From Clavelina lepadiformis (taxonomy: Eukaryota > Chordata > Ascidiacea > Aplousobranchia > Clavelinidae), in the NCBI RefSeq assembly GCF_947623445.1, contig NC_135247.1:2420501-2484500 (forward strand): DNA of 64,000 bases, read 5' to 3'. The number at the start of each line of letters is the position of its first letter. Positions within the stretch are counted from its first letter, which is position 1. Of this stretch, positions 1 through 64,000 are shown one piece after another. The notes below the pieces were generated by a model that saw only the letters and a program-made list of their open reading frames with translations, was not told the origin of the DNA and searched no databases. The position numbers and the translations under genes were made by a program.

Positions 1-3000
1 TTTTAACTTCCGAGTGGTGGCGATAATGAGCTTACCACTTAAAATTTTGTCAGGCAAAAAGTGACAAAATCGTTTTGTTTTTTATGTCAGGTGAACCATT
101 GTATGCCGTTTTTATTTAACAAAAGATATGTTCTTGAACGAACACTACGTTTAATTATTCTGCAGTGGAATTTGCTTTTTGAAATAATGCGAGATTGCGC
201 AAGAACGAAGTATATTTAGTACGTGACGCAAAACGGGCAAATTTCACGTTGAACATTCAATGTCAATTTTTGTAAATTTTCTTAATTTTAGGCAATTTTC
301 TTCAAGTGTGTTTGAACTCTTTGACCGAAATAACAATCCTTCCCTAAATTCATCTCAACGTAGTCGTAATTCTGTATTTTTTTTTGGAATAAAATTTAAT
401 TGCGTACTTTTGCTTAAAACGGTTTCAAAACATTAGCAGGGGCTTGTAGCAGACGTACTGTAGTTAAGTTTCATCAACAGTTTAATGTCGCAATAAAAAT
501 AAAGTTTGCAGGGTCTCGAATAAGTCGTTTAAAAAATCTCAAAGCAGACACTTCGGTGACACGCTTTAAATTTTAATAGCTGCAAACCGCTTCCTAGCAA
601 ATGTCGTAGAATAACCATATTAGGAGTTACCACACACTGTGGCTGCCGAAGCGTGCCATGCCTTTCAAATTACCTTTGTCCAATAATAAAGCAAAATAAT
701 AATCTGAAATTACAATGAACGAGGCGACGATAATTTCTCAACTGGCACGTTCGCTGCTGACATAAATCAAAGAATTTCGGCCAAGTTCAAAGTTAATTCA
801 AAGCCTTGGGTATTCGTTAAGACACGCTTGTGTGATGTTTATAAGAAAATTATTGTCAATTTCCGCGGACGATTTGGGTCGTTTCGGCAATTTTTTAAGG
901 TGTTCTATTTCTTGACGTAACGACAATTTCCCAAACAGGACTTTCTCCACTATCTTATCTCTTGTTATCAATAACATCACATAGCATTGAGACTTTTGCT
1001 TCGTCACAATCATATCTTCGTTAACGTATTGTTACGTCAAAAATAAATAAACAAAAAGGCGTTTTAGCAAAATATGCGTTCATTAAGCCCTAATTGGAAG
1101 GATTACATCATAACTAAGTGATTGGCCGTCTCTGTGCTCTAAAACGCCATTTTATTGTGATGTCACACACCCTGATAGTGACGAAACTATCTCGATGCCT
1201 AAGCGTGGTATATATCAAAGGAATGAAAATATATTGAAATTGACAACCAAGATAAAAAGAAGCGGACAAGTCCGTTTTATATAAAAGAGTCGTGTGACGC
1301 TTATGAAAACGTATTTGGTAGAAAAAGTAAAGCCCGCTTGCTTTGCTTTAGCCTTTTCGCAATTATTTGCGGCTTAAAAGAAAAAAATCACTCGCAAATA
1401 TAAGCAGGTTGATCGGTTAAACATGACATTGCCACAGACGTGTATGAGTTTCAGTTTAACCCAATTACCGAAGGCATTACGCGGGATAGATGAAAAACGC
1501 CGGCCCGGTTAAGATTGGCTTCAAGTAACTATACCTAATTGGCCGGAAACGTATAGTACAGGCTTAGTTGCTTTGCATAAGGTATAGGCCAGTTTGAGGC
1601 GATATTCAACTTAAAATCGATAGAAATTGAGTGCAGGGTAAAGTATTCAGCAAACACTCTCATCAAGTCAAGGTGAAACTGAATCATTTTCCGACGTCGC
1701 ATTTGAAGGCGCGTTAAATGCCCGGCTCAGAAATTTAGTTAGATTTTAGCCCGAGATAGGCAGATGTTTCAGGGCGATGGATGAAATATGGTGAACATCT
1801 TAAAAGGCATAATTTCGCGGTCTAATTAGCGTATAACAAGCAATTACGACGTAGGGTTTATAACTTCGCGCGGATCTATGTATATATAGGGCCAAAATAT
1901 GAGAAAAGTAGAATAAGACGTAGCCAAAGCTTTCGATACATGCTTGTCTGTTTCGTTTAAAAGCCGAGCTTTTGAAAATAACCAGTTCATCTTCGCACTT
2001 CACAGGCGAGATTTTTAACAAGAAAATTCCACTGTTGCCACCTTTATATGAGGCAATAACAGCCAACAACTGTTGCAAGAAAACGTGCATTTCGAAACGA
2101 CCCCGAAGACCAAAAGTCTTAAAGCACGCTGAGCGAAGAGCGTAAAGATTCAAGTTCTCAACTTTTATCCGGCACACGACTAAGGAAGTTTTTCAGTTGC
2201 AAATTAGCTTCGTCCATAGCGCATTAGCAAGCGTTTGAGGGATTTTGTTAATTGGATTATTGAAGACCAGTCTCAACCAATGATCTACTCGGTAAAGGCC
2301 ACGTGCGCTGCTCGAGCGCTTTTTTCATTATTGGTTTTTTTCATCGTGACGTCATATAACATCGAAGCCCGTTCCGGAGCACCTCGTTGGTGGTAAGCAT
2401 TTTACGTCATAATTACAATATACTTATTACGTATTAATTTACTGTTTATGCCACTATACTCTTAAATGTGCTTTACATTGCTGTTGTTATAATTGTAAAC
2501 GTTGTCCATTACGTAACCACGTTTTTTTAGTATTTTACAAGTATCGTCTTTAAATCCAGGATATTTGCAAAATCATGTATTTTTATTACCGTTAAAAAAG
2601 AAAAATCTGTGGGTAAATTTGACCTTCTATTGGCAACCTACGACTGTACGGAGTTGCAGCTGTCTTTACAGCAAGAGGTGTTGACCGAAGTTTGTTTAAT
2701 TAAATCTCGAACCCGCTGTAAAAATAGAATTTCAACAAAAAGCGATTTGATTCCTACGTCACGTGTCACGTTTATGCACACCTACGTGATATTTCGTTGA
2801 AATTACATGAAAAGCTTTGTCATGAAACGCGCGATTGTTTTTTTATGTTTCTTTTCATGTTAATCTACACAAGAACGTCTCGTTTTACGTGATTGTGTCA
2901 CAATAGACAAATTATGATGTCATAATAAAGATTGTTTACGTAATCCTATTTCACCTGGCTATAGCGTATGTTGCTTTAGTTTATTTTTATTACTTGACAA

Positions 3001-4984
3001 CCTCAAATTTGGTAAATCTCATTAAAGAAACTTTGCATGATTTTCGTTCACGACTTCCGCCAGCCTGGTCAGCACCACGGTATGCGGTACGGTATATCTA
3101 TTTAGACGGGCAAAATAATTTACCGTAGACTGCTATTGTCAGGTCACGGGCCGACATAATGTGTTTCGCTTTAAATGCCTTTATTTCTGCAGGAGAACGT
3201 GTAATTACGCCAGATATCTTAAGTGCCAGGAGTCGCCGAATTAGATATTTACTTATTAAAAACAGCCTACTGAAATACGCTCGTTTTTCACTCGACTAAA
3301 CCTAAAAAGAAAAGCCTAATTGCACGCTACTTTGTTAGCCTGGCTTACGAACACATATCGTTTGTTTAATTGGCGGAACCACGCTTGTAATTCCTAAGAA
3401 CTTTGTTGTACATTTACCACGAATTACTATACATCGAATGCCTTTAAAATGACGTTGGTGCTAATGTAACTGTTTAAAGTGGCATAGAGCTTCATTTTGT
3501 CCAAAGTACAGTTTGTAAATTTCGGATAAATCTAGCTAAAGTTTGCAAACGTTAGGTACACGTACAATTGTGGTGAGTCTCGCGTTTAAATGTTCGTTTT
3601 TCTCACAATTTGACCCCGGCAACAACAAGACATTTGCCTTGACATTGAAATCACATAACCCTGATTAATGCATCTCTTCTCTTTGAAAAGATGTTGTGTA
3701 AGCTTGCGATGAACCTTGCCGGCTTAGCAACTGTTCCGTGTAAATAAACTCGTTAGCACACTGCAAAGAATTTTCAAACGAAAGTGTCATTTGCCGCCAA
3801 CGTCACGTGATCAGCACAGCTTGACTGTTTTAACAAGGATCTATTATTGTGAGTTTATTGTCTCAAAGGCAACAGACACACACGTAGTTGTGAAGTTTAG
3901 CGCGTCCCTGGGCGAGGTGCGCTCCATTTATCTTCATTTTGCGGATGGGACATTTTTATTGAGGGAAAGCCAGAAGAAGCGGCGATAAGCTCATTCATTT
4001 TGATATCAGTATCGTGAGAATCGTCTGACGTCCGCTCGTTTATGGCATTTTATATCGACATTCACCAACAATGAGCGTTTGTCTTGAAAGCGTCTCGTCA
4101 TAATTGCAGACACTTTATTGAAATACTGAATTAGTTATTTATGACGTAACATTGCTATGTGTGGGTCACAACTGACTTTGTTAAAGTGACAGAATCGCCG
4201 GGGATGACTTTTGCGTTGAAAAATGTTTATTGGAAAGAATTCAGTTTTCTCAACTGTAGACTATTGAACAAGTCAAGTAATTTTAAAACGTTTTCAGCAA
4301 AATTACACTCAAACTCACTTATCAGCTTACAGCCACACTTTTCATGAACGCATCCCGAGTACAGGGCAATTTTACTTCCCGGTTATATCGTGCTATTACT
4401 TCTTATATCAGGTTACGTTGTGGTTAGCACCTCTGGGCAAATAAAAACAATTTCGCTTTTATACTTGCCGGAACAAAGCAGTTTTTGTTTAAAAAGATTT
4501 TTTACCCTAAACGTTCTGTTTCAGGGCAATCATGCATTTGCTCCAAGCTCATTCCTCAAACGAGTAAGTCGTGCCGCTAGGTGCTGCCTTAACAACCTAC
4601 ATAGCATGACGTTGTAAGCAATCTAATCCTTTTTTTGTGGTTGTAGCGTCCATTTTCCTTTTTGGTGCTGAACTTTCTTTATTTCTAACGACATAAATTT
4701 AATTTTGACGTATGTTAAAATCTTTTGTGTTGCGATGAAAACTCCTTATCCATTTTAACACCTCCTTTTCTGCTATATTACTTGCATATATAGCTTTCGT
4801 ACAATACAATCAAATGCTAATGCTTGATAGTTGAAAAAAGTAGTAACTTATGCAATAATATCAGTTTAAATTTTCTGATAAAACACCTTTTTGTAAATTT
4901 ACCTTAATCTAATTTGTTCAATAGTTTTGTTTAACCAAAATAAACTTTTCAGTCTGAATTGAACTTTAAATTTTCGTTTTATAG
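1..4984. other. Upstream non-coding region of WNT3
   Basis: About 5 kb with no recognisable gene. Short ORFs occur on both strands but none matches a family or has convincing exon borders. By comparison with vertebrate WNT3, the first coding exon (signal peptide) should lie upstream of 4985. A small segment at 4525-4563 has a good acceptor before it, a GTAAGT donor after it and the right phase, but it encodes no signal peptide. The promoter could not be placed. Confidence 0.5.
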
Positions 4985-7900
4985 GTCCCTGGCCATGGTA
5001 CCGCCAGATGGCGTGCTGAATGTCAAGTCAATAACTTGTAACAGTATTCCCGGTTTAGTCTCAAAGCAACACAGGTATTGTTCACACAATATTGAGCTAA
5101 TGCCAAGCATTGCCCGTGGAATTAAGCTCGGAATTGACCAGTGCAAGTATCAGCTAAAAAACCGCAGGTTTGTTTATTTTTTTCATGTTGTTTTTCATGT
5201 TATTTATTGTTTTAGTAACACACGACAGTTTCCGCTTCTTTCGGCAACGTTTATTTTGTAAAAGCGGAAGTGAAGTATAAACGAGAATGAAACCTTGCTC
5301 AAGATGTGATTGGAATTAGGTTGATATTCTATTTTAAAAATCGTCAAAAAGATTTCAAACCGTGAAAAAGCTTAAAATAAGCTCGCCTATATTTTTGAAG
5401 ATGAAAATCTTTTTGTAAAGTTTCTTCGTAATGACACTAACAAAATATCAGCAGAGTCTTAAACATCACAGTCCATGAAGAAAAATTAAAGATTGTGAAG
5501 TAATTTCACCAAAAAAAACTTAAAGCAATGAAGTGTTGGCTACAGCATAAGATTTGTGAACGTCGATAGCCAAATATTACAGGCGTAATACTAAATTCTC
5601 TACACAAGCTTTCGCAAGTATTCCTTAATAGATCTGATGAAGCGCACTGATGCTTGCAATAGCTTGTGTAGAGAAATTCAGAGGTAAAACTAACCCTGGA
5701 GCTTCATCCAATTTTCTGCCTTGTTATTGTACTAAGCTTATATATTGGTTGTACTGAGTTAACACGGTTCAGCCAGTATCAACTTTGTAGCCGCAATGCT
5801 ATAACAGACTCCAATGCTAAATGAAATGCTAAAATGAAGGCCACGCAGTAGTTGTTGACCAAGTTGTTTGGAAGGTGAAACGTAGGAGGAATAAGATTTG
5901 CTCGTTTTGCAAATGTGGTTTCAAATTGTAATTGTAAAATATGGAGCATATTATAAATTTTTTTAAATTTTACAATTTTGGTCAAGTTTCAACTAATGCA
6001 AAAAAAACGCTTTTTTGAGGATGTATTTGCTGTAAAATATCTGTCTTGGTCAAATTTGTTTCTTTTTTTGTTTACTTTTCGGCATTATTCAAGATTGTCT
6101 TTTTTAAAAAAGGTGGAATTGCAGCACTCTACCACTACGACGTTCTCGGCCAAACAGAAAGAAAGGTGTGTTTGGTCCTGTACTCGAAACAGGTGAGATG
6201 CTTATCTAAACTACGCGTGAAATCTGTGACTACCGATAGAGTCTTTTCCTTAATAATAAACCCGACCTACAGCAAATCAACAAGAAAACAAACCTTGAAA
6301 GAAATTGAAAACCCTTGACAAAATAATAAATTTTCAAATGTGTTTTTTCTTATCAAAGCATCGCCGGAAGCGGCCTTCGTTCATTCGATCGCAGCAGCCG
6401 GGGTCGCCCACGCTGTTGCTCGCGCATGCGCAGAAGGTTCGTTGACGTCTTGCGGATGCGACAAAAGATCAAGAGGTTATTTATAAATATCGCTGTTTTC
6501 AGTTTTTTTTTTTCGACTTAAAAAAGTAAGCAACAACATTTTCTGGAAAATACTCATATATAGGCGCCTACCGAAAAAACTTAGGATTACGTCAAAAAAC
6601 TTCAATATCGTTCTGTAGAATTGAAACGTGTGGCTTTTTCTGTTCAAAGCTTTGCTTAAAACATTTCTTCACCACAGTTGAAAAAGGAAATTGGCGATGG
6701 AGAGGTTGCAATGAAGATGTGGAGTTCGGGATTCAAGTCTCCCGCGAATTCGCGGACGCCCGAGACCAAGGCAACGACGGACGTGCAATTATGAATCGCC
6801 ATAACAACAAAGCAGGAAGGATGGTACGTCATAATATACCTTTATTGGCTCATAAAAACGCTATGATTTTAATCTAAATAGCTGTTTGCACCTGCGTATT
6901 TCGGATGCTGATTTAACCCACACCAATGCGACCGTAAATATCACTTTAACATAAGTGCAATCTCGCTAGCTCACCTGCCCAATTATGTTTTTTTCGATGA
7001 CTAAGATATTCGGGGGTGGTGATATAAAAGGAAATTTAATACCGCGTGAATAGCGGAACGGCTAGACCGCTGATTGAACATAAACATGATTTGACCAAGC
7101 GAGTGACTTTGTCCATCTATAACGTCACATCATGCAGGCTAATATCCATCAAATTTTTATCGTCTACTTCCGCTATTGATCAGAGAAACGAGAATATGCA
7201 AAAAGCGTGTCCTATAAAATGACGCAATTTAACCAAATTAAAGTACCGCATTTCCTTGAAAAACAATAAAATGGCGAAATATAAATACGGTTTTTAGCTG
7301 CGTGTGCGTTTACCACCACCACCACCTTTGCCAAACAGCTCGCGCTGATTAAGTTTCCTCAAGCCCTTAATACATTACGCGATTTATATCGTGGAGCTTT
7401 TCTATAACGTTACTGTACATACCTTTCTGAGTTTTAAATATTTTCACAACAAGCGTTGTAGCAAGAATCTAATCAATTTATGCTCATCGTAGGTTTTGCG
7501 CGACAAAATGCAGCTTAAATGCAAGTGCCATGGCTTATCTGGAAGCTGTGAGCTGCGAACATGTTGGTGGGCTCTTCCAGATTTCAACGAAGTTGGAAAG
7601 AAGTTGAAGAGGATGTATCTCGACGCGTCTGAGATGAAGGTGAAGCACCATCAAGAGGCAAGAGGTATCGTCGCTTCCCTGGTTCCAAAGTGAGCTTTAC
7701 TTCTGTTTGTTAGTGCCGATGAATCACTCGGCAGTGCAGACTCTGTACTATTTGTTATAAAGTCTTTTAAATGATTCTCGTTATTGTAGCGAATGATTTT
7801 GATTGAAAACATTTTATTCCAAATTTTTTGTCAAAGATTTCAGGAATTTCCACCGCCGCAAGAAACAGATCTCGTTTTCTTTAACAAATCTCTTAACTTC

Positions 7901-8119
7901 TGTAATAAAAATCCACGACTTGGAATCGAAGGCACGAAGGGGAGGTTGTGCAACGCGACATCTAGCGGTGTGGACGGTTGCGACTTATTATGCTGTGGTC
8001 GCGGCTATAACACAGCACAGAAAACTCGAATAGAAAGTTGCAGATGCGTTTTCGAATGGTGCTGCCACGTCGAGTGCGAACAGTGCGTCACTCCTTACGA
8101 AGAACACACGTGCAAATGA
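4985..8119 (+). CDS. WNT3: WNT3-type secreted ligand (5' exon not found)
   Basis: Secreted lipid-modified glycoprotein that binds Frizzled/LRP receptors. Exons read: 4985-5167, 6113-6192, 6359-6475, 6678-6823, 7493-7689, 7837-8119, all with consistent phases. The first begins with the SLA of the vertebrate WNT3 'WSLA' and runs on to [15 protein letters not shown]. Then come RRWNCS, FGPVL, the acylation-site motif [10 protein letters not shown] with CWW, and a Cys-rich C terminus ([23 protein letters not shown]) ending HTCK, as in WNT3. The read part is about 335 aa, against about 355 aa for the human protein, so only the signal-peptide exon is missing. The WNT3 assignment rests on SIPGLV.KQ near the N terminus, DLV before the final domain, and [13 protein letters not shown]. 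An N-glycosylation sequon follows RRW. The acceptor at 7836 was chosen over 7843 because only it keeps the frame. The next gene, GOSR2, lies 3 kb downstream on the same strand. Confidence 0.93.
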
Positions 8120-11088
8120 TGTCGAAGATGTCGTCATCTTCTTACACCCTGCATCGAGAATCATGCACCATAATCCGGTCCCGGAAAAGAGGATTGGAGA
8201 TGCGAATGAACTTGCCAGTTGATTGTATATTTTTTATAATGCGCGGGCGCTTATTTATATAATTTAAACGTTTTGTACAACTTTTTTCTATGTGTGCTGT
8301 TTGAGTGTTCCTTATTGAAAAAGGACTGTTGATAAAAACAGCAAAGGCTTATTCTTGTTGCAGATGACATTTCAATTTTTTATTAATAAGCATTATGTCT
8401 AATGGTTTAATTGTCAAAAATACGTTGGTAAAGCGAAAAATAGGAGTCTGTGCTTGTATAAACCAAGTTTCTCTCAAGAAATTCTCCACAACTTGACAAA
8501 GGAGATTCCCTTTCTTGATAAAACTTTCACTGAGTTTAAAACCAGTATTTGATTGATCAAAAAACGTCTTGAAATTTGACCTTCGTACAGTAAAATACAA
8601 AATAAGTAAAAAGTTTCTCTCTTGGCTGATTTTATATAATAATACTCCATAGAAAATAATCAAAATGTGAATGGATCGGAATTTGCTCGACGGTGTATAG
8701 CGTCTCGCTTGCCAGTGCTACCACAAACGCAAAGTCTATACGCAGCTTATTAGTGTATATACTCGATTATTGATAATAACTATTGAGGTGTGAGTCGGCT
8801 ACAACTTATTGGATGTCATCAAGCGGCAGGCGTGCCCAACCGCTACAACGCTAACCGCGGTTCGAGCAACAAGGTAGCATCACCTGGTTGAAGCACTTTT
8901 TAAAACAAATAAGCACTTTTAAGTTTAATGAATTTATGGCAGCATCGCCACGGTCACTTGTATTTTAGCGCCACTTTGCCGTGTTCCTCAACGTGAGACT
9001 ACCGCACTGCTGTAGGCCTACATGGGCATCTACCGTAAGTTGTGTCATTCACGTTCATCTGGAAATGAAAACACAGGCAGCAAAGTTGAGAATCGAACTC
9101 GGTACTTTTGAAACCCGAAAGATCAATAAAACGGAGACGCCATTTCGAACAAGCGCAAGCAACCAATAAAAATGTTGCTATTTTATTGTAATTATATAAA
9201 TAATTATAAATACCATAAAGTTGCAAACAACGTAACTAGCGTAGGAAACATAATTTTTTAACTTTGTGATACTTAAAGTGGACTTCTACTCTTCCCACGT
9301 CGTATCTAACTATAACTATATAATTATTATGATTTTTGAAAATCTTTACAATAAGATGTCTGTAACGTTTGTCTCCCTGTCCGCTAGAAAGAAGCAGGAC
9401 ATCACTTTTATTTGCTTAAAGCCTTGTTTTTTTTCTGTTTCACAATTCGCATTTCGTGTCTGTTGTTGTTCAGGCAGTGAAGTAAGCAGACGCTCTTTAG
9501 AGAAGTCTCTTCTTCTGATGATTGTCTGTACTTGGGCATATGTTCGTTTGCCAGTAAAATAAAGTTAGTGTCAGTCGTGGATAAGGAACGGTTTAACAAC
9601 TTATTAGAATATTCTTTAATATGCATCTTTCATACCCATTCCGTCTGCCAGGCACTGATGAATTCGCTACACATTGAAATAAAATTCCTGAATTATTATT
9701 ACTAGATTAATTGAACTGCGCTTTCAATTTTCTTTTGAAAAAGTAATCAGCCACATTTTGGCTAATTCACCGCTGTTGTGGACGCTTGAAATTAGTCAGC
9801 GCTTTTGATACGTCCGCTATAGGTACTTAGTTTTTGTCTGACTATTTGTTTCGGGCATTGTGACATAAAAATGCGGCATGACTCAGTGCAAGTTTTCTAA
9901 TCAAATACCTTGTATTTCCGATGAGTTTGTACATATTGTTTTCTTGTTTGTAAGTTAAGTTGTTAACCTTGTAAGTTTTCCTTGTTTTACAATTTCCAAG
10001 GTTTTTGGCCGGAAAATTTATGCTGAGTTATGCTAAGTTCTACGTCACAATACCTTGGAAAAATTTGGCAGCCGGGTAGTGTCAAAATCTGATGTTATAA
10101 ATTTAATTTTGATTGTGCCAGCACCTTGAATACCAGAATATTGTATATATCGGGGGTAGGTAAAAGACGGAATCTGTACGGACTTTCTGACTTGAACCAA
10201 TATGACATATAGCACAGTTAGAATATTGAATGTTAAGCACTGGCATATCGACCATTGAGCCAAATAGAAAAGTAAAGTTGAAAGTTTGGATAACGTCTTC
10301 ATAATAACAGCGTAAACTGTAAAGCTTATACTCAACAGTCAAACAAATACCTATAATAATTTATAAATAAGCTTAAACTTACAACCAACTAGGCCTATAG
10401 CCTTTTTCCTCAGCAGTCAACCGTATTTAGGCCTATAGGCTTCCAATCACAACTCTTATCTTGTCAGAAGGAATTGCAGAGTTCTCAGGAATTAATAGAA
10501 ATTCAGGACGAAGTGTTCAATATCCTGACTCGGCCAACTGCATTAGACTCTTGTATTAAAAAATATGTATGTACGTCAAAAATTTATATATATATGCCAA
10601 AATCCACAGTCCTAAAAATTTTGTTTGGTTTTTTGCTGTAAATCTCCAGCAGAAAGGCCTTAATTTGCAGTTTTGCACACCAACTTTTTCCTTGCTTTTT
10701 CAGTTTATTGTTACATGAAAGTACTTGGATTGGAAATTATGCTTTCGTGTAAAATGTTTATTGTAACATAACCTTTAAATTTTGAAAAGTAAAATATATT
10801 GCATTGACATGTTTGATAGATCATTAAAATATAGTGTTAACCGTTTTGCACAAGCATTGGTTAATTATAACTTAAGTAGAAGCAAAATGTAACAGCCAAG
10901 TTGAACTTGCCATCAAAGTTATCCCATTGCTCATTGGGGGCATCTGGTAGCTTTTTCTGGCATTCAATTTGTAGTGTAAGTCTTTAAGATTATATTGAAA
11001 TTGTTAATTCACTGGTTGTGTTGCATCTAAACTACAGAACTTAGTCTTGATTATTTACCTAAAATTAAATTGAAAAGGTATTAGAAGA
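8120..11088. other. Intergenic DNA between WNT3 and GOSR2
   Basis: Holds the WNT3 3' UTR and the GOSR2 promoter, neither delimited. Two short tRNA-like patches (about 8690-8750 and 9000-9165) suggest SINE remnants. Other ORFs here are short, lie on conflicting strands and match nothing recognised. Confidence 0.5.
9000..9165 (-). repeat. Possible tRNA-derived SINE remnant
   Basis: Read on the minus strand, an A-box-like stretch is followed by a B-box-like GAGTTCGATTCTC near 9085, the spacing expected of a pol III tRNA promoter, then a non-tRNA tail. Acceptor stem and target duplication were not found, so this is tentative. Confidence 0.3.
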
Positions 11089-14000
11089 ATGGAAACGTTG
11101 TATCACCAAACTAATCGGTAAGATTGCTGATTTACGTACATATGTTACTATTATTATTGTTTTTATTACTTTATTTTTACACTGATATTTGCCCGATTCA
11201 AAGCCCATTTCCATCTTTACTATGGCATTATAAATAAAAATGCTCACGTCAAGGTTTGTGTTCTCACATTTGTGCAGTTTTGCCAAATTGATTTACAACC
11301 ACAGTGGAAAGTGTGGCACATTCATGCTGATTTTCTTCATATTTTTGTCTATAGTTACAGACAATTCTGACAAATTTTGTTGTTTGAATGCTAATTTGTA
11401 ATAAGTAAACAGAGATTTGAGTCTTCAGTGCGTGACATCGCAACAAACTTTTTAACTCTGCATGCCTGTAAAGTGCTATACTTTACCGTCTGGGTAATAT
11501 GCATGCGAAATATGAATTTAATGCAAAAAATGATCATACATATCATAATAATTGTTTCAAATATAGAACTATTTCAAATCATGCGAATTTAGTTTTCAAA
11601 AATTCAAAAGGCAATGTTGATCATTATTAATTTTTATTTCTTGTTAATCCTCGACAGAATGATCAGTGATGTCCAAAGAAATCTGGGTCGACTAGAAACT
11701 GCCACTGGACATGAAGCTTTTGGTAATTAGGCCACGACATGCATTTGTTAAATCTTGTCTTTAATCAATGGCTTGAAGTTTGTGAAGTTGAATTATAAAA
11801 TAAATTTGTATAAAATGTCATTTTTGAGCCATTGTAAAGCCCAGTAATGTCCAGCAAAACATGAATCTAGAGTATATTTTCTTAAATCTTAGCCTAACCT
11901 GAAGTTATCATATATACTAAGGATGTGTCGCGAGAACGATTATTTAGGTTCGTGCAAATCCAAATTTCATAAAGGTCAACTTGAATGAACCCCGAATCTA
12001 TTCGTAACAGCACCAAATACCAAAGTTTTATCAAAAAGTTGCCAGATATTGCATGTGACGTGGTGTAATTGCTAAACATTAATGGCCAAATATATTGTCA
12101 GAAAATGATACGTAGCTTAAAAAATCTTCTAGCTTTGAGCTTCAATATTATACTGGTAGGTAGGTATGTTTGTAGTATTTAACCTATTAATTATTCTTTT
12201 TGTCTTTTTTAAAGATAAGTGGTTATTTAACATATTTCGAATCTTTTAAACTTGAATGCCTTCAACTTAAACAACTTGAAATCTGAACAATGTTTTAGAA
12301 AATATTCTGCCTGAGAAGCTAACTTTTACTTCGAACAAACTTAATCATCGAGGAATTGTTTATATTCATCACTTTTAAGTTGCATTTTTGCGTTGAAAAT
12401 GAATTTATGAGTGAAATTATCAGTATTTCCTTTGTTGAACTTCTCAAAATTTTAACAATGCGTCTGCTGTATTTCCATTATTGTTTATATTGGGCAGTTA
12501 GTCTAAGTTCCATTCGCTTAAACTGAAGTATAGGATTTTGATAATTGGCATGGATGTTGTTGGTATTTTGCAAACTGATTAATTCATTTTACGTTGACAC
12601 AAAACACCAATTCATCAGTTCTTTAGTGAGGCACCGGGAAAGTTAAATGCATTGGTTATATATTTTATAGGCCTAAGTGAGTTATTATCTCTGACAAAAA
12701 TCAAATAAAACTATTGAATTTTAAACGCTTCCAGCTATAGAGAATGCCGTTCACAGTCAACTGGAACAAATCAATGGGAACTGTGACCGACTTGAAGTTC
12801 TTGTAAATAAGGAACCACCTTCTCGAAGGCAAAATGCTCGGATGTAAGACACTATTCACATGTTTAGGAGCTTGATTGAAAATTTAGATTTTGCAACAGT
12901 TTATCTTAAACGCATTTGTATTTTACAAATTTTTGATGAAATCCTACGCTTACCTCGCCCTTTAAAAGATAGCAACAACGTTTAAACTCAAAATTGAATG
13001 TGGATAATTTTATGACAACAAAATCGAAATTAACTTGATTATTAAAGGCGGGTCGATCAAGTACGTTACGATGTCCAACACATTCAAAGTGCACTGAGGC
13101 AGTTCCAGCATCGACAGAGTGTTCGTGATCAGCAGAGAAAGGAACGAGATTTGTTGTTGAGGACTTCGTTTAAAACTAATGTAAGTCGAATTCTGTTGTG
13201 TAGTTACAAATATGCTGTTGAGTTCATAGAAATAACGTCAAGAGTAATACAGTAGTGAAATTGTTATTTAGGACGAAGAAAATACAACCATTGAAATTAA
13301 TTCTGATATGAACCACCATACAGGCCTATCAAATGCGCATAAAGGTTTGTGCAGTTATTCGTTAATCTAAAGTGAAAATTGATCTAACAGCATAGCTTGT
13401 ATGTTTGATATTTTTACGTCATTTTTCTGCATACTTCAGGCCTTGATGACATCATCAGTCATGGTTCAAGTGTGTTAGACAATCTTCGTTCTCAACGTGG
13501 CATGCTGAAGGCGAGTACACACACTTTTAAGTACTTTGTGTGTCAACATTACTCGTGTTTGTGTATTTTTTGCCTTTCACTCTACGGCTAAAAAATTGCA
13601 AAGAAATAGCGTGTTAAAAGAGATATATCCACATTCAGCAAAAAATAACTTCTTTTGGTAGTTATACATACCATCCACCGTTTGTACCAATGTAATTGGC
13701 ATCATCTTGCACGCTTTATACCATATATCTATACCAGGTTTTTCTTGTCCATCAATTCTTTACTTGCATTCCTGTTCAGCATATTTTTCCCTTAAATTGG
13801 TATTTTTTGTTGCTTGATATGTAATGTTTAAAACAGATTTTAACACTAAAATGAAAAAACTTCATTGTCACACATTGGTTTTGAAGTAAGATGTAACACT
13901 AAGAAAGTAACAGAGTTTTCCATAAAAAAAAAACAATTTTTCAAAGTCAGTAGGTCTGTCTGTCTGCCAGCAGTTAAAATTAATAGCAATTTATTTTAAA

Positions 14001-14660
14001 ACATTTTTGCTCATGGTAAAAGACGGCCTCAGTCTGATTATGGACGCAGAAGGTTGTTCTCAATTTTACTCTGTTTTTTCTTCTTTTACTACAAGTATGA
14101 AGATACCAAAATCAGCTGCTATTTATTTTCTGCACTTGGATTTTAAAATCAAACCCGGTAAAAATTTAAAAACTCACATTTGTGGAATGATGCAATTGTC
14201 ATATTTTGCTTACAAAATAAATCCTGCAGCAGTAGAGGTAATTCGTAGGTCTGTCGACTCATTTATGTTGGATCTAGATTTATATATTTCACTTAATCTG
14301 CATCATCAGTATATGAAGCATGTGTGCAACTAGAGAAGCTTCTGATTAAGGCAATTTTAGTTATTTGATACATAATTTCCAATTAATGCTGCTTATTCAA
14401 AAATAAAGTTTCTTTATTGAGATAAAATGAAGTGCGTAAATGATCTTTAAGTTTTTCACCTATTCAAACACATACCTAAACGTATGTGTTTCTTCCAGGG
14501 CGTAAAAACGAGAATGCTGAATATTGCCAATACTCTTGGACTCTCTAACACTGTCATGAGGTTAATTGAGAAGAGGACGACCCAAGATAAATTGATACTT
14601 TTCGGAGGAATGTTTGTAACATCTCTCATCATGTTTCTTCTATGGAAATACTACACTTGA
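11089..14660 (+). CDS. GOSR2: Golgi SNAP receptor complex member 2 (membrin), Qb-SNARE
   Basis: Tail-anchored SNARE for ER-to-Golgi and intra-Golgi vesicle fusion. Seven exons: 11089-11117, 11658-11722, 12735-12843, 13048-13180, 13272-13344, 13440-13510, 14499-14660. They total 642 nt, a 213-aa protein against 212 in human. The N terminus METLYHQTN aligns with human MDPLFQQTH. LGRLETA, PPSRRQNAR, YDVQHIQSALRQFQHR, the SNARE segment LGLSNTVMRLIEKR and a single C-terminal membrane helix ending WKYYT all match membrin in order. Phases agree at every junction. The intron after exon 6 starts GCGAGT, a GC-AG intron. A 108-codon ORF inside that intron looks non-coding. The gene is co-oriented with WNT3, and a hAT MITE lies about 100 bp past the stop. 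Confidence 0.95.
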
Positions 14661-14758
14661 AATGGCTTTTCCTTGTTTTCATTTAGTATTTCTTACAGAA
14701 TTTTTGCCACTACTTTTAATTTGAATTAGAACAAGTTTAAATTTTGGAGTGGTGTTGG

Positions 14759-15153
14759 AAGAGGTGGGCAGTCGGTGTTTTAAAAGTACCGTCGGTAAAC
14801 AGTACCGGTATTCAATACTGTTTTTAAATGGTAGTTCGATACTTTGTTGGTACTGTGAGCAAATTGCTGGATCTTGCTGAAATTTACCTCTATTGTGGTC
14901 CCTCTACAGCTCAAAACTTACTTGACTTGACTTCACTCCTTGCAACCCTATTAAAGATTTGTAGATACAAAAACAGCCAACATAAAAAGTAGTATTAAGG
15001 TTTATTTAAAATGAACCTTTGAAAAAAAATCTCTTCAAAACTTGAATTAGCACTTAAATGTACCGAGCACCGGGACTGACAAGAATTTCTTAAAATACGT
15101 AATTCGGTACCGACATCGCTACTGAAAAACTGCCACGATACTGTCCACCCCCT
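14759..15153. mobile_element. Non-autonomous hAT MITE
   Basis: About 395 bp with imperfect terminal inverted repeats (AAGAGGTGGGCAG at the left, CTGTCCACCCCCT at the right) and a perfect 8-bp direct duplication GGTGTTGG at 14751-14758 and 15154-15161. Ends and duplication length fit the hAT superfamily. There is no transposase ORF. It lies just downstream of the GOSR2 stop, probably in its 3' flank. Confidence 0.8.
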
Positions 15154-17549
15154 GGTGTTGGTATCCATGATTGCAACTATGTTTAAAATCGGGAGTTTGA
15201 TTGTTTTTATTCAAGCTTTTTATGACCAACTTTGCTAGGTCCTAATATCGCCGGCATTGTGCAATATTTAACAGATTCATTTAAGCAGCGTTCTTGAGTG
15301 TTTTCCTGTTGGTTGAACCTGCGTTATCGCATAGTATTAAAAACTGTCTACTGTTCATATGCACTACTAGTTCATGTTACAGCGTAACCATTTGCTGTAT
15401 TCTGCGTCTAGCCTAATTTTAATTCTGCCGCTGTCAATGCATCTACTGTATATATGTAACTTGTTGCTGGAATTATCCGGGATGCAATCTGAACAATTAG
15501 CAACTGGGTGATTTTCCAAACATGGAATGGAATATTATTAAATACTACTGGGAGTCGCTCTCGGTACTACTTTGTCTTTTAAATACGGTCGTGATCGCTG
15601 ACAATACCTTTTAATGATACTGCCACAGTCATAGTTTGTTGGTTCTTTATTTGTGGTAAACCGGTTTGTAGAATAATGCGCGTGTTAGTACAAATAGAAC
15701 TTTAATTACTTATCACGCATTGTTCCCTTTGCTGGGTTGTAGTCGAAACTGGAAAGTGACAGCTGTTGTAGTTGCTAGTACGGCGATTATAAAAACTGAA
15801 AAGATCAGAAAAGCTTTCACGCCTTCATAACCACGATAGACTAAATGTAGATAACCATGAATTTATTGCAAAAACTTCTTCAGAGCATCTGCATTAGTAA
15901 GTACGTCAAAGAAAGCACGAAAATATTTTGTCATGTTGTACATTAATTATCGAAAATAAACGTTTGAATTTGCGTTTGCCGTAACACCAGTTTTCAAACT
16001 CCTCATCAACGATAATCCCAGTTTTCACATTATATGAATCTCGTACTATCAGAAGCTCGTACTGGAAGATTACCGCCATGCTATATCTCTTTCTTTCCTT
16101 TATCATTTTCATAAGACGGACTCCACCGAAAAGATTAACGTAACCCATATTATGCCAACCCTGGAACATATCCATTGATATTCTACCTGGTGTATAGACT
16201 TCAAGCCAGGCCCATCCACTAGCCGACAAGCGTATTTAGTGGAGAGCATTGGGCCATAGGCGCTTTTATTCCTTTTTGTTCATCGCATTTTTGTTATTGC
16301 GACTTTTTAACGATTTTTGCAGTGCAAAGTGCTATAAGAACTCCACGTGTATTGTGATAAAACAAAGACAGTAATTTATAATAAAAATTAGTCAAGAAAT
16401 TAATACGGTACGGTAGGTTGCTGGACACCTTGCAATCCAAAGTTCTAACCAGGAAGATGGAATATTGTCATTTTTAATGCGAGTTTTTACCATTGAATAA
16501 AGTTTATACAGATAGAGGTTGAGAGGAAATCGAAGGGACACCAAAAGTGTAGTTTCAAATTGTGACAAGAGCTTTCGATTTTTTTTATACCGCAGTTGTA
16601 CACTTTGATCTGACGTGTCACGGCAAAGGCTCACTTTTATTTGCCGAGTGCAAGGCTTGGTTTTCGGTCGCATTGCAGTGATCATCGCAATTGTTTCTAA
16701 CATGCATGTTAACCTGCTTGTCAAACAAGTTTTGCAGGCTTTAGTTTCAGAACGGGCCATGTTGATCAGATGTGGTAGATTTTTCTGATTTCTGATCTGC
16801 AATGATTATATTGTCGAACTCCAAATCAAGTTTAGGAGTCTGGAAAACGTATCATCTTTATTATTGTTGGCGTTATCATGTGGAAGCGGTCTTTTTCCAC
16901 TGTCTTAATAATAGGCAAACGTACTAATAGGTCTTCCAATGTGAAACAGGTCTGCAAAATAGGATGAAGTTTAGAAAATGCAAGACATATAGATTAGTTA
17001 AAGATTTCACGGTATAGAGTAGACTATAGACCTACTTCAGCCAAAGATAATTAATTGGCTTTGGTCAAGACAACACGAGCAAAAATACAATTCTTCCAGT
17101 CCTACTAGACGGGATAAGCCGTCGAGTGTCTCGAAAAAGCAAGACGGATGGTAGCCTAGTAGCAAAATTTCAATTTGCGAATGGCTTCTGGATTTGGTAA
17201 TTTCTGCAAGACTTTATCGATTTCACTTGAACAAACCATGAAAAACCTGTATTCAAATAATGGGTGTTAATGAAACCATATAAAGAATAATATTTACTGT
17301 TATCGTACACAACATATCAAAGAGAATGCAATTAGTATACATGTATTTTCTGCACCTTACTGAGGCAAGATTCACCCTGAAACCGTTCACGTAACACTTT
17401 CGTAGAACTTTGAGCAATGCGTCCCGGTACCAATTGCGCCTGAAGTTGAGCATAGCAAGCCCAAGCTTTATGTTAGGTTTTGGTTCTAAAAAAATTTTTC
17501 GTTATTTTAAATTTGGAGTAACGAAAAGTAGAATTACTTACTTCAGTAG

Positions 17550-18182
17550 TTAATCCGTACCTTTATTCATTACAAAAATTTGGTTTTTCTTATTGCCTGA
17601 CGACTGTTTAATTGCCTGCTTTAAAACAGCTACTGCTGTCCTGGTGACATGAGAGAGCTTCCTACTATTCGTTAAATCCAGTGTCTCTAATCGATGATGC
17701 TTTTGTCGGCAGTGTTTGGAAGCAACTGCTTCATAGAGCATCTTCACGGGCTTTTGGTTGGATGGGTTGACCGAAATCGTCGACTGACTGATAACGCCAT
17801 TGCGTAAAAGAAAGGCGTCCACTACGAAACTTACTAACCACAGCCTCATTCTTTCAGTTAACGGGAATGATTCTTTCATTAAGAATGATGGTGAAATGGT
17901 ATCATCCGTACAAATCGCTATAGCAATGTAAGTGCAATGTTTTGACAAATCAAATACATGACACTGCCGTTTTTGTCTCTTGTTCGGTTTTTTAAAAAAC
18001 TGATAATCTGGTCTATGGCTCCTTTTCCACCAGAATGTCGACCCGCTGAAACAGTAACTACAATTTATGTTATTCATCCGAAGGCAAGTACAAGTGTGAC
18101 CATTGTCCAAAGCGAATATGAAAGTCCGCATTACGTCCAATACAATTGCTTGCGGCAACCGGAATGCGAACTGAAGTAGCAA
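17550..18182 (-). CDS. Unassigned 210-codon ORF
   Basis: The longest ORF in this intergenic stretch. The minus-strand reading is rich in Lys, Arg, Ser and His and contains no domain I recognise. A good acceptor-like tract at about 18031 and a possible donor near 17560 suggest it could be an exon of a spliced gene, but a competing frame is also open over part of it. Its start codon is probably not real. It may be a chance ORF; this entry only flags its size. Confidence 0.2.
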   Translation of the reverse strand: MLLQFAFRLPQAIVLDVMRTFIFALDNGHTCTCLRMNNINCSYCFSGSTFWWKRSHRPDYQFFKKPNKRQKRQCHVFDLSKHCTYIAIAICTDDTISPSFLMKESFPLTERMRLWLVSFVVDAFLLRNGVISQSTISVNPSNQKPVKMLYEAVASKHCRQKHHRLETLDLTNSRKLSHVTRTAVAVLKQAIKQSSGNKKNQIFVMNKGTD

Positions 18183-18493
18183 GTCGTACGCCGTACGGTA
18201 ACAGGCTAGTTTCCTTGATTAAGCATTTAAACATCGCTTTGGAGACTGTCCTGACACACTTGTCATAGAGAGTTAATAGCTTATTTTTACTTACAGTAGA
18301 CATTCTCTATTTGTTTAGACCTGGCTTCTAAAAACACAAAAGAAAAATGAAAGCCTCCCGTTAAAATGAAACTTTCAAAAACCAAAATTCTGTATCAAAC
18401 TGCCTTACCAGTATGACTAGTATCGCGCGTATCCATATAGTTGTGCTTAAAGAAGTGTTGGCTTCGTTTTACCAGCACAAGCCTCTTTGATAA

Positions 18494-18870
18494 TAATTAA
18501 CTAAGGTCGTATGCACGGTTAACTGGGTTCACTGGTATTTCTGTTTTTTTTCGTTTCTATTTTCTTTTTGTATTGAAGAAAGACCACTCTATGGTTGATG
18601 GTGACGTAACATCCACTGAAACAAAAAAAATCTGGAACGCGCATCGATTGGTTAACGTGGTAACATCGATGGCAAACGTGGTATCATCGATCGGTAACGA
18701 CCCTTCCTTATAATTAACAAAGGTCGTATGCACGGTTAACAAGGTCACTGGTAATCCTGTTTTTTTGCGTTTCGATTTTTTTTCCTTTTGTATTGCAGAT
18801 CAACCTCGGGTATTGAGCGTGACGTAACATCCACTGAACCAAAGAAACCTGGAACGCGCATCGATTGGTT
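18494..18870. repeat. Direct tandem duplication, period 217 bp
   Basis: Copy 1 at 18494-18652 and copy 2 at 18711-18870 share GGTCGTATGCACGGTTAAC, a T-rich centre, GTGACGTAACATCCACTGAA and GGAACGCGCATCGATTGGTT in the same order. The spacer holds further ATCGAT-containing short repeats. Both copies carry a CRE-like TGACGTAA. Confidence 0.8.
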
Positions 18871-19902
18871 CAATTTAAACCAACTTGAAAGCCGCGTCCA
18901 TCAGCAGTCAGCTCCATATTTTGCTTGTGCGATGGTGATGTAGCCTACAGCTCGCAGGTTGATCGGCGTAGTACCGTACCGCATATATAAAGCTTGTTTT
19001 TCTGGCTTTATGATATTGCGGAAAGTTTTCCTGTGAATCTGTGATACCTATCAACGTTTGGTATTGCATGGTTAGGAAGCAGGTTGTTATTGGCATCACA
19101 ACACGTACTTTAACCTGTTTGCATGTGGTGTGTTAGCTCAAAAAGCTATTGCCAACTTTATCAACTGCCTGACTTTATATTCTTACCATTTAAAAGTTTT
19201 AAAATATAAATTTTTTTTTCTGCTTTTTGTCGCCTAGGGATAAATGTAAATGCCTTTAATACATAATTTGACCATTTGTTGCTTGATGTAACAGACATTG
19301 CACGTTGCATATATATGTAGCCTATATAGGCCTATAGGCTAGGCCTATATAGTTATGATGATTTATTTTGTTGCAGATTTCACATCTAGCGTGCTGTGAA
19401 TCAGTACGACAGATTTTCAATATTCAAATCTTGGTGTCTAACTAGGCTAGGCTAGAACGAAAGCTGAAATTTAGGCAGATTTGAGAGATTTGAGAAATCA
19501 AACCAGAACCCAACATATAATTTTTTTTAAAGGCAAACGGCTAAAAACTCAACTGGAATCATTGTTTCTAATCTGTAACCACTTTTTAAAAATTGTTTGA
19601 ATAATGTTTTTGCACATAAATTACTTTATTTGAACTTTAATGAACAAACTTGCTCGATAACCTGGGCTCAAGCGACGAGGAATCATCGCCATCATTACTC
19701 AGTCCAAAGAAAAATATCAGTAGGCCTATACCATGCCATTGAGATAAGTTTTTAAAAAAGTTTGCCCATTTCAAACTAAGTTTGTTTAACTGACAGTTGT
19801 TTTTCTACTTGATTCCAAAGGTAACTTACACTGCAAAGCCAGATTGCTAAGTTTGCGGCATCTTTCGCACACACTGTCCATACCATTTGGTGAGGTAAAA
19901 TT

Positions 19903-21104
19903 GGGTAACATTGACACATCCTTGCATTTTTATATATAATTTTGTCAATGCAGCAATCCCATAACATTTTGATTTGATTTTTGTCTCAAGTTTCTATGTA
20001 AAATTAATCACATCTTTTCCTGAAAAGAGAAATATATATATTGCAGTAGTAAAATTTGTCACTTTTTTTATTTGTCAAAATGTTACCCCATGGGACAGTT
20101 TTTTCTGTATGAACTATATGACTCGACTAAACCCCTGAAGAGTTACTTTAACACTCAAATGTGTTTTTAAAAAATTGCAGAGCAATCATTGAAATTACAG
20201 TTAGTAGCCTAGTTATAGAAAGTTAGAAAGTTCCTTATTGCTCGTTGGAGCAGGATCATTCAGTTTTTTCAAAATAAAACTTGAACTTTGACATTAATGA
20301 AAAAACTTAAATTACTCCATGAAGGAGGTGTGATGTAGGTTTTTTGTGTGCTTAAATGAATTCCTTGACCCCAAGAATGGTGAATTCAACATTTGTTTCA
20401 TTATTCTACCTTCAGAAATAAAGATATTAAAGAAAATCATGAAGCGTGACCAGTGCTCACTAACCAAACGCCATCGTGTGGCAAAAAATTCAAATTTGAA
20501 TAACTCGAAAACGCCTGGAGATATTTTCAAAATTTTTTTTTAATCTTCGGGTTTTTCCAAGGTCTATAACATATATTGAAGTTATCAAAATCCAAGAGTA
20601 GTGGTTACAGGGCCTGGTTGATTATACATGGAATGACTCTGTTTCACGATAGTCGATCAACATGTGCAGGCAATTTCCAGTCAGTGATGGCCGCTGCGAA
20701 TCATCACAGCAATATGATTGATCTTCTCAACCACTCCCGGAAAGCTGTCACCCTCAGATCCTATTTTCACATAATATCAAAATTACCCCAAAATAGATAT
20801 TGTCCATAATTTTTTAAGGCAATATGTCATTTAATTTTTTATTTATATGTGTCAACAATATGCTTTAAAAACATCATGTTCTAACCAAATTTTTCTTTTT
20901 TCTTTTTTTTCTTCATAAAATGATCAAAATGTAACTTCATAAAAACAAAAATCAATACAAAATATATTATTTAGCAACTTTAGTTTTCAATTACATCCAA
21001 GATCTGGTATAATAACATACACTTTTACTAAACTTGTTTTTATGTTACTAATGTTAGTAAAGATTGTGCCGTTAAATTATTACAATCTTCTGTCAGTGTT
21101 ACCC
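19903..21104. repeat. Possible inverted-repeat-bounded element
   Basis: GGGTAACATTGACA at 19903-19916 is matched at 13 of 14 positions in inverted orientation by TGTCAGTGTTACCC at 21091-21104. A further GTTACCCCAT motif occurs near 20088. The inside is AT-rich with no transposase. No target duplication was established, so this is only a candidate DNA element. Confidence 0.25.
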
Positions 21105-21843
21105 CACTGTCAAAGTAACCCCATGTTATCTTATAGATTTCTATGGAATACAGAAATTGATAGCGTTTGATAAAAACAACACAATTTTTAAAGTATGGAA
21201 TTGGCAACGACAGGATGCTTATAAGGTATATTCACATTACATAGGATTTTTAAAAATGCAGGTATTTTGCCTATTTACGAAGCTGGCTGTAAAGTACATA
21301 CAAAAGTATTACTCAAGCTGGAATAGAAAAACCAAGATGCTGCTATTGCTGTACTTATACTGATAGCTATTCGATTCGATACACAACTTGTGCTCATTAT
21401 ACAATGGTATTAGTGCTTAATTGTGATGTCCGTAGCCAAGGCGTTCTCCTGTTTAACCCGTCAGTGGTTATGGTGAACGATTCTAAAATCAGAGCAAGAC
21501 CACAATGAATGCACAAAAATAAATTTGATACCTAACCTAGTCGACACACAGTTCAAGTAGTATTTTATGAGTTCAATGGTATTAATGTGACATTTATGTT
21601 ACAATAACTACAATCATTGTATGATTAGCAGATTGATATACAGTATATTAAAATTGCATTATGAAATTCGCAATATCAGCATTTTGTGTATAGTAATTCA
21701 CCATAAAACTGATAATTAATTCGTGGTTCGCTATAAATTTTACCTGTCGTAGTTCCAACCATTTGCAAGTTGGAAACCTCCATGACCTCATCTGTTCAAG
21801 TCAAGGCTTTTAGAAAAATTCATGTGAAGCTCGGGTAGGCGTT

Positions 21844-24800
21844 ATGTATTGGTCAAATCAGCCTCGAGCTTCCACACCTTTACCAGAAGGATGGGAAAGC
21901 AAATATGATCCAAGTAGTCGAAAATGGTATTACATTAATCACACCACCAAGAAAACACAATGGGACGATCCACGGCTAAGCCAACAGGTAATTTTACCAA
22001 GCAACGGCAAATATTTTGTATGTTGTGACGATGACATTAACTTGCAATGCTACAAACATTTGACCTTGTTTCATTTTTTGTTGATTCTTTAGCAGTGGTT
22101 TTCCCCTCAAGCAGTGCTTTAAGTTTCCCATCACTTGACTTTTCCTTTTATATTGTTTGAATTACTTTTTGATTTTTTTCATATCTTTGTTGTTAGCAAA
22201 CATCCTCTGCTACCAAACAGGCTCCTAACAATGTCACAATTGCTGATTCGGACAAAATTGCTCATATCATGTCTGTGTTTGACGTCAACCGAATTATTGT
22301 CAGGTAGTGAAAGTTGTTACAATATGTATAGTCAAGGTCTTATTACATCTTGTTACTAAAATGTTGTGACTAGATTTCTTTGCTGAAAATATTTTAATTT
22401 AGTCATGTGGTTGTTTGTTTGTGTGTAATGTATATTTTTACAGCACGTTTATTTGCTAGCTCTCTTCTCATTGCAAATAAAAACCAAGTTGAAAACGTGA
22501 AAGCAACCTTGCTCGGTATGGGATATAGAAAGGTGAAGCTACAGTAGTAACATTGGCGTCTTGTGGTAAAATTGGCCTAAAGCAATTAATTATGACAGTT
22601 TATTTCATAACAGAAAGTTACCCTAAACAGCAACCATGCTGTATGTAATACAGCTGCAGTCAACAGTCAAAATAGCAAAATAGAACAGAGAACAGAGCAT
22701 GGAGTGAGAAACGTTAATGGTAGGTGACGCTAAACTGGTATGTTATTAAAATAGTAGAATGATTGATTTGGTATTTCACTGACCGGTTCATTAACTTTGT
22801 TTCGCTATTATGAAGCACTGTTGTTTTCATATCTATCAGAAACCTCACGGCCAAACACAAAGTCTCTACCTACTGGCTGGGAATCTAAATATGATTCAAC
22901 AACTGGAAAGTGGTATTATGTTAATCATATCACCAAAGTTACTCAATGGAATGACCCACGTCAAAGTACACAGGTCACTCAGCATGCTGTGAAATATTTT
23001 TAATCACTGCTGTCCGTCTAACCTGGGTTTAATGTTTTGGTCTGCAAGGCCGTTGTTCCGAAACAAGATATTGTTGTTACGCCAAAGAAAGATTATCCTT
23101 CAGTTCCGGAAACAGTTACACAGACAACACGGTATGAAGTTATATGTACTTGTGAATTGTAACACTATGGCAAACTGATTAAATTTATATTTAAGCGGCA
23201 TGTATTTCTAGAGAAAAAGCTGTCAGCTCAAATAACTTTGTAGAGTCAGCAAAAGATTCCCGAAACAGTTTGGGACACAAAGAGGGTAAGAATATTGAGC
23301 TATTGTTGCTGAAAAAACCCTCTATGAATTAATTAATTATCATAGCAGTTTATTCGAAACTTTGGTCTCTGCATGTGTTAAAGTCATATATTTGTGCGGT
23401 TTCCAACTGCAGCGAAGATTTTGTGGTGCACTAATTACATGCTTTCCAGCATTCCTAAAACAATGCCCAGATGTAGCAATGATTGCCAGTAAATCCATTG
23501 GCTTAGTACATACTCCATACTGTGTCAAATATGTTTTAAGTTAAGAAATACATTTCCAGAGAACAATATGAAGAAAATTGATGTACCCGTAAACATTGCG
23601 CCCAGTGATGTGAAAGCTTTCAATCTAGAAGCACGTCAAACAAGCTTGGGAGACTCTAAACCTGTTAGTCATTTGGATAAACAAGACAATTCTCATAATT
23701 CTAGGCGAAACTCAAAACAACAAGCCAATCAGGTTATAATTTAATATTTGATAGTAGTGCATAGCTGAAATCCTTGTATTATGTAAGTTGCAAATTATGC
23801 AGATGTCAATCTGTAGTTGTGTATCTTAGCTTTCGACTTCTGTTTCCACATCAATCTCAGCCAATACAACTGCTACAAAATTTGAATTTCACCAAAATAA
23901 TAACCATGGGTACTAAAGGTTCTTGAGCAAACAATATATTAGTGATTATTATTTATTATAAATTTGACTAGTATTTGCTTAGTTGTTCTTCTAACCTTAC
24001 ATCATTACCACGCCACTGTAAATAACATTTTATATGATTTAATCCTTCATGGATTCAGCCCTTGTCATTTTTCTCTCGATCATTGGGTGGTGTTGAGCAT
24101 GTCTCTGTTTTATTGTGACATAACAAGGTTAACGCTATACTTGCCCCCAACTCACAGTCAGTAGTGACAAATGAAAAATTTGACCTCTTTGTGGTCCAAG
24201 TTTCAGGAGGTCATTAAAATGGTGATAGTTTAAGGGTGATTAACATTTCAGACATCAAGCAGCAGCTCAAACATCTAGCCATGAAACAAAACCAAAAACT
24301 CTTGAAGATAAAAAAGACGAAATGAAAGAGGCTGCTTTAAAATTCAACTTGATGGCAGGTACCTTTTCACCACATGAACTACTCGGAGCTGCTACTTCAA
24401 AGCAAACTGCTTCAACCGACTTTGAAGGTAAGACGTTGAGTTCATTAGATTTTTTGTGGTTTTTAATTTTTTATTTTCTTTCTTCAAAACCACTAGATGG
24501 GGTAGTTGTTTAGTTTGTCGTAGAGTTAAACTGCCTGTACAGTAGCGTACTGAACAGAACCCAAACCACAAATGTCAGGTTTTTGGCAGAAAAAGTGCAA
24601 GGGAACGAACACAGAGATACAACGTATGAGAATGTGGAGTCAGATATGTGTGCAGAGTTAGTGAAAGATTGAGATGTTTTAGATAGCTTTCAGTGAAAGT
24701 TCTGCTGATAATAAATTGAAAGCATGAATTTCAGATAATCTTCATCAAACTTTTCATGTTGATATGCCACATTTGTTGTCTTCCATTAGTTTAACAAGTT

Positions 24801-25399
24801 CATTTTCTTTTAGTGATTCAATGAGACATAAAGATAGTATTGCCTTATGTGACAAATCACCTGAAGCCTCAGCTACAAACGGACTGGATTTACAAAATGA
24901 AGACAAGTAATTTATATAGTATGATAAAGGAGATAATTGCAGTTGTATGCTTTAAATGATGTTTTTCTCAATGCAAGCTCGTTAACCCAGTTTTGCGCAC
25001 CTCAAAATAACTTGATTGAGCGATTTAGGCGTGAGCATATCATCCTAAGTGTATCACACCCTAACAGTGAAGAACTTATTTAATGCTTTGATCGAGTGCT
25101 TTTTGCTGACAGACCTTGTGAGAAGCAATGCTGGTCATCACTTCGTGTAAAGCCGAAGGGTCCTAACCCACTTTTACACAAAGGGCCGAACCCATTGCTA
25201 CTGCTTGAAAGCCACATGCAGCCGCTAGGGCCAGACAAAACTCTGAGAAAGGGTCCACAGGTAGAATATGATTGCATTTTGTATTTCTTTCGACTATCTT
25301 ATGTTGTTCTGATGATCATCTTTATAACCACAGGCTGGAAACAGAATTGGTTCACAATATGCAGATTGTACACATGCACGTACCCTTACCATGTCTTAG
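21844..25399 (+). CDS. WW-UBA-like-WW protein with GPNPLL repeats
   Basis: Not identified. Thirteen exons: 21844-21987, 22197-22303, 22460-22532, 22614-22719, 22840-22973, 23049-23131, 23212-23285, 23560-23732, 23830-23909, 24252-24427, 24735-24906, 25113-25260, 25334-25399. They give 1536 nt, 511 aa, with phases matching at all junctions. WW domain 1 spans residues 13-43 (W17, W40, P43) and WW domain 2 spans 153-183 (W157, W180, P183). Between them, residues about 64-108 end in a UBA-like NVKATLLGMGY. The middle is Ser/Asn/Lys-rich and probably disordered. The C terminus has KGPNPLL twice and a KGPQ. WW domains bind proline-rich ligands and UBA folds bind ubiquitin, so an adaptor role is an inference. 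If the last donor (24907) is not used, the protein would stop at 24909, leaving out exons 12 and 13. Confidence 0.8.
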
Positions 25400-26405
25400 C
25401 TGAACGAATGTTTGCACTTGAACTAAACCATTAACTATACAGCAGTTATTGATGTCAAATGTCTCAGTTTGGTCATTTTTGATTTTGGAATGGATGTTAT
25501 CTGTGAAATTAGCTTAAATAATAATGCTTCAACGAAACGTATTTTAGATTGACTCATTCAAGCAAAACTTTTACAATTATCAAAGTATATTTTAGTCAAA
25601 TTGGTATTTGATCACTTCATTTATCTTATCTGTGATATGATTAATTAAATGTACAATTTATGTCATTGCCAAATTTCACAATACAATCTGTCTTACATTT
25701 GTGCACTGATATTGCAAGTAAACTAACGTTGTGACTCGCAACAAGATGTCAGGACGCACCTAATAATTAATGTGCTTCAGCAAACCGCTAGAGTCTAGAT
25801 AAATGATAACCGCTGTTGCATTTGTACATACAGTATTTCGAAATGTCAGACGACATGGTCGCGTTAGCCAGCAAAGCAAATTTTAAAAAAGATTCAGATT
25901 ATAACCAGATGCAAATTATTCTTATATGGAATTACAACCTATGATACCAGTATTTTATTTCTGTCATTAAGTATTGCAGTGGCCTACGTGCTAAGCTAGA
26001 GATTTGTTCTTAAACTGAGGTTTCCATTGTTGCAGAAACAGAGATAAACGCGTGGAGAAAGCAGGTAGCCTAACCTTAACTATAGGCAAATACGCAAGGT
26101 CAGGCGGTGATACCAAATGCGCTTGACACGTTTTTGTTTCACGATTTATGATGTCTTGAACGTTCCCTACGAAATCAATGCGTTTCCTGAAGACATTTGT
26201 AGCAGTCTGCAAAATGAAACCTTTGGTGCAACGATAGAAATCAGACAGAGACAGATCAAAGCTGTGCTGCTTTCAGAACTGTCTCAAAAAGCTACCAAAA
26301 CAACTTTTTCGATACTTTAATTTATATTTTTAATTTTAAGTGAATAGGAGTTTTTAAGCTGTACGCTCAGAGAGAGGCAGAGATAGAAAGACGAGCGTCG
26401 CTAAC
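25400..26405. other. Intergenic DNA before SLC6 A
   Basis: About 1 kb holding the 3' end of the WW gene and the presumed promoter and 5' UTR of the SLC6 gene. Overlapping ORFs on both strands at 25991-26320 have no recognisable homology and no good exon borders. Confidence 0.45.
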
Positions 26406-29400
26406 ATGGCCAATGTCACGGTTGAACATGAGAACAACAATAAGCGACAGACGTGGAGTAAATCGTCGGATTTTTACATGTCCAGCGTCGGCTTCAGCAT
26501 TGGCCTTGGAAACATCTGGAGGTTCCCTTATATGTGTTTTAAATGGGGAGGAGGTAAGAAATATGCTAACATAGTAACATGTCATGTCATTAAACGTAGC
26601 TTGGCCAATTTAGTTGGTAAGATACTACATTAGGTTGTTAAAAACAGGAAATATATGTTGGGTAGTATTAAAACGTTTTTCCTGAAGATATCAAATAACG
26701 CAAAACACATTAGCTGACGCCATGTTATACTCATATGCTTGTGGACATAAAATCGTATGTACCTATATGATAGAAAGCTTTCTGAAAACAAGGTGAAGGC
26801 CTCATAAACATATCACAATCACAGATACTACAGCTCTTCCAATCTGAAGTTAATGGTTATATCGGTGCTAAATAAAGCTAAAAGAGATTTACCCATCTCT
26901 CGAATTAATATGAACAGAACAAAGATAAATCAAGATAACACAGTAAACCAACAAACGGACTGCATTTGTTCAATTATATATTATACTGTGACTAACTCGA
27001 TAAGTTGCACGTATTTTACGCATCATCCTTTCTATTTTGATCATACAGGAGCATTCCTCATACCTTATCTGTTGTCTGTAATTCTTTTGGCGATACCGCT
27101 TTTGACGTTGGAGGTTTCTCTTGGTCAGTCAGTACGTAAAGGAGTTATAGCTTCATGGGCAGCTATACCTTTGTTTAAGGGTAAGACAGAAACCAAGACA
27201 GGTGTTTAATTTTTTAATCATGAACAAATATCACAATATTTATTTATTCTAGTTAAAGCCACGAAAAAGCCTAAACTTAAATAAATAATCGTTATCAAAT
27301 GCAGGAATTGCTTACGCGAGTGGGGTGACCATGTTCTACGTCAACGTATCGTACCCGGTGATATTGGCTTGGGTTTTCAAATATTTCGTCTCTAGTTTTT
27401 CTTCCAAATTGCCCTGGATGAGTTGTGACAATGAGTGGAACACTGAACACTGCGTCAGCTTATGGGGGCTTGAGAAGGAAAGTATGAATGCTACAAACCA
27501 CAGCAATCTGACGTATTCACAAGTCCATGATGACAACAAACATTTGGTAACAAACAGCTCAAAAGATATTTCAATGTCTTCTGCAGAAGAGTTCTGGAAG
27601 TAAGAATCTTAAAGATTGAAGTATTCTTCAAAACAATATTCATTAATTTGGTATTGCCATAACAGCTTTGGAGTCTTAGGAATATCTGAACGGATGGAGA
27701 AACTAGGATCGATACGCAAGGATCTTGCACTTTATTTGGCTTTAATTTGGATTCTGGGATATTTTACAATATTTAAAGGAATCAAGTTGTCAGCGAAGGT
27801 AACCTATTTTTCCCACTTTCTATTGAATCCGTGTCATCACAGAACTTGTTTAACTTTCTTTTCAGATCTTTTACTTTACAGCAACTGTTCCAATTATTTT
27901 GATGATCATCGTGACCATTAGAGGAGCAACACTAGAGGGCGCGTCTATTGGAATTTACTACTATCTAAACCCGGATATGACACAGCTGAAGAACCCGGAG
28001 GTAAAAATTAAAAAACAAGTCTTGAAAGCGCAGGGGATTGTTAGTGTTAGAATAGACCTAAAGCTTTTCAAAAAGTGCAGTTTTATAAAATTTTCGTAAA
28101 TACCTGATTAGAAATACGTCTGCACGCTATTTACCGTAAATGTCGTAGTAACCATTGATAAATTGATAAAATCATACAAAATCTTTAACTTATAAAGTAT
28201 TGTGCAGGTTTGGATTGCAGCTGCAACTCAAGTTTTTTATTCCTTAAGTATTGGTACAGCTACGCTTATAACTTTGGGCAGCTATAACAAGTATCATCAT
28301 AATTTTGTTAGGTAATTTACAAGAAAGCATATAGATACACTTACTGTAGTTATATATCTATCTATTTTATTATCAACCAAAATTGGAAAAAAAACGCAAT
28401 TTATCATGGTACACTTTTTGCAGAGACGTGACATTGCTGGCATTCTCTAACAGTCTTGCGAGCTTTCTTTGTGGCTTTGCGGTCTTTTCAACTCTTGGTT
28501 CTATGGCGTTTCGCCAGGTACAGGAATATTCACGGCGAATTTAAAATCTTTTTTAATCTCATTTGATCCTTTAATCTTGAACTTTATCTCGATGCTCATT
28601 AGCATTCCGTTTAATTGTATAGTACTTCAACGAAAAATATTTCAAACACCAGAAAATAACCGGCCACCTTTATCACAAAAGTAATTCCGAAGTCAGACAT
28701 AAAATTTACAACTCAAACATCTTCAAACAGCATATAATTTAGTTTTATCAAACAGAACTTAACAATGACGGAGGTGACGCAGTCGGGAAGTGGACTGGTG
28801 TTCATAGCTTATCCACAAGCGTTAACGTTCCTGCCACTACCCCAGTTCTGGAATGTAGTATTTTTTCTGACCTTACTTCTTTTGGGGTTTGATACCCTGG
28901 TAAGTCATCGATAATGACACAAATCACAGATGTGTAGACATATATTAAAACTAATAACAAAAAGAGTTGCAACGCCTTACGTTTAAGGCTTTAATAAATT
29001 ATATTGAGCAATTGTTGTGCAGTGTGTTTTTGTGGAGAGCTTCTGTGCATTTGTCATGGACGTCTGCCCACGTTTAAGGGATTTTCATAAATATTCCAGA
29101 GAAATATTCCTCGTGTTTTGCAATGCTGGATTCTGTTTGCTCGGATTGATCTGCACAACTGAGGCAATATATAATCCTTATATTTCTTCGTCTTTCTGCA
29201 AAAACAAAAATGTTACATTTAAATTAGACCCGGATTTTTATGTATATGTCTATATCTTTGCCTTGTAATTGTTCCCAGGGAGGAGTTTATGTCTTTGAAG
29301 TAATCAACACGTATGGCGTGGCAGGCTGGAGTTTGTTTTTTATTGCTACGTGTGAGTTTGTAGCAGTTGGTTGGGTGTATGGTGCTGACCGTCACTGGGA

Positions 29401-29894
29401 TGAAATCAACCGAATGGTTGGGTCCAGTAGAGTCAGACAGCTGATGGTTCTTATTTGGAAGTATTTTGGACCAATGATATGCTTGGTGAGTAATTTAGCA
29501 AGATATGTTGCTCTTTAAAACAAGGTTTTACACCTGTTTGCAAACTTCTTAATATACCACCAATTTGCAGGCGATTTTCATATATTACGTGACCGCACAC
29601 AGCCCTCTGTCCTATGGAAGTTACGTCTATCCACCGTGGGCACAAGCAATATGTCATGTCGTTGCATCAAGTTCTGCTGCATGCATTCCCCTATACGCAG
29701 TTTATATCATATTTACTAAAAAAACGTCTTGGCCACAGGTATATAGGGTTTACTGCAAAATTTGTTTGCCTATTCTTCGGCCTATTCTGTGGGTTTAGTG
29801 TTTTCTTGCAAATATGTAGATGCGTCGGAGAGAAGAAATTGAAAGAACGGATAAAGACACCATCAATGAAGAAGAATACGTGGAGATGCTTTGA
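26406..29894 (+). CDS. SLC6 Na+/Cl--dependent transporter, copy A
   Basis: Plasma-membrane symporter of the neurotransmitter/amino-acid family; substrate not determinable. Twelve exons: 26406-26553, 27049-27180, 27305-27599, 27666-27798, 27866-28000, 28208-28311, 28424-28517, 28756-28899, 29023-29163, 29279-29485, 29571-29738, 29820-29894. They give 1776 nt, 591 aa, the usual SLC6 length. Helix 1 shows [11 protein letters not shown]. Extracellular loop 2 has the [10 protein letters not shown] disulfide pair and several N-glycosylation sequons. Helix 6 shows AATQVFYS and LGSYNKY. Next come GLVFIAYP before helix 8, then GFDT, where the Na+-site pair is usually DS. Helices 10-12 include [15 protein letters not shown] and YVYPPWAQ. 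The C terminus ends YVEML, a possible PDZ ligand shared with copy C. Intron 9 begins GC (GAG|GCAATA), supported by alignment with copy C. The family resembles GABA/taurine/glycine carriers. Confidence 0.93.
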
Positions 29895-31929
29895 TGTCAG
29901 GAGGAATTCTGTATAAAAAAAACTCATAAAACTGATATAAACGGAAATGTATTTGTATGTATTATTACCCAACACGACAAATATAATTGAAATGCAAGGC
30001 AGGTTGAAATCGGATTGGTCTTTGTAGTCGCGGCTTTTCCATTCCACCCTGTGGATAATCCTGCCTACAAACCTACAGTCCCAGCATAAGGTTAAGTTTT
30101 CGTTGTTTTCGCTTTCTTTTCGAAGAAATTGGAAAATGCTTATTGCCTATTAATTGATGGTTCTAAAAGAAAACGGTTAAAGACCAGTTTGAGGTTAAAT
30201 ATTGCGATTTCCATAAAAAAAAATTACGTCATATTTCAAAAAACTCCGTTAGACCAATCAGATATCAAGATGACCAGCGTTGTTTTTCAGTCTGGGAATT
30301 ACCCTAACAAATGGTGCGTTAAAACTTCCCAGTTGCACGCAAAAGTTAGACTAAAATGTGCTTGAAAACTGATGAAATGTGGGACATTCTTTGCCCCAAA
30401 TTCTAGTTCTGAGTTTAGCGAACCGTTGCAAGTTTTTAAGGTAGCCTATATATGTGATTCGGTTAGGATTACACGAAGTTATAACTCATTTCTTATTAAA
30501 TTCACCTGCAAAATTTCTGGCAACCTTATGCAGGAATTTTCGAATAATTGCATTTTTAATAATTTTACTACACTGCATAATAAAACAAGCACAAAAAAGG
30601 CCCTTTTTAAAGTGTGACGTACCGTTAACATAAAACATAATCCCAACAGATTTAGAAGTTATAAAAATGAGAAAAAAACAGCTGATTTCGAAACTCCTTT
30701 GAATTGAAGTAATTTTAATGCGCTGAGCAACATAGAGAAAAATATTTTACTCTGTATATGGGTTGCAGGACGATCACATTGCTAAACAAACGACTGCAGT
30801 AAAACCAGAAAGAGTCATATAGTAAGATTAGACATAACATTGGCAAGTTTTGGTTATCCTGTGGAAAATTTAATTGGTATCGGCACGCCCTTGGTCAGTT
30901 ATGTGATGCTTTGAAGCCGGTAATGTTAGTGCAATAACAACTGAACCAACATTGGCAACATACACTTCGCATAGCGTTAATTCAGGCTCTTCTGTAACAA
31001 ATGCAACTATGTTGTTGCTATAGATTTATTCTTATAGTGCACTTTATTTAATTTGTGTTTGGGTACTTACTGGAGTTTGGAACTTTTCGTTTTAGTGTTT
31101 ACGCATTTATTTTGTGTCGTCCGTCGATAGATTGGTTTTGTTTATTTTTGGCTCTTTTCCTGTGTACTGAAATGGCTTATTTCGTTTATGATTTCCACGT
31201 TTCGCGCCCTGCCGCATTTGTTGCGTGGACCAATAATGCCTCCGGTCGCTCCCGCTAATTGTATCGAAGTCCTGTCATTTCCTTCTGGAATGTTTTCGAA
31301 AGAATTAGGAGGTTCGGTTGGTGACAGGGCGTTTTCTCTACTCGACGGTTTTATAGTGACATTTTATTTCCTAAATTATAACTAAGTCGACGTCTATTTG
31401 TTGTGCATTTTTTAAATATATGTTCTCACCAACACTCAAATGTGACTCAGATGTGGCAGTTCGCCGTGAAACGGGCGTATCTGGTTTAGATCTGGTTTAG
31501 ACACGTAACACTTCTACAAAATCCAATAATTATCCGGAAAAGTTTCCCAAATATTCTGGGTATAGGTGTAACTGAATGATCGATTTATGCTGCAATAAAT
31601 GAACACGGATCAGCATAACTCGAAATGTTCGAAATACTAAGTTCAGCTGTAGCTGATATACAGCGCTGTTGCAGCGTATGATAAAATTAAGCATTTTTGT
31701 GAGAACATCTTCTCAATATACCATCCACTTCTATTACTATTTCAAACATTTTCTCTTAACTTCTCAGCAAAATTGCTACTGAATGACGAACGACAAACGA
31801 ATGTACCATGGCCGATTTCGGCAACACTGGTAATCCAATTTTTGTTCGGAATTTCGAGACGAATTTTGACCCATAATGTTCTGGCGCGGCAAAAGCATGT
31901 TTTGTAATTGCCCTGTTGGCTTAAATTCT

Positions 31930-32005
31930 TGTAGTCGGTCTGTAGCGCAGTGGTTCGAGCGCTGGTTTCGCCATAAATCTCTCTGTTGTCCGTGATCGCT
32001 ACCCA
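31930..32005 (+). repeat. tRNA-like SINE head, degenerate
   Basis: A good pol III A box (TAGCGCAGTGGTTCGAGCG) near 31943 is followed about 50 bp later by a weak B-box-like GTGATCGCTACCC. It resembles the tRNA-derived head of a SINE. No intact cloverleaf, tail or target duplication was seen. Confidence 0.4.
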
Positions 32006-32304
32006 ATGACGCTACTGTTGTGAAGCCCCTGGGCCTTTATAATACCCGGCACTTGCTTTTGTTCAGTGGACAGTTGTAATTTCAGGAAATTTGATATCAA
32101 AAATAAGAAGAAAACAAGTGTGACAATTGGAACACGCATATAAGATAGCTTAAATACCTTTGAACCTAAACATAACTTGAATAGACCTACCTCTACACTC
32201 GAACAAATATCATGGTAGGTTATCTCCCAAAAATATTTCGTTCTGCTGTCACTTGGTGTGTCAGTTGTCAATGGGTATTCTCTATGGAAGTTCCCCTATT
32301 TTCA

Positions 32305-32650
32305 GCGCTTTTCTAAAAATTAGGTGCTTTCCCCTGGTCACGTGATCAATTGGGGTTTCCCACGGGAGTTTCCCTACTTTCAGCACTTGTCTAGATACTA
32401 GGGAATTTCCCTAATTTTTATATTTTTCTAGATACTAGGGGATTTCCCTAATTTTTGGATTTTTCTAGATACTAGGGGATTTCCCTAATTTTTGGATTTT
32501 TCTAGATACTAGGGGATTTCCCTAATTTTTGGATTTTTCTAGAAATTAGGTGATTTCCCTAATTTTTGGATTTGTCGAGAAATTAGTTGCTTCCCCGTCG
32601 CCACATGATCAGTTAGAATTCCCCGTGGGAATTCCTCTTATTTCATAACC
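32305..32650. repeat. 37-bp minisatellite with flanking larger repeat
   Basis: The 37-bp unit beginning CTAGATACTAGGGGATTTCC recurs at 32391, 32428, 32465, 32502 and 32539, with a diverged sixth at 32576. On both sides lies a related unit of about 80 bp containing TTAG, TGCTTCCCC, CATGATCA or CACGTGATCA, and a CCC..GGGA palindromic stretch, so the short array sits inside a second, longer repeat unit. Confidence 0.9.
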
Positions 32651-33540
32651 TGCTTAAAAATTAGATGTTTTTCTGTTTTACAGTCACTCTACAAAGGACT
32701 GTACGTAATAGACAAAACGACGCAGTTGGAAAATTCGGGTTAACGCAAATGTCTGGCTTCAATCAACCACTTCTTATAGTAACTGCGATTCTTAGGACAA
32801 GCAAACTGACTGGTAATCAACTCGTATCTTATAACGTGCGGGGTACGTCAGGCGTTTTGACTTTCGAAATTAGGGACTCCACATCGAATCATGTTTTGGT
32901 TCGGCCAGAAATCTAACCGACGCCTCTACCAGCAAGTCATAATTTTGCGGCCTTCAGTCTTAGCTAAGCGATATATTAGTTAAAGTATTGACTAGTGCTC
33001 ACTCTTGCATTTGCTGTTTTAAAGTCAGCAACCCATAAAATCATTTTGGTAAGAAAGTTCGTATTTCATTTTCAACACCAAACACACAATGATTCGGTTA
33101 TAAAACGAAAAACTAAAATAAGGAGGATGGTGCGCTCTGTAAGCAATCTTGAAAATTAGTGAAAATAAAAGGCACTTGCACAGAGCCAGACCAATGAGGC
33201 CATGCTGCCGTAGTGTAGCGAAAGTACAATGATTACCAATACAAAAAACAAGGCAGGTTAAGCATCAACACCAGGCCCTTTGCAAAATTCTCATAACGAT
33301 CGAGGGTTTTCTTAGCAAGCGACTTCACTCTCAACTTTCGGTCGTCGGTTAAAAGATGAGTAAAATGAGTCTTTGGATTCTTGATATTGATTTGCTCCTC
33401 GTACTTTTCACAACACTGTAGTAGCAAATCGTCCTTTGTCTCCTCAAAATGCAGACCGCATTTCATATTAATCCATGGTGGGAGTTAGAATTTACGAACC
33501 TTGTCACCCATATCGAACTGGCTCTGGAACAGAATCGTGT

Positions 33541-35770
33541 TTAACACTGATCCTTGACTGGTGAGGGAATGAAGCTTTGGGTGGCGTTTGACGAAAATCT
33601 ATGCTGTAGAAAATCGATCACGGCAGTCGCTTTCACTTCTGTTGCGTGTTCAGTGTTTCCACGTGCTGTCTTGGTCCAGGTCTTGTAATTCGGCCAACAC
33701 TGAACAACAAGCAGTTGATATAAGGATTTAAGCCAAGGTAGACCAGGCAATGGTTTCTACAACTTACCAACAAGTGGGACTACTCCAATCATGAAGAGAC
33801 TGAGGTCTGAAGCAGGGCTTTAATTGAAGCCAATGGTCGATGAAACGGTTGGTATCAGGAATTTGGTTTTGTGGTTTAACCTTACATGTGTCAGCTGACT
33901 CCGGAGATGCCTGAAGCAAAACGAATAAGAAATGACATACCAGCAAATTCTAGCTTTTGAAAGCCGAAAATTGAAAAACAAGCTTCAGTACAGTTGCATC
34001 ACTATAATATAATTTGTAATTTACCACTTTAGGTGGGTAATCCATACTCGACAAGTGACGAGCTGATTCTTGCAAGGAAATCGTATTTCAATCACTACCA
34101 CATACCTGGCGACAACACACTGGTTGAATGGTGAATATACAAAACCTTATTGCACAAATTAGTAACTACTGTATTTGACGGTGTATGGTGGTTAGTATTT
34201 TCTACAAAAAATTTAGTTTCAGTGATTAAGCATATGTATGCAGCAAAAAAATGCAAAAGTGAGTTTATCATTCATGGGAGCATTGAATAAAATGAGGCAA
34301 GAAAACAAAAATCACCTTATATATAGCAGAAGGCATTACGCAAAAAAATTTAGCTCGATTCAGCATACAATAACCTACAGTTATACTGTGAAGCTATAAT
34401 ACCTTCCTTGCTTAAATGCATGTAGTGGTTGCTCCATTCCACAAAGACATTCCAAAAAGTAACGGATCAAATCAAGACGGACACAGTTGAAAGCTTTCAC
34501 TCACTGCTGAGGGAAAGTGCATTCTGTGATGAGAACAAATCGCGGTTCATGTTCAGTTTGTGCAAATCAAGAAAACTCAAAAGTCTTCTGGTAAACTGAC
34601 CTATAGGAAAATTTTTAGTATTTTAGCAAATAACAGTTAATATGCTACTGGTAGTGTATTGGTAATAGTATGTTTTTATTTGGCTGCTATCTGATTGCCA
34701 GTGAGAAATAATAAAATAAAAATCTTTAAAACTTATTTATTTTGACAGACTTATGACGCCCAACTGTGGGCAAATTATATTTGTGTTTTAAAATGCCAAG
34801 ATGCAAGGTAATTCTGGTTTTAATTTTTGTTCTAGTTTAGCAAGTGCCAGGCTGTTGATCCAATAACTGCAGGTCTTTTACCGACTAGTGTAAAGCTGAT
34901 TCAATGTTCGGTTAAGACTTCATTCTAATCAAACTTCAACATATAATTGCATTAAAATTACGTCTTTCAATTTTTTTGAAATCCTGAACGAGAAAATAGC
35001 AATTATCGCTGCGCAACCAATTACGTAACTCAGTTAAACTGGACCAAACATCACATGACCTGCAAAACCGAAAGATATCTCTTTAAGCAAAACTTTTAAC
35101 TGTTTATTACAAAATTAAGGTAAATTGGCAACAAATTTCTGCATTTATCGGCATTTCAGATGTTCTAGAATATATTGCACATGGCCATTTACACTAATTT
35201 ATCGTTGTAAAAACCAAAACCCCTGAAACTCAGCACAGAGCATAACTACAATATTTTGTTTGTGGCTTGATGCAGGCAGTGTTGATGAGCATTGGTGATA
35301 ACAACAGCGCACACAAAACTTCCAAATGTTATTCTTAAATTTACAGTAAATTATTCTCTACATCTTTCTGGGATGTGATCATGTACAAGTAACTTGCCAT
35401 CAAATACAGCACTGAAGATGACCAGGAGTCTATTGATACCACAGCTGCCAGCAGTACTCATATTCACATTCGGTTTTCAAAAACACCTATAATTTCATGT
35501 ACAGTACACCTTATAGGTCTTCAAACTGTTATCTGATCTAGCTGGAGGTGTAGGGTATCACAAATCTTTGTTGCAATAAACTACCAATCATAAACTACCT
35601 TCAGTTCAGGCAGAATAGAAGCAAGCTGACTGTTATAAGTGGGGTCATATACCAGAGCTGGATGGAAGGGAAGATCTCGCAATAACGAAGTAACATGACG
35701 ATTTAGTATTGCAATCATTGAAACGGTAAGCTGAACTACTTGCGTAGGCACAACCATGGGAGTTTTCTGA
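33541..35770. other. Unassigned exon-like coding fragments
   Basis: Several open stretches look coding but could not be joined. Minus 35602-35770: 56 open codons, good acceptor (TTTCAG) and donor (GTAGTT). Minus 33768-33910: 47 codons with a GTAAGT donor, followed by an open stretch to 33541 whose phase does not fit. Plus 34033-34130: 32 codons between a TTTAG acceptor and a GTGAAT donor. Plus about 34454-34591: 46 codons reading TFQKVTDQIKTDTVESFH. None matches a family I know. They may be decayed genes, transposon pieces or exons of a gene I cannot assemble. Confidence 0.25.
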
Positions 35771-38232
35771 AATTGAAAAAATGGGATGTGTCACACATCA
35801 TGTGTGAGCTAAATATTAATTTCAGTTAATAACTGTAAACTGCACAGAAAGCCAAACCCAGAGACATCTCACTAAGGCTTTATTTTCTCACCAGTAGTGT
35901 TAAAATAAATTTACTAACCTATGCAATAACTAAGAAAAAACACAAATGTCATATCTAGAAATTGATTTACAAACAGGTTTACAACATTTTACCTGGCTAA
36001 ACAAAAACTTATTTTTCAAAACTATTTTATCAGAATACTCAGTGACCAACTTGTTTTTGGACTTGCCCCTCACTTTAACCAACTTTGGTTAATTGAGTGG
36101 TTAACAAAGTGATCTAATCAGCCTCTTCATATTTGAGTGAACATGAATGAGATTTATAAACATGTCAAATCTAATTCCAAAGTCCAACACTAAACATACT
36201 AGATATTATAGAAATTCCATTTCCCTAACTTATCGAAAAAAAACAATAATATAACTTGTAAACATGTGCAGAAATAACTTAACTTTCAAATCACTGACTA
36301 ATTTGTTTAAAATACGACTTTGTTTTCAATACTGCCATGACTTCACTTTTTGAGCTAACCAAAAATTAAGGTGTTTTTCAAACTTCAAACATATATGTAA
36401 GTTGAAAATTGAAATGATATGTGTGCTTAGAAATTACACGCATTTAAAATTTTCCGGTGTTGATTTTTGTTTTCACGAAATTACCCAGTGACAAAATCAC
36501 AAACATTACATAAGGAAGATCGGTAAATAAGTCAAAACAAAACGGAAAAAATGAACAGGACATGCTTGTGAGAATATATGCAGACATGCGCAAAATGGTT
36601 AAAATAAAGCCCAACAAAAAGAAACATCATCCCAGAGATGGAAATCCTGTTTCTGTATCCAGGCCTTCAGGTGTACAAAACACTTGACAAGAAATGCGAT
36701 ATTCTAAATGGTACAAATATCTCAGCTCAAGGTTTCCATGAACGTAATTTATAAGTTAGGACAAATATAATAATTTATAGTACAGATGTAGAGTAAAATT
36801 GTGTTTGGAATATTGCAAAAAACATGTTACAGAAGCAAAGTTTGTAGGCTGGCACAATACCAATTATGACACTCCATAAATAATTTCTTACAGTGTAGAG
36901 AGAAAAATGTATTAGCTTAAGGCCAGCTCATTAAAACTGCAAAATCTTACCAAGTTACATGTTCACATTTATTATTTTTATTCTTTAGTCCTTGATTAAT
37001 TTCTAATACTGATAAATCCTGATAGAAAAACTTAATATTAATTTGTTAATTTTAAAGGGAGGATTTCTCCACACAATCTCAGTTAGAAAGCATGACATCA
37101 ACGAGAAAATTTTGGTGTAATGGCATGCACTGAAGCCACAATTCTTTGTTTAATTAATATAAATTGGCGTTTAAGCCACCAGTTTTTCCATGTTTATTTA
37201 TAATAAATCGTGAAGATAAAAAAGATTGATAAAAAAAAACGACGAATAAAATAAAAAAAGTCGACTCGTGTGCAGATTAATGCTATCCTGGTATTTTGTA
37301 AAGTTTCCAGCGACTGGACTATTATGCAACAATTTTTGAGATGACAGGTTATATATATGAGGGCATAAAAGCTACGACTTACAACCTAGCCAACAACAAA
37401 AGGTGTTGTTTTTGGGTTAGAAATTCCCCAAGCAACAAGATGAAACAAAATCCATTGTATGCGCAATTAATTTTTATCTTGAGCCAGACACTTAGCATAC
37501 TTTCCCATCTGGAGCGCACCTTACCAAACATGCTTAAATATGTGAACTGAGTTTGATTCCCAGTTGTGCTACAGTTATATTACCTTAACAGAAAGATGAA
37601 CAACGCTTGCTTCTGTTTAGTGATCTTGGTGAACAGTTAAAAAATCGGGCAATATCACAATAGCATAAGAATTAGCAAATTGGATTAATTCGATTATTAA
37701 ATTAGATTAAATTATTAGCGAGTTAGCTCGACTAACTAAGTTAAACATATATTACCGTTTCCAGGGTGGCGTTTATGTATTTGAAATCTTCAACACATAT
37801 GGCATAGCAGGATGGAGTTTGTTCTTCATATCTGCGTTTGAATTTGCAGCAGTTGATGGTTGGTTGTACGGTGCCGATCGTCACTGGGATGAAATCAACC
37901 GAATGGTAGGATCAACCAGGACTCGAACTTTGATCATTTTCATATGGAAATATATAGGACCCATTTTATGCGTGGTGGGTACAATCTCATTTTGCATGTC
38001 CACTTTTTTTATCATATTAAGGCTATAATGTTTAAAACTAATTTCAGTGTTGGAAATTTAAAAAAAATTAACTTTAATTTCTAATATTTTTACACAAAGA
38101 TGGTATCAGTTTATTATATGGCTGCATACATTCCAATGGCTTAGGCTAATTACGTCTATCCACCTTGGGCTCAAGTTCATTGCAAGCTTATTTCAGCAAG
38201 CTCAGCCATGTGGATACCACTCTATGCCGTGC

Positions 38233-41200
38233 ACTGCAAAAAAAAATGCCTTATTGTTAGGTTGAAAAAGAAGTGGCTATTTTGTCCTCGTTTTTCGGCT
38301 GCATGTTATCCACAATCGAGGCTAGTTATAAGCCGTTAACAGATTGCTAATAGTAAGCGCCTTTCGTTTGCCTAACAGATAGTTTAAAAACTGGCTGACC
38401 CGTAGTTCTGCTAATGCTATCCATAAGCCAAAAATACCCTAATAGCAATCCATAATTTTCTTTTCTTAGCGCTTAGGTAAATACACTTGTTAATAATAAG
38501 CCAGTTTTATTTTGCAGCACGTTTTCACAATGAGAATATGCAATGGCCAGAAACAACTTTTAAACAAACATCAATCAAAAAGATTTTGATACACTTTCTG
38601 AGTTGGCCGTTTTCCAATGCCAAAAACGTGAAACTCAAGCAAACGATACAAAGATGAAGCTTGTGTTGGATACTCATAATCAAATACAAAGTACACAGAA
38701 AGCAACATCAAAATACATTCAAAGCATGAAACTTTACCGATTGGAATGTACGATTGATAATTTAATTATTGATCATTAAACAACAGTTACCAGGAAATTC
38801 CGGAACAACCATACACATTATAAATGGTTGTTGACGAGCTTTATCTTTTATGTCTAATAAACATCCATTACTGTCAAACACAATGACATACTTTGAGCCT
38901 GCAGAACAGACTTTCTCTGCCAGCCTTTGAAAAACGACATAGCTCCCCTTTTCTGAGCCTTCTTCTACAAACGAGACGCCAAGAGATGATAGAAAGCTGG
39001 ACCATCGAAAGGAACAGTTGGAACGGAACTCTTCGTAGCCCTGACTAACTAAAGCAGCGTATTCCTTGATACACTGCAGAGTAAAATAAAGCAATCAATG
39101 AGTAAGATATAAAATTCTTATAAATTCTATAAAATCAACACCTTACTGCCACGTGTAACACATCTTATGCCAATTTACCTCAATCGGATGAACGCAATAT
39201 TGCGAGTATTTTTGAAAGATAACATCAACGTCATTTCTCTTCGCCAGATGACGAATTTCCATCAGTCGATGTTCACGATTGGATTCCCAATCATCGGCAG
39301 CTCTCTTTCTCTTTCTGCTCTTGCAGTACCCGATTCATCATCGCTTTTTGATTGTCCGCTCTTTTGCGGACGGCTAAATCAAGAGCTACCCACGGCTTCT
39401 CTCCACCGCATCCCAAAACCGGATACTCCTTTACAATGTTTTTTGATATTAATTGTCGCTCAGCCCTCTCTGATTTGCGGCCCAAAGTAACAGATATTAT
39501 TTCTTCAATACGTCTCACAAGGTATAAAAATTGAGAGGCCTGAAGATTATTTTTGGTTACAGTGTTAAGAAATTCTTTTTCCACGCCTGAGAACGGAAAT
39601 TCACTTCCTAGCCTTCCTGGATAAGGTACCAACTGATAGGGTGGAATGGAACAGCAGCTAGAAGACACCTTGTTAAACGCATGAGAGCCAGTCGGTGCAT
39701 GAGAGATGGATTGGTTGGAAGACACGTCGTCGCTATTGGTGGATACATTCACGCTTATATCACTATCGTTTGCTGACGCGAACGAAAAGGATGTGGACGG
39801 CCCATCGGTGTCGTCTTCAAGAAGGGTAAGCATACCTTCAGAAATTGCACATGGTATGCTGTCAAGATCTTGAGTTTTGGTCTGGATAAAACAAACAGTT
39901 AACCGTTATTAACCAGCTGTTTTAATACAAAAAACTATGTCACTGCATCGTAATACAATAATTAAAAATATTATACGCACCTCACGAAATAACACTTCAG
40001 CAAGGAAATTCATTAATCGTGTTCTTTCTCCAAAAGATAATGTGACAAACTCTTCTTTGACGATAGCATGTGTGAGTGGCAAGTCAGCAACTTGTAATCC
40101 ACTCTCTAAACAATAGTCGCCATTTGTTAAAACACCTGACATACAGGAAACTAACAACATAGGCTAAATACATCGAAATAACCCTATCAAATTAGAAATA
40201 GTTCGCTAAAAATTGAAACTTGGCGAAATTCGAAAAAGTTTCAAAGTTTTATTTAATAAAAAAAGAAATTATTACCAAAAATTTGTAATTATAATTATAT
40301 ATTCCTATAGGAATTTTTGGCGTTGGGTTATGGCAAAGAAACGTAAATAATAAGCCGCAAGCCTATTCCAAAGCACGTAAGACACTACATTATGTTCTAA
40401 AATTAACACCACGGGAGGTGAAAGTATAGGTCTGTTTCCTTTCGAAACTAAGCAAAGGTTAGATAACTTGTAAAATGTAACATTTTATACCAAACGCGGG
40501 AAAAAGGTTTAAAATAAAAATGCACGTCATTGCATTAGAGTTGGGCACCGCCATTGATGTAACGCGAATTGGAAATAAGTCCAGATGCTTTCTTCCTACA
40601 AGTATCGTAACCTAACCGCGTGAAAGTTTACATCGTAGAACTGTTATAATACATAGTAGCTCGTTTTAAAACTAAAATGTGGCATTTGCACAGTTGGCAG
40701 TATGCTATGCTTAAAAATCCTTAGAAATAGCCAAAGATGCCTTACTGGTAGCGCCACATGTTGATCTGCTGCCAAGACATTGTCAAGCAACAATCTAAGG
40801 AAACCAGCGTTTTAGCGCGAAAATGACATTTCATAAAGCTGGCGTTAAAGGGCATCAATGCAATAGGAGTTATTTTACGCAATTACTAGGCTATAAATTA
40901 TACAATTATTATAAATCGAAACAACCAACAAAAGCTAAATCAAAGTGGTTTGGATATACGTAACATTTCATTCAAGAACAGCCTATGTTTCATACCTATA
41001 CTTTCTCATTTTGTTCATAATAGCATACAGGAGGGTTTCAATTGCAGCATACCTTTCAACGCATCCACAATATTTTCAGATAAGCCACACTTAGCCGCTT
41101 CTTCCGCAAGATAACCCATCACCCGACTTGTACTGTGGCGAAGATAAAAAGACAAAATCAAGTGCGGACATGACAAATAATACCACAATCTTTTTTCTTA

Positions 41201-41468
41201 GCCATTATGACGTTTCAATGCATAACCCTTGGTTCTCTTTTTCCGGCAACTAAATGTTAGGCAAGAAATTCAAAATGTCTAGTAATAAGGTCGCAATAAC
41301 GGTAGGTTTCTAAATAATAGGTCATTAGTTAGCAATCCTACATATTAGGCTGAGAATTACTAACAACAAGGAAGGAAACTTGGAAATATACTAACAATGA
41401 GACTTAATTGTTAAATGCACTAATTATAAGCCTTTTGAACTAACAATAAGGCATTATTTTTTGCAGTG
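38233..41468. mobile_element. CACTG-ended DNA transposon (CMC/EnSpm-like)
   Basis: A 3236-bp insertion in exon 11 of SLC6 copy B. The ends are inverted repeats of about 29 bp, starting CACTGCAAAAAA at the left and ending TTTTTTGCAGTG at the right, nearly identical and continuing through GCCTTATTGTTAG. Removing the element and one copy of the flanking TG restores the reading LYAV-YIAI seen in the paralogues, so the ends are exact and the target duplication is 2 bp (TG). The subterminal 200-300 bp is full of short variants of CTAACAATAAGG, as in EnSpm/CACTA elements. No DDE transposase was recognised; the interior holds one minus-strand multi-exon gene, so the element may be non-autonomous. Confidence 0.85.
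38762..41132 (-). CDS. Multi-exon gene carried inside the transposon, unknown
   Basis: Minus-strand exons: 41053-41132 (ends ENIVDALK), 39981-40135 (NGDYCLESGLQVADLPLTH and a second half ending FLAEVLFRE), 39179-39881, and 38762-39073 (terminal, stop at 38762). Phases fit between the first three. The third exon is open for 190 codons from TKTQDLDS, then changes frame by one base in a purine-rich run near 39293, after which DDWESNREHRLMEIRHL reads on to a clean donor. One frameshift, in the genome or the assembly, therefore breaks it. The last exon includes SSFLSSLGVSFVEEGSEKG and VIVFDSNGCLLD. I recognise no transposase catalytic motif and no known domain. It could be an accessory transposon protein or a captured host gene. 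The 5' end is unclear. Confidence 0.6.
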
Positions 41469-42604
41469 TGTATATTGCCATAACTACAAGAAACGCTTGG
41501 AAAGAGGTCAGTGGTGACAGAACAGTAAGATTTTTGTCTTTAGTTTTACAGTGGGTAACATTTTTTGTGAAACAGCCTCGCAGGCAAAAGAAAGAAAATC
41601 AGTCAGCGAAGGAAGACATAGTATCTTGTGAATTGTTTGACACTGACGAAGAGAAAGAGACGCTTTGGAGAACTGGCTCGACCAAAGGTATCCCATAAAA
41701 ATCTCCAAATGTTTAACTAAAACAATTAAGGCTATAGGCTATACAGCAAAACTTATCAAAACATTAATCACTCTTTAACTTGATTTAAATTTTGGTCAGC
41801 TAAATTTGATTTTTTTTTAGGACAACAACTGGAAATGATCTTACCGGGTATTTAAACCATTTTATTAACAGCTACTAGAAATGTCTGTTACAGATTAAAA
41901 AGCATTTTATTACGATACGTGATCAAGGTCATAGTTCTTCAATTTTATATGCTTTGTGATATCTTTCCATGTTCTGTTTCCCCTATATCGTATAGTAAAC
42001 AAACGTTTATACCAAGTTATTGCAAATATTAGAACGAAAGCTATTAAGTCTTTTCCGTGTCATTCCACTCTTTGTCATAATCTCTCGACGGATAAGAACA
42101 AACATTGATGACTCAAATTTAATAAACTGAATAACGACATAACAACCTATGGAAATACTGATTCGATAACATACAACATACACGCGGGCGTGGTCATGGT
42201 AATTTACCTAATATCCTAACTGTTCACAACGCCGCATGGTGCAGCACAAGCATAAAAATTGTTAATAATGTCGAGTGTCAAAACATTTTGGTTATGCACG
42301 TTATTTTTGGTTATATGATTTGGATAGTAATCAGCAAAATAAACAGCTTTCTTGATTAATTATTATCACGCGTGCCAGGGGTTGCCGCTTCCTGCATGGT
42401 GTAGCAGCATCACGATGTGTGTGAAACTAAGTGGAAAACCACCAAGGGACAAAAGACCACGTATGTTGGTGTACACGAAGCGAGGCAATACAAATGAAAT
42501 ACCAAGCGCCATAATATGAATAGTAGATAAACTTGGCCCATAGATGTATGGGTTATTTGTGCAGATTATTGCAGATATTGTCTTCACATGACGTCAGTAG
42601 TTTC

Positions 42605-45600
42605 CTAAAGCATTTCTACTTCTTCGTCATTGTCGAAGCATTTGCCCGGCCTCTGCTCTCCAACCATCGGTTCTTTCGGCTTTTCCTGTCCGCGAAGCTG
42701 TTGTTCAACAAAGAACTGTTATGTTCCTACAAAACTCGGTGGAAAAGCTCAGTGTTTTCGACGACTCACCTCTCTCCAAGACTTTTGTGACACTATAGTG
42801 GTATAAACAGCATAGAGTGGTATCCACACAGCTGAACTTGCTGATATAAAATGACAAAGGACTTGAGCCCAAGGTGGATAGATATAGTTACCGTAAGACA
42901 TTGGACTGTGGACAGCAACGTAGTAAATGGACACCGTCTGCAGGTTTGGGCAAACATAGAAAAAATGTGACCTTCATAGGTTGCCCAAAGTCAACTTGTC
43001 TTTAAACGCAATGTGCAGTAGAAACGTGGACGAAACGCAGCTACACTTACCATGCATAAAATCGGCCCTACGTATTTCCATATGAAAATAATCAGAGGTC
43101 GGATCTTGCTAGGTCCTATCATTCGGTTGATTTCATCCCAGTGACGGTCAGCACCGTACACCCAACCAATTGCTATACACTCACAGGCAGATATGAAGAA
43201 CAAACTCCAACCTGCCATACCGTAGGTGTTGAAAATTTCAAAAACGTAAACGCCTCCCTGTAAACGTTGAAACGTTTGCTTTAGTTTGTAGAGCAATTTA
43301 AGCTTACCATAACTGCATGGATTAAAAACTACTGTTTTTCCTACCTTGGTTACAAATATCAAACCGACAAGATAAAAGCCCAAGCAGCCGAAAGCCAGAA
43401 AGATTTGCCTTGAATATTTGTGGAATGTTCTCAATGGCCGAAAATAGTCAAGGAATAATGCACAGAAGGTTTCGACGTTTATCAACTAAAACAAATCTAG
43501 TTTTTAGTTTGTGAACTCGTTCTTATTGTTATTAATCATGCTACAAGTCACGTACTGCCCAGTCACTTACTTGAGAATCGAAGCCCATAAGAAAAATTGT
43601 CAGGAAAAACATGGCGTTCCAAAACTGTGGCAAAGGCAAGAAAGTTAACGCTTGTGGATAAACTATAAAGATTAATCCGGGGCCAGATTGCGCAACTTCG
43701 TCCATAGTTTGATTCTGAGTCGTACAAAATGTTTGTCAAAAATAAACGCAGGTCGTTTTGCATTTTGTCTCATCACTCTAAACCAACCTGAGCATGCGCC
43801 ATGGAGCCCAAAGTTGAAAAAACGGCAAAGCCGCAGAGAAAACTCGCCAGACAGTTTGACAACACAATCATCAGAATATCTCTGGTAAACACAGCCACTG
43901 GTTTTAGTTTGAAACAAAGCGACTCGGTGGATATGAATTCTTTAAGTCGGAGGTTTTTCGTTTTATTGACAATGCTTGAGGGTCGTTATTAATAATCATT
44001 TTTATTTACTTCAAAAAATTTTGGTGGTATTTGTTGTAGCTTCCAAGCGTTGTCAGACTGCCAGCGGCCACACAGAAAGAATAGAGAACTTGTGTCGCCG
44101 CACCTACCCATACCTGTAAAAAGCAACATGCTCAATTACATACAAGCACAGGGTTTTCATACCGACAAAATCCTAAAGACCCAGGAAAAAAGGGTTGACA
44201 AAATGCCAGTAGAAACATCGTCGTCTTCATTGTTTGCTTCGTGAACGTGAGAGACTCCATGTTGCGGCGAGGCAACGTATCGCAGTAAAAGTAAAAAGAA
44301 GACACAGCGGCTGCACTACTCTTTCAGTAACAGTTGCTCACCTTTTATCTTTACTTATACAGGATTTAGTTTCTTATACCGCATTTGGGTATCTTTATCT
44401 ATAAGACGAGTTTTTTGAAAACTGGGTTTTATGATTTTTGCCTTTTCAAATACGTCCAAGATCTTTTTGTATGGATGTTTGTATCAATTACCGAATTAGA
44501 ACAACATTAATTCGAAAATTTATAAAAGTGTTGCATAAGACCTTCAGCCGAAGCAATGGGACCAGCCACGTAATACGAAAACCATTTGGCTTAACTCAGG
44601 AAATTTTGAAATTATTTCGGTGACGATAATATCCTGTTTTTGATATAAAGAGGCGTGGTCCTCCTTATTGAAACAAAACTTCTTACTTCGGCGTCTTTCA
44701 GCAGTGTTACATTTGGTGTGAGGTAGTGATAGATTCCCAATGAGGCACCTTCTAACGTTGCCCCTCTCACGACCACGACAAGTATCAAGACAATTGGTAC
44801 CGTTGCAGTGAAGTAAACCACCTGGTAACGGCAAAGTTTACCAGAGTTTACAGTATGAAAAAGATGCAAAAACCAACTAACACTTGTTAACATGTTATTA
44901 AAAGTGTATTTTTCCTTGCATTGTGTATTTATGTTGTGTATTTATCGTTGCAGTGAAGTAAACCACCTGAAAAACCACTTGCTGGTTGAAGCCCTAACTG
45001 CTAGTAACATTGTGACGACGAATTAATCTAGATTTACCAACCTTTGCTGACCACTTTATTCCTTTAAAGATTGCCAGGTAGCCTAAGATCCAGATTAAAC
45101 CCAAATAAAGCACGAGGTCTAAACGTAAGGAGCCAAGTTCTTCTATTCCTGAAGAAATTCCCAATACTTCATAACTGCAGTGAAAAGGTTTTGTTGAACA
45201 TTGTTCTTATTTTACCAAGTCTACGAGCAATATTGCTAAGATCCTCACTTCCAAAATTGCTCGGCCGACGACATTGTCTGTGTTTGATTTGTTACGTTCG
45301 TTAAAATTGAGATTGCAGTGGTAGTGTTGAAAGCCGATGTGTTGGAAACATCAGTAACAATGTCAATGCCCACACAGCCATCTCTGTTCCATTCGTTATC
45401 ACAGGTAGCCCACGGCAATCGCGAATTAAAACTTGAAACCAGATATTTCAAAACCCACACCAATATAATGACATAGGAGAGGTTGGAATGGAAGATCATA
45501 GTGGCGCAGGCGAAAGCGATTCCTGAACAAAATCCAAGGATGTTAATGGTTTGCAATGGTTTACACAACTGATAAATTAGTTGGTTTATCTTAACAGCGT

Positions 45601-45989
45601 TTGTCACAGCCACAAAAAATGTGGCACTTAAGTTACCTTTAAATATAGGTACAGTAGACCAAGAAGCGATTACACCTTTTCGTACCAACTGTCCAAGCGA
45701 AATTTCAAGAATCAGTAACGGAATAGCCAAAACTATTACTGATAGCCAATAGGGCAGAAGAAAGGCTCCTGTCGATTATTGCACAACACATTGGTTAAAT
45801 AAAAATAATAAAAATGTTTCCAGTTTAAAAAAGCGTGATATTGCACCAACCTCCACCATATTTGAAGCAAAGATAAGGAAACCGCCAAATATTTCCCAAG
45901 CCAATGCACACTCCTGCGCTCGATAGAATAAAATCCCAGCGTTTGCTCCAAGTCTGTCGCGGTTTGTCGCTCAAAGAATTCTTCCCCAT
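42605..45989 (-). CDS. SLC6 Na+/Cl--dependent transporter, copy C
   Basis: Twelve exons on the minus strand: 45851-45989, 45637-45768, 45249-45522, 45042-45174, 44687-44821, 44010-44113, 43788-43881, 43571-43714, 43345-43485, 43051-43257, 42770-42937, 42605-42697. They give 1764 nt, 587 aa. Exons 2 and 4-11 have the same lengths as copy A, and every phase matches. Helix 1 reads [14 protein letters not shown], loop 2 has [10 protein letters not shown] with several N-glycosylation sequons, helix 6 reads [10 protein letters not shown], then QSGPGLIF, and helix 8 keeps the usual GFDSQ that copy A has lost. Helix 10 has [15 protein letters not shown]. The tail ends EVEML, as in copy A. It looks intact and is convergent with copy A and pseudogene B. 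The substrate cannot be read from sequence; GABA/taurine/glycine-type carriers are the nearest relatives in style. Confidence 0.93.
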
Positions 45990-47772
45990 TTTCGACGTTG
46001 AATCAGTTTAAATGAACATTCTATGCTTAGCGTAGCCCACAATAAAAATTTATTCACACTGGTAATAGCTGTATCGGAAGGACAAAATACATTGCTGGTC
46101 ATGGGAATAAACATCCCTGAATTGGTCCCCTAAAAGGAGTTTTCACTCCGTATGTGCTTTGTCTCACGGGAAATTTTGCTTGTATAAAAGAATTAATTCA
46201 CCAGCTGAGCTCCTGTTGTTATTGAAATTATGCAAACATAGTATTTTTAGACAAGAAATTTGTTCCACGTTTTACGCCAAAACAAGAAAACCAGTTAAGA
46301 TGACGCATACACTTCTATTTCAAATTGTTTTTCAACATGATGTACGCTTTGAGCAATAATGACTCATACCAACACAATTCTAAAACCTTAAAACGCGACT
46401 TAAGAGTCGTCACGTGACGACCTGCAAAGCACTGATTTAACTTAACAAAAATTTGCTGGGTAATTGCGCACAGAATCATAAACTCACGAAAGTGAAGCCA
46501 AATATTAATTTAAAAAAGCACATCTTTGTCAGTGTTTCTCAGCTTGAAAAACGTTTTCTTATTTTAACGCCAACTGACAACTATATTAACATGAAACCTT
46601 GCCGTCACATATATACAGTATATAGCAAAGCACTTTCTATTAAAAAGATTGCGATTTTTTGCGCATGTTCTGCTTTGACCGCAGATCCATGTTTCTGTGG
46701 CACTTCTGCAGTAAATTACATATTCTTTGCTGCTAAGATGATTTCATTTCTACTGTAAATGAAAAACCGGAAAGTAGAACATCACATTTTGACTCAGGAA
46801 ATATTTCGTCGTTACTGTTTACACTAATGGCTTTTGGCTTTGCTGCAGTACTGAAATTTGCTGAAAGCTCATGCAGTGTGTTTTACAGCGTCTCTATCAT
46901 CACGCTATAAAGCGACGACAAAGAGCAACCTCTACTTAGAATTATATGTTAACATTTTTCTTGCCACCATATTCGATTGCAATTTAATGTAAATGAACTC
47001 AACCAGCCAAGAACGATAGTTTTATGCCAGGTTTATCCACTAACTTGCTCTTTTGTTTTTGTTACCAAACTATCGTCAGCTTTGTTAAGAAGACGTCATC
47101 CATCCTCATGTCATGTACGTTCATGTTGCAGTTGATCACCAGTTTCTTGATTACTTATTCATTTTTGAGAAATAAGTTGTACAGCCGTGGAATTATTTCA
47201 TCTGCGTGTAACCGAAGAAGAAACCACATCGCAGATATTTAAAGTCACGTTTTGAATAAATAACCGGGAAACTGGTAATTAGCCTAAGATCACCTATAGG
47301 TTCATCTTGTAAAACTGCTACAGGAGTATGCGGTGACACCGATCTAATTTATACAAATTTATGCTTACAGTCTGAAATACAGATTTTGGGTTTGTCTTAC
47401 TTTGGCCGCCTATACTGTTAATTTCTGTATCATTTCTTAGTATTCTGTTATAATGGTTTGCGTTCTGCTTAAAACTTCCGTCATAGACGTCATAACCTTG
47501 TTTTCATAAGCCAGGAAACATTTTTATGAAATATTCGGTTAATGGCTTTTTATCCACTGCTCGATTTTCTGTCTTTAAGGACGACTTATTTTTGTAAAAA
47601 TGAGTCAGCGTCGTAAACGCTAAATAAGCTTTACTGCTGACGGCTATACAGCAACCGCTTGGAAATCTTATTTCATGTTTTTTTCTGCGTAGGCTATATT
47701 TCGTCATGTTTGAGAAAACCTAATTTGTTACCGGCCTTTTTCTAGTGCCGGTTCGAAGAGACCTGCAGTTAA
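45990..47772. other. Intergenic DNA upstream of SLC6 C
   Basis: About 1.8 kb. Contains the presumed promoter of SLC6 C near its right-hand start. Short ORFs of 60-101 codons have no recognisable homology. Nothing else was seen. Confidence 0.45.
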
Positions 47773-49694
47773 CTATAAGATTGTATTTCATAAATGGTGA
47801 AAACTAGGCACATCTACACAGCATGATCTCGCTAGAATGTCATCATCACTCGTTGTGGCAACAAACAAAGAGTAGCCAAATGGACAATCCCTTCCGCCTG
47901 GAGGCAGACAAGATTGCGGAATGACGAGTCAAGCGTAAAATAACACACTCCCACCCTCCAATAAATTTCGCTCTGGCATTGTTTGAAGATCAATCAGCAT
48001 AACAGGCTATAGGCTAAGTATATGGTATATATAACGACAAACTACAATGTAATCACGAAGCAACAGCCATTACTTTTGTTACCCAGATGAATTTGTCAAT
48101 TTTGAAGGAAACTTTTTCGACTACGTATGTTATACTGGACTACATAATAAAGGTTTACAAACACGATTATTTTACACACAGCAAAATGGTGCACCAGTGA
48201 CAGAAATTATGATTATTTCACCAATAAAAACAAACCAAAATCAAGGTACAGCATTTCTATACAGATTATGTAAACACAAACATTACATTGCAAACCAAAG
48301 CAAAATTTAAAATAACTTGTTATAAAAGAAATTTAAACATATGATGACTATACCAACACAATAGCACCAACACAATAGAAAGTATTTGTGGGTTACAAAT
48401 CACGCTTCATGCTAATAACACTATGGAAAGGCATCCCTGTATGATGATCTTCTCTGCTTAGGTTAAGCCTGTTAAAATGTACCCTTAACGTCCGTTCACG
48501 ATTGTGAATGAGATAATTTACGTGCGGCAAAGCCTTAATAACTTCATAGGGGCCTGAATAAGGGAGGTGAAACTTTCGCTTTTCATCTTTTGATATGACA
48601 GTGTTTCGCAGCATGACCTTGTCTCCTACTTGAAACTCCGCTTGTCTCGATATCGACTTGTCGTAACGTTCTTTCATGGATTGCCGACGTTGGTCGAGTC
48701 TTGTTTTCACCACTTCGTGGACAAGCCGCATACGGTCTTGTAAATCGAACATTGCCGACGATGATGGATGTCTTGAAGGCTGTCCAGTCATCAAATCTGC
48801 TGGTAACCTCAATTCTCGTCCAGTCAGATGGAAATGTGGAGAAACACCTGTCTCTTCGTGTCGACTGGCGTTATAGATCGCACAAATTGAGGAGAGGGAT
48901 TTAGCCCAGGATAGTGGATCGCGCTGGACATAATTCTACATGATGGAAAGGATTGTTCTGTTGGCCCTTTCAACCGCTCAGTTCCCAGAAAGGTGGTATT
49001 CTGTGGTTCTTGATATCTTGCAGCCGAAAATATCAATAATCTCTTTAAACAACTGGCTCTCAAAGTTTCCTCCTCGGTCGCTGTGAATACGCTCCGGAAC
49101 ACCATGAATCGTCATCCAGTTATGATAGAGAACGAATGCCGTTTCTTGGGCTGTCTGTGATGCCATTGACCAAGCCTGCATGTATTTGGTGTACATATCA
49201 GTGGCTACCAGTATGTAACGGTTTCCTGAATGTGTCACAGGAAGTCCTCCCAGGGCGTCAATCTCTATTCTTTGCAATGGTTCCAACTCATCGGAATGTA
49301 CCAAGTGCGCTCTTGGTGTTCTAGAAGGAGCTTTACGTAAATCACAGAGTGTGCAACTCTCACAATACTCACGGACATCCGTTTTCCAGCGGGGCCAGCA
49401 AAATCGTCTTGAAACTCTTTCATCTGTTCTATCAACACCCATGGGTCCTCCACCATGTGATGCGTCATGTAGCGCTTTCAGATCTCTCGGACGCATGTCT
49501 TTAGGAACCAGTAAGTAACTAAGAAACTGTAAGATTGTATTTCATTAATGGTAAAAACTAGGCAAACTAGTACTGATCTCGCTAGAATGTCATCAAAACT
49601 GGTTGTGGCAACAGACAAGGCGCAGCTAAATCGACAAGCGCTTCCGCCCGGAGGCAGACAAGACTGCGGAATGACAAATCAAGCGTAAAACAAC
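47773..49694 (-). mobile_element. Fossil Ty3/gypsy retrotransposon fragment
   Basis: A broken remnant on the minus strand holding only the 3' part of pol. At 48978-49496 are the zinc-binding H2C2 region and the integrase core (HSDRGGNFES and DALGGLP are visible). At 48393-48812 is the C-terminal integrase region with a VGDKVMLRN-type motif. Gag, protease, reverse transcriptase and RNase H are absent. Direct repeats of about 170 bp bracket it (about 47773-47945 and 49527-49694), sharing GATCTCGCTAGAATGTCATC and GGAGGCAGACAAGA; they are probably pieces of the long terminal repeats. The repeats are visibly diverged and the coding part has a few breaks, so the insertion is not recent. Confidence 0.85.
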
Positions 49695-51624
49695 GTAACA
49701 AATCAACATCGTTCACCATAAAACACGTGGTTTGAAGTAATGTACCAGCAGACAGATAACGCGTTTTAACTAAAATGAATAAATATAAATCGCGCAGCTT
49801 TTACAAAGAAACATTTTTGACTTTTGAACTAACTACATCGTAAAAAGTTCGATGAGTCAAGCAGATGGGAATGATTCTGTAGTAATTGCACCCACGCGTG
49901 ACTACACCCAAGGAATTGCACCCACCAGGAATTGCACGGGCAAGCATGGTCATTCTTTGAAGCAACGACGTGAATATGCAACAAACGCTGGTGAAGAAAA
50001 GAAAAATGGAACAGCACATAACTATACCGTGTTCCAAATCTATAACATTCAAGTTCTTTTCCTGGTGGATGGAATTGTGACTTTTGTGTTTACATTTTTT
50101 ATACAGAATAACGTATTGGTTCAATTAGCCTATTATTGCGCAGAACTTTATTATGAGCAATAAAGAAACGATAGATTTAACTTGAATTTGAGAAGTTTGT
50201 GGGAAGTTTTGTGGCAGGTACGAACTTAACAATTATGGTTTTATAAAGAAAGCAGCTGTACGGTACAATAGGACATAGACGTATCATTATGTAATGTTTG
50301 TATCAGCAAAACTGGAGGCGCTGATCAGTAGCCATTCTAGTTTGATGAATTCCTTAACTGGAGTTAGCCTAACTTTTTGTAAGTATAACAAATGCAATTT
50401 GTAAATAATATGCGCAAAATGTGTGAATTCCACCGCTCCTTTGGAATTTTTAACAAAAGTAGCCACCGCTTTGCTGGAATGGGTTAATGCCGAAAGAAGC
50501 TTGAACATTGGAAGAGATCCGACAACAAAATCGACTTCTCACATTCGAGGCACAAGGCACGAATGATTTTAAACAACCTTATTGGCCGAACAGCCACAAA
50601 TTGCTAATCTACAATTTACAGTGGTATGACATGGGCTATTAGGCTACTCTGTATCTTTGAATATGGCGTATCAAAACTGACTTAGCGTGACTGAAAGTCG
50701 AAAGATCTATAGACATATGATAAAAAGAGAAATAGTAAACACAAAGTGCACGAAAATTGATCCTGAAAACACCGTCTACGGTCTCCTGAATAAAACAACA
50801 TTTCATACGTCAGTTTTCGTTATAAAAGCATTTCAAGTGTGTCACAAGGTACCGGGTATAATGATTTATCAACTGGCGTTCAAACAGGGAAGCATCCAAA
50901 AACCACAACCAAACTAGAATGTCCCATTTTAGTCAAACACAAGCAGCGTGATATTAGCACTTGATTACCACGTGGGGCGCCGCGATAAGCATAGCAGTCA
51001 TTAACTGAACTTCAGGCACAGTAGCAGAATGACCCAGCAACGAATCCGGTACACGAATCAAATTACTTGCAAAAAAACAGGGGCTCACTACATTGCATCT
51101 GGAAGATGTTGATTTTGACAATATGTGGAATAATATTTCTCTGATCAGAACCATTCATTGCCATATGTATAAAAGGCTTACATCAGTTTTTTTGCCACTT
51201 AAACGCATTGTTTCGCATCTATAGTACATTGCTGAACATCTTCCTAAACGACAACAGATTTAGCTTTAAAAGTGGATAAATATCCAGACATATTTGCTCT
51301 GGCCTAATGTAAATAGCGTTATCAACTGTTAAACATTAAGAAAAATCAAAGTCTGTGTTACTTATTTTCAATCAGAGCAACTGTTGGAAACCTCTGCAAT
51401 TTTTTTGGTGGCCTCTTTGCGTGGTGCTGACTTACGGAAAACGTCAAAACAAGAATAAAAATGTAAGTTAGAACGATTCAGCTCGTAATTACATACAAGC
51501 GTGGCAAAGTGCGTTCGTTTTAGAAAAATGCAGGAAAGTTATATTACGTCATACGAGTTATAAATTCATGTTAAAGCCTTTGGGTTGAACAAAAAATTTA
51601 TTTTCGGTTATTAAAGCCATAAAC
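49695..51624. other. Intergenic DNA, repeat remnants
   Basis: No gene recognised. At 49880-49945 short repeats of ATTGCACCCAC occur inside two overlapping opposite-strand ORFs, which argues against either being real. At about 50478-50560 a plus-strand reading AERSLN followed by a basic stretch recalls the C-terminal region of hAT-type transposases, but it is too short and decayed to assign. Confidence 0.4.
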
Positions 51625-52144
51625 CAGGGATTCCCAACCTGTGGTACCACTAGGGTACGCGAAGGTCTTCCAGGTGGTACGCGAGAAACTTCCAGTTTTT
51701 CACAAAAAACCTGGGTTCACAGTTTTCTGGGTTATTTTTCGGGTTTTGTTTCGAAATCAATAAATTTTCCCGAAGCCGTATTGTTCTATTAATTCCTATT
51801 GTCTCGTAGCAATACGATGTTAAAATACAGGTCAGGTCAACAAAGACCATTACTTCATATAAGCGTTATAGATATTAGATCAAATGATCGCACAGCGTTA
51901 TCTCTTTCACAGCTTCATATTAATCTAAGCATGCACGTAATGCGGTGTAAAATACTGCAGGTAATGGTAAGGTATATTATTACTCTGATTAAACTAAGAT
52001 TCGATCAAATTAGTGGTGCTACAAGAAGTGGTACGTGTTGACAATGGTAGTTGATCAACTGAGTGACAGTTCATTTGAGTGATACCCGTTGTCAATACAG
52101 GGTGCCCAAGTGGTACGAGATAGTAAAAAGGTTGGGAACCCCGG
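51625..52144. mobile_element. Non-autonomous hAT element, 520 bp
   Basis: Left end CAGGGATTCCCAACC and right end GGTTGGGAACCCCGG are inverted repeats. The 8-bp target duplication CCATAAAC is perfect (51617-51624 and 52145-52152). The subterminal regions share the GTGGTACGCGAGA type of motif common in hAT elements. No transposase ORF is present. It lies 0.4 kb upstream of the fucosyltransferase start. Confidence 0.88.
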
Positions 52145-52536
52145 CCATAAACTAAAGAAGGCACCCTATCTAAACCGGTTGAGCGACATTACTATTTTAA
52201 CTTCCTATATCCGACACTGCGCAAAATTTTCATTCGTCAATCAATTATCGACTAATTATTAATTATTATTAATTATTAATTAATTATCTTTTAGAAAACA
52301 TTTTAAAAACTACAAAAAATCGCCTTGTAGTTATCGGTAAGATGCACAGTTATGTTATATATAGCTATAGCAGTTACATAGCTATAGTGAGACGTGTTGT
52401 AATGTTGTCAGTGGTAACGGATAGAAACAATATTTGATTTCATCTAAGCCAGCATTTTATTTGACCTGCTTTGTCATTTACGATATATATTCTCCAAACA
52501 ATCTGTCTACATCAAAATAGTGGCAACAGAAACAGA

Positions 52537-55500
52537 ATGCAGAAAGCAATATGGTGGAGTTTACTGGCAGCATTTTCTTTAACGATAGTTTATTTCACCT
52601 TTGGCCTCTACTATCTTAAGAAGGGTGATGCAAAAGTATCGCCTCTCCAGCAAGCTCAAATAACCAACCAAGAGCTTTCACAAGTGAGTTCATTTTTCGA
52701 GGAAGCTAAACGAAAAACTCAGAAGATCCGAATTACACCGTTTCAGAATCGAAGTTATATAAAAGAAATTACCACGTAAGACAGTGCTTCTCAACCCCTG
52801 GGTCGCGACCCAAAAGTGGGTCGCCATTTGGTTGGTTTTGGTCGCCGTCGCCAATTAAACTAGTCCACAAAGTCGTTCGATACCTGAGTACCTTACTCTG
52901 TTCACTGTATATTGACTGTTTGTTGACGTCATACTGCATTGTTGCGAAAACACAAGTGAAGAAGCATGGTGATGATTATTTGCTGTGAGACTTTAGATTA
53001 GCTACATTCGAGTCAAGGCTAAATATTTGTAAATACCTCAGCTTCGCTATTAATTTACGTTTAATATTTGGGTCGCCGCAAAAAAAAGGTTGAGAAGCAC
53101 TGACGTAAGAAATCATTCGTTGTATTTTCTATTTGCAACCAACAGTTAGATTAACAGTTAATTTTTACAAACAGCACTGATAAAGGCATTAGCAGCGTGT
53201 TTTAATGCGTTGTGAACTATCCTTATCCAATTTCCTATGCAGGTTTTGTATTGTATTTAATAGGGTGCTTCTCAAAAAAACAGTAACCTACAAATTTGTC
53301 TTAAAAGAGTTTTTCTCTGCTATAGACCTAATTTTTTGGAGGAGAAAGTTGTCCTATTCTGGTTTGTACCATACGGAAACGACCGAACTGTACCTTTAGA
53401 ATATCTGCTTGAAACAAACAACGTAACTATAAGCAATTTCGGCAAACTGTAAGTGTGAAATTCTTTTGTCTTGCGGCTGTGTGTTTTCCTTAAAAACATC
53501 TTTGTAAAAGTTTTATTTCCAATCTCTAAAACCGGTAACTTTCTAGGATAAGAGTCGACTCGAGATTATGCGGAAAATGCCGACTCACTTTTGACAGAGA
53601 CTTGATCAGCAAAAGTGATTCTGTCGTGTTTTACGTTCCTGATGTCAACACGCGGCCATCTGACCTTCCACATAAAGCATCCAGGTTGACATATCTTTAA
53701 TATTGGTATATAAAACCAATCTGTTTTGTTTTACCACCAGTTTCAATTTTCCAAAAAAAAAGAATCGAACGACTTACATGATTCATTCAAGTCCGGATAA
53801 GTGATTGAAAATCTTTGATTGCAAAATTTTGAGGCGGATTTTTGCGGTTTCTTAGTGTTTTATGATTACATGGAGCTAGCAACTTAAAATTACAAACTTA
53901 CACTTGAAACGGCGGTGATCAAAATTGTTGCCACTTCCATTTAGAAGAGGCGTCTGGGCCAGAAAAAAGTTCTAATTTCTTTGTTTATTTCTTTATATAG
54001 TGAATTTACCAAAAACGCAATTACTCGAAAAATGCCGCATGGAACTTTCTGAAATTTTGCACATGAATATATCATACTAGGGTATATCAAACTGAAATAT
54101 GACTAAATTTGCATTTACTGAATTCCTGCAACACATGACTATAAACACGAAAGTAGAATTTCTGACCTAAAAACCCTAATTTTACTTATTTTCATGGCAA
54201 GTTTTAGCTACAATCTGCACCCGATCTGAAAATTTGAAGCATGTCAGCTGTTAGAGGAATTACCACACTAAAAACAACACCGACCATAAAGCCCCTGATT
54301 TGTCGACATAGGCTTTTTAAAGACCTACGTAAAAATCTAACCAAATCAGAGAAGTCTTTATTTCTGACCCACAAGCCTCCTAAAGTGTTTAAAAATGAAA
54401 AACGCAGCCAAATTTTTCCTCGTAAAGGATAAATACGTCAACACACAGAACTGACAAAACGAACATATATGCACAAAAAAAGAGACAAAAACAAGGAAAA
54501 AATAAACTGACGCAATGGTTCCAACTACATTTTAGCGATCCCGGCTGGGTTTTCGCTCATAAAGTCCGTTCCCAAATCTAGCCCTGGATCAATTATATTT
54601 AACTACGCAGACTTCGGCACACTGACCACACTGAAGCTTATTATTTGAAAGGAAGCGATTTTGGCAAACTGGATTAAACGAAGCGTGTTATTGATCTACG
54701 CCATTTTCGAAAAAAAACTTAATTATATATGAAAGAAGAGTTTCCGTTAATCATTCAGAGAATCATTTATCATTTACATATTTGTATGCTGTGTACTTTG
54801 CTCACTTTGAAAATGATTTATGAACATTATTAATTTATAAAATCTTTAAAACACACCACAAAATTTTTACCGAATTACATTAAGCACGTTGCTATAATCA
54901 GCAATTGTAGGATACATTAAATTGTAATTGACATACCTATACAGTATAAACAAAGTCAACACAAAGTCCTTTCTTAGACAGGAGAAGCAACTCTACATCT
55001 GGTGGCTTCTGGAGAGCACGGCCGGCATCCCATTTCGAACTAAAGCTGTTCCAGATTTCTTCTTCAACTTGACAATGAGCGTCCGAAGATCATCCGGAGT
55101 GCATTCTCCGTATTCAACTTTACCTTGGATTCTCAAGATGTTGTGGTACATTTTTAAGGAGCCAAAATAAGATGGTGCCTCCTATTCTGTAGTCTGTTGT
55201 TTTAAAATGGCATTTTGCATAACTTAGGTAACTTTTTATAAAGGAACAAGAAATTCGGCCGGGATATAGTGAAAATTTTCGCAAGAGAGAAAAGAGTATG
55301 GCTGACTAGAGGCCGGGAAAAACCCATTCAATCGGTCCCTGTAGATTCCTACGGTACTATTTATACCAATTTTCGTAACGTTGATTCCGACATAAAGCCA
55401 TTACTTGACAAGAAAAAAGGGTAAGGGAAAGTCGCATAGGCTGCGCATAGCAATGCAAAACCTTTCCAGAGCAGATCATACTCAGTTGGCAATTCTACGA

Positions 55501-56653
55501 CAGGTTGATCGCATGGATAGTAAGTAACTGTGGAAACATTCCATCTTCGTATTTGCGTTTCGAATACGCTGATCGTCTCCGAGAAAATGGTTTAAAAATC
55601 GATCAATTCGGTGCTTGTTCAGACATATCCTTTCCAATAGGAAACAGATGGGACCCTTTTTTCTATGAAGTTCTCAGCACGTGAGTACCCATAAAACAAA
55701 ACGGTTAAATTAAAATGACGTTTTCCACCTGTGAAGTTGGTGTGTTTTCGATTTGGTTGACGGCCATTTAGAGTGATCATTACGTATGACCGAGACTGAA
55801 AGTTCATGCGTTGGTTATCAGAGGGGTTATTTCGTAAACTTGAGTTGTCGTATCACAAAGCTTTCTATGCATAAATGGGTTATTATTTTGTCTTTTCTAT
55901 ACAGTACTAGTTTAAGGGCTGCACTTATTTCAATAGTAGACTTTTCACAAGTTTGTTATATTCAAGCTATAACGCACGTTTACTTTAGAGTTTGAGCACA
56001 AGTGTTTAATTCGAGTTAATATAAATATTGGGATTAAGTTGACCAACCAGGGTCTACTCTTTGTTTACGAAATTATCGTTTTGTTGCCTGTTTTAAAGAA
56101 ACCTTTGGTTCATAGATACAAGTTTTATCTTGCTTTTGAAAACGCATATCATTGTAATGGATACATGACAGAGAAGCTTTGGTACAACGCTTTATACAGC
56201 GGAGCCGTCCCAATCATATTTGGTCCGCACAAAGATGACGTCAGTGCTGCTTTGCCACCGAAATCTTATATTCATACAGAGGATTTTAAAAATCCGGCAG
56301 ATTTGGTAAAATATATTTATTACCTGGATAAAAACGTCACGGCATACGCCGAGTATTTAGAATGGAGAACTTGGGTCAAATTTCTTGACCAAAATGGCGA
56401 ACTTTCATCAAATGTGGAAACAAATGCAGAATTTAATCTACTAAGCAAAGAGCAGCGCAAAACAATCTTGAAATACTTGAATCCAACTCCAAGTGGATTT
56501 TGTGGTTTGTGCCGAAAACTGCATGACCAGCCCAGCATCGACACCTACAAGATTAAGTCGGTAAATGACTGGTGGGAAGGCACTGTCAGAAGAGAATGTA
56601 TGGACATAGACCTTGCTCGAAGCATGACTGGCTTGAAAGAAAACACACAATAG
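52537..56653 (+). CDS. Alpha-1,3-fucosyltransferase-like enzyme (GT10)
   Basis: Golgi type II membrane enzyme expected to move fucose from GDP-fucose to GlcNAc of glycans. Exons: 52537-52775, 53326-53448, 53547-53684, 54978-about 55139, 55310-55420, 55504-55680, 56116-56653, giving about 495 aa with matching phases. After a short cytosolic tail comes one membrane helix (WWSLLAAFSLTIVYF), then VVLFWFVPYG, CGKCRLTFDRDLISKSD, FFFNLTMSVRRSS, the GLIAWIVSNC motif and a VDQFG-like IDQFGAC. The catalytic block has FYLAFENA, YMTEKLW and GAVPIIFGP, the GT10 signature. C-terminal CGLC may form disulfides. The exon 4 donor (AT|GTTGTG) is weak, and the exon 7 acceptor at 56115 was chosen because it restores the phase and the usual YKFYLAFEN. 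Other start codons upstream of 52537 are possible. A hAT MITE sits directly after the exon 1 donor. Confidence 0.88.
52782..53102. mobile_element. Non-autonomous hAT MITE in FucT intron 1
   Basis: 321 bp with perfect 15-bp terminal inverted repeats (CAGTGCTTCTCAACC and its complement) and an exact 8-bp target duplication ACGTAAGA at 52774-52781 and 53103-53110. Internal inverted GGGTCGCGACCC and GGGTCGCC motifs are typical of this hAT family. The duplicated octamer contains the exon 1 splice donor of the fucosyltransferase gene. Confidence 0.95.
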
Positions 56654-57524
56654 TAGAAAAAATAATAAAAGATTAAAAACTATTTATGGTATTAGAATTG
56701 CTTTCATAAAGAAATGCTAATTTCGAAACCAAACATAATGACCATAGAACGGTGTAAATGGCGACATCCTTAATATACAAACATTGTTAAGATCATTAAT
56801 TTTTGTTCAAGTGTCGGTCTTCATCATACTTGACGAGCAAAGGAATTATCATCATCATTAAGGAATCGTACCTGAAGTTATCATTCTGTTCGTAAATTAA
56901 ACCTTTTTTTCGCTCTTGTTTCAACTTACTAAAATCAAACCCGTAACTATTTGCAACGGTAAATTAAAGGTACGATCTATGACCATTGAATGGGGCTCCT
57001 CTGCCCTTCTGTGCTGCCTCCAAATATTTTGGGATAATTTCTAACAGATCGCTCACGCAGAAGCAACTGCCGAGGAATTAACATCTCACGCCGCGCTGGT
57101 AGGAAGACTGTGACTGCAAATTTACCAGCAACAGCCTTAGTCCTGCTGTATATAGTGTCGCCTTTCACATATCCATGTCGACACCATCGTGAACGGTGCC
57201 TTGCGAGTATTATGACTGATGACTGCGTCCATGGCCTTTGGTTTCGGTTTGACTGATATTAAATTTTAGGCTGCCATTATTTCACCGGAAAAATCGAGCG
57301 TTCGAAATTATTTTTTCACAATTTCTTGTTTACCTATAACTTAAATTTTATAACATTATAACCTAAACCTAACTTAAATTTACCTTCTAATCTAAATCTA
57401 ACTCTAATAAAATCTTAAATAGCTAAGATTAACTTTTTGCATATCCATTCTCCTAACCTAACCGCCTGTTTTTAACAACAGGCTGCATGACATACATACA
57501 GTAAAATAGCCACTTCGTAAATTT

Positions 57525-57730
57525 TAACAAAATTATCACTGGTAGAGATTAAAAGCCTGTAAAATTATTCCGCATTCTTACGCTTATTTGCAATTGTCTC
57601 TTAACACGTCTTTCATCAGTTTGACAATCAACTTATTTGAACCAGGCGTTGTTAGGTATGCAATGTTTGCAAAATCGAGTAATGGGATTACGTAATCAAC
57701 AATTTACTCCCGCTAATTACCTTGGTAAAA
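57525..57730. repeat. Dispersed repeat copy 1 (short)
   Basis: Shares with the copies at 58870 and 60700 the series AAAAGCCTGTAAAATTATTC, GCTTATTTGCAATTGTC, TTAACACGTCTTTCATCAG, TTGACAATCAACTTATTTG and GCTAATTACCTTGG. This copy breaks off about 200 bp in, whereas the other two continue for another 400 bp. Confidence 0.85.
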
Positions 57731-57920
57731 TTACGCATGGTACGAGACGCGCCGAACGTAGTAAGTCTGAAGACTCGGCGTGTCACTAATTTTAAATGTG
57801 CTCACGAAACCGAGCTACTCCCGGGTTTACCCAAACGATGAATTTTTGTGAAAATAGGCAAAAATTATATTGTTACCAGAGAATATTTGTTAAAGCAGCT
57901 TAAAGATTTATGTGACCAGT

Positions 57921-58084
57921 GTTTTTTTAAGGTGTTTTGGGGGACCAAAACGGTCCCCCAAATTTCTCCAGCGGTTTCCCAAAATTTGGACTTGCAAATA
58001 TGGCTATTTTTTAGTATTTAAATGAAACACTTGCGGTCTCTTAAAACTACTTAGCGGTCACCCAAACCAAACCTTAAAAAAAAC
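57921..58084. mobile_element. Small MITE with inverted ends
   Basis: About 165 bp. The left end TTTTTTTAAGGTGTTTTGGG and right end CCCAAACCAAACCTTAAAAA are imperfect inverted repeats. Just inside the left end is a palindrome GGGGGACCAAAACGGTCCCC. No coding capacity; target duplication unclear. Confidence 0.6.
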
Positions 58085-58380
58085 CTGTATATGACTATGC
58101 GAAATTTGCTGTTAATTATTACTAAGTTAGTTACTTCCACAGTAATTGTGTAACGTACTGGCTCTATGTTAGACACTTAACGTCGACAATGGTAAAGTTT
58201 TTTCCCTGCAGTAAAAGACAAGAAACGAAAAGTGACTAAATAAAAAAACGCTAGAGGGCAGTATTAAATGAGTTCGATAACTCCGACAAGCCTCTAACTA
58301 ACATTATTATAAACTTGAAATGAATTAATCTAAAGGCATTAACTTAGAATCTAGAAAAGCGATAAATATTGGAAAGTAAC

Positions 58381-58461
58381 GTTGTCGGCAGGATTCGAAC
58401 CTACGCGGGCAGAGCCCAACAGATTTCGAGTCTGTCGCCTTAACCACTCGGCCACGACAAC
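58381..58461 (-). tRNA. tRNA-Ser(CGA)
   Basis: The minus strand folds into a full type II cloverleaf. The acceptor stem pairs GTTGTCG with CGACAAC over all seven positions. A D arm (GGCCGAGTGGTTAAGGC) is followed by the anticodon loop CTCGAAA (anticodon CGA), a long variable arm and T arm GGTTCGAATCC. The length is 81 nt and the A and B box promoters are intact, so it looks functional. Confidence 0.95.
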
Positions 58462-58869
58462 TTGATTCTGCACAAGAAAATATAGAACAAGTTTCCAATG
58501 ACTGGTGTTGGTACCACAGGTTGAATTAAATTACGTAACAAACTTTTCTTGACGTAGTATTGTCACACGCATAACGATGATAACATGCTTCAGGAATACC
58601 TCAAGTTCATTTTCTTCATTATTGGCAAGATCAGTGCTAAAAACTTGAAATTTTACCAATGAGTTATGAACCAAATCTAAAGTATTTGTGAGTGAGAATG
58701 ATTAAAAAATTTCCTATTACTGTTGTTAAATATTTTTTGCTCCTTTTATCTTCTCTTACTCAAAAAGAGTCAAAGGAGTAATTAAAATTTGTGCCAGATG
58801 TGCAATGATTTTGTAAAATTATGCGACTCGTTTCGATTTAAAGAAACCTCAAAAAAGTACAAGAAGTGT

Positions 58870-59490
58870 GGAAGAAAAAAATAAACTAAGCGTTACAAAA
58901 AATTCAAAATCATTGAAACGGTTGATTTTGGTTTCTAACATAATTATTATCACTGCGTGGTACGGATTAAAAGCTTGTACATTTATTCTGCATTCTTACA
59001 TTTATCTACAATGGCATTGTCTTTTAACACGTATTTCATCAGCTTGACAATCAACTTATTTGCACAAGGCATTGTTAGGTATGAAATGGTCTCAAAACCG
59101 AGTAATGAGATCACATAATCGACAATTTGCTCCCGCTAATTACCTTGGTGTAATTAATGTTTTATGTAATGGATTTATACAACAATTCCTAACGACCAAC
59201 TATTTTGAACGAGATCATCGACCGTGCATTGTAGAGATCCATTTCTCAATGTTCTTTTTCTTATAACTTAAAATGTAATAAAAGTTAAATAAAATTTCAT
59301 TTAACAATCGTTTAGCACAATGACTAAGTTTATGAAAAAAAAAACAAAGCCTCAAACGTAATTCAAACGTCGATTTTTTTCAGGGCTATATACGGGAACA
59401 AGATGTGTGTATTAGACAAGCTGACGTATAATATCCTGACCGGTACGTCATGCGATATATGACAAAAATTGCTCACGCATAATTACAGTA
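58870..59490. repeat. Dispersed repeat copy 2 (about 620 bp)
   Basis: Longer member of the family, collinear with the copy at 60700-61340 from AAAATCATTGAAACGGTTGA through the shared core to GTAATTCAAACGTCGATTTT and the ATATATGAC...GCATAATT region. It follows the intact tRNA-Ser by about 400 bp. Confidence 0.85.
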
Positions 59491-59499
59491 AAAAACATT

Positions 59500-59545
59500 T
59501 GGCCAGCAGGACTCGAATCAGCGCATGCAATACCCAGAGTCTATT
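59500..59545 (-). pseudogene. tRNA-Ser-like remnant
   Basis: GCAGGACTCGAATC followed by ...CCCAGAGTCT matches, in order, the T arm and anticodon region of the nearby tRNA-Ser genes on the minus strand. The rest of the cloverleaf is gone. Confidence 0.4.
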
Positions 59546-60220
59546 GTTTGTTTTTTGTTCTACTCTGTCATGACATCGGGTGGGAACGTCAGTATAGGCT
59601 ACAATGGTTACAGTTAGGCTGTATCAATCAGAACTTGACAGTGATATTGTAACCAAACTTTCTTTGATCAGGAATCTTCCCGCTCTAACGGCTAGTCACT
59701 TAGCCAGTTCCTGCTCACCTATTTTTACGAGCATTCTTTCAATAAAAACAAAGGTCTTTCTTGTATTAAAACCAAAAGTAGACTGATTTAACACTTCTCC
59801 TACAAACCACAGCGCAATCAATTAATCATCATTAGCATGCGAGGATGGAAACTACGGGCGGCGTAACATACCTCGGGGGGAGTTGTGGGGCGTAAAACGT
59901 ATGCGTGTGTAGAAAACTTACAAACAATAAAAGGAGTCACAAGTGAAATATCGATGAGTTACTAATACTAAATAAAAACGCAGTCACACATTATGGCCAC
60001 AACAATACGAGTGAAATACATCTTAATATAAATCTAAAAACACATCGTGGAATATACAACTAAAACGTATCAATGTGCGGTGCTACATAATAAAACAAGT
60101 GTGTAAAGATATTCTCGTGACAATATAATTAGGCTCTGCAGTTTTTGTTTTCCATTTTCATTATTGTAAACCTGAATCAAAGAAACCAAAGAATAAAAGT
60201 TCTGAAATATTGAATGTAAT

Positions 60221-60296
60221 CCTGTCGGCAGGATTCGAACCTGAGCGAGGCCAACAGATTTCGAGTCTGCCGTCTTAACCACTTGGCCACGACAAC
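60221..60296 (-). pseudogene. Degenerate tRNA-Ser(CGA) copy
   Basis: Nearly identical to the intact gene in the D arm, anticodon arm (loop CTCGAAA) and T arm. However, the variable arm has lost about 5 nt and most of its pairing, and the acceptor stem has a mismatch and a wobble at its outer end. It is 76 nt against 81. Transcription is possible because the A and B boxes remain, but charging and function are doubtful. Confidence 0.75.
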
Positions 60297-60560
60297 TCTC
60301 CATCAACCACAGAAAAACAAAGCAACCTCCAATTGTCATTTAGTTAGAAGATTGCTGAAGTGGAAAAACCAAGAAATTGATTAAACTATAGTTTTATATT
60401 CTATATACTGCTATATATTGTATACTGTATGAATATTATTATTATTATTATTATACACGTTATATAAATTATATACACATAATAAATTTTTCTTAACTCT
60501 ACAAGTTTCACGCGCAATTTTTAACGATTTTTTAACAATTTATTTCATTTTTACTCTAAA

Positions 60561-60611
60561 AGAATAACAAGAATAACAAGAATAACAAGAATAACAAGAA
60601 TAACAAGAATA
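60561..60611. repeat. 9-bp minisatellite (AATAACAAG)n
   Basis: Five perfect tandem copies of AATAACAAG. A short ATT run lies 120 bp upstream. Confidence 0.95.
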
Positions 60612-60699
60612 TTTAAAATTAGTACCAGAGCGATAATTGTGTTAAATTACACGACTTATGTCAAAGTAAAGAAAGATTAATAAATTGGAAAAATTTGGA

Positions 60700-61340
60700 A
60701 AAAAAATTGTGGTCGAACGTTTCAAAGAACTTAAAATCAATGACACGGTTAATTTTGGTTTTTAACATAATTATCACTGGCACAGATTAAAAGCCTGTAA
60801 AATTATTCCGCATTTTACGCTTATTTGCAATTGTCTTTTAACACGTCTTTCATCAGCTTGACAATCAACTTATTTGCACAAGACGTTGTTACCTACTAAT
60901 TAGTCGCGAAACCAAATAATGAGATTACATGTTTGAGAACTAATCGCCACTAATTGCCATGACGTAATTAATGTTCTGCATAATGGCATTTTAACGCGTT
61001 TTACAAGTGACCTTAACTACTTTGGATCTACTACTTTGAACAAGATGGCAGCAGTCACAAGGCTTATTATTTATCAATCTGCTTCTTCGTGTTATTATAC
61101 CTTAAAATGTTTTTATAGTCTTTCAACGATTTTTAAAGTAATTTTCTTGCATAAAGTCAAGGTCTGTTCAAACAGACCACAACTTCGAATGTAATTCAAG
61201 CGTTGGATTTTTGTGGTGGCTACTGGGACAATGTGTGTGGTACCTTAGCAGACATGCGGACGTGCAGACATATAATATCGTAACACTCGCGAAACTCGAT
61301 ATATGACAACACAAATTGAGTATGCATAATTCAAAAACCA
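60700..61340. repeat. Dispersed repeat copy 3 (about 640 bp)
   Basis: Collinear with the copy at 58870-59490 over its full length. It follows the degenerate tRNA-Ser by about 400 bp, the same arrangement as the copy 2 and intact tRNA pair, which points to duplication of a tRNA-plus-repeat block. Confidence 0.85.
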
Positions 61341-61554
61341 AACTTGCCCCCTAAAAGTATAAAATTACTGAATACCAAAAATTACCAAAAGGATAAGAAG
61401 GCAGGCGCAAATGTTCGAATATTTGCCAATTCAACCTTGAACTAATATATTTACTGTAACAGCAACTCCATGAACTTAGAAATACGGTGAAAATGAGAAC
61501 ATTGTTGATATATTGATTAGAGATAAGCAACACTTCTCATATTTAACATGATAG

Positions 61555-61770
61555 TTATCGGTTCGGTGACGTCGGGGTTCGAGCGCCGGGCTGGTTGGGG
61601 TTGGGGCAGGATTAGACTTCACTGATATGCCTAAAACAAGCTCAGTATAGTAGGGGCTCGAGCGAAGTCGTCGCCAAGTTTAAGTCGTGCAAAGATTTCC
61701 TCAATCTGAGGATAAAGATTCTGATATCGTGCTATACCTTAATTAATGCTACATGCATATAGGCGAAAGT
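61555..61770 (+). repeat. SINE-like dispersed repeat, copy 1
   Basis: Starts with a B-box-like GGGGTTCGAGCGCC and continues through TCGTCGCCAAGTTTAAGTCG, TGCAAAGATTTCC, CAATCTGAGGAT and AAGATTCTGATA. The second half recurs at about 62940-63110. A tRNA-derived origin is suggested but not shown. Confidence 0.5.
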
Positions 61771-62939
61771 AAAAAGCTATATTCTGCCCAATTTAAGAAA
61801 ATTTTCATTTTGCAGGCTTGAAGTTGAAAAAGTTTGTAATTTTCAAAAATTGTCCCTGTGATGTTGTATCCCAAAAATAAAATTATTGATGAATGGAGAA
61901 TTTACATTATATACCGTTGCAAAATTTGTGTTTGACCGATTGAAAACCGTTGGAATAAATACATCGACCTGAAAGGCTCGGTGTGCGTGACAAGGAAAGC
62001 AAACAACCAAAACACACAAAAACTTCTCAAATGCAACGCTCAGGTTCACCAGAAGCGGAACGAGATGCAATGTATTAAGTTCGGAGCGTTTCGACATGCT
62101 TGGCTTAAGCCTATTTTCAGGATTAACCCAAATTTCTGCCAAATAGAAGAATCCAGAAACACTGGCCACGAACAATGAACAAAGACAAGGTAGGAAGGTA
62201 GCGCTTGCGTCGTGCAAATATTGACGTCAGGATAAAATTGCAAAGCGATTTGATCGAAGACATTCGGACGCCGACTGAAAAACTTGCCGTTTATCTAGTT
62301 ACCCGGTAATTGACACTTGAATAATTTTCTTCTGCGTATAAACCCTGTTAACCGAGAATAAATCCTATAAAGACAGTGCATGAAAACCAGTTAACAGCTT
62401 TTACAATAACGAATCAATATCCGTAATATACAGTAATACATGACGCTCTCTTCATAAGGGCTGCATGGATTTTTAGATTGGTTTGACAGTGAACTCACAT
62501 TACGTAAGTAACTTACCGAAGACTTCCGATCTAATTACGTCATAAACCACTACACGTAACAGTAGAAAAACATTTGAAAACCCGAGTTCCGTGGAAACTA
62601 GGGTCACTGGAATAAATAAATAAATACACAAGACTCTTGTAATGTGTGGCGACGCCGGAAAGTTCAGGTTTCTGAGAAAGTTACAAAGCTTCAATCATTG
62701 GTGGACATTTTTGCTTCGCTAAGCATAAAATCAACTGAAGCTGGCAAGGCAAAGTAGTGCGAAAGTTTTGTATACAAAGTAAATTAATTCAAACCTTAAA
62801 TACAAGCCTTTAGTTTAGTTCCCTTTATTCGCCTTTTCGTTACCTTCGGTCCTGGTGAACATTTTTGAATTCAGACAAAATTGTATGATGAAAAACAACG
62901 AACCGAATAAAAACGTGTGTGTCTATCGGAATCTGCACA

Positions 62940-63110
62940 AAGACAAACCCGAGGAAACCGAGGTTGGAGCATTGAGGAATCATCGCCGGGTTTAGGTCGT
63001 GCGAAGATTTTCCACAATCCGAGGATTAACATTCTGACACAGAGCATTTATCAGATACTTTTAGCACTTAATATACAGCTTCATGTACCCCAATTGCCGT
63101 TCAGCAAATA
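62940..63110 (+). repeat. SINE-like dispersed repeat, copy 2
   Basis: Shares with the copy at 61555 the series TCATCGCCGGGTTTAGGTCG, TGCGAAGATTTTCC, CAATCCGAGGAT and AACATTCTGACA, with about 75-80% match by eye. It lacks the B-box-like head. A short stretch at 19668-19692 (CTCAAGCGACGAGGAATCATCGCC) may be a further fragment. Confidence 0.5.
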
Positions 63111-64000
63111 AGCTTTAATTGATATTTACAGACAGATTAAATCGGTTGTTTATTTAAACCAAAACCATATGAAGTTTTTACGGAATCGGAAACAGTCACT
63201 TTAAGTTTTAATCGCGCTCGTACAAGAGCAGAAGGCTCTTCGCGATTTCTAAATAACTGATTCCTGTCGAAAACTTGTAACTCTTCAGTTAATCATTGTC
63301 GCCTGAATTGAGTAAACAAAATTGCGCCAGTCCAGCTGTTTTGATTGGAAAGTTAAGATCCGGCGCAGGACGAAAATTTTGACGACATCCGATTGTAGCA
63401 AAACAATCCCTTTGTTAGAATGTGGATACTGCTGTGTACTCGGATGCGTTTATTGGAAAGTGTATAATTACGGTTTTACGGGGACGATAAAAATGACGTC
63501 ATAGAATTAACCAAATATTGCAATTACACTCGAAGTAAACCGTCTGGATATACCCGAGAAAGAAAATAATTAACGTTATAATTCCAAATAAAATTTTGCC
63601 AAATTGGAAAACTCAATAAAAAAAAATAGAAAAATCGGAATGCGCTGGGAACTGAAATTAATTCACCTGAATGTCACAAACAAGCAAAAGAAGCCAAATT
63701 TGCGTTCCAGATCTATTTGAATTAAACAAATGAATAAGTATGGAGAAATTGTTCAGAGTCCTTTACGTATGTTGCAAAATACACTACACATGTCTTTTAA
63801 TACCAGCTTCTATAGTCGACGGTTGAATTTTGTTCAAACCTTGACCAGGAGCTTAAATTACTTTCGGAGATTTTGTTGAGATTTTTTATGGTTTCATGAT
63901 TTTACGTCTCAATCTCTCAGCGGTCCGAGCTGTTAACATCCGGAATGGAAGGATATGACGTTAAATGACGTCAGGTAAGTTTTATGATAATAAAGCAAGC

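Follow-up and report, generated by a model that had tools for sequence, protein, structure and literature searches.

Conserved NSF, WNT3 and GOSR2 gene order in the ascidian Clavelina lepadiformis, a probable remnant from the ancestor shared by tunicates and vertebrates

Tunicate genomes show heavy loss of ancestral gene order, and the finding of a WNT gene beside a GOSR2-type gene in the ascidian Clavelina lepadiformis raises the question of whether a piece of the chordate arrangement has been kept there. In human 17q21, the gene order is given as NSF, WNT3, WNT9B, GOSR2, RPRML and CDC27 in two sources (PMC4657880, PMC10045734), one of whose lists includes non-coding entries, and the list in the latter also has KPNB1 (PMC10045734). 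Here a stretch of 64,000 nucleotides (the window, C8:2420501-2484500 of the 19.5-Mb contig C8) was analyzed, and searches for further genes were extended to the whole genome of 209 Mb in 95 contigs. The preliminary description of the window had proposed chordate-level microsynteny with human 17q21 on the strength of WNT3 and GOSR2.

The first gene was modeled on the forward strand at window positions 2280-8119, with seven coding exons (Table 1) that give a single 372-aa frame with a hydrophobic N-terminus and six introns, all of them GT-AG and with phases in agreement. Exon 1 finishes in a split Trp codon that is completed by exon 2. The start at position 4985 assigned to this gene in the preliminary description corresponds to exon 2, the signal-peptide exon upstream having been missed; the signal peptide, judged by eye, is as expected of a secreted WNT. 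In this model and in that of GOSR2, exon boundaries were picked by eye from frames and splice signals. The protein gave 378 bits with the Pfam wnt domain, and its best matches in the PDB were WNT3A (429.6 and 424.5 bits) and WNT3 (419.3 bits), compared with 310 bits for WNT7A, 279 bits for WNT5A and 218.5 bits for WNT8A among other subfamilies. This agreed with trees built with 13, 14 and 21 other WNTs, all three of which placed the window protein in the WNT3/3A clade with support of 100/99. Nine of the tree references are hand-entered human sequences and five carry PDB letters, a hand-entered WNT8A sequence being identical to the deposited PDB chain at 332/332 residues, while WNTA and human WNT2B, 5B, 7B, 8B and 10A stood outside the sampling. 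In AU tests, for which the groupings were named after the trees had been seen, forcing the protein beside WNT4, WNT6 or WNT9A+9B gave p-AU values of 0.00085, 0.0047 and 9e-21, respectively, ruling out a WNT6 or WNT9 identity, and placement beside WNT1 or WNT2 alone was likewise rejected (p-AU 0.015 and 0.0002, respectively). The protein has 24 cysteines, the same count as WNT3A, and the HGLSGSC hairpin, and it shares 55% identity with human WNT3, a value that rules out a vertebrate contaminant as its source. When the WNT protein was used to scan prokaryote genome contigs, no relative was found, none of the 20 pattern matches being confirmed. From its sequence, the gene can be firmly predicted to belong to the WNT3 subfamily, and the earlier WNT3-type call is upheld by both the phylogeny and the PDB scores.

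The second gene was modeled on the same strand at 11089-14660, with seven coding exons encoding 211 aa and six introns, of which the final one is GC-AG and the remaining five GT-AG. The predicted protein contains a Pfam V-SNARE_C domain (64.5 bits) and a C-terminal anchor and, using hand-entered sequences, shared 48.8% identity with human GOSR2 over 213 columns (205 bits), whereas two other Qb SNAREs scored lower (50 bits for GOSR1 and 23 bits for VTI1A), so that GOSR2 is its nearest relative in this family. A PDB search with the model gave no significant relative, the best match being an unrelated protein with an E value of 0.04. The gene is GOSR2 (membrin, a Golgi SNARE) as judged from the predicted protein, the name resting on the hand-entered human sequences and the Pfam domain. 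A single matching place for GOSR2 was found in the genome search.

The two models are separated by a measured gap of 2,969 bp (8120..11088) with both genes on the same strand, which bears out the earlier statement that they adjoin in one orientation at a distance of about 3 kb. A WNT profile was run against 2,904 six-frame ORFs of at least 15 aa covering the whole window. Six of the ORFs recovered were WNT3 exons, five of them with E values no higher than 4e-11 and one with E = 1, and beyond the WNT3 exons the next match had an E value of 2.1. No WNT9 was thus found between WNT3 and GOSR2, as had been described, or anywhere in the window by this six-frame ORF search, which rules out a WNT9 or a second WNT concealed there.

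Table 1. Coding exons of the WNT3 and GOSR2 models (window positions) and WNT loci in the genome (contig positions)
Feature	Position	Strand	Basis or remark
WNT3 coding exon 1, signal peptide	2280..2392	+	ATG frame, GT donor, phase fits exon 2
WNT3 coding exons 2-4	4985-5167, 6113-6192, 6359-6475	+	splice signals, PDB, Pfam, trees
WNT3 coding exons 5-7	6678-6823, 7493-7689, 7837-8119	+	splice signals, PDB, Pfam, trees
GOSR2 coding exons 1-4	11089-11117, 11658-11722, 12741-12843, 13048-13180	+	frames, splice signals
GOSR2 coding exons 5-7	13272-13344, 13440-13510, 14499-14660	+	frames, splice signals
WNT3	C8:2.43 Mb		tree and best match
WNT6	C8:3.68 Mb		tree support 91/79; 1.2 Mb from WNT3
WNT9	C8:6.74 Mb		tree support 100/100; 4.3 Mb from WNT3
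WNT10	C8:18.50 Mb		tree support 97/92; 16 Mb from WNT3
WNT5	C5		tree support 99/97
WNT2	C7:20.09 Mb		54% with its best match, WNT2; grouped in the tree (89/80) together with the C7:0.19 Mb gene
Two long-branched WNTs, left unnamed	C1 and C7:0.19 Mb		tree and best match

GOSR2 had been chosen as a neighbor after the fact; by contrast, proximity of NSF to WNT3 was set as a prediction from the human order and was then found. Matches covering 563 of the 744 residues of human NSF (hand-entered sequence) lie on the forward strand at C8:2372118-2377476 and end 45,303 bp before WNT3. For two NSF exons the best PDB match was NSF (90.7 and 85.4 bits), compared with 54.3 bits for the best VCP-like rival and 35.0 bits for the best NVL chain, and these two exons place the gene with NSF rather than with AAA ATPases of the VCP type. 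The same exons scored 63.9 and 60.9 bits with yeast Sec18 in the PDB, Sec18 being the yeast orthologue of NSF. NSF, WNT3 and GOSR2 are all on the forward strand and span 63,043 bp in the human order. The case for chordate microsynteny is reinforced, because NSF, the other human neighbor of WNT3, also lies close. A second NSF-like gene is present on contig C5; it showed lower identity in five of the six matched pieces, and no match to the second ATPase domain was seen for it among the matches listed.

NSF and WNT3 are separated by at least three genes identified by Pfam, namely one for ribosomal L7/L12, one for a nuclear receptor with C4 zinc fingers and an ankyrin gene. This number is a minimum, the Pfam scan having taken ten ORFs from three of the five loci within or bordering this stretch (L038, L053 and L054), with L039 and the end of L052 lying outside it. 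The nuclear receptor appears NR4A-like by eye. A 246-aa ORF in the same stretch is without a Pfam match and is NRF-6-like by eye; it is likely to represent a fourth intervening gene.

The likeness to the human 17q21.3 block lies in the identical order of NSF, WNT3 and GOSR2, and the two arrangements differ in several respects. The human block has WNT9B between WNT3 and GOSR2, whereas the Clavelina interval is without a WNT9 and the WNT9 type is 4.3 Mb off. Unlike in human 17q21.3, additional genes separate NSF from WNT3 within a trio contained in 63 kb, and CDC27 and the MAPT-type gene are unlinked. The orientation of WNT3 probably differs too. Human WNT3 is presumably encoded on the minus strand, opposite to NSF, WNT9B and GOSR2 on the plus strand, so that human WNT3 and GOSR2 would be divergent, whereas in Clavelina WNT3 is on the same strand as GOSR2 (+/+/+ for NSF, WNT3 and GOSR2). 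The earlier reading of the two genes as co-oriented in the manner of vertebrates is not supported by this comparison.

Other human 17q21 genes were searched for in the genome. KPNB1 was found at C8:3.45 Mb, a distance of 1 Mb from WNT3, CDC27 on C1, a MAPT-type gene with its tubulin-binding repeat on C7, and the best Antp-type HOX matches on C9. The KANSL1 PEHE domain gave no match in the genome, but a control search was equally without a match, so that this result is uninformative; RPRML, MYL4, ITGB3 and others stood outside the search. Since several of the 17q21 genes tried sit elsewhere, conservation is confined to a small island and does not extend over an entire arm.

The genome contains at least eight WNT loci with 32 exon matches, both counts being lower bounds, and the seven WNT sequences besides WNT3 were assembled from exon pieces joined in profile order. 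WNT3, WNT6, WNT9 and WNT10 are all on C8, and the other four loci are all off this contig. The probability that WNT6, WNT9 and WNT10 would all join WNT3 on C8, which makes up 9.3% of the genome, by chance was estimated at p ~8e-4. According to an ascidian Wnt study (PMC6060547), amphioxus has Wnt9-Wnt1-Wnt6 and Wnt3-Wnt10 clusters, which share a scaffold in B. floridae, and WNT3 is absent in all protostomes. Four of the five subfamilies of the amphioxus clusters (WNT1, 3, 6, 9 and 10) were found in Clavelina, every one on C8, so the WNT3, 6, 9 and 10 types still share one contig at the chromosome scale. In the same source, the ascidian clusters are described as Wnt9-Wnt6-Wnt3 in Ciona robusta and Wnt6-Wnt3 in C. 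savignyi (PMC6060547). As in Ciona, the WNT3, WNT6 and WNT9 types of Clavelina are on one chromosome-scale contig; the difference is that WNT6 and WNT9 are here 1.2 and 4.3 Mb from WNT3, respectively, and that a WNT10 type is present too.

None of the eight loci was assigned to WNT1, WNT4 or WNT8. For the two unnamed genes on C1 and at C7:0.19 Mb, the best BLAST match was WNT4 (hand-entered sequence) at 41%, although neither joins WNT4 in the tree, and with WNT4 as the best match of these two loci, its absence from the genome does not follow. WNT7, 11, 16 and WNTA types, which occur in other tunicates, were not identified among the eight loci. According to the ascidian study, WNT1 has been lost in phlebobranch ascidians, and WNT4 and WNT8 in all the ascidians analyzed there (PMC6060547). 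The presence of WNT3 and the failure to assign any locus to WNT1, WNT4 or WNT8 make a tunicate source of the sequence likely.

The proximity of the trio was then compared with chance expectation. With at least two of five tried neighbors (GOSR2, NSF, CDC27, MAPT and KANSL1) within 50 kb of WNT3, p was ~2e-6 genome-wide and ~3e-4 with all genes confined to C8; simple arithmetic with seven placements, the second NSF and KPNB1 being added, gave p ~5e-4. For GOSR2 within 10 kb of WNT3, p was ~0.001 under confinement to C8. The agreement between two distant lineages in the identity and order of NSF, WNT3 and GOSR2 exceeds what chance would give. This order is probably a remnant from the ancestor that tunicates and vertebrates share, a claim based on one genome compared with human. 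Several points weigh against it, namely that NSF is not adjacent to WNT3, that a second NSF-like gene exists on C5, that CDC27, the MAPT-type gene and the best Antp-type HOX matches are elsewhere, that GOSR2 was a post hoc choice, and that the interval has no WNT9 and probably differs from human in orientation. In the open-licence literature, as far as its accessible text goes, no report was found of linkage of tunicate or amphioxus WNT3 to GOSR2 or NSF, and the main text of the ascidian Wnt study (PMC6060547) shows no occurrence of GOSR2 or NSF; synteny tables and supplements may hold such information.

Shared ancestry of the trio would imply that WNT9 departed from the interval between WNT3 and GOSR2, and that either the tunicate or the vertebrate lineage reversed the orientation of WNT3 with respect to NSF and GOSR2. 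Were the presumed human state ancestral, one inversion of a segment carrying WNT3 and WNT9 would yield the order WNT9-WNT3-GOSR2, in which WNT3 and GOSR2 point the same way; WNT9 would then have moved elsewhere. No functional tie between the products would be needed, since WNT3 would presumably function in the usual way as a secreted lipid-modified ligand and GOSR2 as a Golgi SNARE. What lies behind the retention may be either a slow, passive erosion of the ancestral order or a genomic regulatory block, with about equal likelihood.

Passive retention, in which the ancestral order has simply not been broken so far, has close to an even chance of being correct. The location of CDC27 and the MAPT-type gene on other contigs and of WNT9 at a distance of 4.3 Mb is what random decay predicts, but luck is needed for three ordered neighbors to persist while a formerly tighter WNT cluster dispersed. 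A regulatory block, in which long-range WNT3 enhancers located within or beyond the bystander housekeeping genes GOSR2 and NSF would hold the genes together, with selection acting against breaks there, falls somewhat short of an even chance. Retention of the trio despite the dispersal of the sister WNTs marks it as a candidate for a WNT3 locus under constraint. In human 17q21.32, risk SNPs inside the GOSR2 locus are described, and risk variants of this region, some at GOSR2, are reported to influence WNT3 expression (PMC10918883), which also speaks for this reading. On the other hand, the gap on the GOSR2 side is just 3 kb and the NSF side is broken by at least three genes. A proposed precedent is the microsyntenic Wnt5-7 block, which also includes fbxl14, atxn10, erc and cacna and within which wnt7-atxn10 was put forward as a WNT regulatory block (PMC8851819). 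The likeness lies in a developmental WNT retained beside unrelated housekeeping genes; that block, however, concerns other WNT subfamilies and other neighbors and was traced over many animals, whereas the present trio is one genome compared with human. If a regulatory block is involved, the Clavelina locus would provide a compact 63-kb model in which to find WNT3 control elements and compare them with human 17q21.

The broader proposal that NSF-WNT3-(WNT9)-GOSR2 forms a chordate-wide regulatory block, with WNT3/WNT9 enhancers in and around NSF and GOSR2, appears rather unlikely. Human 17q21 risk signals for heart and bladder fall at WNT3, WNT9B and GOSR2, as reported in two studies (PMC10918883, PMC9646906), and were the proposal true, the association signals at GOSR2 would stem from a regulatory arrangement older than 500 million years.

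Shared ancestry of the local order was also weighed against re-apposition by chance, whereby only chromosome-scale linkage would be ancestral and intrachromosomal shuffling would have brought WNT3 beside GOSR2 by accident. The scatter of WNT6, WNT9 and WNT10 over 16 Mb of C8 and the distance of 1 Mb to KPNB1 fit such a process and point to heavy shuffling within the chromosome. Nevertheless, such an accident is improbable in view of the low probability of finding GOSR2 within 10 kb even on C8, the additional presence of NSF within 50 kb and the joint values obtained under full confinement to C8 and with seven placements. Lastly, it is scarcely credible that WNT3 and GOSR2, although adjacent and on the same strand, form a polycistronic unit, as the gaps in tunicate operons are usually tens of bases, whereas the one measured here is 2,969 bp long and contains seven AATAAA/ATTAAA poly(A)-signal words on the forward strand, the first at 9125.

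In this genome, as in human, WNT3 lies with NSF and GOSR2 around it, a curious pair to flank a WNT gene, since both of them serve in SNARE-driven membrane traffic. Two structural details were observed within the gene models, namely an inverted repeat in WNT3 intron 2 (5593-5678, with arms of 29 nt and a spacer of 28 nt) and, at the 5' end of the last GOSR2 intron (13511-14498), GC in place of GT.

WNT6-, WNT9- and WNT10-type genes were found scattered along C8, the contig that also carries WNT3, and two long-branched WNT genes are located on C1 and C7. The matches of the C7 gene were confined to two ORFs, and this gene therefore has few introns.

Features in the window (bare coordinates) and on contigs C1, C7 and C8 of the same assembly (L numbers, genome stretches outside the window)
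Feature	Position	Strand	Remark
NSF gene	C8:2372118-2377476 (L052:1618-6976), outside window	+	45 kb upstream of WNT3
WNT6-type gene	C8:3.68 Mb (L035)
WNT9-type gene	C8:6.74 Mb (L036)
WNT10-type gene	C8:18.50 Mb (L037)
Long-branched WNT gene	C1:11.88 Mb (L032)		no firm subfamily placement
Long-branched WNT gene	C7:0.19 Mb (L033)		no firm subfamily placement
WW-domain exon (first of two)	21814-22092		Pfam
WW-domain exon (second of two)	about 22767-23003		by eye
SLC6-type (neurotransmitter symporter) exons	26358-29916, 37711-38028, 42991-45775		Pfam SNF for 26361-26630, remainder by eye
Tandem array	32364-32580		37 bp unit, 5.8 copies
Retroelement integrase	48393-49541	-	Pfam H2C2 and rve domains in 48981-49541, remainder by eye
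Fucosyltransferase-type (GT10) exon	55973-56653		Pfam, 124.7 bits
tRNA-Ser (CGA) genes (n=2)	58380-58461, 60220-60296	-
Cadherin-repeat gene, protocadherin-like	C8:2484501-2494500 (L040), directly past window end		by eye

Among the other protein-coding exons in the window, the two WW-domain exons probably belong to a single gene, and the SLC6-type exons look like a tandem family with one copy inverted. The two tRNA-Ser genes are spaced 1.8 kb apart.
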